This document shows, one piece after another, positions 1 through 64,000 of a DNA stretch of 64,000 bases (its first letter is position 1; each line of letters begins with the position of its first letter). A program made the translations under genes and the position numbers. Below the pieces are notes generated by a model. That model did not search any database. It was not told the origin of the DNA and worked only from the letters and a program-made list of their open reading frames with translations. Origin of the DNA: an uncultured Winogradskyella sp. (GTDB lineage: Bacteria; Bacteroidota; Bacteroidia; Flavobacteriales; Flavobacteriaceae); contig NZ_CALGNH010000006.1 of the NCBI RefSeq assembly GCF_937958655.1, positions 1 through 64,000 of the forward strand, given 5' to 3'.

Positions 1-1
1 A

Positions 2-259
2 ATTTACTATGAGAGTTTAAGCTTTAGATATTATTATAGGGAAAATCAAGAAGTAAATAGAATGACAAAAGATACCATTTACCATAAAAAAGGAGATTGG
101 GTATACCAATATAGCAACATTGATAGCTATAGCCTTACTTCCTCAAACGATCCAAGCCAATTATTTAAGGTGTTTTGGAAATTAAAAACAACTGAAGTAA
201 GTGAAAAAATTGCCGACAGTATTTTAAATTCTTGGGGATTAAAGCGGAAGAATTATTGA
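2..259 (+). CDS. 3' end of an unrecognised gene, cut by the left window edge
   Basis: The frame is open from the first bases of the window, through the internal ATG at 62, to a TGA at 257-259, so this is the last 85 or so codons of a longer gene. The visible part is charged and aromatic, with several Tyr residues and a KTTEVSEKIADSIL helix near the end, and no membrane segment. I do not recognise a family. It lies just upstream of the decayed DUF6973-like module and lipoproteins, so it may belong to the same accessory locus, but that is inference. The ATG at 62 could be a start, but the open frame upstream reads like protein. Confidence 0.45.
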   Translation: MYYESLSFRYYYRENQEVNRMTKDTIYHKKGDWVYQYSNIDSYSLTSSNDPSQLFKVFWKLKTTEVSEKIADSILNSWGLKRKNY

Positions 260-264
260 TATAA

Positions 265-498
265 GAATTTTTTTGGAATAATATATTATTTTTCCTAATT
301 AGTAGTGAGGGTAACCAATTATTTGATAGATTGATTATGTATATGACAAACCAATACCAAGCGGATTGGATTGCGCTAGAAGCAGATATTGAAATTGTTA
401 ATGCTTTAAATAGTTTTTTAGATGAAAGTACCACCTTAAATCAAGATGAATACAGTCAACTAGCTGTTGATATAATTAATGAGCACATGCTTTTTTAA
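265..498 (+). pseudogene. N-terminal fragment of the frameshifted DUF6973-like protein
   Basis: After a TAA at 262-264 this frame stays open to a TAA at 496-498. Codons from about 301 read as plausible protein (SSEGNQLFDRL, then ADWIALEADIEIVNALNSFL and an ED-rich helix ending DIINEHMLF). Removing one T from the T6 run at 491-496 joins it to the next frame as ...EHMLF-NLSNYPGKDDG, so this and the 479-1060 frame were probably one gene. No convincing start codon precedes residue 1; ATGs at 337 and 343 are the first available. It may be a displaced C-terminal module of a larger surface or toxin-like protein. The function is unknown. Confidence 0.5.
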
Positions 499-1060
499 TT
501 TATCAAATTACCCAGGCAAGGATGATGGGTTGTCTTTTAATTGGTGGACTGATGAAAATTTTATTATAAATAACTTTTCATTTGAATTAGATGATGAAGG
601 TTTAGGAGATTTGACAGAAGAGGAAAAATTACTGGTAGCTTTATATCCTGTGCAAGCATTAATTATTAGAGCAAATAAAGAACCAGCTGAGACAGAAACT
701 GAAAATAGATTTGGATTCAGTTCTAGAAATGATAAATCTGATGCCTTTAGACATGCATTTTTTAATGCAATGAATTCTAATGATGCTGGTGATACTGTTG
801 CTAGGCTTTTTTCTACAGCACATGAAAGTGAGGTTCCTGCAAATTTAATTTTAGAAGTCCAAATGGATTTGCATAATAATGATATTGGTCATACGATTGG
901 TGAAGATGCAAGTTTTTTTGTTTCAGACCAGGATCTTTCCAATTCTGTTTATTCTCAATTATTGGCTGGAAATTTGTTCTACTTATCGCCTCTTGACTTA
1001 GTAACTCCACCAAACTTTGGAATAAACGCTTCAACGCAATTAACACCTACTAATCAATAA
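479..1060 (+). CDS. DUF6973-like domain protein, probable 3' part of a frameshifted gene
   Basis: This frame encodes 193 aa from the ATG at 479, but that ATG lies inside the tail of the preceding open frame, so it is probably not a natural start. The C-terminal half has a distinctive pattern, SDAFRHAFFNAM at about residues 83-94, then FSTAHESE, then MDLHNNDIGHTIG. My recollection is that this resembles the Bacteroidota/Firmicutes DUF6973 domain, whose conserved His/Glu/Asp/Asn residues could be catalytic; that is from memory, not a search. There is no signal peptide. A small lipoprotein gene starts 4 nt after the stop, an arrangement seen in effector-immunity pairs. The toxin interpretation is inference. 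Confidence 0.55.
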   Translation: MSTCFFNLSNYPGKDDGLSFNWWTDENFIINNFSFELDDEGLGDLTEEEKLLVALYPVQALIIRANKEPAETETENRFGFSSRNDKSDAFRHAFFNAMNSNDAGDTVARLFSTAHESEVPANLILEVQMDLHNNDIGHTIGEDASFFVSDQDLSNSVYSQLLAGNLFYLSPLDLVTPPNFGINASTQLTPTNQ

Positions 1061-1064
1061 GTTT

Positions 1065-1433
1065 ATGAAACAGATGTTAACTTTAGTCATTTTTTTATCA
1101 TTATTTTCTTCATGTATTAAAGACAAAAGAACAGAATTATTAATAAAGAATAATTCAGGGTTTACTATTGACACACTCAGAATAACATATGGAACAGAAA
1201 AAATAAGTAAAAGCTATTTTAGAAAGAGTATTAATTCTGGTGATACTATTAGTACAGTATTTGACATGAATTTTAAGGGGATTGATGGTGGCTATCTTTT
1301 GGAAATTTACCAAAACAAGAAAAAAACAGGAAAATATTTCGGCTATTATTCTAATGCTACATTTAAAAATTATATTTATAATTTGAGAATTGAGAAAGAC
1401 ACATTATTGATAGAAAAAAGTATTGAAAAATAG
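1065..1433 (+). CDS. small lipoprotein, paralogue A
   Basis: It encodes 122 aa with a hydrophobic signal sequence ending FSSC, the Cys at residue 17 being the probable lipidation site. The mature part is about 105 aa, basic and beta-rich (LLIKNNSGFTIDTLRI, then a conserved KYFGYYSN segment near residue 92). It starts 4 nt after the DUF6973-like frame, so it is translationally linked to it. The gene at 1590 is a diverged paralogue with the same plan: signal, IIIKNNTG, FGYYSN, final LI-x-E/N. A third, broken copy of this gene's 3' half lies at 2117-2310. I recognise no named family. An immunity or accessory role for the upstream protein is inferred only from position. Confidence 0.6.
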   Translation: MKQMLTLVIFLSLFSSCIKDKRTELLIKNNSGFTIDTLRITYGTEKISKSYFRKSINSGDTISTVFDMNFKGIDGGYLLEIYQNKKKTGKYFGYYSNATFKNYIYNLRIEKDTLLIEKSIEK

Positions 1434-1507
1434 ATATTAATTATAATTCTTATAGACAAAGGCTAATACAAGTATTTTGTTTAATACTTATTAAGTATAA
1501 TAATCCT

Positions 1508-1597
1508 ATTTTTTGGGACAATCCTTCTACTTAGGAAGCTAGTGATGGTACTCATGGAATAACTTCTTCAACAACTTTAATACCGACCGATGAATAG
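1508..1597 (+). pseudogene. remnant C-terminal tail of a second module
   Basis: Directly before the second lipoprotein, the reading frame ending at 1597 gives FWDNPST, a stop, then EASDGTHGITSSTTLIPTDE. Its last 12 codons resemble the tail of the 479-1060 frame (GINASTQLTPTNQ against GITSSTTLIPTDE), and it overlaps the lipoprotein start by 8 nt. I read it as the surviving end of another copy of the upstream module, interrupted by TAG at 1532-1534. The match is short, so the homology is suggestive rather than proven. Confidence 0.4.
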
Positions 1598-1958
1598 ATT
1601 ATTAAAAATTTGCTTTTTTCTTTCAATATTATTATTTAATTCTTGTAGTGAGTTCGGAACCAATATTATAATAAAAAATAATACTGGCAAGATAATAGAT
1701 TCGATAATTGTTTCTAATGGATTCAATGAAGTTATGTTAGAAAATTTAAAAAAGAATGAAGAAAGAAAAGGATTTATAGATTTTAAGATAAACAGTCCAA
1801 AACATGATGGTGCATATTTTACAAAGATATTTACTGAAAATAAAATTATAAACCAAAAGACATTTGGTTATTACAGTAATGGTATTCCATCAGGTAGTAC
1901 TTATTATATTCAAATCTTAGCAGATTCATTAATTGTAAATGAATATTTTGATAAATAG
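1590..1958 (+). CDS. small lipoprotein, paralogue B
   Basis: It encodes 122 aa, the same length as paralogue A. A signal sequence of hydrophobic Leu/Phe/Ile residues ends FNSC, with the Cys at residue 19 as the lipidation site. The mature part shares the IIIKNNTGKIIDSI segment and a TFGYYSNGI segment with the gene at 1065, but is otherwise diverged. Its ATG overlaps the end of the remnant tail at 1508-1597, repeating the module-then-lipoprotein order seen at 479-1433. The gene looks intact. The family is unknown. Attachment to the inner or outer membrane is expected from the lipobox. An immunity role is inferred from context only. Confidence 0.6.
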   Translation: MNRLLKICFFLSILLFNSCSEFGTNIIIKNNTGKIIDSIIVSNGFNEVMLENLKKNEERKGFIDFKINSPKHDGAYFTKIFTENKIINQKTFGYYSNGIPSGSTYYIQILADSLIVNEYFDK

Positions 1959-2116
1959 TTTTGTGTTTGAATAATAAATACGGCAAACAAAAATATGTAA
2001 AAATAGTGGTTAAGAGCTAAACCTAAAATTATGTTCTTTTCTGCTATTTTGTTTAAAGCCTAAAAAGAAAATCACATTTATCTACTACATTTCATTTATG
2101 AATACATTGTGTTAAA

Positions 2117-2310
2117 AAGGATATTATTAGAGCAATATTTGATGTGAATTTTGGTGAATTGATGGTGGCTATCTTTTGGAAATTTACCAAAACAAGAAAA
2201 AAACAGGAAAATATTTCGGCTATTATTCCAATGCTACATTTAAAAATTATATTTATAATTTGAGAATTGAGAAAGACACATTATTGATAGAAAAAAGTAT
2301 TGAGAAATAG
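2117..2310 (+). pseudogene. broken third copy of the small lipoprotein gene (paralogue A type)
   Basis: From about 2152 to 2345 the DNA is nearly identical to 1271-1465, covering the last 55 or so codons, the stop and some 3' flank of the gene at 1065. The frame ends in TAG at 2308-2310 and keeps the KYFGYYSNATFKNY segment. Upstream similarity continues weakly to about 2117, but a small deletion breaks the frame and creates a TGA just before the IDGGYLLE codons. No start codon or signal sequence remains. The high identity implies a recent duplication or recombination followed by loss of the 5' half. 1959-2116 shows nothing else that I can recognise. Confidence 0.75.
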
Positions 2311-2485
2311 ATGTTAATTATTAAAAATATTGATAAAGGCTAATCTAAAGATCTGATTGAACTATTTTTTTAATTTGACATATTAAGTATTACATGTAAA
2401 TATTGTTAATCAACTAATTTGTAACAAAACACTAAGTTTTACTACATATAAGTAAAACAACGTTTAACTAAAAAAAGAAAAAGAT

Positions 2486-2809
2486 ATGATTCAGTATAAA
2501 GGCGCACTAGTTATAGGCGCATTAATAGGGGCAGCAGCGGGTGTGTTATTGGCACCAGATAAAGGTAGTGTAACCAGAGACCATCTAAAAAAAGAAGGTA
2601 AGGAAGTTAAAGATCAATTTGTGGATGACTTTAATGAAGTTAAAGACGATGTGTCTAAAGCCGCAAAATCGGGTAAAGATAAGTTTAGAGACGACTTAAA
2701 AGATTTTGCTTCTAAAGCAAGTTATAAAACAGAAGAAGCCATTACGTTTTTAGAAAAGCAACTAGCAAAGCTGAAAGAAAAGAATAAAACGCTTCAACAA
2801 ACGAGTTAA
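2486..2809 (+). CDS. YtxH domain-containing protein
   Basis: It encodes 107 aa. Residues 8-23 form a glycine/alanine-rich hydrophobic segment (GALIGAAAGVLLAPDKG), the hallmark of YtxH proteins, where the small-residue helix runs into an APxxG turn. The rest is a highly charged Lys/Asp/Glu amphipathic helical tail, probably coiled coil, to the end. Family members are small membrane-associated proteins often linked to envelope stress; the exact role is unknown. It appears monocistronic, with about 175 nt of unassigned DNA upstream and a REP-like element downstream. The family call is confident, the function is not. Confidence 0.85.
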   Translation: MIQYKGALVIGALIGAAAGVLLAPDKGSVTRDHLKKEGKEVKDQFVDDFNEVKDDVSKAAKSGKDKFRDDLKDFASKASYKTEEAITFLEKQLAKLKEKNKTLQQTS

Positions 2810-2827
2810 AAAACTCAATCGGATTAT

Positions 2828-2876
2828 CATTGCGACGCCACATTTTTTTATGTGGCTGTGGCAATCTCCTGTAGAG
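2828..2876. repeat. REP-like palindromic intergenic element
   Basis: The sequence starts TCATTGCGA and ends GGCAATCT, enclosing a hairpin with stem GCCACAT (2837-2843) and ATGTGGC (2850-2856) around a T-rich loop. CATTGCGA...GGCAATCT ends are characteristic of short interspersed palindromes that I remember from Bacteroidota genomes. It lies between two convergent genes (2486+ and 2964-), where it could also act as a weak terminator, although no T-run follows the stem. Confidence 0.5.
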
Positions 2877-2963
2877 AAGTTTATCATTAAAAAGATTATT
2901 GTGTTGGGTTTGTAATTGTAAAGATTAGGTAATTCGAGGACAGTTTTGGTTATATTCTCAATT

Positions 2964-3602
2964 CTAAACCAAATCATTAATAAAATCCACATTCACCACA
3001 TGCTTACCATCAAAAGGAAGTATGGTAATTCTTTTGCCAAATAGTTCCTTTACTTTTTGGGATTCTTGTTCTATCCGTGCTTCATCTAAGTATCCATCCT
3101 TAGTACAATAAATGAGTTTTACTCTAGTGCTTTTATTTAAATAAGTAAAATCTTCAGCAGTCAGTTCCTTCGGAATACCACCAGAATGTAACACCAATTG
3201 CGAGCATTGCAACCGTCGTTTTGCCATATAACGCATGGCAACACTAACACCTTGTGAGTATCCTAAAAGGATTAAGTTTTTGTTATTTGGGATTTGCTCA
3301 GCCTCAAAAACAGCGTCAAAATAGTTGAGGATATTTTGCATTCCTACATTAGTCTCATCTCGTGTTAACCAATTGGCACCAACATGCATTTTGGGCTGAA
3401 TATAATACTTGCTTGGTGCTTGTGGAGCGATGATATAGTTTTCTTCAGGATTTAAATGTTTAAAATACCGTAAAAAATAGCGACTCAAATAACCCATACC
3501 ATGGCATACAAACCAAACTGTTTTTGTATGTTCTGTAAGTGCGTTTAATGTAGAGTAGGAGTTCTTGGATTTATAAGTGATTTCTTTTTCGAGGGAATTC
3601 AT
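2964..3602 (-). CDS. alpha/beta hydrolase (esterase/phospholipase-like)
   Basis: From the Met at 3602 the protein is 212 aa. An upstream in-frame Met at 3653 would overlap the divergent menI gene and adds an unlikely basic extension. The fold is alpha/beta hydrolase: an oxyanion-type CHGMG at 33-37, the nucleophile elbow GYSQG with Ser116, an acid in CTKDG (Asp169) and a final DGKH with His201. The size and spacing match the phospholipase/carboxylesterase branch, cytosolic and with no signal peptide. It is divergent from menI with about 45 nt between starts. It could be an unrelated esterase. A role as the missing MenH is possible from position only, and the motifs are not specifically MenH-like. 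Confidence 0.8.
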   Translation of the reverse strand: MNSLEKEITYKSKNSYSTLNALTEHTKTVWFVCHGMGYLSRYFLRYFKHLNPEENYIIAPQAPSKYYIQPKMHVGANWLTRDETNVGMQNILNYFDAVFEAEQIPNNKNLILLGYSQGVSVAMRYMAKRRLQCSQLVLHSGGIPKELTAEDFTYLNKSTRVKLIYCTKDGYLDEARIEQESQKVKELFGKRITILPFDGKHVVNVDFINDLV

Positions 3603-3611
3603 TATTCTCAG

Positions 3612-3619
3612 TATCTTTG
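3612..3619 (+). promoter_or_regulatory. -7 box TATCTTTG upstream of menI
   Basis: It matches the Bacteroidota sigma-A -7 consensus TAnnTTTG, 28 nt before the menI ATG. No clear -33 TTG is visible at the usual distance. Confidence 0.55.
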
Positions 3620-3647
3620 TTTTCGACTTTAAAAATAATGTATTTCT

Positions 3648-4073
3648 ATGCAACAGTCTAAAGAAGAATTCTTAGCTAAGGTCAATGCTGTAAGTAAAAA
3701 CACATTGATGGAAACATTAGATATTAAAATTACAGATTATGGAGATGATTTTTTAGTTGCGCGTATGCCAGTGACCTCTAAAGTGCATCAGCCAGACGGT
3801 GTTTTACATGGCGGTGCTACAGCAGCTTTGGCCGAGAGTGTTGGTAGTTTTGCGTCGCATATCTTTACAGATTTAGAACAATACTTTGTTAGGGGTTTAG
3901 AAATTACTGCTAACCATTTAAAGAGTGTTTCAGAAGGGTTTATCTATGCAAAGGCTACATTTTTACATAAAGGACGCACCACACAATTACTAGATATTAG
4001 AGTTACGGATGACGCAGAAAACTTAATTTCTGTCTGCAGATTATCTACCATTTCATTGCCTAAAAAGAAATAG
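3648..4073 (+). CDS. menI: hotdog-fold thioesterase, probable 1,4-dihydroxy-2-naphthoyl-CoA hydrolase
   Basis: It encodes 141 aa, the usual length for PaaI/YdiI hotdog thioesterases. The central signature VHQPDGVLHGGATAALAE (about 46-63) contains HGG and Glu63, the position of the catalytic Glu in E. coli YdiI/MenI. In the menaquinone pathway this enzyme hydrolyses DHNA-CoA to DHNA in the cytosol before prenylation by MenA. The position directly upstream of menF and menD makes the MenI assignment more likely than a generic acyl-CoA thioesterase. Only a few nucleotides separate its stop from the menF start. A TAnnTTTG box precedes it. Confidence 0.85.
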   Translation: MQQSKEEFLAKVNAVSKNTLMETLDIKITDYGDDFLVARMPVTSKVHQPDGVLHGGATAALAESVGSFASHIFTDLEQYFVRGLEITANHLKSVSEGFIYAKATFLHKGRTTQLLDIRVTDDAENLISVCRLSTISLPKKK

Positions 4074-4077
4074 ATTG

Positions 4078-5190
4078 ATGACTACAGATGCTTTTTTTGA
4101 AGCTTTAGAAAATCAGTATGCCAATCAGCTTCCTTTTGTAGTTTACAGTAGGCCTATAAATTCTATCATAAAATGTTGGTTGCAAGCGGATGATAGATTA
4201 CATACTACAAGCAACTTTACCGAGTGTGGTTTTGTATTTGCACCTTTTGATATTAATAATTTAAGTGTGCTTTTGCCAATAGAGCACTGCCAACATTATA
4301 ATTTAGAAACCTCGTTTATTACTACTGAAGATTTTACGACCACTGCGGTTAAATCTAACGATGCTAACAGACATTTAGCGCTTGTTAATAATGGTATTAA
4401 AACCATTAAATCTGGAACATTAGAAAAGGTTGTACTCTCTAGAGTAGCAGAGAAGCCTCTAAAATCGTACAATCCAATTACGATTTTTAAACGTCTATTT
4501 AACACCTACAAAAATGCGATGGTATATTGCTGGTATCATCCTAAAGTTGGGTTATGGTTAGGAGCCACACCAGAATTATTATTTAAGGTAGAAGGCAAGC
4601 GCTGTACAATGATATCGCTGGCTGGTACTCAGCCTTATTTAGAAACGAGCCAACCTAATTGGACATCTAAAGAATATGACGAGCAACAAATTGTAACCGA
4701 TTACATTGTAAAACAAATAGCACCGTTTACAACAAAAACAAAAGTATCTGATGTTGATACTGTTAAAGCAGGTAACTTGTTGCATTTAAAGAGTTATGTA
4801 ATGAGTACTATTAAGGATGGATGTTCCTTAAAATCAATTATTGAAGCCTTGCATCCAACACCTGCGGTCTGCGGTTTCCCTAAACAAGAAGCTAAAGATT
4901 TTATACTTAAAAATGAAAATTACAATCGCCAGTTTTACACTGGTTTTTTAGGGGAGCTTAATTTAAAACAGGTTAAAAGTAGAAATACAAATCGTAAAAA
5001 TGTAGAAAATAATGCCTATACTACCATAATCACAGCATCAAATTTTTATGTTAACCTAAGATGTGCACAGATTAAAGATGATAAAGTCTGTATCTATGTT
5101 GGAGGCGGTATTACTAAGGATTCTAATCCTATAAAAGAGTGGGAAGAAACCATAAACAAAACCAAAACTATCAATAAGGTTTTAGATTAA
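4078..5190 (+). CDS. menF: isochorismate synthase
   Basis: About 370 aa from the ATG at 4078; a TTG directly before it, at 4075, could also serve. The C-terminal chorismate-binding domain is clear: EKVVLSR near 120, ISLAGTQP, the EYDEQQIVTDYI helix, HPTPAVCGFP, YNRQFYTGFLGE and the closing YVGGGIT. It converts chorismate to isochorismate, the first committed step to menaquinone, and needs Mg2+. EntC/PchA-type enzymes share these motifs, but the location between menI and menD supports MenF. It starts 4 nt after menI, so the two are co-transcribed. Confidence 0.93.
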   Translation: MTTDAFFEALENQYANQLPFVVYSRPINSIIKCWLQADDRLHTTSNFTECGFVFAPFDINNLSVLLPIEHCQHYNLETSFITTEDFTTTAVKSNDANRHLALVNNGIKTIKSGTLEKVVLSRVAEKPLKSYNPITIFKRLFNTYKNAMVYCWYHPKVGLWLGATPELLFKVEGKRCTMISLAGTQPYLETSQPNWTSKEYDEQQIVTDYIVKQIAPFTTKTKVSDVDTVKAGNLLHLKSYVMSTIKDGCSLKSIIEALHPTPAVCGFPKQEAKDFILKNENYNRQFYTGFLGELNLKQVKSRNTNRKNVENNAYTTIITASNFYVNLRCAQIKDDKVCIYVGGGITKDSNPIKEWEETINKTKTINKVLD

Positions 5191-5206
5191 AACTATTGAG
5201 ATTCCT

Positions 5207-5214
5207 TATCTTTG
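5207..5214 (+). promoter_or_regulatory. -7 box TATCTTTG immediately before menD
   Basis: It matches TAnnTTTG and ends 7 nt before the menD ATG at 5222. A transcript from it would start at or within a couple of bases of the start codon. The 31-nt menF-menD gap is otherwise empty. Confidence 0.55.
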
Positions 5215-5221
5215 TCTTTAG

Positions 5222-6979
5222 ATGAAACATTCTAAAATTCCCTTATCTCAAACTGTTGTTACATTATGCAAAGCACATAATGTAAGGCACATTGTTATTT
5301 CACCAGGAAGCAGAAACGCGCCCTTAACCATAGGCTTTACCCACAATGATTATTTTAATTGTTATAGTATTGTTGATGAGCGGTGCGCTGCATTTTTTGC
5401 CATGGGAATTGCGCAACAATTGCAACAACCAACAGCACTTGTTTGCACATCGGGTAGTGCTTTGTTAAATTATTACCCTGCAATTGCAGAAGCGTATTAC
5501 AGCAGTATTCCTATAATCGTTTTATCTGCAGATCGTCCTAAACATTTAGTAGATATTGGTGATGGTCAAACTATAAAACAAAAAAACGTTTACGGTGACC
5601 ATGTACATTACAGTGGAAATCTAAAATTAGATTTAAAAGATAGACCCAAGGTTTTAGATGGTGATTTGCCAATATTAAAGAGTATTGAGAATAAGCTTGA
5701 ACGTTTCTTAGGGCTTCAAAAAGATATTCAGTCTTATAATGAATCTGAAATTAATGATGCTCTCACTATAGCCACATTAAAATCTGGCCCTGTACATTTA
5801 AATATTCCTTTTGAAGAGCCACTATATGAAACGGTAGAAAAGCTTTCTATTAACCCAAATTCGTTTAGTGTAAAGATTCCGTTAGAAAAGGTTGATGATT
5901 TTGAGATTAAGAGTCTTTTAGATCTTTGGCAAAACGCAAAACGCAAAATGATATTGGTTGGTGTATTGCAACCAAATTCAATCGAAAGCAAATGGTTGCA
6001 AGAAATCGCCGATGATGACAGCATATTAGTATTTACTGAAACGACATCTAACCTCCATCATCCAGATTTTTTTTCAGGTATAGATAAAATCATTGCTCCA
6101 TTAGAAGAAGCAGATTTAAGCGCATTACAACCAGATCTACTTTTAACATTTGGTGGTTTAGTGGTTTCAAAAAAAATAAAAGCTTTTTTAAGACAATATA
6201 AACCAAAAGAACATTGGCATGTGGATGTCTACAATGCTAATGATACGTTCTTTCGTTTGAGTAAACACATAAAACTTTCGCCAAATACATTTTTTAAGAC
6301 ATTTTTACCACAAATAACATTCTATTCAAAAAGTGACTATAAATTCTATTGGCTCAAGGTAAGGCAGAAAAGAAGAACGCTTCACCAAACGTATCTTAAG
6401 CACATACCCTTTTCAGATTTTACGGTATTTAATAGGCTTCTAAAAAATCTACCAAAATATAGTCAGTTGCAAGTGGGTAATAGTTCTGCGATTCGATACA
6501 CACAATTATTTCAAATACAAAAATATATTACCGTGTTTTGTAATAGAGGAACTAGTGGTATTGATGGAAGTACCAGCACAGCAATAGGTGCAGCAGTAGT
6601 GTCTAAAGAACGCGTAACTTTTATTACAGGTGATTTAAGTTTTTTCTATGATAGTAATGCATTATGGAACAATTATATTCCTAATACCTTTAGAGTTATT
6701 GTTATTAATAATAAAGGAGGTGGTATTTTTAGAATTTTACCAGGACATAAGAATACCGACAATTTTGATACTTATTTTGAAACCAAGCACCACCTTACAG
6801 CAGATAAATTGTGCGAGATGTATAAGTTTGACTATGCTAAAGCCGATAATGAAAACGAACTAGAGATGCGTTTAAAAACTTTTTATGAGCCATCTAAGCA
6901 ACCAAAATTACTTGAGATTTTTACTCCATCTCAATTAAATGATGAAATTTTACTCAATTATTTTAAACACATAAAGTAA
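5222..6979 (+). CDS. menD: 2-succinyl-5-enolpyruvyl-6-hydroxy-3-cyclohexene-1-carboxylate synthase
   Basis: It encodes 585 aa, close to the family length. It is thiamine-diphosphate dependent and joins 2-oxoglutarate-derived succinic semialdehyde to isochorismate. The N-terminal Pyr domain has HIVISPGSRNAPLTIGF and VDERCAAFFAMGIAQ, where the Glu activates ThDP, followed by CTSGSALLNYYPAI and PIIVLSADRP. The C-terminal PP domain has CNRGTSGIDGSTSTAIGAA and FITGDLSFFYDSNAL, the GD...N Mg-diphosphate motif. It is a cytosolic tetramer in known relatives. It lies downstream of menF with its own -7 box. No anomalies seen. Confidence 0.97.
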   Translation: MKHSKIPLSQTVVTLCKAHNVRHIVISPGSRNAPLTIGFTHNDYFNCYSIVDERCAAFFAMGIAQQLQQPTALVCTSGSALLNYYPAIAEAYYSSIPIIVLSADRPKHLVDIGDGQTIKQKNVYGDHVHYSGNLKLDLKDRPKVLDGDLPILKSIENKLERFLGLQKDIQSYNESEINDALTIATLKSGPVHLNIPFEEPLYETVEKLSINPNSFSVKIPLEKVDDFEIKSLLDLWQNAKRKMILVGVLQPNSIESKWLQEIADDDSILVFTETTSNLHHPDFFSGIDKIIAPLEEADLSALQPDLLLTFGGLVVSKKIKAFLRQYKPKEHWHVDVYNANDTFFRLSKHIKLSPNTFFKTFLPQITFYSKSDYKFYWLKVRQKRRTLHQTYLKHIPFSDFTVFNRLLKNLPKYSQLQVGNSSAIRYTQLFQIQKYITVFCNRGTSGIDGSTSTAIGAAVVSKERVTFITGDLSFFYDSNALWNNYIPNTFRVIVINNKGGGIFRILPGHKNTDNFDTYFETKHHLTADKLCEMYKFDYAKADNENELEMRLKTFYEPSKQPKLLEIFTPSQLNDEILLNYFKHIK

Positions 6980-7084
6980 AGTCAACGTTAAATATCGTTA
7001 AGATGTGACATAATCGTTTTTAATGTGTCTTAAAAATAACTATATTTAGTGAGACAATTTATATAACCAAAAACAATAATTAAG

Positions 7085-7423
7085 ATGAGTAAAAGAGACG
7101 AATTAATTGCAAAGTATGCAGCTGATTTAAAAGACAAGTGTGGTGTTAACCCAGACATGGATTTATTAACTAAAGTAACTGTAGGTCTAGGGCCCTCAAT
7201 TTATAATGCAGATTCTTCAACGGTTTCTGGTTCTGATGCAAAAGAATTAGCAACAGTTAAAAATAACTATTTAATTAAAAAATTAGGACTAAAAGATAGT
7301 GCTGATTTGGATAAGGCTATAGATTCTGTTATTGATACTTACGGAAGATCTAATAGAACTAAATACAGAGCAGTTGTATATTACTTATTATGTACTCATT
7401 TTAAAAAGGCATCTGTTTACTAA
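7085..7423 (+). CDS. DUF2853 family protein
   Basis: It encodes 112 aa, soluble and helical, with no signal peptide. The opening SKRDELIAKYAADLK, the central LTKVTVGLGPSIYN and the C-terminal GRSNRTKYRAVVYYLL match my memory of the DUF2853 family, small conserved proteins of unknown role. It is monocistronic: about 105 nt separate it from menD and a strong hairpin terminator follows. A near-consensus TATATTTA lies about 40 nt upstream. The function is unknown. Confidence 0.85.
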   Translation: MSKRDELIAKYAADLKDKCGVNPDMDLLTKVTVGLGPSIYNADSSTVSGSDAKELATVKNNYLIKKLGLKDSADLDKAIDSVIDTYGRSNRTKYRAVVYYLLCTHFKKASVY

Positions 7424-7444
7424 TAGCGTTAAATTTAAAATTAT

Positions 7445-7479
7445 AAAAAAGGTCTTTCGGTTAACGAAAGACCTTTTTT
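7445..7479 (+). terminator. intrinsic terminator after the DUF2853 gene
   Basis: It is a near-perfect hairpin. GGTCTTTCG (7451-7459) pairs with CGAAAGACC (7465-7473) around GTTAA, flanked by A6 on the left and T6 on the right, which extend the stem and supply the U-tract. It works on the plus strand. Confidence 0.9.
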
Positions 7480-7521
7480 ATTTTAAACCTTCAGTTTTAC
7501 TCGCTAATTATAACTTATTCC

Positions 7522-7529
7522 TACCTTTG
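7522..7529 (+). promoter_or_regulatory. -7 box TACCTTTG before the CvfB-like gene
   Basis: It matches TAnnTTTG and ends 4 nt before the ATG at 7534, so the transcript is probably leaderless. It follows the terminator at 7445-7479, consistent with a new transcription unit. Confidence 0.6.
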
Positions 7530-7533
7530 CGGT

Positions 7534-8367
7534 ATGATACATTTAGGTGAATACAATACGTTAGAAATACTAAGAGATACAGAGCCAGGTTTGTTTTTGG
7601 GAGACGGAAAAGAAGGTGAGGTTTTACTTCCTAATCGTTATGTTCCTCAAGATTTTGAGATTGGAGATAAGTTAGATGTCTTTGTATATTTAGATAATGA
7701 AGAACGCCCTGTTGCAACGACAGACCAACCTTATGCAAAAAAGGGTGATTTTGCGTTATTGCGTTGTAATCAAGTTACTAAATTTGGCGCTTTTTTAGAT
7801 TGGGGTTTGGTAAAAGAATTGTTCTGTCCGTTTAAAGAACAGGCATTTAAAATGAAAGCAGGTAGCTGGTATTTAGTACATTGTTACTTAGATGAAGAAA
7901 CCGAGCGCTTAGTAGCGTCTAGTAAAACCAATCGTTTTTTAGATAATAAGCAATTAACGGTTAAACAGTTTGATGAGGTTGATATTATTGTATCTCACCC
8001 ATCAGAAATTGGTATGAATGTTATTGTAAATAATATACATTTAGGATTAGTGTTTAATGATGACATCTATAAAGATATCAGTGTCGGAGATCGATTAAAA
8101 GGGATTGTTAAAAAGGTACGTGATGATAATAAATTAGACATATCTCTTAGCCAAATAGGGTATAGAAATATAGAACCTAATGCTCAATTTATTTTAGAAG
8201 CCTTAAACGACAATAGTGGCTTTATCCCTTTACATGATAAATCTAGCCCAGAATCTATAAAGGAACACTTACAAATGAGTAAAAAAAGTTTTAAAAAAGC
8301 AATTGGTGCGCTTTATAAAGATCGTGTAATTACTATTAATGAAAATGGTATTTCTCTAATTGAGTGA
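7534..8367 (+). CDS. S1 RNA-binding domain protein, CvfB family
   Basis: It encodes 277 aa. The start (LGEYNTLEILRDTEPGLFLGD, then GEVLLPNRYVP) is the first S1-like domain. Then come KFGAFLDWGLVKELFCPFKEQ in the second domain (about residues 85-105), a third S1-like segment with VGDRLKGIVKKVRDDNKLDISL, and a C-terminal winged helix (MSKKSFKKAIGALYKDRVI) that ends the protein. This order is the CvfB architecture. CvfB was named for a virulence regulator in Staphylococcus, and RNA binding is inferred from the fold. It is cytosolic. Its last 12 nt overlap the end of the convergent gene at 8356. Confidence 0.88.
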   Translation: MIHLGEYNTLEILRDTEPGLFLGDGKEGEVLLPNRYVPQDFEIGDKLDVFVYLDNEERPVATTDQPYAKKGDFALLRCNQVTKFGAFLDWGLVKELFCPFKEQAFKMKAGSWYLVHCYLDEETERLVASSKTNRFLDNKQLTVKQFDEVDIIVSHPSEIGMNVIVNNIHLGLVFNDDIYKDISVGDRLKGIVKKVRDDNKLDISLSQIGYRNIEPNAQFILEALNDNSGFIPLHDKSSPESIKEHLQMSKKSFKKAIGALYKDRVITINENGISLIE

Positions 8368-8784
8368 TTTTTTTAATCGTGCTTTAACACGCCTATAAAT
8401 AGTATGTAATCCGTCATAAAGATTATCAAAACAAATATCTTTTCTCTGGCAGAAACTACTCTCAATCTTAGCATTCATTCTCCCAGCCTCATTATGCCAT
8501 ATAATGCCGTAGGCACTTAAATTGGGTAAGGCTTGCCTTGCATGCTTAATATCTAAAGTTGATGCGGAATACGAATTTATTCTATTGGTAATAATACCAA
8601 ATGGTTTCGATTTTCCAAAATAGGATAATAATTCATCAAGTGTACTTTTCACACTAATTAAATCAATATGTACTCCTTCGTTAAATTCTATAACCGCTAA
8701 ATGATTAAAAAAGTGAATACTACCTTCTTTTAGTATAGTCCTTTTGATAATTTGGGATCCAAATTCTGTATTACTAATGCTCAT
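8356..8784 (-). CDS. SpoIIAA/STAS-like protein, paralogue 1
   Basis: It encodes 142 aa with no signal peptide. The pattern HLAVIEFNEGVHIDL, then KPFGIITNRINSYSAS at about 80-95, matches a flavobacterial family usually annotated as STAS/SEC14-like. The gene at 31824 is a shorter paralogue with the same ITHRVNSYSVDP core. STAS-like domains bind small ligands or act in partner switching, but nothing here shows a partner. It is convergent with the CvfB-like gene with a 12-nt overlap of 3' ends. The fold call is moderate and the function unknown. Confidence 0.6.
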   Translation of the reverse strand: MSISNTEFGSQIIKRTILKEGSIHFFNHLAVIEFNEGVHIDLISVKSTLDELLSYFGKSKPFGIITNRINSYSASTLDIKHARQALPNLSAYGIIWHNEAGRMNAKIESSFCQRKDICFDNLYDGLHTIYRRVKARLKKSLN

Positions 8785-8973
8785 TTTAAGAAAATTTAAT
8801 TATAGCTATGCCTTGGTAATGATAACCTTGGCAATTATAAGACACCAGTTTTTTAAATAGTCACATAAAAAGCTAATAAAGAATGTTTTAGGTGTTTTTA
8901 AAAGATGTTAGGTGATGGAGAATGAATTTATGATCTGGTCGTTAAAGACTAAGTCACATTGTCATTAATTCCT

Positions 8974-8981
8974 TATTTTTG
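8974..8981 (+). promoter_or_regulatory. -7 box TATTTTTG upstream of menB
   Basis: It matches TAnnTTTG and lies 17 nt before the menB ATG at 8999. The 214-nt gap between the divergent genes at 8784 and 8999 holds nothing else recognisable. Confidence 0.5.
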
Positions 8982-8998
8982 TTTCTAAATTTTTTTAA

Positions 8999-9838
8999 AT
9001 GAGCCAAATAGATTGGGAAATTACCAAAACTTACGAGGATATAACATATTCTAAATGTAATGGTGTTGCTAGGATAGCGTTTAATCGGCCAGATATACGT
9101 AATGCTTTTCGTCCTAAAACAACCTCAGAGTTGTATGATGCGTTTTATGATGCTAATGAAGATGTAGATATTGGCGCTGTCTTATTAAGTGCAGAAGGGC
9201 CTTCTACAAAGGATGGTATATGGAGTTTTTGTTCTGGTGGAGACCAAAAAGCCAGAGGACATCAAGGTTATGTAGGCGAGGATGGTTATCATAGACTCAA
9301 TATTTTAGAAGTACAACGCCTCATTCGTTTTATGCCAAAGGCCGTTATTGCAGTTGTTCCAGGTTGGGCAGTAGGTGGTGGTCATAGTTTGCATGTAGTT
9401 TGTGATTTAACCTTAGCGAGTAAGGAACACGCTATTTTTAAGCAAACCGATGCCGATGTTACCAGTTTTGATGGTGGTTATGGCTCTGCTTATTTGGCTA
9501 AAATGGTAGGACAGAAAAAGGCAAGAGAGATATTTTTTCTAGGACGTAATTATTCGGCTCAAGAAGCCTACGAAATGGGAATGGTAAACGCAGTAATTCC
9601 TCATAACGAATTAGAAAGTACAGCCTACCAATGGGCTCAAGAAATATTAGCAAAATCTCCAACGTCTATTAAGATGTTAAAGTTTGCTATGAACTTAACA
9701 GATGATGGTATGGTAGGACAGCAGGTATTTGCAGGTGAAGCAACGCGGTTGGCGTATATGACGGATGAAGCTAAAGAAGGTAGAGATGCCTTTTTAGAAA
9801 AAAGAAAACCTAATTTTCCTAAAAAATGGATTCCTTAA
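8999..9838 (+). CDS. menB: 1,4-dihydroxy-2-naphthoyl-CoA synthase
   Basis: It encodes 279 aa, a crotonase-fold enzyme that cyclises o-succinylbenzoyl-CoA to DHNA-CoA. Visible MenB features are the N-terminal ARIAFNRPDIRNAFRPKT, the CSGGDQKARGH segment (oxyanion/substrate loop, about 78-88), VPGWAVGGGHSLHVVCDL (second oxyanion Gly region) and TSFDGGYGSAYLAKMVG with the characteristic Asp and Ser. The C-terminal EGRDAFLEKRKPNFPKK is typical of MenB. It is cytosolic. menA follows after 11 nt and is probably co-transcribed. Confidence 0.97.
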   Translation: MSQIDWEITKTYEDITYSKCNGVARIAFNRPDIRNAFRPKTTSELYDAFYDANEDVDIGAVLLSAEGPSTKDGIWSFCSGGDQKARGHQGYVGEDGYHRLNILEVQRLIRFMPKAVIAVVPGWAVGGGHSLHVVCDLTLASKEHAIFKQTDADVTSFDGGYGSAYLAKMVGQKKAREIFFLGRNYSAQEAYEMGMVNAVIPHNELESTAYQWAQEILAKSPTSIKMLKFAMNLTDDGMVGQQVFAGEATRLAYMTDEAKEGRDAFLEKRKPNFPKKWIP

Positions 9839-9849
9839 TTTAGTTTGTA

Positions 9850-10755
9850 ATGAAAGAAATAAAACCATGGCTTAAAGCCATGCGCCTTAGAACATTACCG
9901 CTTTCAACATCTGGTATCATTGCCGGAACATGCTTTGCATTTTACAACGGACGTTTCAGTTGGTGGGTTTTAGTTTTAGCGATTTTAACAACCATTAGCT
10001 TGCAAATATTATCAAATCTTGCAAACGATTTTGGTGACAGCGAAAATGGTGCTGATAATGCTAATAGAGTAGGCCCAACTAGAGCTGTACAGAGTGGTGA
10101 AATAACTCCAGAAGAAATGCTCGAAGCCATTAAGTTTAATATAATCGTAGTTATTATTTTGAGCATTGCGCTAATTTGGGCGGCATTTGGACCCACTAAC
10201 TTTTTATTTGTTCTATTGTTTTTATGTCTTGGAGGTGTTTCTGTTTATGCAGCATTAAATTATACTATGGGTGATTCTCCTTATGGTTACAGAGCTTTAG
10301 GTGATATTTTTGTCTTTATATTTTTTGGTTTGGTAAGTACAATAGGGAGTTATGTACTATACATGCAAAAGGTTGATCATGTAATAGTTTTACCAGCAAT
10401 TATTTTAGGTTTATTGAGTGTAGGCGTACTGAATTTAAATAATATGAGAGATTTAAATGCAGATAAAGAAGTTGGTAAGGTTACCGTCGCTGTAAAATTG
10501 GGCATAAAAAAAGCAAAACAATACCATTTTGTTTTAGTCATTGGAGCGCTTGTGGTAACTTTTATATTTTCAATTTTATATTATGTAGAGCCTTATAATT
10601 TTTTATACCTTATTGCTTATATACCTCTAATTAGGCATTTAATAGTAATAAAATCTGCAGAAACGCCTGCTGATTTTGATAGTCAATTAAAAGTATTGGC
10701 TTTATCAACATTTGTATTAGCCTTGTTATTAGGTGTTGGTTATATTCTATATTAA
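9850..10755 (+). CDS. menA: 1,4-dihydroxy-2-naphthoate polyprenyltransferase
   Basis: It encodes 301 aa, an integral membrane UbiA-family enzyme with about eight hydrophobic helices. The first Asp-rich motif is NDFGDSENGADNANRVGPTR (about 58-77) and the second is NNMRDLNADKEVGKVTVAVKLG (about 197-218). Both bind the prenyl diphosphate through Mg2+. It attaches the isoprenoid tail to DHNA, giving demethylmenaquinone in the inner membrane. It lies 11 nt after menB. The MBL-fold gene follows after 21 nt, so a three-gene operon is likely. No irregularities seen. Confidence 0.96.
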   Translation: MKEIKPWLKAMRLRTLPLSTSGIIAGTCFAFYNGRFSWWVLVLAILTTISLQILSNLANDFGDSENGADNANRVGPTRAVQSGEITPEEMLEAIKFNIIVVIILSIALIWAAFGPTNFLFVLLFLCLGGVSVYAALNYTMGDSPYGYRALGDIFVFIFFGLVSTIGSYVLYMQKVDHVIVLPAIILGLLSVGVLNLNNMRDLNADKEVGKVTVAVKLGIKKAKQYHFVLVIGALVVTFIFSILYYVEPYNFLYLIAYIPLIRHLIVIKSAETPADFDSQLKVLALSTFVLALLLGVGYILY

Positions 10756-10776
10756 TCAAAAACACTATATTTTATT

Positions 10777-11454
10777 ATGAAAATCACATATTACGGACAC
10801 GCTTGTTTATCTATAGAAATAAATAATACACACATACTTGTAGATCCTTTTATTAGTGGAAATGAAAAAGCATCTCATATAGATATAAATAGTCTTAAGG
10901 CTGATTATATTTTTATAACACATGCGCACCAAGATCATATCTTAGATGTTGAGGCTATTGCTAAACGTACAGGAGCTATAATTGTGTCTAACTATGAAAT
11001 TGTGGTTCATTATCAAAACCTTGGTTTTAAAGGGCATCCAATGAACCATGGTGGCTCGTGGTCTTTTGATTTTGGAAACGTAAAATATGCTAATGCTATC
11101 CATACCTCTTCGTTTCCAGATGGTAAGTATGGCGGTCAGCCAGGCGGTTTTATAATTGAAGCAGATAAAACCATATACATTGCAGGTGATACAGCTTTAA
11201 CCTATGATATGAAGCTCATTGGTAATCAATTTAATTTAGACTTAGCTATTTTGCCAATAGGCGACAACTTTACCATGGGTGTAGAAGATGCAATTATGGC
11301 AAGTGATTTTGTAAAATGCGATCATATATTTGGTTATCATTACGATACTTTTGGTTATATAGAAATTGATAAGCCTAAGGCAAAAGCTAAATTTGCTGCC
11401 AAAAATAAAACCTTAGCGCTTTTAGATATTGGTGAAACCATTGTAGTTAATTAA
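10777..11454 (+). CDS. MBL-fold metal-dependent hydrolase, UPF0173 type
   Basis: It encodes 225 aa. The start ITYYGHACLSIEIN and the metal motif THAHQDHILD (HxHxDH, about 48-57) are typical of the UPF0173 branch of the metallo-beta-lactamase superfamily. Later ligands are in NHGGSW, IAGDTALTYDM (Asp) and HIFGYHYDTF (His). It probably binds two metal ions; the substrate is unknown. It is cytosolic. It follows menA by 21 nt and is likely transcribed with menBA, but a role in menaquinone synthesis is not established. Confidence 0.88.
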   Translation: MKITYYGHACLSIEINNTHILVDPFISGNEKASHIDINSLKADYIFITHAHQDHILDVEAIAKRTGAIIVSNYEIVVHYQNLGFKGHPMNHGGSWSFDFGNVKYANAIHTSSFPDGKYGGQPGGFIIEADKTIYIAGDTALTYDMKLIGNQFNLDLAILPIGDNFTMGVEDAIMASDFVKCDHIFGYHYDTFGYIEIDKPKAKAKFAAKNKTLALLDIGETIVVN

Positions 11455-11887
11455 TTTTACTTCACTACAAAAGACTAATTTACGGAACAGCTGCGTAGAT
11501 AAACGCGTTAGAAACGATTTCAATATTTATTAACCTAATATATCAGTCCAAATTTTTATTTTGACTTGTGCATCAGCTTCTTTGTTCTGGCTTTAACATC
11601 TTGTTTGTTTAGAATCATTTACTTTCGGAAAATTTAAGGTTTGGCAGCAGCATTAAAGTAAACCGTGCAATGTTAGTAGCAATAAATTCGATGTATATCT
11701 TAAGTACTGTGATATTATTTTTAAAGAAGAAGTATCAAAAATCATCTAGGATCTTTTACCTGTTATAATGAAATTAAACTATACCTTCAAATTAAATTTT
11801 TTAAGACGTTAAATAATAGTTAAACAAAGTCATTTGTTTTTACAATTAATAGTATTGCTATTATATTTGCAAATAAATTAATCAACT
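11455..11887. other. 433-nt gene-free stretch
   Basis: I find no ORF that looks coding, no RNA gene and no strong hairpin here. The only element I can support is the -7 box at 11862-11869 near its right end. Scattered pieces read loosely like degraded coding DNA, but no family can be named. Confidence 0.5.
11862..11869 (+). promoter_or_regulatory. -7 box TATATTTG upstream of the DUF2490/carbonic anhydrase pair
   Basis: It matches TAnnTTTG and ends 18 nt before the ATG at 11888. The nearest upstream TTG (11834-11836) is 25 nt away, longer than the usual spacer. Confidence 0.55.
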
Positions 11888-12577
11888 ATGAAACTAAAGC
11901 TTTTTATTGTGATGTGTTTTATCGTAAACTATAATATTAAGGCACAAAATGTAGACGAATCGCAAACAGGTGCTTGGTACATGTATTTTTACAACCACCA
12001 ATTTAAAGATAGTCAATTTGGGATTCAAGGAGATTTTCAATATCGAGATTGGCAAGGCATTGGTGATATGGAGCAATTATTACTCCGCTCGGGTTTTACA
12101 TTTACACCAAAAGATACCAAATTAAAATTTACATTAGGTTACGCAAATATTACCTCTGGTTTACCAGGAGAAAACGATAATACTAGTGGTGAAAATAGAA
12201 TATACCAAGAAGCTTTGTATCCCTCTAAATTTGGACGCTTTCATTTAACACATAGATTTAGATACGAACAACGTTTTGTAGAAAATCAAGATTTTAGAAC
12301 GCGTTATCGGTATAATCTCTTTTTAAATATCCCTATCAACAAAAAAGATTTGGGACCTAAAGCAATTTACGCAGCACTGTATAACGAACTTTTTATTAAT
12401 GGCCAAAACGAAATAGGAGATGGTCAGTCGGTAGAATTATTTGACAGAAACAGAACCTATTTAGGTTTAGGCTATGTGCTTAATAATACCATAAGATTTC
12501 AGTTAGGTTGGATGAATCAAAAGACCGTTAACTGGGGAAAAGGGCAGTTGCAACTTAGTATGCATCACAATTTTTAA
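11888..12577 (+). CDS. DUF2490 family outer-membrane beta-barrel protein
   Basis: It encodes 229 aa with a signal peptide (hydrophobic LFIVMCFIVNYNIKAQ, cleavage near residue 20). The mature part alternates in short amphipathic strands with aromatic ends (TGAWYMYFYNHQF, FGIQGDFQYRDWQ, HLTHRFRYEQRF, TRYRYNLFLNIP) and closes with a strand ending HHNF, as expected for a C-terminal barrel strand. This matches DUF2490, a small outer-membrane barrel family of unknown function. The carbonic anhydrase lipoprotein gene starts 24 nt downstream, so the two are probably an operon. Confidence 0.85.
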   Translation: MKLKLFIVMCFIVNYNIKAQNVDESQTGAWYMYFYNHQFKDSQFGIQGDFQYRDWQGIGDMEQLLLRSGFTFTPKDTKLKFTLGYANITSGLPGENDNTSGENRIYQEALYPSKFGRFHLTHRFRYEQRFVENQDFRTRYRYNLFLNIPINKKDLGPKAIYAALYNELFINGQNEIGDGQSVELFDRNRTYLGLGYVLNNTIRFQLGWMNQKTVNWGKGQLQLSMHHNF

Positions 12578-12600
12578 AATTAATTAAACTCTATTTAGTT

Positions 12601-13374
12601 ATGAAAACAAGAATAAAAAATTTATCCATTTTAGCTTTAGTTATTACGGTATTTGGTTGCGATTTTGTTGCATCTAGTGCGGATTCAGAGACAAGCACTA
12701 ACGTTTCCTCGGTAGACAGTATTGTAAAACAAAACCCTGTTAAAAGTATTTTAACTGCCGAAGAACAGGCAGATATGAGTCCAGATGAAATTATTGGACG
12801 CCTAAAAAAAGGTAATGAGAATTTTGTAAGTAATAATTTAACGATGAGAGATCATTCGGCGCAGCGTAGAGAAGCTACCATAGGTCAATATCCAAAAGCT
12901 ATAGTATTATCTTGCGTTGATAGTAGAGTACCTGTAGAAGATGTTTTTGATCTGGGCATTGGTGATATTTTTGTTGCCAGAGTAGCCGGTAATATTGAAA
13001 ATAAGGATATTGTAGGCTCAATGGAATTTGCTACTGCGGTTGCAGGTTCTAAAGTTGTAATTGTAATGGGACATACCTCTTGCGGTGCAGTAAAGCATGC
13101 TATAGATAATACAGATGCGGCTTCAATGAATATGAATGCGTTACAAGATTTGTTGGATGAAATTAAACCCTCTATGACAAATGTTGAAACTGAAGGTGAA
13201 AAAACATCTAAAAACACAGATTTTACTAACCTTGTCATAACGAACAATGCAAAACAAACCGTTGAAGATATTAGAAAACGATCACCTAAGATGGCAGAGC
13301 TAGAAAAAAGCGGTAAAATTAAAATAGTACCAGCAGTCTATGATATGGAGACTGGTAAAGTAAAATTTATGTAA
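12601..13374 (+). CDS. beta-class carbonic anhydrase, exported lipoprotein
   Basis: It encodes 257 aa. The N-terminus is a lipoprotein signal ending VFGC (Cys20), followed by a Ser/Thr/Asp-rich linker to about residue 50, so the enzyme is anchored in the envelope rather than cytosolic. The catalytic domain carries the beta-CA zinc site: Cys105-x-Asp107-x-Arg109 in CVDSR, then His158 and Cys161 in HTSCGAV. It interconverts CO2 and bicarbonate. It follows a DUF2490 barrel by 24 nt and is closed by a strong terminator. Export of a beta-CA as a lipoprotein is less common than the cytosolic form. Confidence 0.92.
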   Translation: MKTRIKNLSILALVITVFGCDFVASSADSETSTNVSSVDSIVKQNPVKSILTAEEQADMSPDEIIGRLKKGNENFVSNNLTMRDHSAQRREATIGQYPKAIVLSCVDSRVPVEDVFDLGIGDIFVARVAGNIENKDIVGSMEFATAVAGSKVVIVMGHTSCGAVKHAIDNTDAASMNMNALQDLLDEIKPSMTNVETEGEKTSKNTDFTNLVITNNAKQTVEDIRKRSPKMAELEKSGKIKIVPAVYDMETGKVKFM

Positions 13375-13406
13375 TTTCCCTAATTGAATTAATAAGTTAA
13401 TAGCTT

Positions 13407-13435
13407 AGGCATCACTACTTGTGATGCCTTTTTTT
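13407..13435 (+). terminator. intrinsic terminator after the carbonic anhydrase gene
   Basis: The stem AGGCATCAC (13407-13415) pairs perfectly with GTGATGCCT (13421-13429) around TACTT and is followed by a T-run. Confidence 0.93.
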
Positions 13436-13469
13436 ATTCTAAAAACACAGAAATTAGACTGCGGATGCT

Positions 13470-13477
13470 TATTTTTG
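13470..13477 (+). promoter_or_regulatory. -7 box TATTTTTG immediately before menC
   Basis: It matches TAnnTTTG and ends 5 nt before the ATG at 13483. It lies inside the longer open frame that begins at 13465, which argues for the 13483 start and a leaderless or nearly leaderless transcript. Confidence 0.6.
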
Positions 13478-13482
13478 GTTTT

Positions 13483-14526
13483 ATGTTAAAAGCACAATAT
13501 AAAAAGTATATTCTAAATTTTAAGACACCAAGTGGTACATCTAGAGGTGTAATGACCACTAAAGAAACTTGGTTTATTAGTCTTGAAGAGAATACCAAAA
13601 AAGGTATTGGCGAGTGTGGAATTCTTAGAGGTTTATCTATTGATGATGGACCAGATTATGAAGATAAATTAAGATGGGCTTGTGATAATATTAATTTGGG
13701 ATTAGAGGCTTTACTATATGAGCTTACAGAGCAACCGAGTATTCAGTTTGGTTTAGAGATGGCCTTTAAATCTTTAGAAAGTAAAAATAAATATATCCTA
13801 TTTCCTTCAGCATTTACAAAAGCCAATGACGCAATTTCTATTAATGGTTTGGTGTGGATGGGTACAGAAGATTTTATGCGCCAACAAATAATAGAAAAAA
13901 TTAAAAGTGGCTTCAACTGTATAAAACTAAAAATTGGAGCTATAGACTTTAAAACAGAACTCAACATTCTAAAATCTATAAGAAAAGAATTTTCAGTAGC
14001 TGATATAGAAATAAGAGTGGATGCCAATGGTGCTTTTGCTGCAACTGATGCTTTAGAAAAACTTAAGCAACTATCAGATTATAATATACATTCTATAGAG
14101 CAACCCATACAACCAAAACAGTTAGACGACATGGCATCTCTGTGTGAACAAACGCCATTTCCTATTGCTTTGGATGAAGAATTAATAGGCGTATTTTCAA
14201 CTGAAGACAAAAAGGAACTTCTTAAAACTATAAACCCGCAATACATCATTTTAAAACCAAGTTTAATAGGCGGATATCAAGGAAGTGAAGCGTGGATTTC
14301 AATAGCTGAAAAGCTTAATGTTAAATGGTGGATAACAAGTGCATTAGAAAGTAATATTGGGTTAAATGCCATAGCGCAATGGACCTATACTTTGAATAAT
14401 AACCTACCGCAAGGCTTAGGAACAGGGAGTTTATTCACTAATAATTTTGATTCGCCATTAACCGTAAAAAATGGTACTTTGCAATACGATAACACACAAG
14501 ATTGGAAATTTAATTTAGACTTATGA
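13483..14526 (+). CDS. menC: o-succinylbenzoate synthase (enolase superfamily)
   Basis: 347 aa from the ATG at 13483. The in-frame start at 13465 would put the -7 box inside the gene, and family members begin near KAQYKKYILNF. Catalytic residues are visible: KLKIG with Lys148 and Lys150, metal ligands Asp180 (RVDANG), Glu206 (IEQPI) and Asp231 (ALDEEL), and a second-side Lys258 (ILKPSLIGG). It dehydrates SHCHC to o-succinylbenzoate. Relatives include dipeptide epimerases, but the men context decides. Its stop overlaps the next start by 4 nt (ATGA). Confidence 0.93.
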   Translation: MLKAQYKKYILNFKTPSGTSRGVMTTKETWFISLEENTKKGIGECGILRGLSIDDGPDYEDKLRWACDNINLGLEALLYELTEQPSIQFGLEMAFKSLESKNKYILFPSAFTKANDAISINGLVWMGTEDFMRQQIIEKIKSGFNCIKLKIGAIDFKTELNILKSIRKEFSVADIEIRVDANGAFAATDALEKLKQLSDYNIHSIEQPIQPKQLDDMASLCEQTPFPIALDEELIGVFSTEDKKELLKTINPQYIILKPSLIGGYQGSEAWISIAEKLNVKWWITSALESNIGLNAIAQWTYTLNNNLPQGLGTGSLFTNNFDSPLTVKNGTLQYDNTQDWKFNLDL

Positions 14527-15482
14527 ATTATATACAGCAAGCCTATAAAGGATTATATGATGGATGGCGATACATTGTTGGAACAGTAATAGTTATTGCT
14601 TTTGTTATCCTAGGGCAACTGCCATTTACTGCAGCTGTTTTTGTAGAGGCACAAAACCAAGGATTAAATTTATTTGAGCTGAACGAAAATAACATGATGA
14701 CGCTTTTAGAGTCTAATCTTAATTTGTTTTTAATGCTGTTGTCTTTTGCTGTTGGACTTGTTGGTATTTTAATTGTAAACAAATGGTTGCATAAAATGAC
14801 GCTTACACAATTAACTACAGCTCGTAAAAAAATAGATTGGAAACGGTTTTGGATCATCTTTTTTGCTTGGGGAATATTATCCTCTGGATTAGTGCTTTTA
14901 GATTATTTTATGTCTCCAGAGCATTATGAATGGAATTTCGATTTTAATAAATTTATAATATTAGCTGTTATTGCTATACTTATGGTGCCATTACAAACCA
15001 GTTGCGAAGAATACCTTTTTAGAGGCTATTTGATGCAAGGGATTGGTTTGGCAGCAAAAAATAAATGGGTACCATTGATTATTACTTCTGTAGTTTTTGG
15101 AATGCTACATATAGCCAATCCTGAGGTGGAAAAATTGGGTTATGTTATTATGGTGTATTATATAGGTACAGGTTTATTTTTAGGAATAATGACCTTAATG
15201 GACGATGGTTTAGAATTAGCCTTAGGTTTTCATGCTGCAAATAATTTATTTACAGCGCTATTGGTAACGGCAGACTGGACGGCATTTCAGACCTATTCAA
15301 TATTTAAAGACACGTCAGATCCTAGTAATGCAGCACTTGTTGATATTGCTATACCAGTGTTTGTTATGTTTCCAATTATATTATTTATACTCTCTAAAGT
15401 CTATGGGTGGAACAACTGGAAAGAACGCTTGTTTGGTCGCGTAACAGAACCTCCAAAAGAAGATTACAAAATTCTAGACTAA
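14523..15482 (+). CDS. CPBP family intramembrane metalloprotease
   Basis: It encodes 319 aa with about eight hydrophobic helices. The CPBP/Abi motifs are present: SCEEYLFRG (EExxxR type, about 160-168), FGMLHIANPE (FxxxH, about 194-198) and LGFHAANNLF (HxxxN). These residues form the metal site of Rce1-like intramembrane proteases. The substrate is unknown. It is translationally coupled to menC through an ATGA overlap and sits 5 nt before menE, so it is transcribed within the menC-menE operon. Nothing connects it mechanistically to menaquinone. Confidence 0.9.
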   Translation: MNYIQQAYKGLYDGWRYIVGTVIVIAFVILGQLPFTAAVFVEAQNQGLNLFELNENNMMTLLESNLNLFLMLLSFAVGLVGILIVNKWLHKMTLTQLTTARKKIDWKRFWIIFFAWGILSSGLVLLDYFMSPEHYEWNFDFNKFIILAVIAILMVPLQTSCEEYLFRGYLMQGIGLAAKNKWVPLIITSVVFGMLHIANPEVEKLGYVIMVYYIGTGLFLGIMTLMDDGLELALGFHAANNLFTALLVTADWTAFQTYSIFKDTSDPSNAALVDIAIPVFVMFPIILFILSKVYGWNNWKERLFGRVTEPPKEDYKILD

Positions 15483-15487
15483 ACCAA

Positions 15488-16570
15488 ATGCACCCAGAGT
15501 ATAAGAACGTTCACCAACTGTTTAAACTAAATGGAATTGGTTATACTTATGATAATTTAATAGAGTTAGCTTATAATCTTATAAAAGAGGGTGAAACTTA
15601 TGAAAAAAGCATAGGTAATTTTTTAACTGATTGGCTTAATGATAACGATGATATAGCGGTTAATACCTCTGGTTCTACAGGGAAGCCTAAGGTCATAAGA
15701 CTAAAAAAGCAAGCCATGGTTAATTCTGCATTAGCTACAGGTAAGTTTTTTAATTTAGAACCAGGCAGCTCTGCATTACATTGTTTGCCAAGTCACTATA
15801 TAGCTGGTAAAATGATGCTGGTTAGGGCTATGGTATTGGGTTTAGAAATGGATTATATTGAACCTAGATCTAAATTAAAGCTAGATAGGACTAAGCACTA
15901 CGGCTTTTGTGCCATGATTCCGTTGCAATTAAAAAACAGTTTAGACCATATTAAAAATATAGACACTATTATTGTTGGCGGAACTAAAGTGAATGTACCT
16001 TTATTAGAAACTATAAGCACATCTAAATTAAAGGTTTACGAAACTTATGGTATGACGGAAACAGTAACACATGTCGCTGTAAGACAACTACAATCTAAAG
16101 TGTTAAAAGGAGAAACTTACTTTAAAGCTTTACCCAATGTTATGTTTGCACAAGATGAGCGTCAGTGCTTAATTGTTAATGCCAAAAAGCTGGTAAATGA
16201 AGCTCTTGTAACTAATGATGTTGTGGATTTAAAATCTGAGTTTAGTTTTGAACTACTTGGACGTTTTGATAACGTTATTAATTCTGGAGGTGTAAAACTA
16301 TTTCCTGAGCAAATCGAAGAAAAATTACAATCTGTAATCGAGGATCGTTTTATTATTGCAGGACAAGCCGATGAAGACTTAGGGGAACGCCTTGTCCTTA
16401 TTATAGAAAACCCTAGAGAAACAGTTGAAAGCATTAATAATAAAATTAAACGCGTTAAAGGACTTGCAAAGTTTGAAGTACCTAAGCAAATCTGCATAGT
16501 AGACAAGTTTGTAGAGACTGTCAATGGAAAAATTCAACGCGCTAAAACTTTAGACTTAATCACATGTTAG
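15488..16570 (+). CDS. menE: o-succinylbenzoate-CoA ligase
   Basis: 360 aa from the ATG at 15488; an open frame reaches back to 15407 inside the CPBP gene, but that part is only the shadow of that gene. It is an ANL-superfamily adenylating enzyme: the P-loop-like NTSGSTGKPKVIRLKK, then IIVGGTKVN, the ATP-binding VYETYGMTETVTH, the hinge region LLGRFDNVINSGGVKLFPE and a final GKIQRAKTL with the catalytic Lys. It is shorter than most acyl-CoA ligases, as is typical for Bacteroidota MenE. It follows CPBP by 5 nt and closes the menC-CPBP-menE operon. Confidence 0.93.
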   Translation: MHPEYKNVHQLFKLNGIGYTYDNLIELAYNLIKEGETYEKSIGNFLTDWLNDNDDIAVNTSGSTGKPKVIRLKKQAMVNSALATGKFFNLEPGSSALHCLPSHYIAGKMMLVRAMVLGLEMDYIEPRSKLKLDRTKHYGFCAMIPLQLKNSLDHIKNIDTIIVGGTKVNVPLLETISTSKLKVYETYGMTETVTHVAVRQLQSKVLKGETYFKALPNVMFAQDERQCLIVNAKKLVNEALVTNDVVDLKSEFSFELLGRFDNVINSGGVKLFPEQIEEKLQSVIEDRFIIAGQADEDLGERLVLIIENPRETVESINNKIKRVKGLAKFEVPKQICIVDKFVETVNGKIQRAKTLDLITC

Positions 16571-16631
16571 CTTAGACTCATTCAAAGACACACTTCACTC
16601 ATTAGTTGTTTTTTAAATATATGATTGCTTT

Positions 16632-16639
16632 TAGGTTTG
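16632..16639 (+). promoter_or_regulatory. -7 box TAGGTTTG upstream of the VWA protein gene
   Basis: It matches TAnnTTTG, 24 nt before the ATG at 16664. A TTG at 16606-16608 gives a 23-nt spacer, at the long end of the usual range. Confidence 0.5.
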
Positions 16640-16663
16640 TATTAAACTTATAACACAATCATT

Positions 16664-18772
16664 ATGAAAATCATTTTAAACTTAGTAGTTGTATTATTAT
16701 TTACTACACAACTTAGCGGACAAGAAAAAACAATTTCCGGAACTGTAACCACGGCCTATGATGGCTTACCCTTACCCGGAGCTAATGTTACTATTAAAGG
16801 AACATCTAACGGAATACAAACTGATTTTGATGGAAACTACACTTTAAAAGTGAATATTGGGGACGTCTTAGTAGTGAGTTATATTGGTATGAAAAATGCA
16901 AAGAAAGCAATAGCTATAGCTAATATCTATAATTTTGCTTTAGAATCGGACAATAGTTTAGATGAAGTTGTAGTTATAGGATATGGTACTACAAAAAAGG
17001 CTACATCTAGAGTGTCCTCAGTTTCAATAGTATCTGAATCTATTGTTAAGCAACCAAGTGCAGGATTTGCTCAAACACTGAGCGGGCAAGTTGCAGGATT
17101 AGACATTAAATCGTCTACCACGCAATCTTTTGATAATCCAAATGCAGAATTAAAAGGTATAGTTTCTTCGCAAGTAAAAGCTGAACCTTTATATATTGTT
17201 GATGGCATTGCAATTACTAAAGGATATAATGATATAATTAAAAATTTAGATCCCAATACTATTGAGCATATAAATACTTACAAACCAGCGAAAGCAATCA
17301 ATATGTTTGGTAATAAAGCCAATCATGGATGTGTTATTATAACAACAAAATCTGGTAAATATCGTATTGAAAACGATGAAGCTTATGCTAAAATTACAGA
17401 AAACGACTTCAATGCAGTTCACCTATCTCCATTATCAACATTCTCGATTGATGTTGATAAGGCATCTTATAGTAATTTAAGAAGGATGATTAATAATGGG
17501 CAAAATATACCGTATGGTGCTGTTAAAATTGAGGAAATGATTAACTATTTTAATTATAACTATCCACAGCCTAAAGATAAGCATCCATTTTCTATTAGCA
17601 CAGAAGTAGTAAAGACGCCATGGCATAATGATACACAACTTGTTAGGATTGGCTTACAAGGGAAAACCTATAAAAATGATGAGTTACCTGCTTCTAATCT
17701 CACATTTTTGATAGATGTTTCAGGTTCAATGAGCTCACAGAATAAATTACCATTGTTAAAAAAAGCTTTTAAGCTTTTAGTTAAACAGTTGCGAAAAAGA
17801 GATATGGTTTCCATTATTGTTTATGCTGGTGCTGCAGGTGTTGTCTTAGAACCAACTTCTGGTGATAAAAAAGATAAAATAATTGATGCAATAGAGAATT
17901 TAAATTCTGGTGGGTCTACTGCTGGTGGAGCTGGTATAAAGTTGGCATACAAACTTGCAGAACAAAATTTTAAAATAAATGGGAATAATAGAGTGATCTT
18001 AGCAACAGATGGTGATTTTAACGTTGGTGCATCTAGTGACGATGATATGCAAGCTTTAATTGAAAAGAAACGCAAATCTGGTGTATTTTTATCGGTATTA
18101 GGATTTGGTTATGGAAACTATAAAGATTCAAAATTGGAGATTTTAGCTGATAAAGGAAATGGAAACCATGCGTATATTGATAACATGCAAGAAGCTCAAA
18201 AAATCTTCGGAAAAGAATTTGGCGGTACCTTATTCACTATCGCTAAAGATGTAAAAATTCAAGTTGAATTCAATCCTAATAAAGTCCATGCCTATAGATT
18301 GATCGGTTATGAAAATAGATTATTAGCGGATGAGGATTTTGTTGATGATACTAAAGACGCTGGAGAATTAGGCAGTGGACATGCGGTTACCGCACTATAT
18401 GAAATCATTCCATTTGGAGTGAAAAGTGATTATTTAAAAAAACTTCCCGATTTAAAATATACAAAGAAGACATCTACAGTGGATTATGATAACGAATTAT
18501 TTACTGTAAAGTTTAGATATAAAAAACCAAAAGGTTCAAAAAGTATAGAAATAATTCATGTTCAAGGTGCAAACCAAACTGAAGCCTCGGAAGATATGAA
18601 CTTTGCATGTGCAATAGCCCTTTTTGGTATGCAATTACGTAACTCTAAGTTTACTAATAATGCATCAATTTCCAAAGTTTTAGAGCTTGCTGAGAATGGG
18701 AGAGGTGAAGATGCTGAAGGTTACAGAGCAGAGTTTATTAGACTTGTTAAATCCTATAGAAATTTTAATTAG
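16664..18772 (+). CDS. VWA domain protein (YfbK-like) with N-terminal CarboxypepD_reg and TonB-plug domains
   Basis: It encodes 702 aa. A signal peptide (about 1-19) leads to a CarboxypepD_reg-like domain (ISGTVTTAYDGLPLPGANV to about 95) with the LDEVVVIGYGT linker typical of SusC. A plug-like segment follows (about 105-225, QTLSGQVAGLDI and IITTKSGKY). Then come the YfbK N-terminal domain (about 245-335, STFSIDVDKASYSNLRR), a VWA domain with an intact MIDAS (FLIDVSGSMS, SGGSTAGGAG, LATDGDFNVG, about 350-520) and a C-terminal DUF3520-like region. There is no beta-barrel, so it is not a transporter. It is probably periplasmic or surface exposed and binds a divalent metal and a protein partner. 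Confidence 0.88.
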   Translation: MKIILNLVVVLLFTTQLSGQEKTISGTVTTAYDGLPLPGANVTIKGTSNGIQTDFDGNYTLKVNIGDVLVVSYIGMKNAKKAIAIANIYNFALESDNSLDEVVVIGYGTTKKATSRVSSVSIVSESIVKQPSAGFAQTLSGQVAGLDIKSSTTQSFDNPNAELKGIVSSQVKAEPLYIVDGIAITKGYNDIIKNLDPNTIEHINTYKPAKAINMFGNKANHGCVIITTKSGKYRIENDEAYAKITENDFNAVHLSPLSTFSIDVDKASYSNLRRMINNGQNIPYGAVKIEEMINYFNYNYPQPKDKHPFSISTEVVKTPWHNDTQLVRIGLQGKTYKNDELPASNLTFLIDVSGSMSSQNKLPLLKKAFKLLVKQLRKRDMVSIIVYAGAAGVVLEPTSGDKKDKIIDAIENLNSGGSTAGGAGIKLAYKLAEQNFKINGNNRVILATDGDFNVGASSDDDMQALIEKKRKSGVFLSVLGFGYGNYKDSKLEILADKGNGNHAYIDNMQEAQKIFGKEFGGTLFTIAKDVKIQVEFNPNKVHAYRLIGYENRLLADEDFVDDTKDAGELGSGHAVTALYEIIPFGVKSDYLKKLPDLKYTKKTSTVDYDNELFTVKFRYKKPKGSKSIEIIHVQGANQTEASEDMNFACAIALFGMQLRNSKFTNNASISKVLELAENGRGEDAEGYRAEFIRLVKSYRNFN

Positions 18773-18782
18773 AAGACAAAAA

Positions 18783-18813
18783 AACCCAACGCCAAGCGTT
18801 GGGTTTTTTTTAT
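18783..18813. terminator. bidirectional terminator between convergent genes
   Basis: AACCCAACGC (18783-18792) pairs perfectly with GCGTTGGGTT (18796-18805) around CAA, with A4 on the left and T8 on the right. It can end both the VWA gene (+) and the OmpA gene (-). Confidence 0.92.
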
Positions 18814-18830
18814 TTTAACTTTAAGAACTT

Positions 18831-19688
18831 TTAATTTCCGGCAGATAAATTTTTCATTTCTTCTTCTACCATTTCGTAAAATTGGTCAATTTTTGGTAAA
18901 ACCACAATTCTTGTACGTCTATTTTTAGCTCTATTTTCTGCAGTGTCGTTTTCTACAAGTGGTACATAAGAGCTACGACCTGCCGCGATTAATTGTTGAG
19001 AATTAACACCTAAACTTTCTAGCACTCTTACAACGGATGTAGCACGCTTAACACTTAAATCCCAATTATCTAATAATGGTGGTTTGCTGTAAGATACATT
19101 ATCAGTGTGAGATTCTACCATGGCTTCAAAATCTGGTTTACTGTTGATTACCTTAGCAACTTTACCTAAGATTTCATTTGCCCTTGCCGTTACATTGTAG
19201 CTTCCGCTTTGAAATAATAATTTATCTGCAATAGAAATAAATACCACACCTTTTTCTACATTAACCTCAATATCTGGATCATTTAATCCTACTTCTTTTT
19301 TAAGACTCGTTACAATAGCTAAGGTTACACTATCTTTGCGCGTTAGGGCATCTTGTAAGCGCGTAATTTTTAAATTACTTTCTCTAAGACTTTCTAATGA
19401 TTTTTCTAAATTAGTAGCACCTTTACTTGTTAACTCAGTTAAGTCTTGCGAATTTCTTATAAGCGCTTCGTTACTTTTTCGCATATCTGCCAATTGCTCT
19501 TTCATAGCCTCAACTCTGGCATTAGATGCAGAGGCATCAGATAAGCATTTGTTTAGCTTTACCGTAGCACTATTTAATAAATCTTCTGTTTCCTGTTGTT
19601 TTGCCTCAAGTGCTAAATAGTCCTTTTTAGATACGCAAGAACCAAAAAATAGCATTGAACAAACACTTAATAACATTAGTTTTTTCAT
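18831..19688 (-). CDS. OmpA family lipoprotein with coiled coil
   Basis: It encodes 285 aa. The signal peptide ends MLFFGSC, the Cys at 18 being lipidated. Residues 25-125 are a long Lys/Glu/Leu-rich helix, predicted coiled coil. The C-terminal OmpA/MotB domain (about 150-270) has LLFQSGSYNVTARANEIL, VESHTDN, the LSVKRATSVVRVLESLGV helix, AAGRSSYVPL and the ENRAKNRRTRIVV ending with the peptidoglycan-binding Asp/Arg pattern. The role is to tether the outer membrane to the wall. A TAATTTTG box on the minus strand at 19728-19735 could be its promoter. Confidence 0.92.
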   Translation of the reverse strand: MKKLMLLSVCSMLFFGSCVSKKDYLALEAKQQETEDLLNSATVKLNKCLSDASASNARVEAMKEQLADMRKSNEALIRNSQDLTELTSKGATNLEKSLESLRESNLKITRLQDALTRKDSVTLAIVTSLKKEVGLNDPDIEVNVEKGVVFISIADKLLFQSGSYNVTARANEILGKVAKVINSKPDFEAMVESHTDNVSYSKPPLLDNWDLSVKRATSVVRVLESLGVNSQQLIAAGRSSYVPLVENDTAENRAKNRRTRIVVLPKIDQFYEMVEEEMKNLSAGN

Positions 19689-19795
19689 AATTTGATAATA
19701 TAGTTTAAATCGTTAATTGTAACATCCCAAAATTATAGAAAAGAAGACAGTAGTATACATGGATTAACATAAAATTTAACAATTTTTATAAACCA

Positions 19796-20788
19796 CTAAA
19801 AAGTTCTGTTTTTTGCTATAAAATAATACCAAACTACGGATTTGATCTTAAAATAATTAGCCTTTTTGGGAGTTTTTTTGCGTTGAGCTAATAATTTAGG
19901 TAAGTTTTTGTAAAATGAAAAATGAGCCTTTAATACGGCCAAAAAGTATAATGGTTTGCGTTGTATTAAAAACCGTAAAGCAGCTATACCATCGAGCTTC
20001 ATTCGTATTACTGTTCTTATAAAAACATGTTTGTCTGTATTTTTTACTAACGTAAATAAACTATTTCTAAAATTTAAATAAGTTTTTTTTGGATTGGTAG
20101 TGCTAAGCGTGGCTCCACCTACGTGGTATACTTCAGAGGTACCTGTATATTTTGTCTTGTAATCGTTGTTAAATGCTCGCCAACAAAGATCTATTTCTTC
20201 CATGTGGGCAAAGTAGGTTTCGTCAAAACCATTGAGATCTTTAAATGCTTTATTTTTTATGAAAAAACAGGCACCAGAGGCCCAAAAAATATCAGTTAGG
20301 TCGTTATACTGGCCTTTATCAATTTCAACAGTATCAAAAATTCGTCCTCTGCAATACGGGTAGCCATATTTATCTATAAAACCACCTGCAGCACCAGCAT
20401 ATTCAAAATTAGACTTATTTTTAAAGTCTAAAATTTTTGGCTGTACAATAGCGGTTTTAGCATCACTGTTAAACGCTGTTAAAATAGGCTGTAGCCAGTT
20501 TTTTGTAACTTCAATATCGCTGTTTAATAAGCAAAGTAGTGGTTCTTTAATATGTTTTAGAGCATCATTATAGCCTTTTGCATAACCACCATTTGTAGAA
20601 TTAATAATGATATCTATTTGCGGATAGTGGCTTGTTACAAAACCCACAGAATTGTCCGTAGATGCATTGTCTGCAACATAAACTTTGGCGTCGCCAGAAA
20701 ACGCAGTAACCGAAGGTAAAAATTGCTGCAAAAGTAACTTACCGTTCCAGTTGAGTATAACAATTGCTATGTCTTTGTAATCGTACAC
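19796..20788 (-). CDS. glycosyltransferase family 2
   Basis: It encodes 330 aa. The N-terminal GT-A domain has AIVILNWNGKLLLQQFLPSV, YVADNASTDNS and the DXD-like CLLNSDIEV; FAHMEEIDLCWRAF is the acceptor/catalytic segment typical of rhamnosyltransferase-like GT2 enzymes. It is cytosolic or membrane associated, transferring a sugar from an NDP donor; the acceptor is unknown. The start is GTG, immediately after the TAA of the upstream HsdR_N-domain gene, so the two are translationally coupled. An ATG alternative is not available near this point. Confidence 0.9.
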   Translation of the reverse strand: MYDYKDIAIVILNWNGKLLLQQFLPSVTAFSGDAKVYVADNASTDNSVGFVTSHYPQIDIIINSTNGGYAKGYNDALKHIKEPLLCLLNSDIEVTKNWLQPILTAFNSDAKTAIVQPKILDFKNKSNFEYAGAAGGFIDKYGYPYCRGRIFDTVEIDKGQYNDLTDIFWASGACFFIKNKAFKDLNGFDETYFAHMEEIDLCWRAFNNDYKTKYTGTSEVYHVGGATLSTTNPKKTYLNFRNSLFTLVKNTDKHVFIRTVIRMKLDGIAALRFLIQRKPLYFLAVLKAHFSFYKNLPKLLAQRKKTPKKANYFKIKSVVWYYFIAKNRTF

Positions 20789-21238
20789 TTATGTTTTAGA
20801 ATATTGCGGTATGTCTTTTAAAAAAATATAACGTTGGTTAATTTTATCCATTTGGCAATAATAATGATTAATACCATTAGTTACCATTAAATAGTTAGCA
20901 TTTAGAGCTAAGTTATAACGTGCGATCTGATCAAAAGTGTTTTGAGATATTGCAACATCATAAGACTTACACTCAACAATTATAAAAATACTACCATCTG
21001 GATTAAAGACCACAACATCGTAGCGTTTTTTTAGATCATTAATAGCTAATTCTTTCTCAACATTGATTAGAGATTTAGGATATTTTTTATGTTCAATTAA
21101 AAAATGAACACAATGCTGTCTTACCCATTCTTCGGGCTGAAGAATGATGAATTTTTTCCGAATAACATCAAAAATAGAAACTTTATTTTCTGTACTTTTG
21201 AATCGGTATTCAAACTTTGGAAAGTTGAGTTTTTGCAC
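20789..21238 (-). CDS. orphan HsdR N-terminal-like (PD-(D/E)XK) protein
   Basis: It encodes 149 aa. The core KRYDVVVFNPDGSIFIIVECKSYD (read as Asp...Glu-Cys-Lys, about residues 72-95) is a PD-(D/E)XK nuclease active site as in the N-terminal domain of type I restriction R subunits. The usual helicase part is absent, and no hsdM or hsdS is nearby, so it is not a restriction system. It is followed at once by a glycosyltransferase gene and is divergent from holA with 48 nt between starts. I recall the same neighbourhood in other Bacteroidota, which suggests a housekeeping nucleic-acid role; that is from memory. Confidence 0.82.
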   Translation of the reverse strand: MQKLNFPKFEYRFKSTENKVSIFDVIRKKFIILQPEEWVRQHCVHFLIEHKKYPKSLINVEKELAINDLKKRYDVVVFNPDGSIFIIVECKSYDVAISQNTFDQIARYNLALNANYLMVTNGINHYYCQMDKINQRYIFLKDIPQYSKT

Positions 21239-21242
21239 TGCA

Positions 21243-21250
21243 CAAAATTA
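21243..21250 (-). promoter_or_regulatory. minus-strand promoter TTG-N20-TAATTTTG before the HsdR_N-domain gene
   Basis: Read on the minus strand, the -7 box TAATTTTG lies 4 nt before the start codon at 21238, and a TTG (21273-21271) stands 20 nt upstream of it. Both elements fit the Bacteroidota consensus, and the transcript would be essentially leaderless. Confidence 0.7.
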
Positions 21251-21286
21251 AAATTATAATACCACAACAGCAAACTATTTAAGCTT

Positions 21287-22294
21287 TTGGAGGACGTAAA
21301 ACAATTAGTTACAGCAATAAAGAAAGGGGATCTTAAGCCTATCTATTTTTTAATGGGTGAAGAAGCCTATTACATAGATAAGATTTCTCAGTTTATTGAA
21401 AATAATGTTTTAGAAGCGTCTGAAAAGGGGTTCAATCAAATGGTATTATATGGACGCGATGTTAGTGTAGATGATATTGTCAGTAACGCCAAGCGCTATC
21501 CTATGATGGCAGAACGGCAAGTGGTCATTGTGAAAGAAGCACAAGACTTAAGTAGAACTATAGAAAAACTTGCCAAATATGCCGAACAGCCTCAGCCTAC
21601 AACCGTACTCGTTGTTAATTACAAGTATAAAAAGTTAGATAAGCGTAAAGTACTTTACAAAGCCATTACAAAAAATGGAGGTGTAGTTTTTGAAAGTAAA
21701 AAACTTTACGAAAACCAAGTGCCAGATTGGATTAGACGTGTGCTAAAAGGTGATGGTTATGAAATTTCTCCTAAGGCAGCACTAATGTTGGTTGAGTTTT
21801 TAGGTACAGATTTAAGTAAAGTTAATAACGAGCTAAATAAGCTAAAGATAATATTGCCAAAAGGGACGCAAATAACACCAGATCATATTGAAGAAAATAT
21901 AGGTATTAGTAAGGATTTTAATAATTTTGAATTACGTAAAGCCGTCGGTGAACGCCATATTATTAAGGCCTACCAAATTGCAAAGCATTTTGCAGATAAT
22001 CCAAAGGATAATCCAATTGTAGTAACAGTGGCGTTGTTATTTAATTTTTTTTCGCAACTATTGCATCTACATGGCATGTCTGATAAAAACCCAAGAAGTG
22101 TGGCTTCTGCTTTACGTGTCAATCCCTATTTTGTAAATGAGTATTTAACGGCTGCTCGCAATTACCCTATGAAAAAGGTTAGTGCTAATATTGCATTATT
22201 ACGAGAATTCGATATTAAGAGTAAGGGTGTAGGTGCTAATAATATAAGCCAAGGAGATTTACTAAAAGAGCTCTTGGTAAGGCTGTTTAATTAG
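21287..22294 (+). CDS. holA: DNA polymerase III subunit delta
   Basis: It encodes 335 aa from a TTG start at 21287; homologues begin with the same EDVKQLV...KPIYFLMGEEAYYIDKI segment, so the start is well placed even though it is not ATG. The AAA+ domain (about 18-130) has the degenerate nucleotide-binding region of delta and MMAERQVVIVKEAQDL, followed by the lid and the C-terminal collar domain. Delta opens the beta clamp within the clamp loader. Its stop overlaps the convergent T9SS gene by 4 nt. It is divergent from the HsdR_N-domain gene. Confidence 0.95.
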   Translation: MEDVKQLVTAIKKGDLKPIYFLMGEEAYYIDKISQFIENNVLEASEKGFNQMVLYGRDVSVDDIVSNAKRYPMMAERQVVIVKEAQDLSRTIEKLAKYAEQPQPTTVLVVNYKYKKLDKRKVLYKAITKNGGVVFESKKLYENQVPDWIRRVLKGDGYEISPKAALMLVEFLGTDLSKVNNELNKLKIILPKGTQITPDHIEENIGISKDFNNFELRKAVGERHIIKAYQIAKHFADNPKDNPIVVTVALLFNFFSQLLHLHGMSDKNPRSVASALRVNPYFVNEYLTAARNYPMKKVSANIALLREFDIKSKGVGANNISQGDLLKELLVRLFN

Positions 22295-23382
22295 TTGATA
22301 ATAAGTTTTTTGTAAACCAAATTACCATTGGTTTTATCTTCAATTTTAGTAATGTAATATCCTGGTGAGATATTAGATACATCAATATGTCTTTCCTCAG
22401 AAGTTTTTATTAACTGACCGCTGGTGTCATATATGTCTGCCTTAAGATTATTGGTATTTAGCGTAATTATAGTGTTAGCAGGATTTGGATAAAACGAGAG
22501 TTTAGGCAATTGCAAATCTGAAGTACCTAGGGTAGAGGTACTAAATGTATACAAACCCGAAGCATTACTGGTGCTTTGCTCTGCCGTTATATAATAATCC
22601 TGCTCATTTATTACAGTAACAGCTTCAATTTGAGGTGAATAATTATTGGGTACACTAAGTGCTATTTTTGAAACGCTACCATTAGAAAATAATCCAGAAC
22701 TAAAATCCTTTAGTTCAATAATAAAAGCACCATTACTATCGTAACCTGTTAATAAAATAGCGTTATTGTTTGGGTTAAATTCCGCACCCGAAACTAATCC
22801 TTCTACTATTATTGTATCCATTGGTGAGATACTATAGTCACCAACTGTTTTAGGTAGCATGTAAATGTTTGTGTTTGTAGTTACCCAGTTTTTAGTGAAT
22901 ATATATAGGTTCTCATTATAGTGTATTAGCCCTTCAGCATCAAAATCTGTTGCAAATGGGCTAGGGGTAAAATTGGTTTGATTGTTATAACTAAAATTTA
23001 TAAGATCAGCAGTAACGGTATTACTTGCAAAAAAATCTGCAATTAAAATACGATAGACTTTAAGATTTGTTCTTGTGCCGCTGTTATTACCAATATCACC
23101 TATATAAATATAAGTATCGTCGTGTGTTATATCTTCCCAATCTACATTGGTAGCATTTGTAATGGTCACTGTTCTTATAACATTGCCGTTAGACGCGTCA
23201 ATTTCAAAAAGTTGATTGGTGTTTTCAGAATCGTTATGTGTAATAAGGCTGTTGTTAATAAAAATGAGACCAGATGTTTCGCTCACCGCAGGATCTAGAT
23301 TTGTTTGTAAGGTTAATTCTTGGCTATTAACAAAAGCCATAAACAAACCAACCAAAACAATAAAACTAGTATGTCTTTTCAT
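22291..23382 (-). CDS. secreted protein with type IX secretion C-terminal sorting domain
   Basis: It encodes 363 aa. A signal peptide (about 1-20, ending VNSQ) is followed by a beta-propeller-like region with repeated Asp/Asn-rich strands (VDWEDITHDDTYIYIGDIGN; FDAEGLIHYNENLYIFTKNW; GYDSNGAFIIELKD) to about residue 280. The last 75 or so residues are a type A T9SS sorting domain: LSFYPNPANT...LYDTSGQLIKT-like core and SPGYYITKIEDKT ending in KKLIIN. It is exported through the Sec and type IX systems and anchored to or released from the cell surface. The enzyme activity is unknown. Confidence 0.92.
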   Translation of the reverse strand: MKRHTSFIVLVGLFMAFVNSQELTLQTNLDPAVSETSGLIFINNSLITHNDSENTNQLFEIDASNGNVIRTVTITNATNVDWEDITHDDTYIYIGDIGNNSGTRTNLKVYRILIADFFASNTVTADLINFSYNNQTNFTPSPFATDFDAEGLIHYNENLYIFTKNWVTTNTNIYMLPKTVGDYSISPMDTIIVEGLVSGAEFNPNNNAILLTGYDSNGAFIIELKDFSSGLFSNGSVSKIALSVPNNYSPQIEAVTVINEQDYYITAEQSTSNASGLYTFSTSTLGTSDLQLPKLSFYPNPANTIITLNTNNLKADIYDTSGQLIKTSEERHIDVSNISPGYYITKIEDKTNGNLVYKKLIIN

Positions 23383-23555
23383 TATAAATTGTAATTACTT
23401 TATAAATGTAATTAATTGAAACCTCTAGCTTATAAAAAAGGCATAAGTCACCTATATTTAGGTTAAAATGAAATTTAATTAGTACTCTATTTACAGAAAG
23501 AAAATATTTTTTTAACTATGTAAAACTAAAGGCTAAGCTCAAATAGGATATTACA

Positions 23556-24851
23556 CTATGCTCTCTCTATTAAAAACGATTTTAGTGCATCATAAGAATT
23601 AATAGGTATTGCTACTTTCTTTTTATGAATAACAGATTCAATTTGTTTAGGCAGTTCAACCTTTTCTTCTATAACTGCCTCTACAACATCTAAAAATTTA
23701 GTAGGGTGTGCTGTTTCTAAAAACACAACATGGCTATCATTAGTTTCTAAATACGTTTTAGCGCCTAAGTAGCCAACAGCTCCGTGCGGATCTGCTATGT
23801 AATTGTAATCTTTAAATAATTCTAAAAGTGCTGTTTTGGTATCTGTATCTGAAAAGCTGTAGGATGATAAATTTGCTTTAAGGACTTCAAAATCATTATT
23901 GTGCAGTTCTTGTATACGGATAAAATTACTTGGATTACCAACATCCATGGCATTACTAATTGTCTGTACCGATGGTTTTGGTTCATAAGATTTTGTATCC
24001 ATATACTTAACAACAGTATCATTTGCATTATTAGACGCTATAAAGTGCTTAACTGGCAAACCTAGCTTTTGGGCTACCATGCCTGCGCAAATATTTCCGA
24101 AATTACCACTAGGAATAGAAAATGAAATATCCTTATAGGTTCCTTTTAATTGTTTGTATGCAAATAAATAATAGAATAATTGCGGTAACCAACGTGCTAC
24201 ATTAATTGAGTTGGCAGACGTTAATTGCATTTTGCTAGTCAGTTCATCATCCATAAATGCACGTTTTACCATGTCTTGGCAATCGTCAAATACACCATCA
24301 ACTTCTAAAGCTGTAATGTTTTGGCCTAACGTTGTGAGTTGTTTTTCTTGTATATCACTAACTTTACCACTCGGATATAATATGACCACATTAACCCCTT
24401 TTACTCCTAAAAAACCATTGGCTACAGCTCCGCCTGTATCACCAGATGTAGCTACTAAAACGGTAACTTCGTTGGTGTTATTTTTATTAAAATAACCTAG
24501 ACATCTTGCCATAAAACGTGCGCCAACATCTTTAAATGCCATTGTTGGTCCATGAAACAACTCTAATGTTGAAATATTTTTGTCGATGTTTACAATAGGA
24601 AAATCAAAATTTAAGGTGTCTTCAACTATGGTTTTTAGAACAGCTTCTGGTATTTCGGGTACGATAAATTGCTTAATAGCTTCAAACGCTATTTCTGCGT
24701 TAGATTTGTCCTTAATAGTTTCAAAAAATGAAGCTTCTAATGGTGTTATAGATTCCGGAAAATATAAACCTTTGTCTGGCGCTAAGCCTCTAACTACAGC
24801 ATCCGCAAAGGTAGTCTGAGGTGCTTTTCTATTAAGTGAATAATAATTCAT
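23556..24851 (-). CDS. thrC: threonine synthase
   Basis: It encodes 431 aa, PLP dependent, converting O-phosphohomoserine to threonine. The start MNYYSLNRKAPQTTFADAVV and the PLP lysine in ELFHGPTMAFKDVG (Lys107) are typical. VATSGDTGGAVANGF is the phosphate-binding loop, and SIPSGNFGNICAGMVAQ and the late DPHGAVGYLGAK also belong to the family. It is cytosolic and the last gene of the thrA-thrB-thrC operon. Its ATG overlaps the thrB stop by one base (TAATG). No terminator is visible in the 170 nt downstream. Confidence 0.97.
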   Translation of the reverse strand: MNYYSLNRKAPQTTFADAVVRGLAPDKGLYFPESITPLEASFFETIKDKSNAEIAFEAIKQFIVPEIPEAVLKTIVEDTLNFDFPIVNIDKNISTLELFHGPTMAFKDVGARFMARCLGYFNKNNTNEVTVLVATSGDTGGAVANGFLGVKGVNVVILYPSGKVSDIQEKQLTTLGQNITALEVDGVFDDCQDMVKRAFMDDELTSKMQLTSANSINVARWLPQLFYYLFAYKQLKGTYKDISFSIPSGNFGNICAGMVAQKLGLPVKHFIASNNANDTVVKYMDTKSYEPKPSVQTISNAMDVGNPSNFIRIQELHNNDFEVLKANLSSYSFSDTDTKTALLELFKDYNYIADPHGAVGYLGAKTYLETNDSHVVFLETAHPTKFLDVVEAVIEEKVELPKQIESVIHKKKVAIPINSYDALKSFLIERA

Positions 24852-25774
24852 TATAATGTTTTTATACCTTGGGTATTAATCTTAGAAACGTACGTTTCAA
24901 ATTCTATATCTGTTTTTGAGTAAACCTCTTGCATAGCAGATTCTACGGCTTTTGCAGTCGCTTCACTTTTACTCAATGCAAAAATTGAAGGTCCAGAACC
25001 AGAAATAGCACAACCTAATGCACCAGCATTGTTAGCTGCTAATTTAACAGCATCAAAATGCGGAATGAGTTGTTTACGGTGTGGTTCAATTACAACATCT
25101 ATTAAGGCTTCTTTTAGTAGGTCGTAATTATTGGTGTGTAGTGCATGCACCAGACTACCAACATTAGCCCATTGTGTAATAGCATGTTGAAGTGGAATTT
25201 GTTTTGGCAAGATGGCTCTAGACTCAGAGGTTTTTATTTCAATTTGTGGATGAATTAAAGTGGCAAAAATATCTGGCGGTGTTGGTAACTCTAAAACGTG
25301 TAAAGGACAAGCGCTCTTTACTAAAGTGAAGCCGCCAAAAATAGCTGGTGCTAAATTATCTGCATGTTCGCATTGGCTAGCTAGTGCTTCCCCTTTCATT
25401 GCATAGTAGGTAAGCTTTGTTTTATCTAAGGGTTTTCCCAATAATTCATTCATACCGTAAACACTACCTGCGGCACTAGCAGAACTACTGCCAATTCCAC
25501 TTCCGGGTTTAATGTTCTTATAAATTTCTATCTCAAAACCACAATCTGGTTGTAAGGCTTCATACATGGCCAATGCAGAAACACCAGCAACATTCTTCTC
25601 TGCTTCATATGGTAAATCATAACCTTCAATTTTAGTAATTCTTATACCTTTTTCTGCAGTTTTTCTTACTACCATTTCATCACCTATAGCGTCTAAGCAG
25701 TAGCCGAGCACATCAAATCCGCAGGCAACATTGGCTACTGTGGCAGGTGAAAATAGTCTTATTTCGTTATTCAT
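24851..25774 (-). CDS. thrB: homoserine kinase
   Basis: 307 aa from the Met at 25774. The longer open frame to 25813 runs back inside thrA, and MNNEIRLFSPATVANVACGFD matches the family start. It is a GHMP kinase: the ATP loop GSGIGSSSASAAGSVYG (about 81-97) and the C-terminal ALGCAISGSGPSIFAL glycine-rich motif are visible. It phosphorylates homoserine using ATP. The gene starts 25 nt after the thrA stop and shares a base with the thrC start, so the three proteins are made together. Confidence 0.97.
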   Translation of the reverse strand: MNNEIRLFSPATVANVACGFDVLGYCLDAIGDEMVVRKTAEKGIRITKIEGYDLPYEAEKNVAGVSALAMYEALQPDCGFEIEIYKNIKPGSGIGSSSASAAGSVYGMNELLGKPLDKTKLTYYAMKGEALASQCEHADNLAPAIFGGFTLVKSACPLHVLELPTPPDIFATLIHPQIEIKTSESRAILPKQIPLQHAITQWANVGSLVHALHTNNYDLLKEALIDVVIEPHRKQLIPHFDAVKLAANNAGALGCAISGSGPSIFALSKSEATAKAVESAMQEVYSKTDIEFETYVSKINTQGIKTL

Positions 25775-25799
25775 TTCTAATGGGTGCTTAATTTGTGAA

Positions 25800-28271
25800 C
25801 TAGCCGTTAGCAATTCTCATTATATCAGCAAACAAACCAGAAGCAGTAACATCTGCACCTGCACCTGCACCTTTAATAATCATTGGCTGATCTGGGTAAC
25901 GTTGGGTGTAGAACATTACAATATTATCTTTTCCTTCTAGATTAAAGAAGGGATGACTTTTTGGGATTTCTTTTAAACCAACTTTGGCTTTTCCGTTTTT
26001 AAATTCTGCTACAAACTTTAATTGACTGTTATTTTTTACGGCAGATTTATAAAGGCTTTGATAATGGCTTTCGTCTGATTTTAGTGTTTCAAAAAAGTCG
26101 GCAACGGTTGTTGCATTAACGGCATTATTGGTTAAAAAGTTATCTATATTAATATCCTCTAACTCTATTAAATGGCCACTTTCTCTTGCTAAAATTAAAA
26201 TTTTACGCGCTACATCAATACCACTTAAATCTATTCTTGGATCTGGTTCTGTATACCCTTCTTCCTGTGCTTGTTTTACGACCTCATAAAATGTAGTCTT
26301 GTCATTATACGTGTTAAATATAAAATTAAGACTACCAGATAAAACCGCTTCTATAGAATGTACCTTATCACCAGACGCTATGAGATGTCTTAAGGTGTCT
26401 ATAACAGGAAGCCCAGCGCCGACGTTAGTTTCAAACAAAAAAGCTGCATTATATTGCCTAGATAGTTGTTTTAAATCATTGTAATATTCAATAGAACTTG
26501 AGCAGGCAATTTTATTACACGCAACTACTGAAATACTTTGTTTTAAGTAGTTAGAGTATATGTTTGCAACATCTTTATTAGCCGTGATATCAACAAATAC
26601 AGAATTTCTTAGGTTAAGCTTTTTGGCATAATTAAAAAATCCGTCTAAAGTGGCGTCCTCACCTTCTAAAAGGTCATTTTTCCAACTGCTCAAATCAACT
26701 CCCTCATCGTTAACAAGCATTTTACGCGAGTTGGATAAGCCAATAACTCTGAGATTGATTTTAAAATGTTTTTTAATATAGGAATTCTGTTGTTTCAATT
26801 GTTCAATTAATCGTTCTCCGACGTTACCTACACCAGCAATAAAAAGATTAATTTGTTTATTCTTAATTTCAAAGAATTGTTCGTGCAGGCTGTTTAGTGC
26901 TTTTTTTACATCGTCTTTATGAACAACAGCAGATATATTACGTTCTGAAGCTCCTTGTGCTATAGCTCTAATATTTACATTATTTTTTCCTAAGGTGCTA
27001 AACATTTTACCACTGATGCCTTGGTGACTTTTCATTTTATCACCTACAACGGCTATGATTGATAAATTAGTTTCAACAACAATTGGATCTAATTTCTGAA
27101 GTGTAATTTCATACTCAAAAACAGTATCAATCAGTTCCTTTGCACGCTGAGCATCACTGTCTGAGATTGCAAAACAGATGGAATGTTCAGACGAGGATTG
27201 CGTAATGAGGACAATATTAATCTTTTCTTGTGCAAGCGTCTCAAATAAGCGTTTACTAAAGCCAGGAACACCTACCATACCATTGCCTTGCAGTGTTAAA
27301 AGCGCAATATTTTCTATATTACTAAGACCCTTTACGACCGAACCATTGCTTTTTACGGTTTCTATTATTGTGGTGCCTATCGCCTCTGGATCCATAGTGT
27401 TTTTAATACGTATAGGAATACCTTTTTTAAGAACTGGCATTACGGTTGGTGGATAAAGAACTTTGGCACCAAAATGCGAAAGCTCTATGGCTTCTTTATA
27501 AGATAACTCGCTAATAGGAGCAGCTTGCTTTACTAATTTTGGATTTGTTGTAAACATGCCACTAACATCTGTCCAGATTTGAAGTTCGTTAGCGTTTAAT
27601 GCGGATGCTATTATTGCGGCTGTATAGTCAGATCCGCCTCGTCCAAGTGTTGTTATTTCGCCAGTTGTAGATTTTGATACAAATCCAGGCAATAAAACGA
27701 TGGCATTAGTATTGGATTTAAAGTATGATTCAATATTAGAATTGGTTATTTTAAAATTAACATTAGCCTTGTTAAAATTAGAATCCGTAACAATGAGTTC
27801 TTGAGAATTTTTAATTTCAGAATCTAGATTGTGAGCTACTAGAGCGTATTGTATTATGGTGGAAGATAATTGTTCGCCAAAGCTTAATAATTTGTCTTTG
27901 GTTTTTGGTGTAAGCTCGTTAATTAAGTAAATTCCATCTAAAAGTTCTTTAAAGCTACTTAATTTTTCAGAAATTAAATCATACAATTCATTATGCTTTT
28001 CTTTAATGCTTGCGTTATCTTTAAACGAATCAAATAAACCTTCAATAACTTTATTGTGTTTAGACCAAATAGCATTGTAGCATTTTATGTAGCTTTGATC
28101 TTTTTGGCATGCTAAATCTGCAGCCTCTAATAATTTATCTGTAATACCACCCACAGCAGAAACAACGACAGCAATTTTAGAATCAGCTGATTGTGCTTTA
28201 AGAATGGATATAACTTTATTTATGTTTTTGGCAGAGCCTACGGAGGTTCCTCCAAATTTTAGGATTTTCAT
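25800..28271 (-). CDS. thrA: bifunctional aspartokinase / homoserine dehydrogenase
   Basis: It encodes 823 aa, as expected for the two-domain enzyme. Aspartokinase (1 to about 290): MKILKFGGTSVGS, the LGRGGSDYTAAIIA segment and LYPPTVMPVLKKGIPI. ACT domains (about 310-460): LTLQGNGMVGVPGFSKRLF and AVVGDKMKSHQGI, the likely threonine-binding region. Homoserine dehydrogenase (about 465-823): FIAGVGNVGERLIEQL (NAD(P) fold), SGSLNFIFNTY, EGYTEPDPRIDLSG and the end GAGAGADVTASGLFADI. It commits aspartate semialdehyde to threonine and is expected to be feedback regulated. A leader ORF precedes it. Confidence 0.97.
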   Translation of the reverse strand: MKILKFGGTSVGSAKNINKVISILKAQSADSKIAVVVSAVGGITDKLLEAADLACQKDQSYIKCYNAIWSKHNKVIEGLFDSFKDNASIKEKHNELYDLISEKLSSFKELLDGIYLINELTPKTKDKLLSFGEQLSSTIIQYALVAHNLDSEIKNSQELIVTDSNFNKANVNFKITNSNIESYFKSNTNAIVLLPGFVSKSTTGEITTLGRGGSDYTAAIIASALNANELQIWTDVSGMFTTNPKLVKQAAPISELSYKEAIELSHFGAKVLYPPTVMPVLKKGIPIRIKNTMDPEAIGTTIIETVKSNGSVVKGLSNIENIALLTLQGNGMVGVPGFSKRLFETLAQEKINIVLITQSSSEHSICFAISDSDAQRAKELIDTVFEYEITLQKLDPIVVETNLSIIAVVGDKMKSHQGISGKMFSTLGKNNVNIRAIAQGASERNISAVVHKDDVKKALNSLHEQFFEIKNKQINLFIAGVGNVGERLIEQLKQQNSYIKKHFKINLRVIGLSNSRKMLVNDEGVDLSSWKNDLLEGEDATLDGFFNYAKKLNLRNSVFVDITANKDVANIYSNYLKQSISVVACNKIACSSSIEYYNDLKQLSRQYNAAFLFETNVGAGLPVIDTLRHLIASGDKVHSIEAVLSGSLNFIFNTYNDKTTFYEVVKQAQEEGYTEPDPRIDLSGIDVARKILILARESGHLIELEDINIDNFLTNNAVNATTVADFFETLKSDESHYQSLYKSAVKNNSQLKFVAEFKNGKAKVGLKEIPKSHPFFNLEGKDNIVMFYTQRYPDQPMIIKGAGAGADVTASGLFADIMRIANG

Positions 28272-28333
28272 AATTGTAAATTTGTAATAATAAAAATATC
28301 GAATAGGACAAAAAAGGGTCGGAGAGCATATAC

Positions 28334-28438
28334 TTATAAATTACCCCAAAGGGTAATAATAGAAGAAATTATAACCGTAAAAAAAGACATCATTAAGGTG
28401 AGCTTTTGAGTTGATGATATGTTTAATTTTGTAGGCAT
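28334..28438 (-). CDS. thr operon leader peptide ORF (thrL-like)
   Basis: This ORF is 34 codons, starting at ATG 28438 and stopping at TAA 28336-28334, upstream of thrA. It contains five Thr and five Ile codons (29% of the peptide), with the run TVIISSIIT at residues 21-29. A consensus minus-strand promoter ends 7 nt before the ATG, so the transcript would begin almost at the start codon. A perfect 7-bp hairpin covers the last codons. This is what an attenuation leader for a threonine/isoleucine-sensitive operon looks like. The peptide is also hydrophobic (MMSFFTVIISSIITLW), so a small membrane peptide is the alternative. No homologue was checked. Confidence 0.55.
   Translation of the reverse strand: MPTKLNISSTQKLTLMMSFFTVIISSIITLWGNL
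28340..28357 (-). promoter_or_regulatory. hairpin at the end of the thr leader ORF
   Basis: ATTACCC (28340-28346) pairs perfectly with GGGTAAT (28351-28357) around a 4-nt loop. It overlaps codons 28-33 and so could be opened by a ribosome translating the leader. On the minus strand a GACCC followed by T6 lies further downstream (about 28303-28313) and could compete for the GGG arm, forming a weak terminator. The pairing is short, so this reading is tentative. Confidence 0.4.
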
Positions 28439-28445
28439 AAAGCAT

Positions 28446-28453
28446 CAAATGTA
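28446..28453 (-). promoter_or_regulatory. minus-strand promoter TTG-N19-TACATTTG of the thr operon
   Basis: On the minus strand the -7 box TACATTTG ends 7 nt before the leader ATG at 28438, and a TTG (28475-28473) lies 19 nt upstream, the textbook Bacteroidota spacing. I see no other TAnnTTTG box between here and thrA. Confidence 0.75.
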
Positions 28454-28574
28454 TTACATTTACGGATAGAAACAAACAAATGCTTTCTTTTTGAAGATTT
28501 GTCAAAAAAGTGACGTTTTAAATCCTAAAAACGAAATATAATTAGCCTAAAATAGAAGGTATTAAATAATTTAC

Positions 28575-30137
28575 ATGAAGCTATATTCTAAAGAACAAAT
28601 TTATACAGGTGATAAATTAACAGCAGAACGACAAAATATATCACCTATTGATTTAATGGAACGTGCAGGAACCCAAATTTTTAATTGGATTCATATGCGC
28701 ATGCAGGGTGCACAGGTACCAATACACGTATTCTGTGGTATTGGAAATAATGGAGGTGATGGTTTAGTTTTAGCAAGGCATTTAATAACCCACGGTTATA
28801 ATGTGATTACTTATATTGTAAATTGTAGTGATAAACGAACTAAAGGCTTTTTAACCAATTATGATCGAATAAAAGATGTTACCAAAGATTGGCCAAACGT
28901 GCTGAGTTGCGGAAGCGATTATTCAGATATCGTTATAGAAGAGCGAGACATTATAGTAGATGCAGTATTTGGTATAGGGCTTAATCGGCCACCTAATGAT
29001 TGGGTTGTAGGTTTATTTAAGCTTTGGAGCGCCTCAAAGGCATTTACCCTTTCTATAGATATACCATCTGGTTTATATACTGATAAGGCAGTTGAAGATA
29101 ATGAAGCTGTTGTTTTTGCAAATTATACTTTAAGTTTTCAATCGCCTAAGCTAGTTTTCTTTTTGCCTGAAACCGCTAAGTATACAATACAGTGGGAAGT
29201 TATAGATATTGGTATAGATAGAGCATTTTTAATGCAGACCGAAACAGAGGCTCAACTCATTTCTAAATTTGAGGTCTTACCAATTTACAAACCGAGAGAT
29301 AAATTTGCTCACAAGGGTGATTTTGGTCATGCCTTAATAGTGGGAGGTAGTTATGGTAAAATTGGAGCTGTAAATTTAGCAAGTAGAGCAGCTTTAAGTT
29401 CTGGCGCAGGCTTGGTAACAGCTTATATTCCTAAATGCGGTTACCATAGTATACAAGCGTCTTTACCAGAAGCAATGGTTATTACAAATGGTGAAGAGTT
29501 AATAGATACAATTCATTTTGATATAGAACCTAGCGTTGTTGGAATAGGTGTAGGAATGGGTACTGCTGACGCTACAATAAATGCTTTTGAAGTCTTTCTA
29601 AAATCAAATAAACTGCCATTAGTAATAGATGCTGATGGTTTAAATTGTTTAGCAAAAAAGAAAGCACTTTTAAAACTATTGCCAGAGCAAACTATATTAA
29701 CACCGCATCCAAAAGAACTAGAACGATTAATAGGGTCTTGGTCTAACGATTTTGATAAACTAAAGAAAGTAAAGGCCTTTTCTAACAAACACAACGTTAT
29801 TGTGCTAATTAAGGGAGCTAATTCTATAACGGTATTTGGGGATAAGTTATATATATATACTACAGGAAATCCTGGTTTAGCAACTGCAGGAAGTGGTGAT
29901 GTATTAACAGGGATAATAACAGGATTGGTTGCTCAAGGTTATTTACCGTTAGATGCAACTATTTTTGGTACGTACTTACATGGTAAGTCTGCGGATATAT
30001 CTTTAGAAGATTTTGGTTATCAAAGTTTAATTGCTAGCCATATTATTGAAGCATTAGGAATAGCCTATATAGACTTATTTAAGCAACCAGAACAAGAACA
30101 AGCCCAAGGCGAGAAACAAAAACAAAAACAAGATTAG
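28575..30137 (+). CDS. nnr: bifunctional NAD(P)H-hydrate epimerase / ADP-dependent dehydratase
   Basis: It encodes 520 aa. The N-terminal YjeF/epimerase domain (1 to about 215) has PIDLMERAGTQIFNWI, FCGIGNNGGDGLVLARHL and the conserved VDAVFGIGLNRP. The C-terminal carbohydrate-kinase-like dehydratase domain (about 235-505) has HKGDFGHALIVGGSYGKIGA, VIDADGLNCL, LTPHPKELERL and the catalytic GNPGLATAGSGDVLTGII. Together they repair hydrated NAD(P)H using ADP. It is cytosolic. The last 15 residues are a low-complexity Gln/Lys/Glu tail beyond the domain. It is monocistronic, with a terminator downstream and thr operon divergent upstream. Confidence 0.95.
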   Translation: MKLYSKEQIYTGDKLTAERQNISPIDLMERAGTQIFNWIHMRMQGAQVPIHVFCGIGNNGGDGLVLARHLITHGYNVITYIVNCSDKRTKGFLTNYDRIKDVTKDWPNVLSCGSDYSDIVIEERDIIVDAVFGIGLNRPPNDWVVGLFKLWSASKAFTLSIDIPSGLYTDKAVEDNEAVVFANYTLSFQSPKLVFFLPETAKYTIQWEVIDIGIDRAFLMQTETEAQLISKFEVLPIYKPRDKFAHKGDFGHALIVGGSYGKIGAVNLASRAALSSGAGLVTAYIPKCGYHSIQASLPEAMVITNGEELIDTIHFDIEPSVVGIGVGMGTADATINAFEVFLKSNKLPLVIDADGLNCLAKKKALLKLLPEQTILTPHPKELERLIGSWSNDFDKLKKVKAFSNKHNVIVLIKGANSITVFGDKLYIYTTGNPGLATAGSGDVLTGIITGLVAQGYLPLDATIFGTYLHGKSADISLEDFGYQSLIASHIIEALGIAYIDLFKQPEQEQAQGEKQKQKQD

Positions 30138-30146
30138 TAGATAAAG

Positions 30147-30174
30147 CCTTGATTAGTAATGAAGGTTTTTTTTT
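30147..30174 (+). terminator. intrinsic terminator after nnr
   Basis: CCTTGATT pairs with AATGAAGG with one G-G mismatch, loop AGT, followed by T9 (30166-30174). Confidence 0.7.
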
Positions 30175-30275
30175 GATACTAAACATAATTTTAAAAAAAC
30201 GTAGAACTGACTTATTAACAATGCGTTGCAAAATCAAATTTTATTCTCAATTTTGAGATAAGTAATTTACACGTA

Positions 30276-31811
30276 ATGGCTAATTATCATATTATATCCT
30301 CAGAGAAGTTAGATATTGTTACGATATATAACATTTTTAAGGATAACAAAAAGCTAAAACTTTCAGAAGCTTCTATAGCAAGTATTAATGCGTGTAAGAC
30401 TTATTTAAATGAGAAATTAGCAACCAATAAAACACCTATGTATGGCATAAATACAGGTTTTGGTTCATTATATGATGTAAAGATTTCTGATAAGGATTTA
30501 ACCAAACTACAAGAAAACCTTGTCATGTCTCATGCTTGTGGTACTGGAGATCGTGTTCCAGAATCTGTTGTTAAGGTTATGCTACTTCTAAAGATTCAAT
30601 CTTTGAGTTATGGACATAGTGGTGTGCAATTACAAACAGTAGAGCGTCTTATAGATTTTTTTAATAATGATATTTTTCCGTTTGTATTCACACAAGGTTC
30701 TTTAGGTGCTTCTGGTGATTTGGCACCGCTAGCACACTTGGCTCTACCACTATTAGGCAAAGGTAATGTTGTGCATAAAGGAGAGGTTTATGACGCGTCA
30801 GAATTATTAGATAATTTTGGCTGGCAACCTATACAACTCCAAGCAAAGGAAGGCTTAGCATTATTAAACGGAACACAGTTTATGAGTGCTTACGGTGTCT
30901 ATCTTTTGTTAATGTCTCATAAAACCTCGTACTTGGGAGATATCGTGGCAGCCATCTCTTTGGATGCGTTTGATGGAAGAATAGATCCATTTCATGATCT
31001 GGTGCATGAAGTAAGGCCACATCCAGGGCAGCGTAAAGTTGCTAAGCGTTTTAATGAGCTTTTAGCGGATAGTGAGCTTATAAAAAGAAAAAAACAACAC
31101 GTACAAGACCCTTATTCATTTCGTTGTATCCCTCAAGTACATGGGGCAACAAAGGATACTTTAGATTTTGTTGAAAAAGTGATTTTAACCGAAATTAATT
31201 CGGTTACCGATAATCCAAATATATTTTCTGAAGAAGATTTAATTATATCTGGAGGAAATTTTCATGGGCAGCCTTTAGCATTGGCCTTGGATTACTTAAA
31301 AATAGCTATGGCTGAAATTGGTAATATATCTGAGCGCCGTATTTTTCAGCTTGTTTCTGGGTTAAGAGGATTGCCTGCATTTTTGGTGGATAATCCTGGT
31401 TTAAATTCAGGGTTTATGATCCCACAATATACAGCAGCAAGTATTGTTAGTGCCAATAAACAATTGGCATCACCAGCCAGTATAGATAGTATAGTTTCTA
31501 GTAATGGGCAAGAAGACCATGTTAGTATGGGAGCTAATGCGGCAACACAAGCGTATACGCTCATTAGAAACGTAGAGCGCATTATAGCTATTGAGTTAAT
31601 GAATGCTTCGCAAGCTTTAGAGTTTAGAAGACCTCACAAAACGTCACCGTTATTAGAATCGTTTTTAAAACATTATCGAAAGGTAGTACCGTTTATAAAA
31701 GAAGATCAAATACTACATATAGATATTGAGGCTTCAATTCAATTTTTAAGAGATGTTGATATTGAAGTAGAAGAGTTATTTTTAAATAATTATGGAGTAG
31801 ACAAACACTAA
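30276..31811 (+). CDS. hutH: histidine ammonia-lyase
   Basis: It encodes 511 aa. The MIO cofactor triad Ala145-Ser146-Gly147 lies in GSLGASGDLAPLAHLALP, and the active-site Tyr loop is in YGINTGFGSLYDV. Substrate-selectivity residues read SH (Ser85-His86 in LVMSHACGTG), as in histidine ammonia-lyases; tyrosine lyases have different residues there. It deaminates histidine to urocanate. No hutU, hutI or hutG is in the window, so the rest of the pathway must be elsewhere. It stands alone between the nnr terminator and a convergent small gene 12 nt downstream. Confidence 0.93.
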   Translation: MANYHIISSEKLDIVTIYNIFKDNKKLKLSEASIASINACKTYLNEKLATNKTPMYGINTGFGSLYDVKISDKDLTKLQENLVMSHACGTGDRVPESVVKVMLLLKIQSLSYGHSGVQLQTVERLIDFFNNDIFPFVFTQGSLGASGDLAPLAHLALPLLGKGNVVHKGEVYDASELLDNFGWQPIQLQAKEGLALLNGTQFMSAYGVYLLLMSHKTSYLGDIVAAISLDAFDGRIDPFHDLVHEVRPHPGQRKVAKRFNELLADSELIKRKKQHVQDPYSFRCIPQVHGATKDTLDFVEKVILTEINSVTDNPNIFSEEDLIISGGNFHGQPLALALDYLKIAMAEIGNISERRIFQLVSGLRGLPAFLVDNPGLNSGFMIPQYTAASIVSANKQLASPASIDSIVSSNGQEDHVSMGANAATQAYTLIRNVERIIAIELMNASQALEFRRPHKTSPLLESFLKHYRKVVPFIKEDQILHIDIEASIQFLRDVDIEVEELFLNNYGVDKH

Positions 31812-31823
31812 AAGCAGCTAAGA

Positions 31824-32189
31824 TTAATTGACCAAAGCGACTGCCCATTTAAAAGCTTGTTCTAAACTCGAAAAAATTTCAAATGGTTTATTAAAAAATA
31901 ACTTTTCTATTTGTGCGTTTACCTTAGCCTGATGGTTTTCTGAAACTACAGCAAATCCTTTTAAATTTTCGATTTTAGCCGTTTCAAAATAGATTTTCGG
32001 ATCTACTGAATACGAGTTAACACGATGGGTAATGTAAACAAAGGGTTTATTAGCAAAATATTTATCAGTAACATTAACCAAAATCATATTGTGCTCTGGT
32101 GTAATGTTGATTCCTTCTTTTATAACAACAACGACATATTTGTCATAAATTGTCATGTCACAAAAGTCGAAAGTGAGGAAGTCTTTCAT
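31824..32189 (-). CDS. SpoIIAA/STAS-like protein, paralogue 2
   Basis: It encodes 121 aa, shorter than paralogue 1 at 8356 but with the same core: YVVVVIKEGINITPEH, then FVYITHRVNSYSVDPKIYFE (NRINSYSAS in the other). It is soluble and probably STAS- or SEC14-like in fold. The C-terminal EIFSSLEQAFKWA helix is typical of this flavobacterial group. It sits between hutH (convergent, 12 nt) and the clpC terminator. The role is unknown; two divergent copies in one window suggest different partners or ligands. Confidence 0.6.
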   Translation of the reverse strand: MKDFLTFDFCDMTIYDKYVVVVIKEGINITPEHNMILVNVTDKYFANKPFVYITHRVNSYSVDPKIYFETAKIENLKGFAVVSENHQAKVNAQIEKLFFNKPFEIFSSLEQAFKWAVALVN

Positions 32190-32220
32190 GGTTATGCACT
32201 ATTCTATGATTAGGGCCAAT

Positions 32221-32252
32221 AAAAAAACTCCTTCAATTGAAGGAGTTTTTTT
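32221..32252 (-). terminator. intrinsic terminator after clpC
   Basis: It is a perfect palindrome: A7-CTCCTTCAA (32221-32236) pairs with TTGAAGGAG-T7 (32237-32252). It lies downstream of clpC on the minus strand, and its symmetry would let it act in either direction. Confidence 0.9.
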
Positions 32253-32277
32253 AGTTAATCCTTACTGTTATTTTTAA

Positions 32278-34830
32278 TTAAGACTCTGTAGTCTCATTAG
32301 AACTTTTTACTTTTATTTTTAGCTCATCATTATTAGTGTCTAAATCCATAGTAATGGTATCACCTTCTTGGATTTTTGCATTAATAATTTCTTCTGCTAA
32401 TGCATCTTCTACATATTTTTGAATAGCTCTGTTTAGAGGTCTTGCCCCATACTGCTTATCAAATCCTTTATCTGCAATATAGTCTTTTGCTTTGTCTGTA
32501 AGTTTAAGATTATAACCTAAATCCTTGATTCTAGAAATTAATTTTACTAATTCAATATCAATAATTTTATTAATGTCTTCTTTCTCTAAAGCGTTAAATA
32601 CTATAACATCGTCAATTCTGTTTAAGAATTCTGGTGCAAATGCTTTTTTCAGTGCATTTTCTATAACAGCTTTTGCATAGTCTGTTTCTTGAGACTCCTT
32701 TGCTGAGGTGCCAAAACCAACACCAGTACCAAAATCCTTTAGTTTTCGAGCGCCGATATTTGACGTCATAATAATGATTGTATTTCTAAAATCAATTTTA
32801 CGACCTAAGCTATCTGTTAAGTAACCATCATCTAAGACTTGTAGTAGCATATTAAACACGTCTGGATGTGCTTTTTCTATTTCATCTAAAAGCACAACAG
32901 CATAAGGTTTACGTCTAATCTTTTCGGTTAACTGTCCACCTTCTTCATAGCCAACATAACCTGGAGGTGCACCAATAAGCCTAGATACAGCAAATTTTTC
33001 CATGTATTCACTCATATCTATTCTTACAAGAGCCTCGTTGCTGTCAAATAACTCATGCGCCAACACTTTAGCTAATTGTGTTTTACCAACACCTGTTTGG
33101 CCTAAGAATATAAACGAACCAATAGGTTTATTTGGGTCTTTAAGACCAGCTCTATTCCTTTGAATGGCTTTTACAACCTTAGCAACAGCATTATCCTGAC
33201 CAATAACTCTACCTTTAATAAGTTCTGGTAGTTGTGCTAACTTATTAAGCTCGGTTTGCGCTATTTTGTTTACAGGAATGCCTGTCATCATTGATACTAC
33301 ATCGGCTACATTGTCTTCGGTAACAACTTCTCTATGTAGTTTAGTTTCTTCTTCCCATTTAGCTTGTGCGGTAGCCAATTCTTTTTCGAGACGTTTTTCA
33401 TCATCTCTTAATTTTGCGGCCTCTTCATATTTCTGTTTTTTTACAACAGTATTCTTAGTTTCTTTAACTTTTTCAAGTTGTTGTTCTAATTCAAGGATTT
33501 GTTTAGGTACATCAATATTTGTTATATGAACACGAGAGCCAGCCTCATCTAATGCATCTATGGCTTTGTCGGGTAAAAATCGTTCTGTCATATAACGATT
33601 TGTTAGTTTTACACAAGCTTCAATAGCTTCATCCGTATAATCAACGTTATGATGTTCTTCGTACTTAGACTTAATATTATTAAGGATTTCAATAGTTTCT
33701 TCAACCGAAGTAGGTTCTACAATGACCTTTTGAAAGCGGCGCTCTAATGCTCCATCTTTTTCAATATATTGTCTGTATTCATCTAAAGTTGTTGCTCCAA
33801 TACATTGAATTTCGCCTCTAGCTAGAGCTGGTTTAAACATATTTGAAGCATCTAAACTTCCGGTTGCGCCACCAGCACCAACAATGGTATGAATTTCATC
33901 TATAAAAAGAATAATATCATCATTCTTTTCTAGCTCGTTCATAACAGCTTTCATCCGTTCTTCAAACTGACCTCTATATTTTGTTCCTGCGACTAGACTG
34001 GCTAAATCTAGTGTTACAACACGTTTGTTAAAGAGTGTACGAGATACTTTACGTTTAACTATACGCAGGGCTAAGCCCTCTGCAATTGCAGATTTACCAA
34101 CACCTGGCTCACCAATAAGTAATGGGTTATTCTTTTTACGCCTGCTTAATATTTGGGACACACGCTGAATTTCTTTCTCACGGCCTACAACAGGATCTAG
34201 TTTGCCTTCTTCGGCAAGAATAGTTAAGTCTCTACCAAAATTATCTAAAACAGGAGTTTTAGATTTTTTATTTGTTTTACCAGAGGTGCTGCCACCAAAA
34301 GGGTTTTGTTGTTTAGAATCTTCTTCGTTAATTTCATCGTCTGAGAAGGATTCTGCTTTTGGTTCGTCTAGGTAATCATCGTCACTTGTAATCATAGATT
34401 TAAATTCTTCTTTTACGTTATCATAATCTACCTTTAGCTTGTTTAAAAGCTTTGTGGTAGGATCATTTTCATTTCTTAAAATGCACAATAGTAAGTGTGC
34501 CGTATTTATTGACGTACTTTGAAATAATTTTGCTTCTAAAAAGGTGGTTTTTAAAGCACGCTCTGCTTGCCTTGTTAAGTGCAAGTTTTTTCTTTGGTTA
34601 GATATTGTGGTGATGTTTGGGTTTGCTGGACTTAAAATCTCAACCTTTCTTCTTAAATGATTAAGATCTACGTCCAATGAACCAAGAATATCAATGGCTT
34701 TACCATTACCATTGCGCAATAACCCAAGCATTAAGTGCTCAGTACCTATAAAATCATGACCCAAACGTAGGGCCTCTTCTTTGCTGTATGCTATAACATC
34801 TTTTACTCTAGGGGAAAAATTATCGTCCAT
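32278..34830 (-). CDS. clpC: ATP-dependent Clp protease ATP-binding subunit ClpC
   Basis: It encodes 850 aa. Two Clp N-repeats (1 to about 145, DFIGTEHLMLGLLRNGNG) are followed by an acidic linker. AAA+ 1 has Walker A GEPGVGKS (240-247) and sensor motifs. The middle domain contains a UVR motif (KQKYEEAAKLRDDEKRLEKE), the mark of ClpC rather than ClpA or ClpB. AAA+ 2 has GQTGVGKTQLAK and VLLDEIEKAHPDVFNMLLQV, then the C-terminal D2-small domain. It unfolds substrates for ClpP in the cytosol. It is divergent from gyrA with 263 nt between. The clpP gene is not in the window. Confidence 0.97.
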   Translation of the reverse strand: MDDNFSPRVKDVIAYSKEEALRLGHDFIGTEHLMLGLLRNGNGKAIDILGSLDVDLNHLRRKVEILSPANPNITTISNQRKNLHLTRQAERALKTTFLEAKLFQSTSINTAHLLLCILRNENDPTTKLLNKLKVDYDNVKEEFKSMITSDDDYLDEPKAESFSDDEINEEDSKQQNPFGGSTSGKTNKKSKTPVLDNFGRDLTILAEEGKLDPVVGREKEIQRVSQILSRRKKNNPLLIGEPGVGKSAIAEGLALRIVKRKVSRTLFNKRVVTLDLASLVAGTKYRGQFEERMKAVMNELEKNDDIILFIDEIHTIVGAGGATGSLDASNMFKPALARGEIQCIGATTLDEYRQYIEKDGALERRFQKVIVEPTSVEETIEILNNIKSKYEEHHNVDYTDEAIEACVKLTNRYMTERFLPDKAIDALDEAGSRVHITNIDVPKQILELEQQLEKVKETKNTVVKKQKYEEAAKLRDDEKRLEKELATAQAKWEEETKLHREVVTEDNVADVVSMMTGIPVNKIAQTELNKLAQLPELIKGRVIGQDNAVAKVVKAIQRNRAGLKDPNKPIGSFIFLGQTGVGKTQLAKVLAHELFDSNEALVRIDMSEYMEKFAVSRLIGAPPGYVGYEEGGQLTEKIRRKPYAVVLLDEIEKAHPDVFNMLLQVLDDGYLTDSLGRKIDFRNTIIIMTSNIGARKLKDFGTGVGFGTSAKESQETDYAKAVIENALKKAFAPEFLNRIDDVIVFNALEKEDINKIIDIELVKLISRIKDLGYNLKLTDKAKDYIADKGFDKQYGARPLNRAIQKYVEDALAEEIINAKIQEGDTITMDLDTNNDELKIKVKSSNETTES

Positions 34831-35093
34831 AGTATATTCCTTTCTGCATTAAAAATAATAAAAACATATGAGGTACATGTCAAAAACCATACCTTAAATA
34901 TTATACTTAGACGAAGAGACTAAAAAAGCATTTCAAATCAAAGTAAATAATAGGATACTTATTAACTAAAAAGATATTAAAAATTGTTAATAAAAACTAT
35001 TAAAAACTGTTTTTCTATCCGTTCTTAACACTGCCGAAATTCTTATATTAGCACGGTTTGAAAACCTACAACGAATACTAATTAATTTTATAT
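34831..35093. other. clpC-gyrA divergent intergenic region
   Basis: It is 263 nt and AT-rich. A TATATTAG (35045-35052) close to the -7 consensus lies 41 nt before gyrA and may be its promoter. I see no convincing -7 box for clpC, and no CtsR-like or CIRCE-like repeat. Confidence 0.4.
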
Positions 35094-37628
35094 ATGGCAG
35101 AAGGAGAAAAACTCATTCCAATTAACATTGAAGATGAAATGAAATCGGCTTACATTGATTACTCAATGTCAGTCATTGTGTCACGTGCGTTACCAGATGT
35201 AAGAGATGGTCTTAAGCCGGTGCATAGACGTGTACTATATGGTATGCATGAGCTTGGTGTTAGGGCTAATACAGCGCATAAAAAGTCCGCGAGAATTGTT
35301 GGTGAGGTTTTAGGTAAGTATCACCCTCATGGTGATACATCCGTTTATGACACCATGGTTCGTATGGCACAAGAATGGAGTCTACGTTATATGTTAATTG
35401 ACGGTCAAGGAAACTTTGGATCTGTAGATGGTGATAGTCCTGCAGCAATGCGTTACACAGAAGCACGTATGCGTAAGATTTCTGAGGACATGCTAGCAGA
35501 TATAGATAAGGACACCGTTGATCATAAGTTAAATTTTGATGATACCTTAGAAGAGCCAACAGTATTGCCAACACGCATACCAGGTTTATTAGTTAATGGA
35601 GCTTCTGGTATTGCAGTTGGTATGGCGACTAATATGCCACCTCATAACCTCACAGAGGTTGTTAATGGTACAATTGCATATATTGATGATAATGATATTG
35701 AAATTGATGAGTTAATGCAACATGTAAAGGCACCGGATTTTCCTACTGGAGGTACTATATATGGGTACGATGGTGTTAAAGAAGCATTTCATACAGGACG
35801 TGGTCGTATTGTAATGCGAGGCAAGGCTAATATCGAAGAAGTAAATGGACGCGAGTGCATCATCGTAAACGAAATTCCTTATCAAGTTAATAAAGCAGAC
35901 ATGATTAAAAAGACTGCTGATTTGGTTAATGATAAAAAACTAGAAGGGATTTCTACCATTAGAGATGAATCGGATAGAAACGGAATGCGTATTGTTTATG
36001 TTCTTAAGCGTGATGCTATTCCTAATATTGTTCTAAATAAATTATATAAATATACAGCACTTCAATCTTCTTTTAGTGTCAACAACATTGCTTTAGTAAA
36101 TGGTAGGCCTCAGCTTTTAAATTTAAAAGAGTTAATACATTATTTTGTAGAGCATAGACACGAGGTAGTGGTTAGACGCACAAAGTACGAGCTGCGTAAA
36201 GCAGAAGAACGCGCTCATATATTAGAAGGTTTAATTATTGCCTCAGATAATATAGACGAAGTAATTGCACTTATTAGAGCGTCTGCCAATGCTGAAGAAG
36301 CAAGAAACAAGTTGATTGAGCGTTTTGAGTTAACTGAAATACAAGCCAAAGCGATTGTAGAAATGCGTCTGCGTCAATTAACCGGACTAGAGCAAGATAA
36401 ACTAAGGGCTGAGTATGACGAATTGATGAAAACCATTGAAGATCTTAAAGATATTTTAGAAAAGAAAGATCGTCGTATGGATATTATTAAGTCAGAACTT
36501 GAGGTTGTGCGCGATAAGTATGGAGACGAGCGTCGTTCAATAATAGAATATGCAGGTGGGGATTTAAGTATCGAAGATATGATACCTAACGAGAAAGTAG
36601 TTATTACAATTTCTCATGCTGGGTACATAAAACGAACGTCACTTACAGAATATAAAACACAGAATAGAGGTGGAGTGGGGCAAAAAGCCTCTACAACCCG
36701 TAACGAGGATTTCTTAGAACATTTATTTGTAGGTACAAACCATCAGTACATGTTATTCTTTACACAAAAAGGAAAATGTTTCTGGATGCGTGTTTATGAG
36801 ATCCCAGAAGGCACTAAAACGTCTAAGGGTAGAGCAATTCAGAATTTGATAAATATTGAGCAAGATGATAAGGTAATGGCCTTTATCTGTACTCAAGACT
36901 TGAAGGATGAAGCGTATATTAACAGTCATTATGTCATAATGGCAACCAAAAAAGGTCAGGTTAAGAAAACAGCTTTAGAACAGTATTCTAGACCACGTAC
37001 CAATGGTATTAATGCCATTACGATAAAAGAAGATGATACCTTATTAGAAGCCAAACTAACCACAGGAGAAAGTCAAGTAATGTTAGCCTTAAAGTCTGGT
37101 AAGGCCATTCGTTTCGAAGAAGCTAAAACAAGGCCAATGGGCAGAAATGCCTCTGGTGTAAGAGGTATTACACTAGGTCATGAAAAAGATGAAGTCATAG
37201 GTATGATTGCAGTAAACGACATGGAAAGTAATATTCTTGTAGTGTCTGAAAACGGTTATGGAAAACGCTCTAGTTTAGAGGATTACAGAGTTACCAATAG
37301 AGGTGGAAAAGGTGTAAAAACTATTTCTATAACAGAAAAAACAGGTAATTTAGTATCTATAAAGAACGTTACAGACGAAGATGATTTAATGATTATCAAT
37401 AAATCTGGTATAGCGATTCGTATGGAAGTAGCCGACTTAAGAGTAATGGGTAGAGCAACCCAGGGTGTTAAACTCATTAACTTAAAAGGTAAAGATTCTA
37501 TTGCAGCAGTCGCTAAAGTGATGAAAGATGAAGATGAAGAAACCGACGAGAGCGATATTGAAGTATCAGAAAACCAAGATACTACAGAAAATGGCACGGC
37601 TCTTGATACTAATGAAACAGAAAACTAA
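35094..37628 (+). CDS. gyrA: DNA gyrase subunit A
   Basis: It encodes 844 aa. The N-terminal breakage-reunion domain has [36 protein letters not shown] and the catalytic Tyr121 in [11 protein letters not shown]. coli positions 83 and 87 correspond to Thr82 and Asp86. The coiled-coil gate precedes the C-terminal beta-pinwheel, where [10 protein letters not shown] and later [10 protein letters not shown] are GyrA-box-like repeats; this marks gyrase rather than ParC. The tail from about residue 810 is acidic. It works with GyrB, which is not in the window. A TPR protein gene follows after 29 nt. Confidence 0.97.
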
Positions 37629-37657
37629 AATTAACAACAAAATTTATTTATTAAACA

Positions 37658-38938
37658 ATGAAAAAGTTATTCACCTTAATACTATCGCTAGTTTTTGCAA
37701 CCATGTCCTTTGCTCAAAAGGATGAAGTAAAAGCCCTAGAAAAAGCACTAAAAAAATCGAATTTTGCAGATGCCAAGTCAGCAGTAACTGCTGCCGATGC
37801 CCTAATAGGTAATATGGACGATAAAACAAAGGCCAAGTATTATTTATTAAAGGCAAAGGCACTTATAGGAAGTGGATCAGATGCCGATGTAGACAATGCT
37901 ATTATTGCTTTAAATAAGCTTACGGATTTAGAATCTAAATTAGGTAAACTTAAGTATACCGCAGAGGCAACCGAAATTAAAAAGACCGCATTAAATGCCT
38001 TTTTAACAAAGGCTAATAACGACATCAATAATAAAGATTATAAAGCTGCAGCTTTGAAATTTAGTAAAGCTTATATGATGTCGCCTAAAGACACCGCTTA
38101 TTTATATTATGCGGCGTCATCAGCAGTTAACGTGCAAGATTATGATTTAGCATTAGAGAACTATCTAAAGCTTAAGAATATGAATTATTCTGGAGTAAAA
38201 ATGAATTATTACGCTACCAACGTAGAAACTGGTGTAGAAGAAGCATTTAGTGATAAGACTACAAGAGATTTTGCGGTAAAGTCAAAAACTTATGCCAAGC
38301 CAATAGATAAAAAGAGCGAATCAAAAAAAGCTGAAATTGTAAAAAATATTGCTTTAATTTATGTAGCTCAAGGAAAAGATGAGAAGGCTCTTGCAGCGAT
38401 GGCAGATGCCAGATCTGAAAACCCTGATGATGTAGGTTTAATATTATCTGAAGCTAATGTGCATTTAAAAATGGGCAATAGAGATAAGTTTAAAAATCTG
38501 ATGGAAGAAGCTACCCGAAAGGATCCTAATAATGCGGAGTTATTTTATAATTTAGGCGTTTTAGCAGCTGAAGGTAATAATGTAACAGATGCCATGAAAT
38601 ATTATGAAAAAGCCATTGCATTAAACCCAAATTACGTTGATGCCTACAATAATTTGGCCGTTGTTATACTACAGGGAGAAGCTGCAATTGTTGAAGAAAT
38701 GAATGGCTTAGGTACGAGCTCAGCTGATAATAGACGTTATGACGAACTGAAGGAAGAACGTTCTCAAATATATAAAAAGGCTATTCCTTATTTAGAAAAG
38801 GCTTTAGAACTTAATACTACTAATGTAGATGCGGCTAGGACATTAATGAATATTTACAGTGCATTAGGGGAAACAGAAATGTTTAAAACAATGAAATCAA
38901 AAGTTGAAGCTATAGAATCTTCAGCTGGTGGAAACTAA
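37658..38938 (+). CDS. tetratricopeptide repeat protein, exported
   Basis: It encodes 426 aa with a signal peptide (MKKLFTLILSLVFATMSFAQ, cleavage after about 20). Several TPR units follow, the clearest being DYDLALENYLKLKNMNY, GKDEKALAAMADARSENPD, AELFYNLGVLAAEGNNVTDA and NVDAARTLMNIYSALGE. It is probably periplasmic, acting as a protein-protein interaction scaffold. It follows gyrA by 29 nt and is likely co-transcribed; I recall this pairing in other Flavobacteriaceae. The partner is unknown. A strong terminator follows. Confidence 0.88.
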   Translation: MKKLFTLILSLVFATMSFAQKDEVKALEKALKKSNFADAKSAVTAADALIGNMDDKTKAKYYLLKAKALIGSGSDADVDNAIIALNKLTDLESKLGKLKYTAEATEIKKTALNAFLTKANNDINNKDYKAAALKFSKAYMMSPKDTAYLYYAASSAVNVQDYDLALENYLKLKNMNYSGVKMNYYATNVETGVEEAFSDKTTRDFAVKSKTYAKPIDKKSESKKAEIVKNIALIYVAQGKDEKALAAMADARSENPDDVGLILSEANVHLKMGNRDKFKNLMEEATRKDPNNAELFYNLGVLAAEGNNVTDAMKYYEKAIALNPNYVDAYNNLAVVILQGEAAIVEEMNGLGTSSADNRRYDELKEERSQIYKKAIPYLEKALELNTTNVDAARTLMNIYSALGETEMFKTMKSKVEAIESSAGGN

Positions 38939-38959
38939 AAATACCTTACGGATAAAAAG

Positions 38960-38987
38960 AGCGACTTTATTACAAGTCGCTTTTTTT
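38960..38987. terminator. bidirectional terminator between the TPR and NlpC/P60 genes
   Basis: AGCGACTT (38960-38967) pairs perfectly with AAGTCGCT (38974-38981) around TATTAC, with A5 before and T7 after. The last T of the run overlaps the stop codon of the convergent NlpC/P60 gene. Confidence 0.9.
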
Positions 38988-39735
38988 ATATAATCTTTTT
39001 AATAACTCTTAGCTTGTGTGTATGGGTGTTTCTTTCTACGTTATATATGCCACTATGGTCTAAACGATCAATACGCACCTTGCCATGGGCATGGATAATA
39101 TAGTTATCTTCCATAATTATACCTACATGTATAATTTGGCCATCGGAATTATCAAAAAAAGCCAAATCACCTGGTTCGCTCTCTTCTATAAAACTTAAAG
39201 CAGAGCCTTGGCTAGCTTGTTGTGATGCATCTCTTAATAAAACGTATCCATTCAATTTATAAACCATTTGTGTAAACCCAGAACAATCTATGCCAAAAGG
39301 GGTTTTTCCGCCCCATAAATAAGGAGCGTTTAAATATAAAAATGCCGTACTAATTAAGTGAGATTTAGATCTTTTAGAAGTTATTCGGTTTCCATCAAAA
39401 CGGTGGTTAAACGTGTCAATACAATTTAAGTTAGAGCCAATAGGAATTGGATAAAGTTGATTTGAGGTATCAGAAACATATTCTACTAAATCCGAAGCTA
39501 GGTTTAAACCTAAATCAACGTGGGTTTTATAAACATCATGATTAACTTCTATATATTGCTTATTATCAATCCATCCTTCATACTTATCAAATGCAAAACG
39601 AATACGACTCCATTTTTTACGTTGTTCTAAAACCTTAAAACAATCGCCATAAAGTGACTGCGTTACCATTTCACTAGTATCACTAGGTTCTAAACGTATA
39701 GGAACTATTCCAAGATTACAAATGCCGTACTGCAT
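38986..39735 (-). CDS. NlpC/P60 family cell-wall hydrolase with N-terminal SH3-like domain
   Basis: It encodes 249 aa with no signal peptide visible. Residues 1-65 form a bacterial SH3-like region (VPIRLEPSDTSEMVTQSLYGDCF, then GWID). The C-terminal NlpC/P60 domain (about 125-249) has the catalytic Cys151 in GIDCSGF, His203 in IIHVGII and His215/217 in HAHGK. Such enzymes cut the D-gamma-Glu-diaminopimelate bond of peptidoglycan stem peptides. It lies 9 nt after the thiolase gene, so it is co-transcribed with it. The lack of a signal peptide suggests a role on recycled muropeptides in the cytosol; this is inference. Confidence 0.92.
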   Translation of the reverse strand: MQYGICNLGIVPIRLEPSDTSEMVTQSLYGDCFKVLEQRKKWSRIRFAFDKYEGWIDNKQYIEVNHDVYKTHVDLGLNLASDLVEYVSDTSNQLYPIPIGSNLNCIDTFNHRFDGNRITSKRSKSHLISTAFLYLNAPYLWGGKTPFGIDCSGFTQMVYKLNGYVLLRDASQQASQGSALSFIEESEPGDLAFFDNSDGQIIHVGIIMEDNYIIHAHGKVRIDRLDHSGIYNVERNTHTHKLRVIKKII

Positions 39736-39744
39736 AAAAAGATA

Positions 39745-40923
39745 TTAAGGACGTTCTAAAACCATAGCAGAGGCGCCTCCTCCTCCATTACATATGGCAG
39801 CAGCTCCAATCTTGGCGTTGTTTTGATGAAGTACATGTATTAAAGTGACTAAAATACGAGCGCCAGAGCATCCTAATGGATGGCCTAATGAAACAGCTCC
39901 TCCATTAACATTAACCTTAGTGTCATTAAGTCCTAATATTTTCATATTAGCCAAACCAACAATTGAGAATGCTTCATTAAACTCAAAATAGTCAACATCG
40001 TCTATTTCAATATTAGCTTTTGTTAGTGCTTTAGGCAACGCTTTTGCTGGTGCTGTTGTAAACCATTTAGGATCTTGCGCAGCATCGGCATAACTCTTTA
40101 TAGACGCAATTGGTTTAAGCCCTAATTCTTCCGCTTTTTCTCGGCTCATTAAAACTATTGCAGCGGCGCCGTCATTAATAGTAGAAGCATTTGCAGCCGT
40201 TACTGTGCCTTCCTTTGTAAATGCAGGTCTTAGTGCCGGAATTTTTTCCATTTTTACATTGGTATATTCCTGATCTCTATCAATAATTAAATCATCACCA
40301 CGCCTTTGAGGAACGTTAACAGGGACAATCTCATCAGTAAATTTTCCGGCATCCCAAGCCGCTTTAGAACGCTCATAAGATTGAATAGCAAAAGCATCTT
40401 GATCTTCTCTCGAAAAATTATATTCTACAGCACAAGCATCTGCACAGACACCCATAGCGTTTTTGTCGTAAGCATCTACCAAGCCATCTCTTTGCATGCC
40501 ATCTTCTAAAGTAACTGAGCCAAATTTAGTGGAGCTTCTTGCGTGGTAATAGTGTGGTATGGCACTCATATTTTCCATACCACCAGCGACAACTATGTCA
40601 GCATCACCTAATTTAATGGCTTGTGCAGCTTGCATAACGGCTTTCATTCCCGAAGCACAAACTTTATTTACAGTAGTACAAGGAACGGTGTTAGGGATAC
40701 CAGCATAAATCGCAGCTTGTCTTGCAGGAGCTTGGCCAGTACCAGCTTGTACCACATTACCCATTAAAACCTCGTCAACCATCTCTGGTTTTAAGTTAAT
40801 TTTATCTAGTGCACCTTTAATAGCTGTGGCGCCTAATTTAGGTGCAGGTATGCTAGATAAATCACCTAAAAAACTACCAATAGGAGTTCTCACTGCAGAA
40901 ACGATAACGACGTCCTTGTTCAT
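39745..40923 (-). CDS. acetyl-CoA C-acyltransferase (thiolase)
   Basis: It encodes 392 aa, the usual thiolase length. Catalytic Cys89 lies in VNKVCASGMKAVM, the His in GGAVSLGHPLGCSGAR, and the second Cys378 in ICNGGGGASAM. The N-terminal VVIVSAVRTPIGSFLG is also typical. It condenses or cleaves acetyl-CoA/acetoacetyl-CoA; the biosynthetic (AtoB/PhaA) or degradative role cannot be told from sequence. It is followed by the NlpC/P60 gene after 9 nt. A TAATTTCG just upstream on the minus strand is one base off the -7 consensus. Confidence 0.93.
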   Translation of the reverse strand: MNKDVVIVSAVRTPIGSFLGDLSSIPAPKLGATAIKGALDKINLKPEMVDEVLMGNVVQAGTGQAPARQAAIYAGIPNTVPCTTVNKVCASGMKAVMQAAQAIKLGDADIVVAGGMENMSAIPHYYHARSSTKFGSVTLEDGMQRDGLVDAYDKNAMGVCADACAVEYNFSREDQDAFAIQSYERSKAAWDAGKFTDEIVPVNVPQRRGDDLIIDRDQEYTNVKMEKIPALRPAFTKEGTVTAANASTINDGAAAIVLMSREKAEELGLKPIASIKSYADAAQDPKWFTTAPAKALPKALTKANIEIDDVDYFEFNEAFSIVGLANMKILGLNDTKVNVNGGAVSLGHPLGCSGARILVTLIHVLHQNNAKIGAAAICNGGGGASAMVLERP

Positions 40924-41020
40924 TTTTAATAATTTAAAATTAGTGCTACGAAATTAATCAATTTTTGATATAAATTTAGAATGTTAGGAGATTATGGAGC
41001 TCTAAATTTCTAATATTTGT

Positions 41021-41028
41021 TACATTTG
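41021..41028 (+). promoter_or_regulatory. -7 box TACATTTG immediately before pgpH
   Basis: It matches TAnnTTTG exactly and ends 6 nt before the ATG at 41035. It lies inside the longer open frame beginning at 41017, so it argues for the 41035 start and a leaderless transcript. Confidence 0.65.
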
Positions 41029-41034
41029 ATTGTT

Positions 41035-43086
41035 ATGAAAGAAATTCTAAATAAGTGGTATAAGAATCATGCTCTAGTATACAAGTTGCTTTTGTTCTTA
41101 TTAACGACGCTTTTTATAGTTTACCTATTTCCAAAAACAGGAAAATTTAGATATACCTTTGAAAAGGGAAAGCCATGGCAATCCGAGAACTTATATGCAC
41201 CTTTTAATTTTGCAATAAAAAAATCTCAAGCAGAAATTAATGATGAAAGATTAGAAATAGAAGATAATGCTTCTATATATTTTGATATTAAATCAGAAGT
41301 AAAGAGCTTGGTTTTAAAGGATTATGAAGCTCGTTTTAATCAGGTTTTTACTGACACACTAACTATAGATTCCAATACTTCAAGATTATACAAATCCGGA
41401 AAATCATTAATTAATCAATTATATCTTAATGGAATTTTAGATAGTGACTATAGCTATGCCAATAAAAAGCCTGTAATTCTTAGTAATTCTAATACTGTGG
41501 TTAAGCAACTACTTTACGAGGATTTAATTAAGATTGGAGAATTACGTCGAACATTAGAAGATCATTTTGCCAATTCAATCTCTAGTGATATGCGCAACAT
41601 AATGATATCTCTATTTTTTGATATTATAAAACCTAACATAACGCTTAACGAAAGTTTAACCCTAAATGCTTTAGAGGAAGAATTATCTAAGATATCAGCG
41701 ACTAGAGGTTCTATAAATAAAGATCAATTGATAATATCTAAAGGGCAGATCGTAGAAAACGAAGAGTATAATATTTTAAATTCACTAAAGTCTGAGTACG
41801 AATCTCAGGCTTGGAATACCACAAATTATAACTGGGTTTTAGTAGCCTATACACTTTTGGTGGCTTTAGCTTTACTGATGTTGCTACTCTTTTTACGTAA
41901 GTATAGAATGGATGTGTTTTTAAACAATACTAAAGTAACTTTTATTTTCTTTAACATTGTTTTAATGATTGTTTTAACCACTTTGGTTATTAATTTTAAT
42001 TCACAATATATATATGTTGTGCCTATCTGTATTTTACCCTTAGTTTTAAAGGCGTTCTTTGATGCTAGACTAGGGCTTTTTGCACATGTCTTAACAGTAT
42101 TACTCTTAGGATTTATTGTGTCAAATAGTTACGAGTATATGTTTCTTCAAATCATAGCAGGAATTGTAACCATTTTAACCGTGTCTGAATTGTATAAAAG
42201 AGCGAATCTTTTTATTTCAGTAGGTCAGATTACACTCATCTACATTATTGCATATTTTGCTTTTTTTGTAATTCAAGAAGGACAGGTAACTAGTTTAAAA
42301 TGGGAAACATTTGGTCTTTTTATTTTGTGTGGGTTAGCGACTTTATTTGTTCAACCACTGATATATATTTATGAGAAGATTTTTGGTTTAGTTTCAGATG
42401 TGTCCCTTTTAGAGTTGTCAGATACAAACACAAAACTTTTAAAAGAACTTTCTGATAAAGCGCCAGGCACATTTCATCACTCATTAAATGTTGCTAATTT
42501 GGCAGAAGCCTCTGCAAATGAGATTGGTGCAAATGCCATGTTGGTTAGGGTAGGTGCCTTATACCACGACATAGGTAAAATGGTTAACCCTACTTTTTTT
42601 ACAGAAAATCAAAGTACAGGCATTAATCCACACAACGAATTGTCTAGTAAAGAAAGCGCCAGAATTATTATTGAGCATACTCTTAAAGGCATTGAAATTG
42701 CTAAAAAGAATAACCTTCCAGATCGGGTTATTGATTTTATAAGAACGCACCATGGAACAAGTGTTGTCTATTATTTTTATATGAAAGAGAAAGCTGTAGC
42801 AGAGGAAACAGATATAGAAGACTTTAAGTATAATGGGCCTAAGCCATTTAGTAAAGAGACCGCTATTTTAATGATGTGTGATAGTGTTGAAGCGGCATCT
42901 AAAAGTTTAAAAGAGCCAACAACAGCAAAGATTAATGACTTTGTAGAGAACATTATAGATAAACAGATGGAAAGTGGTCAGTTTTTAAATGCTAATATTA
43001 CCTTTAAAGAAATTCAGTCCATAAAGAAGGTCTTAAAACATAAGCTTGCTAATATTTATCACTTAAGGATTGAGTATCCCGAATAA
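41035..43086 (+). CDS. pgpH: 7TM-HD family cyclic-di-AMP phosphodiesterase
   Basis: 683 aa from the ATG at 41035. An N-terminal membrane anchor (VYKLLLFLLTTLFIVYLF) is followed by a large extracytoplasmic domain (about 45-265, 7TMR-HDED) and then seven closely spaced helices (about 270-455). The cytosolic C-terminal HD domain has FHHSLNVANLAEASANE, ALYHDIGKM and RTHHGTSVVYYF; the HD pair and its outer His residues bind two metals. PgpH-type enzymes hydrolyse c-di-AMP. The gene stands alone, with tRNA genes downstream. Confidence 0.93.
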   Translation: MKEILNKWYKNHALVYKLLLFLLTTLFIVYLFPKTGKFRYTFEKGKPWQSENLYAPFNFAIKKSQAEINDERLEIEDNASIYFDIKSEVKSLVLKDYEARFNQVFTDTLTIDSNTSRLYKSGKSLINQLYLNGILDSDYSYANKKPVILSNSNTVVKQLLYEDLIKIGELRRTLEDHFANSISSDMRNIMISLFFDIIKPNITLNESLTLNALEEELSKISATRGSINKDQLIISKGQIVENEEYNILNSLKSEYESQAWNTTNYNWVLVAYTLLVALALLMLLLFLRKYRMDVFLNNTKVTFIFFNIVLMIVLTTLVINFNSQYIYVVPICILPLVLKAFFDARLGLFAHVLTVLLLGFIVSNSYEYMFLQIIAGIVTILTVSELYKRANLFISVGQITLIYIIAYFAFFVIQEGQVTSLKWETFGLFILCGLATLFVQPLIYIYEKIFGLVSDVSLLELSDTNTKLLKELSDKAPGTFHHSLNVANLAEASANEIGANAMLVRVGALYHDIGKMVNPTFFTENQSTGINPHNELSSKESARIIIEHTLKGIEIAKKNNLPDRVIDFIRTHHGTSVVYYFYMKEKAVAEETDIEDFKYNGPKPFSKETAILMMCDSVEAASKSLKEPTTAKINDFVENIIDKQMESGQFLNANITFKEIQSIKKVLKHKLANIYHLRIEYPE

Positions 43087-43144
43087 TCTTAAAGTTTATT
43101 ATAAAAAACTAAAAATTTTTGTTGCGTTCTTAAAATTGAAAAGC

Positions 43145-43152
43145 TACATTTG
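43145..43152 (+). promoter_or_regulatory. promoter TTG-N20-TACATTTG of the tRNA cluster
   Basis: TTG at 43122-43124 stands 20 nt before the -7 box TACATTTG (43145-43152), a full consensus pair. The start site would be near 43158, about 33 nt before tRNA-Ser. Confidence 0.8.
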
Positions 43153-43190
43153 CAACCGCATTTTTAAAGAACGTTCTTTAAATAATTTTA

Positions 43191-43274
43191 GGAGAGGTGC
43201 CAGAGTGGTAATGGAGCAGATTGCTAATCTGTCAACGCGTAAGTGTTGCCCGGGTTCGAATCCCGGTCTCTCCG
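43191..43274 (+). tRNA. tRNA-Ser (anticodon GCU)
   Basis: It is 84 nt. The acceptor GGAGAGG pairs with TCTCTCC at 43267-43273 with one G-U. The anticodon arm CAGATT-GCT-AATCTG reads AGC/AGU Ser codons. There is a long variable arm, and the T-arm has GGTTCGAATCC. CCA is not encoded: the discriminator G is followed by CAAAA. Confidence 0.95.
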
Positions 43275-43294
43275 CAAAATGATAACCGATTTTT

Positions 43295-43369
43295 CGGGGT
43301 GTAGCGTAGCCCGGTTATCGCGCCGCGTTTGGGACGCGGAGGTCGCAGGTTCGAATCCTGCCACCCCGA
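43295..43369 (+). tRNA. tRNA-Pro (anticodon UGG)
   Basis: It is 75 nt. The acceptor CGGGGTG pairs perfectly with CACCCCG at 43362-43368, discriminator A. The anticodon arm CCGCG-TTTGGGA-CGCGG has anticodon TGG. The T-arm has GGTTCGAATCC. CCA is not encoded. Confidence 0.95.
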
Positions 43370-43488
43370 CAAATAGCTTAAATAAGATTTGTTGAAATTT
43401 AGTTTCTCAAAAATTATTTTAAGCTTTTGCAAAAAGTAATACGTTTTGCATTAACTCTTTTCAAAATCAGCATAACTGATCTTTGAAT

Positions 43489-43562
43489 GGTCGCGTAGCT
43501 CAGCTGGATAGAGCATCTGCCTTCTAAGCAGACGGTCACAGGTTCGAATCCTGTCGCGATCA
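43489..43562 (+). tRNA. tRNA-Arg (anticodon UCU)
   Basis: It is 74 nt. The acceptor GGTCGCG pairs with CGCGATC at 43555-43561 with one G-U. The anticodon arm TCTGC-CTTCTAA-GCAGA has anticodon TCT. The T-arm has GGTTCGAATCC. CCA is not encoded. Its last 16 or so bases are repeated about 110 nt downstream. Confidence 0.95.
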
Positions 43563-43582
43563 CGAATACTTAGTTCGATAAG

Positions 43583-43614
43583 AAAAAACGCCAAGTTTAC
43601 TTGAGCGTTTTTTT
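43583..43614 (+). terminator. terminator of the tRNA cluster
   Basis: A6-CGCCAAGT pairs with ACTTGAGCG-T7 (one bulged A) around TT. It follows tRNA-Arg by 20 nt. Confidence 0.8.
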
Positions 43615-43656
43615 GTTTGAACTATTTTAAAAGCGGAAGGCTTTGGATCATAAAGT

Positions 43657-43673
43657 AATCCTGTCGCGATCAC
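43657..43673 (+). repeat. 17-bp direct repeat of the tRNA-Arg 3' end
   Basis: AATCCTGTCGCGATCAC at 43657-43673 is identical to 43547-43563, the T-arm/acceptor end of tRNA-Arg. No other part of a tRNA is present, so it is not a second gene. tRNA 3'-end repeats are the usual attachment sites of integrative elements. Here only about 93 nt separate the copies, holding the tRNA terminator, so nothing remains of any inserted element. Confidence 0.75.
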
Positions 43674-43726
43674 ATTAAGCCATTTCTTAACAGAGGCGGC
43701 TTTTTTGTTTACTAAAAATTTGGATA

Positions 43727-44458
43727 TTATTTTGCCAATAAAGCGGCACCCAATATACCAGCATTATTTTGGTAAGCTGCAGGGATAACGGGAGTTTTTA
43801 TTCGTATTTGATCTTTAAATTCATCAAAATTTTTACTTGTACCACCACCAATAATAATTAAATCTGGAGAGAATAATTTTTCAATTAAACGAAGAAATTT
43901 ATGAACACGTTTTCCCCATTCTGTATACGAAAGATGATTCCTTTTTCTTGCAGAATTAGCGGCATAGTATTCTATACGTTTGTATTTTTTGTAAGGTATG
44001 GATCCTAATTCAAAATTTGGGATTAACTGACCATTATAAAATGCACCAGAGCCAATACCTGTTCCTAGTGTAATCATAAACACCAGTCCTTTTTTTCCTT
44101 TACCAGATCCAAAAGATATTGCTGCTAAGCCTGCTGCATCCGCATCATTGGCTACTTTAAATTTTAGACCTGTTCGTTTTTCAAAAAGCGATTCTACATT
44201 TACACCTCTCCAGCTTTTATGAATGTTTACACTAGTGTGGGCAACACCATGAGTAACCAAAGCAGGAAATCCACAACCTACGCTTCCTTTCCAGTTAAAA
44301 TGATCCACTAAATCCTTTACAATATTTGCTACGTCAGAAGGTTTTGCTCCTTCAGGCGTTGGTATACGATGGCGCTCAGTAACTAGTTCACCAGTTTCAA
44401 TATTAACAATAGCTCCTTTAATGCCTGAACCTCCAATGTCAATTCCGAGTAGTTCCAT
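43727..44458 (-). CDS. ppgK: polyphosphate glucokinase (ROK family)
   Basis: It encodes 243 aa. The phosphate motif LGIDIGGSGIKGAIVN lies at the N-terminus, followed by VGCGFPALVTHGV, the catalytic Asp in VANDADAAGLAA, the second phosphate loop FMITLGTGIGSGAF and LIIIGGGTSKNFDEF. The length and the short N-lobe match PpgK, which phosphorylates glucose with polyphosphate (and often ATP), rather than the 300-aa ROK repressors. It is cytosolic. It is divergent from the hypothetical gene at 44570. A minus-strand TATGTTTG box at 44518-44525 could be its promoter. Confidence 0.88.
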   Translation of the reverse strand: MELLGIDIGGSGIKGAIVNIETGELVTERHRIPTPEGAKPSDVANIVKDLVDHFNWKGSVGCGFPALVTHGVAHTSVNIHKSWRGVNVESLFEKRTGLKFKVANDADAAGLAAISFGSGKGKKGLVFMITLGTGIGSGAFYNGQLIPNFELGSIPYKKYKRIEYYAANSARKRNHLSYTEWGKRVHKFLRLIEKLFSPDLIIIGGGTSKNFDEFKDQIRIKTPVIPAAYQNNAGILGAALLAK

Positions 44459-44569
44459 TTTATTTAAATATCAGTTGTTGCGTGTTATTTAATAGGTTGT
44501 TAAATATAATTAAAATGCAAACATATTAGAAGCCTTTCTTATATCGTTTATTTATTATACTTTGTAAAC

Positions 44570-45163
44570 ATGTCTAAATATTTAAAGGATAGGGCTTTTA
44601 CAGACTACGTGCATCAAAAGCTTGCAGTTCCTCTCATTTATAAGCCACTTAACTGGACGGAAGTAAAGCTGCGTAAAGATTATGCGAAGTATATTGATAT
44701 GATGGATGGCATTGATTATGTTTTTAGAAATGGCGATGATATAATGAGTGTACAAGAACGGTTTAGAGAGAAAAAGTATGAGAATTTTTCGGACTTTACG
44801 ATTAGATATCGAAGAGATTCAAACAAAGTAGAGGATAGGCATGAATCTGAATACTATAAAATGAAAGCCCATTATTTTACCTATGGCATCATAGATAGTG
44901 CTAAAACTGAATGTGATGAAGCTACTAGTTTCGTCAAATACGCCATCATAGATTTAAAAAGAGTTTATGAAAAACTCGATTTGAAAGCAATTTATATTTC
45001 AGATAACAAAGAGAATAAATGCAAAATTATTGAAGGTAATCGCATAGAATGTCCTGTAAAATATAATACAGATGGTTCATCTTCCTTTTTTCCGATCGAC
45101 ATTACCTTTCTTGTGCAATTATGGGGAGAAGAAATGCTCGTCGCTCAAAAAGGCTTTTTATAA
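44570..45163 (+). CDS. hypothetical protein upstream of the DNA repair cassette
   Basis: It encodes 197 aa, soluble, with no signal peptide. I cannot name a family. Visible features are a mixed alpha/beta composition, GIDYVFRNGDDIMSVQERFR (about 47-66), FSDFTIRYRRD, HESEYYKMKAHYFTYGI (about 91-107) and a C-terminal FLVQLWGEEMLVAQKGF. The Asp49...Gln-Glu-Arg64 arrangement on alternating strands loosely recalls PD-(D/E)XK nucleases, but the key Lys is not in the standard place. The exonuclease gene starts 60 nt downstream on the same strand, so it may be part of the repair locus. Confidence 0.55.
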   Translation: MSKYLKDRAFTDYVHQKLAVPLIYKPLNWTEVKLRKDYAKYIDMMDGIDYVFRNGDDIMSVQERFREKKYENFSDFTIRYRRDSNKVEDRHESEYYKMKAHYFTYGIIDSAKTECDEATSFVKYAIIDLKRVYEKLDLKAIYISDNKENKCKIIEGNRIECPVKYNTDGSSSFFPIDITFLVQLWGEEMLVAQKGFL

Positions 45164-45223
45164 TCTAAATTTAACGAAACCTTATCAATAATTTCGTGTC
45201 TTTTTCAATAGCTTCGTTATGCG

Positions 45224-46258
45224 ATGTCAACCGAAAAAAATCTTATAAAATTTACTAAAAAAGGAATTTATTGTCCGCAGGGCAACTTCTATTTAGACCC
45301 TTGGTATCCTGTAGATTTTGCCATTATTTCTCATGGGCATGCAGACCATGCACGGTGGGGAATGAAGCACTATCTCTGCACAGACGATTCTAAAGCAATT
45401 TTACAGCATCGTTTGGGCGTAGATATCAATATTGAAAGTTTACCTTATAACAAGGCTATTTCAGTAAATGGTGTAAAAGTGAGTTTTCATCCTGCTGGTC
45501 ATGTCATAGGTTCTGCTCAAATCAGATTAGAATATAAAGGCTACGTGGTTGTTTTCACTGGCGATTATAAAACACAACCGGATTTTATCACTAAACCGTT
45601 CGAATCCATAAAGTGCAACACCTTTATTACTGAAAGCACTTTTGGTTTGCCAATATACCATTGGAAAAAGGAGGCAACACTTCAACAAGATTTACACCAT
45701 TGGGTAAAAACAAATCAATCTAACAATAGGACTTCCGTGTTTTTAGGCTATTCGTTAGGAAAAGCACAGCGTTTAATGTCGCTTTTAGAAGGCTGTGACG
45801 CTATTTATGTACATCGTGCTATTCATAATTTAAATCAAGCTATATCAGGTTCAGGAATTCAACTTCCTGAAACTCAATTATGGTCAGTAGATTTAGATAA
45901 GAAAACGCTTCAAAATAAAATCATCATTGCACCACCAGCAATTTTAGGTTCTCGAATGCTTAAACGAGTACCAAATCCTGCAACTGCCATTTGCTCTGGT
46001 TGGATGCAGATAAGAGGAAACCGACGTTGGCAAGCTGTAGATGCTGGTTTTGCTGTAAGTGACCACGCAGATTGGAATGGTTTAATAGATGCTGTTAAGG
46101 CTTCAGAAGCAGAGCAAGTATATGTTACGCATGGTTCGCAAGCCGTATTTTCAAAATATTTGAATGAGATTGGAATTAAAGCCAATGAACTCATTACTGA
46201 ATATGGCGATGAAGCTTTAGCAAAAGCAGAAATAAAAGAAAACAAAGTTGATGTATAA
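45224..46258 (+). CDS. ligase-associated DNA damage response exonuclease (MBL/beta-CASP fold)
   Basis: It encodes 344 aa. The metallo-beta-lactamase motif ISHGHADHARWG (HxHxDH) lies at about 32-43, followed by HPAGHVIGSAQIRLE, VVFTGDYKTQ and TFITESTFGLP. A beta-CASP-like insert contains GYSLGKAQRLMSLLEG, and it ends with SDHADWNGLIDAV and YVTHGS. This matches the exonuclease of the bacterial Lhr/LigB-type repair cassette. It is the first of four genes in the order exonuclease, ligase, helicase, PdeM. It is separated from the ligase by 117 nt containing palindromic elements. Confidence 0.92.
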   Translation: MSTEKNLIKFTKKGIYCPQGNFYLDPWYPVDFAIISHGHADHARWGMKHYLCTDDSKAILQHRLGVDINIESLPYNKAISVNGVKVSFHPAGHVIGSAQIRLEYKGYVVVFTGDYKTQPDFITKPFESIKCNTFITESTFGLPIYHWKKEATLQQDLHHWVKTNQSNNRTSVFLGYSLGKAQRLMSLLEGCDAIYVHRAIHNLNQAISGSGIQLPETQLWSVDLDKKTLQNKIIIAPPAILGSRMLKRVPNPATAICSGWMQIRGNRRWQAVDAGFAVSDHADWNGLIDAVKASEAEQVYVTHGSQAVFSKYLNEIGIKANELITEYGDEALAKAEIKENKVDV

Positions 46259-46293
46259 AATTTGCAAGAGCATTAATCTTGAAAAGAGGAATT

Positions 46294-46309
46294 GTCCCCT
46301 AGAGGGGAC
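46294..46309. repeat. palindrome GTCCCCTAGAGGGGAC
   Basis: It is a 7-bp perfect stem (GTCCCCT/AGGGGAC) with a 2-nt centre, followed by TTTAGGGG, a third copy of the GGGG core. I recall similar CCCCT/AGGGG pieces scattered in flavobacterial intergenic DNA. It lies between the exonuclease and ligase genes. Confidence 0.5.
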
Positions 46310-46343
46310 TTTAGGGGTGTTTTTAGAAAGTGATTCGACTAAC

Positions 46344-46371
46344 CGGGAAGAGATTCCCACTATCGCGGCAA
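46344..46371. repeat. REP-like hairpin just upstream of the ligase gene
   Basis: GGGAA (46345-46349) pairs with TTCCC (46354-46358) around a GAGA tetraloop, followed by a degenerate CGCGGCAAT. It resembles the GATTCCCGC...GCGGGAAT interspersed elements of Bacteroidota. It ends 5 nt before the ligase ATG and might affect its translation; that is speculative. Confidence 0.4.
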
Positions 46372-46375
46372 TAAG

Positions 46376-47965
46376 ATGAAGCTATTCTCAGACCTCATTA
46401 GCGCCATAGAAATCACCAACAAAACCAATGCTAAAATTGAAGCTTTGGTCAACTATTTTAAAATTGCCCCAAACAAAGATAAATTATGGTTAATTGCCTT
46501 ATTTACTGGGAAGCGACCATCACGGCCCGTCAAAACCACACTGATGCGTCAATGGTGTATGGAACTAACGCAATTACCAGAATGGTTATTTTTAGAAAGT
46601 TACAGTACCGTTGGTGATTTGGGCGAAACCATGGCCTTATTGTTGCCTGAACCCCATCATAACTTAGACTTGTCTTTACACGAATGGATGACCGAATTAA
46701 AAGCCTTAAAGCCCAAAACGGAAGATGAGAAGAAAACGTTTGTGTTAGAGGCGTGGTCTGGTTTAGATCAACAAGAACGACTCATTTTTAATAAATTGAT
46801 TGGTGGTAGTTTTAGAATTGGTGTTTCAAAAAAGACCTTAGTAAATGCATTAGCAAAGCTTACAAATATTGATGCTAACCAATTGATGCATAGTATTATT
46901 GGTAATTGGGATGTAGATTCTATTGCTTTTGAAGAGTTGATAAACGGTAGTCATATCAATTATGATAATTCTAAACCATATCCATTTTGTTTGGCTTATG
47001 CTTTAGAAAAGGAATTACCAGAATTAGGTGAACCAAAGGATTGGATAGTTGAGCAGAAGTGGGATGGTATTCGTGGGCAAATTGTGAAGCGAAATAATGA
47101 AATCTATATATGGTCACGAGGTGAAGAGTTGGTGACCAAGCAGTTTCCTGAGTTGGTGGAAGCTATGAGCAATTTTAAGGATGATTTTGTAATCGATGGC
47201 GAAATACTGGCCATGAAAGACAATGATGTGTTGCTATTCAACGATTTACAGAAACGGCTCAATCGAAAGAATGTTACTAAGAAACTTTTAGAAGACGTTC
47301 CTGTTGGGTTTAAAGCTTATGATATTTTAGAATACAATGGTAATGATATTAGGGAAGTACCTTTTGCTCAACGACGAGAACGGCTAGAATCTATTTTTAA
47401 TTCAGTAGCTCTACCAAACCATATTAAATTATCCTTTATAGTTGATTTTACAAAATGGGAAGAGCTTCATGCTATAAGAGATAATTCCAGAACCATTAAT
47501 AGCGAAGGATTAATGCTAAAGCAGAAGAAATCACCATATCACACAGGTCGAAAAAAAGGCGATTGGTGGAAATGGAAAGTTGATCCTTTAACCATTGATG
47601 CAGTAATGATTTATGCACAAAAGGGTAGTGGACGACGAAGTTCAAAATATACAGACTATACATTTGCTGTTAAAAAGGATGATGCCTTAGTTACTGTGGC
47701 AAAGGCTTATTCAGGATTAACAGACAAGGAAATCACAGAAATATCACAATGGGTAAATAAGAATGCCATAGAAAAATTTGGACCAGTGAGAACGGTAAAA
47801 CCTGAATTGGTATTTGAAATTGCTTTTGAAGGCATAGCATTAAGTAATCGTCATAAATCTGGTGTAGCATTACGATTTCCACGAATTTCAAGATGGCGCA
47901 AAGATAAACCTGTTGAAGAGATTGACACCATAGAAACCGTTAAACAATTAATCACAGCACCTTGA
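46376..47965 (+). CDS. ATP-dependent DNA ligase (cassette type)
   Basis: It encodes 529 aa. An N-terminal DNA-binding domain (1 to about 200, with ERLIFNKLIGGSFRIGVSKK) precedes the nucleotidyltransferase domain: catalytic Lys228 in EQKWDGIRGQ, IDGEILAM, VPVGFKAYDILEYNG, SEGLMLKQ and WWKWKVDPLTIDAVMIYA. The C-terminal OB domain ends VALRFPRISRWRKDKP. This is the bacterial LigB-like enzyme of the ligase-associated repair cassette, separate from the essential NAD-dependent LigA. Its stop overlaps the helicase TTG start by 4 nt. Confidence 0.95.
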   Translation: MKLFSDLISAIEITNKTNAKIEALVNYFKIAPNKDKLWLIALFTGKRPSRPVKTTLMRQWCMELTQLPEWLFLESYSTVGDLGETMALLLPEPHHNLDLSLHEWMTELKALKPKTEDEKKTFVLEAWSGLDQQERLIFNKLIGGSFRIGVSKKTLVNALAKLTNIDANQLMHSIIGNWDVDSIAFEELINGSHINYDNSKPYPFCLAYALEKELPELGEPKDWIVEQKWDGIRGQIVKRNNEIYIWSRGEELVTKQFPELVEAMSNFKDDFVIDGEILAMKDNDVLLFNDLQKRLNRKNVTKKLLEDVPVGFKAYDILEYNGNDIREVPFAQRRERLESIFNSVALPNHIKLSFIVDFTKWEELHAIRDNSRTINSEGLMLKQKKSPYHTGRKKGDWWKWKVDPLTIDAVMIYAQKGSGRRSSKYTDYTFAVKKDDALVTVAKAYSGLTDKEITEISQWVNKNAIEKFGPVRTVKPELVFEIAFEGIALSNRHKSGVALRFPRISRWRKDKPVEEIDTIETVKQLITAP

Positions 47966-50415
47966 GTCAATTTAGAGACAGCGAAGGCTTACGAATAATA
48001 AACACTTGGATGGCAGAAAAAGGGCATGCACCTTTTCCGTTTCAGTTGCAGACGTGGCAACGGTATGCTAATGGCTATTCTGGTATGGTCGTGGCACCAA
48101 CAGGTTTTGGTAAAACCTTTTCCGTCTTTTTAGCTGTGATCATCGATTATTTGAATCATCCTGAAAAGTATCCCAAAGGCTTAAAATTACTTTGGATTAG
48201 TCCACTGCGTTCATTGGCTAAGGATCTGGCCAAGGCTATGACGGAAGCTGTTGACGATATTGGTTTAGATTGGTCCGTACAGGTTAGAAATGGCGATACA
48301 CAAACAGCTGTGAGGCGTAAGCAGGAACGAATGATGCCAGATGTGTTGCTCACTACGCCTGAAACGATGCATTTGTTGTTTTCTCAAAAGAAGAATTCCA
48401 GATGGTTTAAAAGTGTAAAGTGTGTCGCTATTGATGAGTGGCATGAACTTATTGGAAATAAACGTGGTGTACTTACAGAATTGGCTATTTCGCAATTACG
48501 ATTTTATTCACCAAAGCTTCGTATTTGGGGAATTACAGCCACTATTGGTAATTTAGAAGACGCAAAACAAGTTCTGTTGCCTTATTCAAATTTAAAAGTC
48601 ACTCAAGTGACTGCCAAGCAAAACAAGAAATTAGATATCATCTCGGTACTTCCAGATGAGATTGAAGTTTTGCCTTGGGCAGGCCATTTGGGCACAAAAA
48701 TGGCGGATAAAATAGTACCGATTATAGAGGCCAACACCACGACTTTAATTTTTACAAACACCAGAGGACAGGCCGAATTATGGTATCAGGTATTGTTAAA
48801 TGCTCAACCCGATTTGGCTGGACTGTTAGCAATACATCATGGTTCTATTGACAAAAAACTTCGAAATTGGATTGAAGATAATATTGCTTCAGGCTATTTA
48901 AAAGCAGTGGTGTGTACGTCGTCACTCGATTTAGGTGTGGATTTTAAACCTGTAGATTGTGTCATTCAGATTGGTTCGGTAAAAGGTATTGCGCGTTTTA
49001 TGCAACGTGCTGGCAGAAGTGGGCATTCACCATTTGAGCGTTCTAAAATTTACTTCGTACCTACACATTCTTTAGAATTGGTAGAAGTTTCTGCACTAAA
49101 GCAAGCCATTAAGGAAAAGCAAATGGAATCTAGAGACCCAATGGTGTTAACCTTTGATGTTTTAGTGCAATTTATGGTCACTTTAGCTGTAGGCGAAGGT
49201 TTTAATTCAGAAGTACTTTTCAGTCGTATTCAACAAATTTATGCGTTTCAGTACCTCACCAAAGACGACTGGCAATGGTGTTTACATTATATTACTAAAG
49301 GCGGAAAAACGTTAAATTCTTATGAAGAATTTCATAAAGTAATTTTAGACGAAGATGGTAAATACAAGGTGAAAAGCCGACGTATTAGTATGTTGCATCG
49401 AATGAATATTGGTACCATAGTGAGTGAAGTTAACCTGAAAGTAAAGTATTTTTCAGGTGGCTACATTGGTATGATTGAAGAATTTTTTGTTTCTAAATTA
49501 AAACCTGGTGAAAGTTTCATTTTGGCAGGTCGCATATTAGAATTGGTTCAAATAAAAGATATGACCGTATTGGTAAGACGGAGTAAAGCAAAAAAAGCCG
49601 TGTCACCAAGTTGGTTAGGTGGTCGCTTACCTTTAACCTCTAACTTGAGTCACTATTTAAGGTTGAAACTCTCAGATGCATTAGAACCTGGGAGATTAGA
49701 AAAAGAATTACGCTTCCTAAATCCTTTAGTAAGCCGACAAGATGAGCATTCCCATATACCAAAATCAGATGAATTTTTGGTTGAATTGATAGAAACCAAG
49801 GATGGTTATCATTTATTTATGTATCCATTTGAAGGTCGTTTGGTTCATGAGGTGTTTTCGGCATTAATGGCTTATCGTATTAGTAAAATAATGCCCATAA
49901 CCTTTACAATTGCTATGAATGATTATGGCTTTGAATTGTTGAGTGACCAACCAATTCCTGTTAATGATAAAACTATTGAAGCTTTATTAAGCAAAGACAA
50001 TCTAATGGATGATGTTATTGCGAGTATTAATGCCTCAGAAATGGCATCGCGAAAGTTTAGAGATATTGCCGTTATAGCAGGTTTGGTGGTGCAATCGCAA
50101 CCAGGAACACGAAAGAACAATAAAAGCTTACAATCATCCTCAGGACTCATTTTTAGAGTATTGGAAGATTATGAACCCGACAATTTATTATTGAGACAAG
50201 CCTATACCGAAGTCTTTAATCAACAGTTAGAGGAAGCACGATTGCAGCAGGCCTTTGAACGAATATCCAAAAGTAAAATCATTGTGAAACACGCCAAGTC
50301 ATTTACACCTTTAAGTTTTCCGTTAAAGGTGGATAGTTTGCGTGGTACCATGAGTAATGAAAATTTGGATAAACGCATACAGCGCATTAAAGAACAGGCA
50401 TTTAAGTTAGATTAG
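47962..50415 (+). CDS. ligase-associated DEXH-box helicase (Lhr-Core type)
   Basis: It encodes 817 aa from a TTG at 47962 that overlaps the ligase stop (TTGA); the next Met is 16 residues in, and the segment before it (SQFRDSEGLRIINTWM) looks like real family sequence. Helicase motifs: Walker A VVAPTGFGKTFSV (about 42-54), motif II AIDEWHEL (DEWH, about 156-163), motif III GITATIGN, motif V SSLDLGVDF and motif VI MQRAGRSGHSP. Then come the winged-helix and Lhr-Core C-terminal domain. It is a 3'-5' ssDNA-dependent ATPase and translocase in characterised relatives. It is co-transcribed with ligase and PdeM. Confidence 0.95.
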   Translation: MSQFRDSEGLRIINTWMAEKGHAPFPFQLQTWQRYANGYSGMVVAPTGFGKTFSVFLAVIIDYLNHPEKYPKGLKLLWISPLRSLAKDLAKAMTEAVDDIGLDWSVQVRNGDTQTAVRRKQERMMPDVLLTTPETMHLLFSQKKNSRWFKSVKCVAIDEWHELIGNKRGVLTELAISQLRFYSPKLRIWGITATIGNLEDAKQVLLPYSNLKVTQVTAKQNKKLDIISVLPDEIEVLPWAGHLGTKMADKIVPIIEANTTTLIFTNTRGQAELWYQVLLNAQPDLAGLLAIHHGSIDKKLRNWIEDNIASGYLKAVVCTSSLDLGVDFKPVDCVIQIGSVKGIARFMQRAGRSGHSPFERSKIYFVPTHSLELVEVSALKQAIKEKQMESRDPMVLTFDVLVQFMVTLAVGEGFNSEVLFSRIQQIYAFQYLTKDDWQWCLHYITKGGKTLNSYEEFHKVILDEDGKYKVKSRRISMLHRMNIGTIVSEVNLKVKYFSGGYIGMIEEFFVSKLKPGESFILAGRILELVQIKDMTVLVRRSKAKKAVSPSWLGGRLPLTSNLSHYLRLKLSDALEPGRLEKELRFLNPLVSRQDEHSHIPKSDEFLVELIETKDGYHLFMYPFEGRLVHEVFSALMAYRISKIMPITFTIAMNDYGFELLSDQPIPVNDKTIEALLSKDNLMDDVIASINASEMASRKFRDIAVIAGLVVQSQPGTRKNNKSLQSSSGLIFRVLEDYEPDNLLLRQAYTEVFNQQLEEARLQQAFERISKSKIIVKHAKSFTPLSFPLKVDSLRGTMSNENLDKRIQRIKEQAFKLD

Positions 50416-50416
50416 A

Positions 50417-51064
50417 TTGAAAGTAATTACAGAACATATAACCATCAAAAATGAGGAATTAATCCTTACGAATCAACGTGCTATCTATTGGGAAAAGGAA
50501 AGAGCACTGATTTTGTCTGATATCCATATTGGTAAAACTGCGCATTTTAGACGTAATGGCATACCAATGCCAGATGATATTCTTCAAAAGGATTTAGAAC
50601 GTTTAAAGACCTTAATACAGCATTTTGGCGTTGCTAAATTATGGATTGTAGGCGATTTGTTTCATGCCGAAAGTAATGTGGATATGATAACATTTAGGCA
50701 ATGGTTAAGCCAGTTTGAATCACTTCAACTTATATTGATTAAAGGAAATCATGACAGACAGTCTAAGCGATTGATGGATGAATTAAACATTGACGTTGTC
50801 ACTGAATTAGTCACAGGTGCATTTAAGTTTATTCATGCTAACGAGGTTCAAAATAATGAGACTTTCACTATTTCAGGGCACACACATCCTGGTGTTTTGA
50901 TAAATGGAAAAGGAAAACAACGATTAAAATTACCCTGTTATCAAGTAACATCGTATCAGTTAATATTACCTGCATTTAGCTTATTTACTGGCCTTAATAC
51001 GCGTTCTAATCCTGATAACGCTACCTCTTATGTGTTTACGGATTCTTCCATTTTTAAATTTTAG
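50417..51064 (+). CDS. pdeM: ligase-associated metallophosphoesterase PdeM
   Basis: It encodes 215 aa from a TTG one base after the helicase stop; no nearer ATG precedes the conserved region. The calcineurin-like motifs are complete: ALILSDIHIGKTAHFRR (DxH), LWIVGDLFHAES (GDxxH), LILIKGNHDRQS (GNHD) and FTISGHTHPGVL (GHxH). In the cassette this is the DNA/phosphodiesterase partner. It is the last gene of the operon; its 3' end overlaps the convergent methyltransferase gene by 11 nt. With TTG starts on both the helicase and this gene, expression may depend on coupling to upstream translation. Confidence 0.93.
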   Translation: MKVITEHITIKNEELILTNQRAIYWEKERALILSDIHIGKTAHFRRNGIPMPDDILQKDLERLKTLIQHFGVAKLWIVGDLFHAESNVDMITFRQWLSQFESLQLILIKGNHDRQSKRLMDELNIDVVTELVTGAFKFIHANEVQNNETFTISGHTHPGVLINGKGKQRLKLPCYQVTSYQLILPAFSLFTGLNTRSNPDNATSYVFTDSSIFKF

Positions 51065-52232
51065 AGCAAATTAAGATTATTTTTTCGTCATTTATGTTTG
51101 TAGTAAAAAATAGATAGTGCAGCCCACCATCTTTTATTTTTAGTTTCTTTCTAATGTCACCAACAGACAGCGGAAAATGGCGTGTTGTGACATTGGCTTT
51201 ACTAATCTTTTCCTTTGCAAAGGCCTTCTTATTAAATGGAATTACATTTTCTATTTTGAATCGTCTACCAGGAAACTCTATGAGTGAGTCTGATGTATAA
51301 ATATGTGAGTGCTTATGCAGTTTTGCAATATTAAAGGCGTTACTAACGCTGTTAAAAGCACCAGCTTTTAAAACGGCAGAATTGGGTTCGTAAAGATAGC
51401 TGAGTGGTAGACTATATTTGGCTTCTGCAGTAGGTTCATCATTAAAATTAAAGTCGAATATTTGCGGAATTGATCTAGAAAGATTAATGGTTTTAATTGT
51501 TAATTGCGATGTATAATTGCGTTCTAAAACCCAAAGCAACTCTTTAACATCGTTATTAACAGCAACGATATGTAGTGCTTTAACATGTTTTAAATCATTT
51601 TTAGTTGCCTTAATGTCTAGCAACGGAGAAGTTTTTATCATTACATGCTTGGCATATTTTAAAAACAAACCCTGAAAGGTCTTAACCTTTGGTGTACAAT
51701 CCGATAGTAAAAACACTTTCTTTTTAGCATCATCTCGCCGCGATGGGTCTATATAAATCCAATCAAACTGAGTATTAATTTGTTTTAAAGTATCGATACC
51801 ACTTTTGTTAATACATTTTATGTTTGTAACATTTAAAGATTCATAATTAAACGCAACAACCTTAGAGAGTTCGGTATTTATTTCGCAATGCGTTACTTCA
51901 TTAATTTGTTTTGAAAAATAAAAACAATCAACACCAAAGCCACCAGTTAGATCAATAATACTATGACCCGAAATTAATTTAGACTTATACTCCGCAGTTA
52001 GTTCTGATGAGGTTTGCTCTATATTCAATTTATTTGGATAGTAAATTTTTGAGGTTTTAAACCAAGTAGGAAGTTTCTTTTGAGATCGTTTTTTAGACTC
52101 TATTTGTTCTATAATTTCTTTAGGTGATATGTTTTTAAAATTAATACCTTTTAGTAATAAACTAGAAACGTCTGAATTTAAATTGTCGTTTATAAATTTT
52201 TGAATTTCAGTATTTAATAGCCTTTTATTCAA
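51054..52232 (-). CDS. class I SAM-dependent methyltransferase with THUMP-like C-terminal domain
   Basis: It encodes 392 aa. An N-terminal helical region (1-80) precedes a Rossmann-fold methyltransferase: SIIDLTGGFGVDCFYFSKQ (motif I, about 91-109), THCEINTELSKVVAFN, and the catalytic-type motif DWIYIDPSRRDDAKKKVF (DPxR, about 157-175). The C-terminal part (about 310-392: RRFKIENVIPFNKKAFA, then TTRHFPLSVGDIRKKL) matches the THUMP-like domain found in Bacteroidota homologues such as PG_1098. RNA is the probable substrate, not demonstrated. Its 3' end overlaps pdeM by 11 nt. Confidence 0.85.
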   Translation of the reverse strand: MNKRLLNTEIQKFINDNLNSDVSSLLLKGINFKNISPKEIIEQIESKKRSQKKLPTWFKTSKIYYPNKLNIEQTSSELTAEYKSKLISGHSIIDLTGGFGVDCFYFSKQINEVTHCEINTELSKVVAFNYESLNVTNIKCINKSGIDTLKQINTQFDWIYIDPSRRDDAKKKVFLLSDCTPKVKTFQGLFLKYAKHVMIKTSPLLDIKATKNDLKHVKALHIVAVNNDVKELLWVLERNYTSQLTIKTINLSRSIPQIFDFNFNDEPTAEAKYSLPLSYLYEPNSAVLKAGAFNSVSNAFNIAKLHKHSHIYTSDSLIEFPGRRFKIENVIPFNKKAFAKEKISKANVTTRHFPLSVGDIRKKLKIKDGGLHYLFFTTNINDEKIILICSKI

Positions 52233-52316
52233 CAGTATATTTATATTAAAGTATAAGATTTAACGTTATTTAACCTCAGCGTTTTAAGTTGATTCTATAA
52301 AACGGTTATGATAAAT

Positions 52317-53405
52317 TTATAAGTCCTTTGTTAATTTGTTTACAATCTTATATTCGGATAAAAATTCTTTTAAAATCACTTTAATAGCAGTATATGAAGG
52401 CACTGCTACAATCATACCTGCTATACCAAATAGGATACCAGCAATAATGATAATTAAGAATATTTCTAGTTGATGCGATTTTACACTTTTAGAAAATATA
52501 ATAGGCTGGCTAAAGAAATTATCTACCAATTGCGCAATGATAAACCCAATCATTACATAAGATGTTTTAGGTAAAATCACCTCGCTAAAATTTTCTCCAA
52601 GATTGCTAGACATACTGAGTAGCAGCATAAGAAACCCACTTACTAAAGGGCCAACATAAGGTACTAAATTGAGTAGTGCGCATAAAAATGCAATGACTAC
52701 CGCATTGTCAATCCCAAAAACTAATAACACAATAGTGTAGATGATAAAAAGAATTAAAATTTGAAAGATGAGTCCTACAAAATAGCGCGATAAGAGATCT
52801 TTAATTTTATTCAATGAGCGTTTAGAGCGCATTTCATTCCCTTTAGGAACAAGTGCAATAATGCCGTTTTCAAATAACTGGCTATCTTTTAAAAAGAAAA
52901 ATGAAATAAATAGTACAGAGAACAAACCAATACTAAAACTACCTAAGCCATTAATAAGATTATTGAGGAAATTAGGGATTAAAGAAAAATCTAGTTTAGA
53001 CAAAATATTAGAGTCTTTTATGGATTGCTGAACATCAATATTATTAAACTCAAAATAGTCATAAACCTGCAGGTACAGTTTATTAATATTACCTTCCAAT
53101 TGTTTAAAATCTAGTAAAGCTAAATTTTTACCTTGATCAGAAATTAAAGGGATAAACATACCTATTAGCCCAACGAGCAAGCCAACAAACAGTATCATAG
53201 TAACCACTACGGCCACGGTGTTGTTAAATTTTAATCTACGTCTTAAAAAAAGGACAATTGGTCGTCCTATAAGTGATATAACAGCTGCTGCGGCTATATA
53301 GATAATTACGGATTGTATTTTGAACAAAAAGAACAAGACCAGTGCAATAGCAATAATGATACCCAATGCTCTTAAAATACCGTTAGCTATGGTTTTTGAT
53401 TTCAT
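52317..53405 (-). CDS. AI-2E family transporter
   Basis: It encodes 362 aa with about eight hydrophobic helices arranged in two groups, an N-terminal pair/triple (about 12-80) and a C-terminal set (about 205-345), with an amphipathic region between. The family signatures GLIFQILILFIIYTIVLLVF and LLNLVPYVGPLVSGFLM (the conserved PYxGP loop) are present. The family includes TqsA-like exporters and ion antiporters, so the substrate cannot be assigned. A minus-strand TATCTTTA at 53408-53415 is close to the -7 consensus. Confidence 0.9.
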   Translation of the reverse strand: MKSKTIANGILRALGIIIAIALVLFFLFKIQSVIIYIAAAAVISLIGRPIVLFLRRRLKFNNTVAVVVTMILFVGLLVGLIGMFIPLISDQGKNLALLDFKQLEGNINKLYLQVYDYFEFNNIDVQQSIKDSNILSKLDFSLIPNFLNNLINGLGSFSIGLFSVLFISFFFLKDSQLFENGIIALVPKGNEMRSKRSLNKIKDLLSRYFVGLIFQILILFIIYTIVLLVFGIDNAVVIAFLCALLNLVPYVGPLVSGFLMLLLSMSSNLGENFSEVILPKTSYVMIGFIIAQLVDNFFSQPIIFSKSVKSHQLEIFLIIIIAGILFGIAGMIVAVPSYTAIKVILKEFLSEYKIVNKLTKDL

Positions 53406-53477
53406 GGTTTAAAGATATAGAAAATGATGTTTGATACCTATAAGGATTTTAAAACCTAACAGATTATAAGATAAATT

Positions 53478-53981
53478 TCAGTAATTAAGCTGATTAGTTA
53501 TTTCATAAAGCGCAATGCTAGTTGCTTGTGCTACATTCATACTACTATTATTGCCGTACATGTTAATATGTACTACAGTATCTGCCATATGTAAAACATC
53601 TTCACAAATACCAAAGTTTTCATCACCAAGAACTAGTGCCAATGGCTGATCCGTTTTTAGTTTAAACTGATTGAGTTCAATACTAAGATCGGTAATCTCT
53701 AAAGCTATTATATAATGATTTGAAGTTTTTAAAGCTTTAATAACGGCATTAATATCTGTATTAAGCTTATGCTTAACATATTTTTGGGTAGAACGCGATG
53801 TTTTGGTAATGCGCTTGCCTAATGGTACGTTATCGCCACAAAAGATAAGTTCTTCAATATTAAAGGCGTCTGCAATACGAAATAAACTCCCAATGTTTGG
53901 GGCATTATTAATATTATCGCAAACTAAACTGATAGGATGTTTTTGTTTTTTAAAGGTAGCGGTATAGTGGGTGTGCTGCAA
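53478..53981 (-). CDS. TrmH/SpoU family RNA 2'-O-methyltransferase
   Basis: It encodes 167 aa, a minimal SPOUT catalytic domain with no N-terminal RNA-binding extension. Motif 1 is CDNINNAPNIGSLFRIADAF (Asn and Arg of the active site, about 21-40), motif 2 is LALVLGDENFGI (about 115-126) and motif 3 is HINMYGNNSSMNVAQATSIALYEI, with the trefoil-knot SAM pocket. It probably methylates tRNA or rRNA ribose; the exact site is not predictable. A short tandem of TTAGAAG units (53985-54002) lies directly upstream. Confidence 0.92.
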   Translation of the reverse strand: MQHTHYTATFKKQKHPISLVCDNINNAPNIGSLFRIADAFNIEELIFCGDNVPLGKRITKTSRSTQKYVKHKLNTDINAVIKALKTSNHYIIALEITDLSIELNQFKLKTDQPLALVLGDENFGICEDVLHMADTVVHINMYGNNSSMNVAQATSIALYEITNQLNY

Positions 53982-54107
53982 TTTTTAGAAGTTAGAAGTT
54001 AGACTTGAGAGGTTGGAGGTAAGGTATTAGATATTGTGTTTACAAACGGTTTTGTATGGCATCATCATTCAGTTAATTGCTTTTCTCTAGCTTACTATAT
54101 CTTATAA

Positions 54108-54779
54108 CTAATTCTCAAAAGCATATTTTACAATATTAGCTCCCATTTTTAAGGCTTTTTCTCTTACGTCTTCTGGGTCATTATGTACTTCTGGATCTTC
54201 CCAGCCGTCACCAAGATCACTTTCAAAAGTAAAAAGTAATACTAAACGTCCTTCGTAAAAAATACCGAGAGCTTGAGGAGCCTTACCGTTGTGCTCATGG
54301 ATTTTTGGTAGGCCATTAGAGAACTCATAAGCGGATTTAAAAATGTTATGATTTTTTGATATTTCTATTAATTCATTATTAGGAAATACAGTCTTAAGTG
54401 CTTTTCTTACATAAGGCTCCATACCGTAATTATCATCGATATGAAGAAATCCACCAGAAATTAAATAGTTTCTAAGATTTTTAGCCTCATCATCATTAAA
54501 AAACACATTACCATGACCTGTCATATGCAATAATGGAAATTGAAAAATATCGGTACTACCAACTTCAACGGTTTGGATGTTTTCGTTGATATTAGTATCT
54601 ATATTATCGTTACAGTATTTTATTAGGTTGGGTAAAGCGGTAGGATTACTATACCAATCTCCACCACCTTTGTACTTAAGTACGGCAACATCTTGCGCTT
54701 TAAGTTGTGAAAATGTTAAAAAGACAGAAATTACAAATGTAATTGTAAGTGGTTTTATTTTTTTCGACCTACGTATCAT
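54108..54779 (-). CDS. DUF4159 domain-containing exported protein
   Basis: It encodes 223 aa with a signal peptide (basic start RRSKKIK, hydrophobic ITFVISVFLTFS, cleavage near residue 28). The conserved segments are AVLKYKGGGDWYSNPTALPN, FPLLHMTGHGNVFF, LRNYLISGGFLHIDDNYGME and LFTFESDLGDGWEDPEVHND. This is the DUF4159 family, often found with MoxR/VWA genes, although none is adjacent here. The fold resembles glutamine-amidotransferase-like domains. The protein is periplasmic. The function is unknown. It is divergent from the DUF1223 gene with 23 nt between starts. Confidence 0.88.
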   Translation of the reverse strand: MIRRSKKIKPLTITFVISVFLTFSQLKAQDVAVLKYKGGGDWYSNPTALPNLIKYCNDNIDTNINENIQTVEVGSTDIFQFPLLHMTGHGNVFFNDDEAKNLRNYLISGGFLHIDDNYGMEPYVRKALKTVFPNNELIEISKNHNIFKSAYEFSNGLPKIHEHNGKAPQALGIFYEGRLVLLFTFESDLGDGWEDPEVHNDPEDVREKALKMGANIVKYAFEN

Positions 54780-54802
54780 AATGTAAATTTAAAAAGAAAT
54801 AT

Positions 54803-55546
54803 ATGAAGTCCACATTATTTTCATTATTTGTAATTCAGATCTTAATTGTTTCGTTGTTATTGTATAGTAAGGAAAAAGTAGAAAAACTAGAAAAAGATGA
54901 AAATGTAGTAGTTTTAGAACTTTTTACTTCTCAAGGCTGTTCAAGTTGTCCGCCAGCAGATGAATATCTTAATCAATTGAAAAATGACGAAATAATAGCA
55001 CTATCTTATCATGTAGACTATTGGAATTATATAGGTTGGAACGATCCCTTTAGTAAATCGACCTATACAGAAAAGCAGCGCATATACGGACTAAAATTTA
55101 ATAGTAGTACCATTTATAAACCTCAATTAGTAATTAATGGTAAGGAACATATAGTTGGTTCTGATAAGCGTTTGGTAAATGAAAAAATTGCGCATTATTC
55201 TAAAAAGAAAAACATAAACCACATTAAACTATCTGAAATTTCAAAACTTGATAATTTAGTGAAGTTTCATTATCATATCGATGGCGATATTACAGATAAA
55301 CATTTTAGAAGTATTTTAGTAATTAATGAGCGTAAAACTTCTGTAAAACGCGGTGAAAATAAAAATAGAGAGCTGATTAATTCTAACATAGTAGTAAACG
55401 AAACATACCTTGAGCTCAACAATCATTTAGGCCAAGGTTCTATACAAATTCCCGAAATTGTTGAAGATAATGACCATATATCCTTAATCGTTGTTGTGCA
55501 AGATAAAGCTTTGGATATTACAGGTGCCGATCGGCAAGCACTATAA
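54803..55546 (+). CDS. DUF1223 family thioredoxin-like protein
   Basis: It encodes 247 aa. A hydrophobic start (SLFVIQILIVSLLLYS) is a signal anchor or signal peptide. The core VVLELFTSQGCSSCPPADEYLNQL (about 34-57) contains CxxC within GCSSCPPAD, the DUF1223 hallmark; then YHVDYWNYIGWNDPF and YKPQLVINGKEHIVGSD with a cis-Pro-like turn. It is a thioredoxin-fold protein of the cell envelope with a probable redox role; the substrate is unknown. It is convergent with rsmE, the two stop codons being separated by a single base. Confidence 0.9.
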   Translation: MKSTLFSLFVIQILIVSLLLYSKEKVEKLEKDENVVVLELFTSQGCSSCPPADEYLNQLKNDEIIALSYHVDYWNYIGWNDPFSKSTYTEKQRIYGLKFNSSTIYKPQLVINGKEHIVGSDKRLVNEKIAHYSKKKNINHIKLSEISKLDNLVKFHYHIDGDITDKHFRSILVINERKTSVKRGENKNRELINSNIVVNETYLELNNHLGQGSIQIPEIVEDNDHISLIVVVQDKALDITGADRQAL

Positions 55547-55547
55547 A

Positions 55548-56252
55548 CTATTCATTACTAAAGGAGACGGAATGGCATGCTGTTATAGCGGCAGTTTCTG
55601 TGCGCAAACGTGTTGTTCCTAGTGTTATAGGAATGTAATTTGCTTTTAAGGCGAGTTCAATCTCTATAGGGCTAAAGTCACCCTCTGGACCAATTAAAAT
55701 GGTAATATCGTTCTCTTTGGTAAGTTGCGACTTTAAAGATTTTTTATTGGTGTCTTCGCAATGTGCTATAAACTTATGGTCTGAAACATCCTTCGTTATA
55801 AAATCTTTAAAGTGTACAGGTTTGTTCAGTTTTGGTAAATAATATTGTAAGGACTGTTTCATCGCAGACTGAATAATTTTTTCAAAACGTTCCAATTTTA
55901 CAATTTTACGTTCGCTATTATCACAAATAATTGGTGTGATTTCTTCAATTCCTATTTCTGTAGCTTTTTCTAAAAACCACTCATACCTATCATTCATTTT
56001 TGTAGGTGCTACAGCCAAGTGTAAATTAAAATTACGTTTGGGTTGTAAGCGTTTAGAAGTAATGGTTACGCAACAGTGTTTTAGATCGGCCAATGTTAGC
56101 GTTGCTTCAAATAACCAACCTTTACCATTTGTAATGTGTAACGCATCTCCAATTTTTTTACGAAGTACTTTTACAATGTGTCTACTTTCGTCTTTGTCAA
56201 AACTAAAACTAGTAACATTCTCGGAAATATATGCGTTGTAAAATAGTTGCAT
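55548..56252 (-). CDS. rsmE: 16S rRNA (uracil-1498-N3)-methyltransferase
   Basis: 234 aa from the ATG at 56252; an upstream in-frame TTG (56258) would fall inside the tsaD stop region. It is a SPOUT-class enzyme. The N-terminal PUA-like part has SFDKDESRHIVKVLRKKIGD and ITNGKGWLFEATL. The knot domain has KATEIGIEEITPIICDNSERK, the Gly-rich ITILIGPEGDFSPIEIELA and the closing TLGTTRLRTETAAITAC. It methylates U1498 of 16S rRNA. It starts 2 nt after the tsaD stop, so the two are co-transcribed. Confidence 0.95.
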   Translation of the reverse strand: MQLFYNAYISENVTSFSFDKDESRHIVKVLRKKIGDALHITNGKGWLFEATLTLADLKHCCVTITSKRLQPKRNFNLHLAVAPTKMNDRYEWFLEKATEIGIEEITPIICDNSERKIVKLERFEKIIQSAMKQSLQYYLPKLNKPVHFKDFITKDVSDHKFIAHCEDTNKKSLKSQLTKENDITILIGPEGDFSPIEIELALKANYIPITLGTTRLRTETAAITACHSVSFSNE

Positions 56253-56254
56253 AA

Positions 56255-57277
56255 TCAAAGTTTTAATCGTGCTGTTGCCATAACATCAAAATCAGAAAAA
56301 TCGTTTTCTAAGTACTTTAGGTAACCAACAATAGCAATCATTGCAGCATTGTCTGTGGTGTATTCAAACTTTGGGATATAAGTCGTCCAGCCGTGTTTGC
56401 TTTCTGCTTCTTTGAGTGCTTTTCTAATACCAGAATTTGCAGACACGCCACCACCAATAGCAATGTGTTTTATGCCAGTTTGTTTTACTGCTAATTTTAA
56501 TTTATACATCAAAATTTCAATAATGGTATATTGAATAGAAGCACAAATATCATTTAAGTTTTCTTGGACAAAATTTGTATTGGCTTTAGTTTCGCGTTGT
56601 ACAAAATATAAAATTGCAGTCTTTAAGCCTGAAAAACTAAAATTAAGCCCATCTACCTTTGGTTTTGTGAATTTATAAGCTTTAGGGTTACCTCGTTGTG
56701 CTCGTTGGTCTATTTCTGGGCCTGCTGGATACCCTAAGCCTAAAACTTTACCACTTTTATCATAAGCTTCACCCACAGCGTCATCTATGGTTTCGCCTAT
56801 AACTTGCATATTAAAATGGCTATTTACTTTTACAATTTGGGTATGGCCACCAGATATGGTCATTGCTAAAAAAGGAAACGGAGGTGTTTTATGATCGGTT
56901 TCATTTATAAAATGAGCCAATATGTGGGCTTGCATATGGTTAACATCTATGAGTGGAATATTTAGACCAAAGGCCAATGATTTTGCAAAAGAAGTGCCTA
57001 CTAAAAGAGAGCCCATTAGACCCGGCCCTCTTGTAAAAGCAATAGCATTTAGTTGGTCTTTAGAAATACCAGCTTTTTCAAGCGCTTGGTGCACTACAGG
57101 TACAATATTTTGTTGGTGTGCTCTAGAGGCTAACTCAGGTACAACGCCACCATACTCAGCGTGTATTTTTTGGTCTGCAACAACATTACTTAAAATACTG
57201 TCGTTACACAATACCGCTGCTGAGGTATCATCGCAAGATGATTCTATACCTAAAATATAAATATTTTCTTTTTTCAT
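56255..57277 (-). CDS. tsaD: tRNA N6-threonylcarbamoyladenosine synthase subunit TsaD
   Basis: 340 aa from the Met at 57277. The ASKHA fold begins ILGIESSCDDTSAAVL, followed by VVPELASRAHQQNIVPV (metal-binding His pair in HxxxH-like AHQQN), FTRGPGLMGSLLVG, VNHMQAHILAHF and TISGGHTQI; the C-terminal half has FSGLKTAILYF and IGGGVSANSGIRKAL. It transfers threonylcarbamoyl to A37 of ANN-decoding tRNAs with TsaB and TsaE. rsmE follows after 2 nt. Two minus-strand TAnnTTTG boxes (57337-57344 and 57354-57361) lie 59 and 76 nt upstream. Confidence 0.97.
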   Translation of the reverse strand: MKKENIYILGIESSCDDTSAAVLCNDSILSNVVADQKIHAEYGGVVPELASRAHQQNIVPVVHQALEKAGISKDQLNAIAFTRGPGLMGSLLVGTSFAKSLAFGLNIPLIDVNHMQAHILAHFINETDHKTPPFPFLAMTISGGHTQIVKVNSHFNMQVIGETIDDAVGEAYDKSGKVLGLGYPAGPEIDQRAQRGNPKAYKFTKPKVDGLNFSFSGLKTAILYFVQRETKANTNFVQENLNDICASIQYTIIEILMYKLKLAVKQTGIKHIAIGGGVSANSGIRKALKEAESKHGWTTYIPKFEYTTDNAAMIAIVGYLKYLENDFSDFDVMATARLKL

Positions 57278-57437
57278 TGTCTTAGATAGGCACAATAATT
57301 GTTAATTTTACCAGGTATAGTCTAAAGTACTACTTGCAAACGTAATATAATAGCAAATGTAGTGAAGATTTCATCAATTCTTAAGCATAATTTTTATCAA
57401 AAAGACACTCAAAATAATAGGAAAAATAGTAGGCATT

Positions 57438-60400
57438 ATGCTACTTCTTTTTCTTATTGTGTTTTTAATTTTAGGTATACCTGCTGTGCAGACTAATTTA
57501 GGTAAGTACGCTACAAATCGCTTAAACAGAAAATTTAAAACAGATATTAATATCAACAAAGTTGGTTTGCAGCTCAATGGAGATATTGAATTTAAGGAAA
57601 TATTAATTAGAGATTATAAAAAAGACACACTCATAAGTGTAGGAGAATTAAACAGTTCTATCATCAGTTTTAAAAATCTGTATAATAGTAAACTTAATTT
57701 TGGAGATATTGATATACAAAATTTAGTGTTCAATCTTAAAACTTATGCAGGCGAAAACAACACTAATCTAGATGTCTTTGTAGATAAGTTTGAAGATGAT
57801 AATCCTAGAAAAGGACCTAATAAATTTTTACTATCCTCTAGCGATGTGTCTATTGAAAACGGCATTTTTAGATTAGTGGATGATAATTTAGAAACACCCA
57901 AAATTTTTGAATTTACAGAATTAAATGCTAATGCTACCGATTTCCTAATTAATGGGCCTAATGTAGATGCTCGTATTAACACCTTTAATTTTATAGATAG
58001 TAGAGGTATTAAAGTTGTTAATCTTACTACAAATTTTAAGTACGCCTTAGACCACATGAATTTTGATGACTTAACTATTAACACCAAAGGCTCTGAATTA
58101 AAAGGCGACTTAAGATTTGATTACAAACGCGAAGATTTAAAATATTTTACAGATAAAGTTAATGTTATTGCAAGTTTTAAAGATTCTGAAATTTCACTTA
58201 CAGAATTAAATGTGTTTTTTGATGAGTTTGGAGTTAACCAGCGTAGTAGTTTTAATGCAGACCTGTCTGGCACACTAAACAACTTAAGGGCTAGTAACCT
58301 AAGTGCTAGTACTACGAGGAATACAAGAATTATAGGAGATATAACTTTTAATAATTTATTTAGTAAAGAAGATGATAGTTTTGCTTTAAGCGGAAGATTT
58401 AAAAACTTAGCATCAAACTACAATGATTTAACCGCCTTATTGCCCAATATTTTAGGTAATGCTATACCTTCTGTTTTTTCTAAAGTAGGAAATTTTAGAA
58501 TTATTGGAACGTCTTACATCACTGCAAAACAAATTGACGCAGACCTAAAAGTTAATACGGATTTAGGTTATATAGCATCAGATTTAAAGCTTACAAAAAT
58601 TGATGCTATTGATAATGCTAATTACAGAGGTAATATCGTTTTTGAAGAATTTGATCTTGGTGCATTACTAGAAGACCCTAAAGTAAAGCTTGTATCTGCA
58701 AACGTAGATGTAGATGGTAAGGGGTTTACCTTAGATAATCTTAGAACAGATGTTACAGGAGATATCTTCAGCTTAGAATATAACGGTTACAACTATAAAG
58801 GAATAACTGTAGCTGGCGATTTAGGAAATAAGATTTTTAATGGAGATTTAGTCTCTACAGACCCTAATCTAAAACTAGATTTTAAAGGCCTAGCAGACTT
58901 TTCTAATGAGAAAAAGAAATTTGACTTTAAAGCTAATGTAGGTTATGCCAATCTTAAGGTGCTTAACTTTGTAAGTAGAGATAATATATCGGAGTTTAAA
59001 GGCTTAGTAAATATAACGGCCACAGGCTCTAATTTCGACGATGCAACGGGTGCTATAAATATTAAAAATACAACATATAAAAACCAAGATAGCAATTATA
59101 AGTTTGAAGATTTTGATATTGTGTCTACCTTTAAAAGTGGCGTAAGACGTATAGCCATTAATTCGCCAGACATTATTAATGGCAGTGTTACAGGGAAATT
59201 TAAAACTAGAGATGTTTTAAATCTCATAGAAAACTCAGTAGGAAGTCTCTATACTAATTATATACCTAATCAACTAGAGAGTGGCCAGTATATAGATTTT
59301 AAGTTCAATATTTATTCTAAGATTGCAGCCGTATTTTACAAGGATTTAACATTAGGGAAAAACACCTTTATTGAAGGTAGGATTGAAACTGATGAAAAAG
59401 GATTTAAATTTGCCTTTAATACACCAGAAATTAAGTTTCAAGATTACTTTGCCAATAATATTAACCTAACCATTAATAACAGTAACCCAATTTTTAACAC
59501 CTTTGTAGAAATTGACAGTTTAAACACTGGTGTTTATAATGCCTCAGATTTTACATTAATTAATGTCACCAAACGCGATACTTTACTTATAAAATCTGAA
59601 TTTAAAGGCGGTAAAAACAATAGCGATAACTTTAATCTCAATATGTTTTACACTATTGACGAGGCTAATAAATCCATTGTAGGTTTTAGAAAATCTGATT
59701 TTAATTTTAAAGGGTTCTACTGGTTTATTAATGCTGAAAAAGACACACTTAATAAAATTAGTTTTGATAGAGGGTTTAAAACCTTTAATATTTCTCCTAT
59801 AAAAATAAACCAAGGTAATGAAGAGGTTACAGTCTCAGGGACGATTAATGATTCTTTAAATAAAAAGATCAGCTTAGACTTTAAAGAAGTGCAATTGGTT
59901 AAAATTACTCCTCAGATAGATAGTTTATCATTAAGGGGTATTGTAAACGGTAAATTAAATGTAGAGCAGAAAAAAGGGGTGTACTTACCTAAATCTAATG
60001 TTGTAATTAATGATTTGTTTGTTAATGATTTTGATTTGGGTAATCTAACAGCAAAAGTAGAGGGTAATAATTCTATAACCGATTATAAGGTAGATATTTC
60101 ACTAATTAATGATAATATAACGTCATTATTAGCCCAAGGAAATATAGACGTCGGTAAAACAAACCCAAATATAAACGTAGATGTTGTATTTGATGAGTTT
60201 TTGCTAGACCCACTAAATCCATTAGGAGAAGGTGTTATTAGTAATATACGAGGTTTGGTTTCTGGTAATGCAAAAGTATCCGGAAGTTTAAAAAAACCTA
60301 ATATAAATGGCGAATTACTGCTAGATAGAGCAGGTCTTTCCATTCCTTACCTCAATGTAGATTATGGTTTTGACTTTGATTCTAAGGTAACATTAAAAGA

Positions 60401-61838
60401 ACAGCAGTTTGTTTTTAATGATGTTACAATGACAGACTCAGAATACTTTTCTCAAGGGCAACTAAATGGATTTATAGGGCACAATAACTTCTCAGATTGG
60501 CGTTTAGGATTAGATTTAACAACAGATAGACTATTAGTTTTAAATACAGATGAGTCCGAGGATGAATTGTATTACGGTACTGGTTTTGTTGCAGGGAATG
60601 CTAAAATTAAAGGGCCTACAGATCAATTAATTATTGATGTAGAGGGCAGTACAGCGCCAGGTACAGTTTTTAATATTCCATTAAATGATTCAGAAAGTTT
60701 TGGCGATAACTCGTTTATTCATTTTTTAAGTCCAGAAGAGAAGGTAGCACGCATTAATGGAGACGTTTCTGATGTTATTGAAGTCAAAGGGCTGCTTTTA
60801 GATTTTGATCTTAACGTAACGGACGATGCCACCATTGAAATTGTTATAGATAAAGATTCTGGCAGTACTATAAAAGGCAAAGGAGCGGGCGAGTTAAACT
60901 TTTTAATTAATACGAATAGAACCTTTAATATGTGGGGAGATTTTGTGGTGTATGAAGGGGTGTATAATTTTAGGTATCGAGGTTTAGTAGAAAAACGATT
61001 TAATGTTGAGCGCGGTGGAAATATCGTTTGGGAAGGAGATCCAATGAAGGCTCAGCTTAATATTAAGGCCATATATCAAGGCACAGCTAATCCTTCGGTA
61101 TTATTAGATAATCCTATTAATCAAACCATTCCGGTTGAGGTAGAAATACAACTCACAGGTCAATTAGAACAACCAGATCCGCAATTCGATTTTAGATTTC
61201 CAACAGTAAATTCTACAGTAAAATCTGAGCTAGACTACAGATTGTCATCAAAAGATGAAAGAGACAATCAAGCATTAATATTTTTAGCAACAGGTAGTTT
61301 TGCAAATGGTGTTACTGGGTTAGATTTTAATGGTACAATAGCAGAACGATTAAGTGGTATTGTAAACAATCTTTTAGGTGGCGATAACGAAGACTTAACA
61401 GTTGGTTTAGATTTAGAAATAGGTCAAGACACACCAGAATTGCAAACTAATAGTAGAGTAGGGTTAACACTTCAAACTAAAATATCAGATAAAATTTTGG
61501 TTAATGGTAAAGTAGGAGTGCCTTTTGGAAGTGCAGCGAAAACCACTATTACCGGAGATGTACAAATAGATTGGTTACTTAATGACGACGGTACTTTACG
61601 GGCTAAAGTATTTAATAGGGAAAACGTAATTAGAAACTTTGGTGAAGAAATAGGCTTTACTCAAGGTGTCGGGTTATCTTACAATGTAGAATTTGATACG
61701 TTTAAAGAGCTCATAGAAATTATCTTTTCAGCAAAAAATAAAAAAGAAAAACGTACTAAAGCAGCGCCTTCAAAGAAGGATGTAAATAACGAAGATCTTA
61801 TGCCAAAGTTTATAAATATGAAAGAAGAAAAAAATTAA
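57438..61838 (+). CDS. tamB: TamB-like translocation and assembly module protein
   Basis: It encodes 1466 aa from the first ATG at 57438, which sits at the beginning of the membrane anchor (LLLFLIVFLILGIPAV). The rest is periplasmic: AsmA-like N-terminal repeats (LGKYATNRLNRKFKTDININKV), hundreds of residues of amphipathic beta-taco repeats, and the C-terminal DUF490/TamB domain (IRGLVSGNAKVSGSLKKPNI near 950; YRGLVEKRFNVERGGNIVW near 1180; the last 200 residues with LTVGLDLEIG and VNGKVGVPF strands). It moves lipids or outer-membrane proteins between membranes. Codons upstream of 57438 read like the normal basic N-terminus but lack ATG, GTG or TTG. Confidence 0.93.
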   Translation: MLLLFLIVFLILGIPAVQTNLGKYATNRLNRKFKTDININKVGLQLNGDIEFKEILIRDYKKDTLISVGELNSSIISFKNLYNSKLNFGDIDIQNLVFNLKTYAGENNTNLDVFVDKFEDDNPRKGPNKFLLSSSDVSIENGIFRLVDDNLETPKIFEFTELNANATDFLINGPNVDARINTFNFIDSRGIKVVNLTTNFKYALDHMNFDDLTINTKGSELKGDLRFDYKREDLKYFTDKVNVIASFKDSEISLTELNVFFDEFGVNQRSSFNADLSGTLNNLRASNLSASTTRNTRIIGDITFNNLFSKEDDSFALSGRFKNLASNYNDLTALLPNILGNAIPSVFSKVGNFRIIGTSYITAKQIDADLKVNTDLGYIASDLKLTKIDAIDNANYRGNIVFEEFDLGALLEDPKVKLVSANVDVDGKGFTLDNLRTDVTGDIFSLEYNGYNYKGITVAGDLGNKIFNGDLVSTDPNLKLDFKGLADFSNEKKKFDFKANVGYANLKVLNFVSRDNISEFKGLVNITATGSNFDDATGAINIKNTTYKNQDSNYKFEDFDIVSTFKSGVRRIAINSPDIINGSVTGKFKTRDVLNLIENSVGSLYTNYIPNQLESGQYIDFKFNIYSKIAAVFYKDLTLGKNTFIEGRIETDEKGFKFAFNTPEIKFQDYFANNINLTINNSNPIFNTFVEIDSLNTGVYNASDFTLINVTKRDTLLIKSEFKGGKNNSDNFNLNMFYTIDEANKSIVGFRKSDFNFKGFYWFINAEKDTLNKISFDRGFKTFNISPIKINQGNEEVTVSGTINDSLNKKISLDFKEVQLVKITPQIDSLSLRGIVNGKLNVEQKKGVYLPKSNVVINDLFVNDFDLGNLTAKVEGNNSITDYKVDISLINDNITSLLAQGNIDVGKTNPNINVDVVFDEFLLDPLNPLGEGVISNIRGLVSGNAKVSGSLKKPNINGELLLDRAGLSIPYLNVDYGFDFDSKVTLKEQQFVFNDVTMTDSEYFSQGQLNGFIGHNNFSDWRLGLDLTTDRLLVLNTDESEDELYYGTGFVAGNAKIKGPTDQLIIDVEGSTAPGTVFNIPLNDSESFGDNSFIHFLSPEEKVARINGDVSDVIEVKGLLLDFDLNVTDDATIEIVIDKDSGSTIKGKGAGELNFLINTNRTFNMWGDFVVYEGVYNFRYRGLVEKRFNVERGGNIVWEGDPMKAQLNIKAIYQGTANPSVLLDNPINQTIPVEVEIQLTGQLEQPDPQFDFRFPTVNSTVKSELDYRLSSKDERDNQALIFLATGSFANGVTGLDFNGTIAERLSGIVNNLLGGDNEDLTVGLDLEIGQDTPELQTNSRVGLTLQTKISDKILVNGKVGVPFGSAAKTTITGDVQIDWLLNDDGTLRAKVFNRENVIRNFGEEIGFTQGVGLSYNVEFDTFKELIEIIFSAKNKKEKRTKAAPSKKDVNNEDLMPKFINMKEEKN

Positions 61839-61991
61839 AGTCTGCGTCTTTCTTAATTTTTAAATTTTGGTAAAACTTTAAATCTCGGATTTAGCGAAAA
61901 CGTTTAAGTGCTTTTTGTAGTGATTTTTAAGATAATACTAACTTTATTGTATGTATAGTTTATTAATTTTACTGCAAATAGATACTAGCAA

Positions 61992-62978
61992 ATGTCAAAT
62001 TCTATAAAAAAGATTGGGGTCTTTACCTCTGGTGGAGATTCGCCAGGTATGAATGCTGCAGTACGTTCTGTTGTTAGAGCATGTGCTTTTCATAGTGTTG
62101 AATGTGTAGGAATTTACAGAGGTTATGAGGGTATGATTGATGGAGATTTTACGCCTATGGATGCCAGAAGTGTAAAGGGAATCATCAATAAAGGAGGTAC
62201 AATTTTAAAGTCTGCAAGGTCAAAAGAATTCCGAACAAAAGAAGGTAGAGCTAAGGCCTACGAGCAACTAAAAAAAGCAAATATAGATGCTCTAGTTGTT
62301 ATCGGTGGAGATGGAAGTTTTACGGGTTCTATGATTTTTAATCAAGAATATAATTTCCCTGTAATGGGTATTCCTGGTACTATAGATAATGATATTTTTG
62401 GAACTTCACATACATTAGGCTACGACACTGCTTTAAATACCGTTGTAGAAGCTATAGATAAAATTAGAGATACGGCAAGTTCACATAACAGATTATTTTT
62501 TGTAGAAGTTATGGGACGTGATGTTGGGCATATTGCCCTAAATGTTGGAGTAGGAGCGGGTGCGGAAGAAATATTAATTCCAGAAGAAGATTTAGGTTTA
62601 GATCGACTGTTAGAGTCATTAAGACGCAGTAAACAGTCTGGTAAATCGTCTAGTATCGTTGTTGTTGCCGAAGGAGATAAAATAGGTAAAAATGTTTTTG
62701 AACTTAAGGATTACGTTGATGCAAATATGGCGGAATATGAAGTTAGAGTATCTGTTTTAGGTCATATGCAACGTGGTGGGCCGCCATCTTGTTTCGATCG
62801 TGTTTTAGCCAGTAGAATGGGAGTTAGAGCTGTAGAAGGACTTTTAAACGGAGAAAGTAATTATATGGTAGGATTAAGAAATGATAAAATTCAGATCACA
62901 CCATTTGATCAGGCAGTTAAAGGAAAATCTAAAATAAATATGGAACTTTTACGAGTTTCAGATATAATGTCAGTTTAA
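61992..62978 (+). CDS. pfkA: ATP-dependent 6-phosphofructokinase
   Basis: It encodes 328 aa, the usual bacterial PfkA length. The active-site motifs are intact: GVFTSGGDSPGMNAAVRSVV, VVIGGDGSFTGSM, GIPGTIDNDIFGTSHTLGYDTAL (the catalytic Asp in TIDND), FVEVMGRDVGHIALN and LGHMQRGGPPSCFDRVLASRMG. GGDGS and the Gly after it indicate ATP, not pyrophosphate, as donor. It phosphorylates fructose 6-phosphate in glycolysis. The gap gene follows after 21 nt, so the two glycolytic enzymes form an operon. The 153-nt upstream region has no exact -7 box. Confidence 0.97.
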   Translation: MSNSIKKIGVFTSGGDSPGMNAAVRSVVRACAFHSVECVGIYRGYEGMIDGDFTPMDARSVKGIINKGGTILKSARSKEFRTKEGRAKAYEQLKKANIDALVVIGGDGSFTGSMIFNQEYNFPVMGIPGTIDNDIFGTSHTLGYDTALNTVVEAIDKIRDTASSHNRLFFVEVMGRDVGHIALNVGVGAGAEEILIPEEDLGLDRLLESLRRSKQSGKSSSIVVVAEGDKIGKNVFELKDYVDANMAEYEVRVSVLGHMQRGGPPSCFDRVLASRMGVRAVEGLLNGESNYMVGLRNDKIQITPFDQAVKGKSKINMELLRVSDIMSV

Positions 62979-62987
62979 TAAAATTAA

Positions 62988-64000
<1,013 letters not shown>

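Follow-up and report, generated by a model that had tools for sequence, protein, structure and literature searches.

We identified a putative leader upstream of the threonine biosynthesis genes thrABC of an uncultured Winogradskyella sp. and its relatives in the Flavobacteriaceae, which is probably a ribosome-mediated attenuator of the Thr-codon leader type. Of 223 distinct regions upstream of thrA, 175 contain a Thr/Ile-rich ORF that runs into a hairpin (P1) at its stop codon, while none of 223 shuffled and none of 223 reverse-complemented regions yielded a leader with this hairpin. Judged by these comparisons, the arrangement upstream of thrABC is real and beyond chance. The missing strong terminator and the stop-codon hairpin make the proposed thr leader a variant of leader-peptide attenuation.

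The thr locus of the window

The window, by which we mean the whole stretch of 64,000 nucleotides that was analysed, carries the thr genes on its minus strand: thrA, encoding a bifunctional aspartate kinase/homoserine dehydrogenase (25800..28271; NF006959, 1040.9 bits with a cut-off of 726), thrB, encoding homoserine kinase (24851..25813; TIGR00191 and NF002288, above cut-off), and thrC, encoding threonine synthase (23556..24851; TIGR00260, 277.6 bits with a cut-off of 167.1). The leader is positioned directly before this cognate biosynthetic operon, identified as thrABC by the family models. The window also has, at 43191-43563, three clustered tRNA genes, those for Ser(GCT), Pro(TGG) and Arg(TCT).

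The leader ORF MPTKLNISSTQKLTLMMSFFTVIISSIITLWGNL (28334..28438, minus strand, as are all features below) has 34 codons, including 5 Thr and 5 Ile codons, and ends with a TAA stop codon at 28336-28334. Its ATG at 28438 lies 7 nt behind the −7 promoter element TACATTTG (28446..28453), which is separated by a 19-nt spacer from the −33 element TTTG (28473-28476). P1, a perfect 7-bp hairpin (ATTACCC-TTTG-GGGTAAT, 28340..28357), overlaps the last codons; its 5' arm holds the last Thr codon and the stop codon starts 3 nt after the stem. The ATG of thrA at 28271 is 62 nt beyond the leader stop codon. An earlier note on this DNA had described a minus-strand promoter 7 nt before an ATG, the 34-codon ORF with its Thr and Ile codons, the perfect hairpin over its last codons and the absence of any further −7 box ahead of thrA; all four are borne out, the last by the absence of TAnnTTTG between leader and thrA.

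The 64-kb window has 110 TAnnTTTG sites, with 13 ORFs of 12-60 codons that begin no more than 30 nt away from such a site; among these 13 promoter-linked small ORFs the leader has the highest Thr count. Compared with its shuffles the window leader folds in an ordinary way (z −0.04), so the evidence for the leader must be comparative.

Conservation of the leader and its hairpin

The thrA upstream regions comprised 258 loci, of which 223, the window's own among them, were distinct. They were picked by ThrA similarity, using the best-ranked matches from searches of 60 and 397 genomes plus 80 named loci, and because selection followed similarity rank, distant members are under-sampled. The detector called a Thr/Ile-rich ORF with a Thr codon inside a GC hairpin and a stop codon −14 to +20 nt from the hairpin; the Thr codon in the hairpin and the nearby stop codon are therefore partly built into the detected set, and both controls were scored under the same rules. 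Three versions of the detector found 129, 166 and 175 leaders in the 223 regions, and the second (166) underlies the promoter-frame Thr/Ile statistics, the codon-position test and the counts of the pyrimidine motif and of intergenic TAnnTTTG given below. Among the 48 undetected regions, five (L071, L079, L110, L233 and L251) visibly carry a leader that misses one criterion, so 175 is a lower count. In L071 and L079 the leader apparently starts with GTG, not ATG. The earlier note had made its reading depend on conservation in close relatives, and the Thr/Ile leader with its stop-codon hairpin is indeed kept through the Flavobacteriaceae.

In the 161 leaders with a promoter, Thr accounts for 18.8% in frame, as compared to 4.8% and 2.4% in the other two frames, and Ile for 15.2%, as compared to 8.7% and 3.8%. 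The Thr codons cluster in the final seven codons up to P1, with peaks at codons −6 to −3, −1 and 0 before the hairpin, position 0 being filled by construction. Most leader ORFs are 27-39 codons long, and with this frame enrichment the putative ORF has the character of an attenuator leader, short and rich in cognate codons. A comparison of codon positions, used to look for purifying selection acting on the peptide, gave p 0.07, and synonymous changes were not in excess in frame (76/282, versus 66/278 and 66/283 out of frame), so the case for translation is one of composition and frame only. The last leader residues differ among relatives (TLWG, TRLG, TLRG, TPLG and TR-stop), which makes the RNA, not the peptide end, look conserved; a peptide-arrest model was rejected on account of this variation.

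A GC core of 4-5 bp is present in P1 of all 175 leaders, as the detector demands. Loops vary (TTTG, CTTG, TTTT, TTT, GTTA and others) and the outer pairs switch between A-U and U-A, the fifth position being paired in 127 and the sixth in 123 of the 175. In 161/175 leaders the stop codon begins inside P1 (loop or 3' arm) or 0-3 nt past the stem, within the −14 to +20 nt that the detector permitted.

Predicted transcript start

TAnnTTTG is found 1-24 nt ahead of the leader ATG in 161 of the 175 detected leaders. The distance from this −7 element to the ATG is 7 nt in 30 of the 161 and 16-24 nt in 106. Among the leaders listed for the first detector version, those with 7 nt come from loci of the window's genus, contigs of Winogradskyella and a single MAG. 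Transcription in Flavobacterium johnsoniae starts 4-5 nt after the −7 element (PMC6847099), which predicts a start at 28441 or 28440 in the window and a 5' UTR of 2-3 nt. In the trp leaders of the genus the start codon follows the −7 element by about 8-10 nt (by eye). About 3.7% of the 5' UTRs of Bacteroides thetaiotaomicron are shorter than 10 nt (PMC7366714) and a leaderless share of 5.5% is reported for F. psychrophilum (PMC9723704); near-leaderless transcripts do occur in the phylum, but only as a minority. The near-leaderless start proposed earlier thus holds for the window, as a prediction, and fails as a general trait in view of the 16-24 nt spacing of most promoter-bearing leaders; it is predicted to be typical of the window's genus and not of most other genera. 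A start between ORF and thrA, which the earlier note had set against its own reading, finds no support in the window, which has no intervening TAnnTTTG. Such a site lies between leader stop codon and thrA in 32/166 leaders, and in 0/27 of those with the window's spacing. The P2 region (see below) had been considered as a second promoter, a candidate dropped because TAnnTTTG occurs between stop codon and thrA in only these 32.

RNA elements between P1 and thrA

Behind P1, the window contains a pyrimidine motif ATATGCTCTCCGACCC (28316..28331), a GACCC-T6 segment (28320-28310) and a second hairpin P2 (TGTC-CTATTC-GATA, 28297..28310), which is degenerate here, with about 4 pairs. The pyrimidine motif, between P1 and P2, has a pattern conserved in relatives: its loose form ATAT..YYC occurs within 60 nt of P1 in 137/166 leaders versus 20% of shuffled segments, it aligns in two groups of relatives, and it sits at a nearly constant distance behind P1. 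A search for a pairing partner of the motif found none, and a polymerase pause site would fit. P2 follows about 10 nt after the motif (by eye). A set of 40 relatives from one group shows both-sided changes at 6 of the 8 P2 pairs, and P1 and P2 together have a covariation score of 0.157 versus 0.102 for shuffles, with 0/500 shuffles as high (40 sequences). In the Winogradskyella group P2 is followed by a U-rich stretch. The leader stop codon is 147-174 nt from thrA in L083, L089, L099 and L123, versus about 82 nt otherwise; these four have about 65-90 nt extra between P2 and thrA, which may be a small repeat element.

A covariance model of P1, motif and P2, run on 120 genomes at E 0.01, gave a single match in each of 29. 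Judged by their coordinates, 25 of these matches lie within 250 nt upstream of thrA; for the other four (G070, G077, G089 and G115; E 0.0016-0.008) there is no thrA position among the matches listed. The model misses the window's own locus and is therefore too narrow for mapping the element.

Terminators and alternative helices

We defined a strong terminator as a hairpin that reaches −9 kcal/mol or better and has 5 U in the next 8. Downstream of P1, none of the 175 thr leaders has a strong intrinsic terminator, as compared to 20/20 trp and 13/13 his leaders that served as positive controls (33/33), the his set being the 13 of 29 hisG loci with a His-codon run. In the window's own genome, the trp leader (L322) and the ilv leader before ilvD (L310, −13.6 kcal/mol) both have a strong terminator. 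For ilv, any hairpin in 420 nt was accepted, so that 11/19 is not a leader count, and our statements on ilv come from reading L288, L294, L299, L305 and L310. These five have Ile-rich ilv leader ORFs, and they and the his leaders (L262 and others) end in strong terminators; a pattern search found no his leader before the genome's own hisG (L268). The trp and ilv leader peptides of the genome and the his ones of its relatives indicate that leader-peptide control is in use there.

P1 itself, with its AU-rich tail, satisfies a lax terminator test in 11/175 leaders, and a hairpin inside the ORF does so in 5/175. A terminator scan of 28200-28600 in the window found none. The GACCC-T6 segment to which the earlier note had drawn attention exists in the window; as a terminator it would be very weak (−4.5 kcal/mol), and it is not conserved, since most relatives have GTCCC and then variable bases at its position (28 aligned sequences). 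Nor does the 3' arm of P1 pair with the next 36 nt any better than with shuffled sequence (duplex energy, mean z 0.06 in 166 leaders). No antiterminator helix was found by pairing probabilities (two group alignments, taken whole and from P1), by column-pair covariation or by duplex energies. Only P1 and P2 stand out in this search, and the switch itself is thus unseen in the sequence. Three pairings noticed by eye, between the 5' arms of P1 and P2, between the thrA start and the pyrimidine motif, and between an early leader segment and the segment before the Thr cluster, were dropped as confined to a single clade each. Having found neither an intrinsic terminator nor an exclusive antiterminator helix, we do not claim an attenuator of the classical terminator type.

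Base composition and Rho

Between P1 and thrA, C exceeds G in 168 of 169 leaders, with means of 16.3% C and 6.4% G; the C-rich, G-poor stretch of the window (28272..28339) has 12 C and 5 G in 68 nt. In the 80 nt before start codons, C exceeds G for 36% of window genes (n = 25) and 51% of genes at the his, ilv and trp loci (n = 118), with a control range of 36-52%, and in 63% of 57 leaderless thrA upstream regions (second detector). The RNA that follows the 13 his leaders shows, on average, no such skew. Part of it may come from avoidance of G before start codons. Rut sites are described as RNA that lacks structure, contains YC dinucleotides and has a high ratio of C to G (PMC12121999), and the excess of C over G in 168/169 leaders, and in 10/13 outside the family, might mark a rut-like stretch, composition alone being no proof of rut. 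The rho gene (TIGR00767 above cut-off) is present in 40/40 genomes, the window's own included. As no intrinsic terminator was seen, we tentatively favour a thr leader that would end transcription with the help of Rho, a reading drawn from composition and the missing terminator.

Loci next to ilvA and in other families

The end of ilvA lies within 600 nt upstream of thrA in 10 regions (L024, L025, L027, L029, L030, L232, L234, L235, L257 and L258), and a P1 leader is found in 0/10 of these (Fisher p 1e-7, relatedness ignored). The first five are from the window's genus, and in them the ilvA ORF ends 17-20 nt before thrA; in L024 the upstream ORF is IlvA by model, and two of these genomes have ilvD on the contig that carries thrA, about 7 kb upstream of it. 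Because the ilvA end is so shortly upstream of thrA, the thr genes appear to be joined to the ilv operon in the ilvA-adjacent loci. L257, from within the family, carries a Thr leader of another kind, which does have a strong terminator (−14 kcal/mol).

A further 41 regions, less L345, L346, L347 and L349 (no ThrA start pattern) and L377 (incomplete sequence), left 36 extra regions upstream of thrA; 34 belong to other families in the order and class, and 2 to the family itself. Read by eye, 15 of the 36 have a stop-codon hairpin (13 outside the family), 5 have strong-terminator leaders, all outside the family (L364, L367, L369, L370 and L374), and 16 have neither clearly; for L353, L376 and L380 the frame read by eye is not the one chosen by the automatic translation. 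From P1 to thrA, C exceeds G in 10 of the 13 outside-family leaders and in both family ones of this set, and 3 of the 13 are without skew. In L363, L368, L372 and, less clearly, L371 the strand order of the hairpin is reversed (ACGGG..CCCGT) and the stop codon is in the loop; in the form ACGGG-GTAA/GTGA-CCCGT, the Thr-rich leader ends in a hairpin whose GNRA-like tetraloop contains the stop codon.

Proposed mechanism and alternatives

The earlier note had suggested that ribosome stalling on the Thr/Ile peptide controls thrABC, and the conserved leader and stop-codon hairpin fit such ribosome-mediated control. When charged Thr-tRNA, and perhaps Ile-tRNA, is scarce, the ribosome would stall on the Thr cluster and thrABC would be transcribed. 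With plentiful charged Thr-tRNA, the ribosome would reach the stop codon at P1 and leave, and transcription would end before thrA. A Rho step could work roughly as in tnaC: the stalled ribosome would cover the Thr-codon half of the rut-like stretch, and release at the stop codon would expose the stretch. P1 may pause RNA polymerase or report the presence of a ribosome at the stop codon. It is conceivable, and we put it forward with reserve, that the leader represents a separate class of Bacteroidota attenuators, in which the stop-codon hairpin, in place of a terminator and antiterminator, would report completed reading of the Thr codons and Rho or a pause at the pyrimidine motif would decide, while the trp, his and ilv leaders of the genus keep ordinary terminators.

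A classical attenuator, in which P1 competes with a downstream hairpin (GGGG..GACCC-T6, P2 or P1 itself) and an intrinsic terminator stops transcription, is unlikely here. Thr leaders with strong terminators do exist, one in the family and five elsewhere, the AU-rich tail lets P1 pass the lax test in the 11 leaders mentioned, and the Winogradskyella group has its U-rich stretch after P2. Against this stand the count of strong terminators downstream of P1, 0/175 under a definition that recovers every trp and his control, the empty scan around the window's leader and the duplex energies of the P1 3' arm, which are those of shuffled sequence; pairing of GGGG with GACCC would, moreover, by our reasoning give regulation of the wrong sign. 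We consider it rather improbable that the leader acts instead on the translation or stability of the thrA mRNA, with stalling that alters structure at the thrA start or with reinitiation. Stalling on the uORF of E. coli toiL-topAI does unmask a ribosome binding site (PMC12121999), and the absence of a strong terminator would agree with such a role, but no conserved helix reaches the thrA start, and the 147-174 nt between stop codon and thrA in four loci are ill-suited to a local RNA switch or reinitiation and so speak against direct action on thrA translation.

That P1, motif and P2 form a structured RNA, a protein-binding leader or riboswitch to which the ORF is incidental, would account for the covariation of P2, the conserved motif between the hairpins and a peptide that is not under detectable purifying selection. 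We regard it as very unlikely, since Thr codons are enriched in one frame only, the ORFs keep mostly to 27-39 codons, the stop codon of 161/175 leaders begins inside P1 or within 3 nt after it, and no Rfam family matches. Least probable by far is a chance ORF, or a later thrA start site that leaves the ORF outside the transcript: the 32 leaders with TAnnTTTG between stop codon and thrA could point that way, but none of the 27 with the window's spacing is among them, the window itself has no such site, and 0/446 control sequences yield a leader of this kind.

Ribosome-mediated attenuation by a Thr-codon leader, the reading that we consider well supported, would propose regulation of thrABC for a large, mostly marine group. 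A widespread thr leader that lacks a strong terminator, in a genus whose trp, his and ilv leaders do bear terminators, offers a clean natural comparison of the read-outs of stalling and makes Rho-dependent attenuation in Bacteroidota directly testable. The leader also draws attention to a small gene short enough to be lost to a length cut-off.

Comparison with known systems

In E. coli a leader peptide with Thr and Ile codons lies just upstream of thrABC. The putative Winogradskyella leader shares with enterobacterial thrL (RF00506) such a peptide just before thrABC. It differs in that the model does not match it, no strong terminator follows, the hairpin is placed at the stop codon and the predicted start is near-leaderless. 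The RF00506 Thr leader model found no match in the whole window at gathering score, nor in 20000-36000 at E up to 1, and no Rfam family matched at the leader locus. Bacteroidetes were reportedly included in the 2004 attenuator survey by Vitreschak and colleagues. We found no report of a thr leader in Bacteroidota in the open-licence literature. Attenuator motifs of the thr type may originate in gammaproteobacteria, as suggested in PMC3766115. For F. psychrophilum, clues to attenuation upstream of amino-acid operons have been described, with family-conserved structured 5' elements that include those of pheA and hisG; the word threonine is absent from the main text of that paper (PMC9723704).

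The Bacteroid-trp RNA (RF01692) is already published (PMC2864571); its family has no match in the window and is present elsewhere in the genome (G000:C63). Bacteroid-trp and the his and ilv leaders of relatives resemble the thr leader in being short, carrying cognate codons and preceding the cognate operon, and Bacteroid-trp also in its start codon about 8-10 nt after TAnnTTTG (by eye). A strong GC-rich terminator closes each of these trp, his and ilv leaders, but not the thr leader. The six strong-terminator thr leaders (L257 in the family and the five outside it) likewise have Thr/Ile codons in a short leader before thrA, with few Thr in L370, but differ in the strong terminator before thrA, and no stop-codon hairpin was noticed in them (by eye).

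In E. coli tnaC, a rut-like stretch follows the leader and the stop codon is the decision point (PMC8429421). The thr leader would have in common with tnaC a rut-like stretch, here a candidate one, behind a leader whose stop codon decides. The stop codon of the thr leader is, however, covered by a hairpin and its Rho dependence is putative, and whereas it is excess Trp that makes the ribosome stall at the stop codon of tnaC, the ribosome on the thr leader would stall on the Thr codons in starvation.
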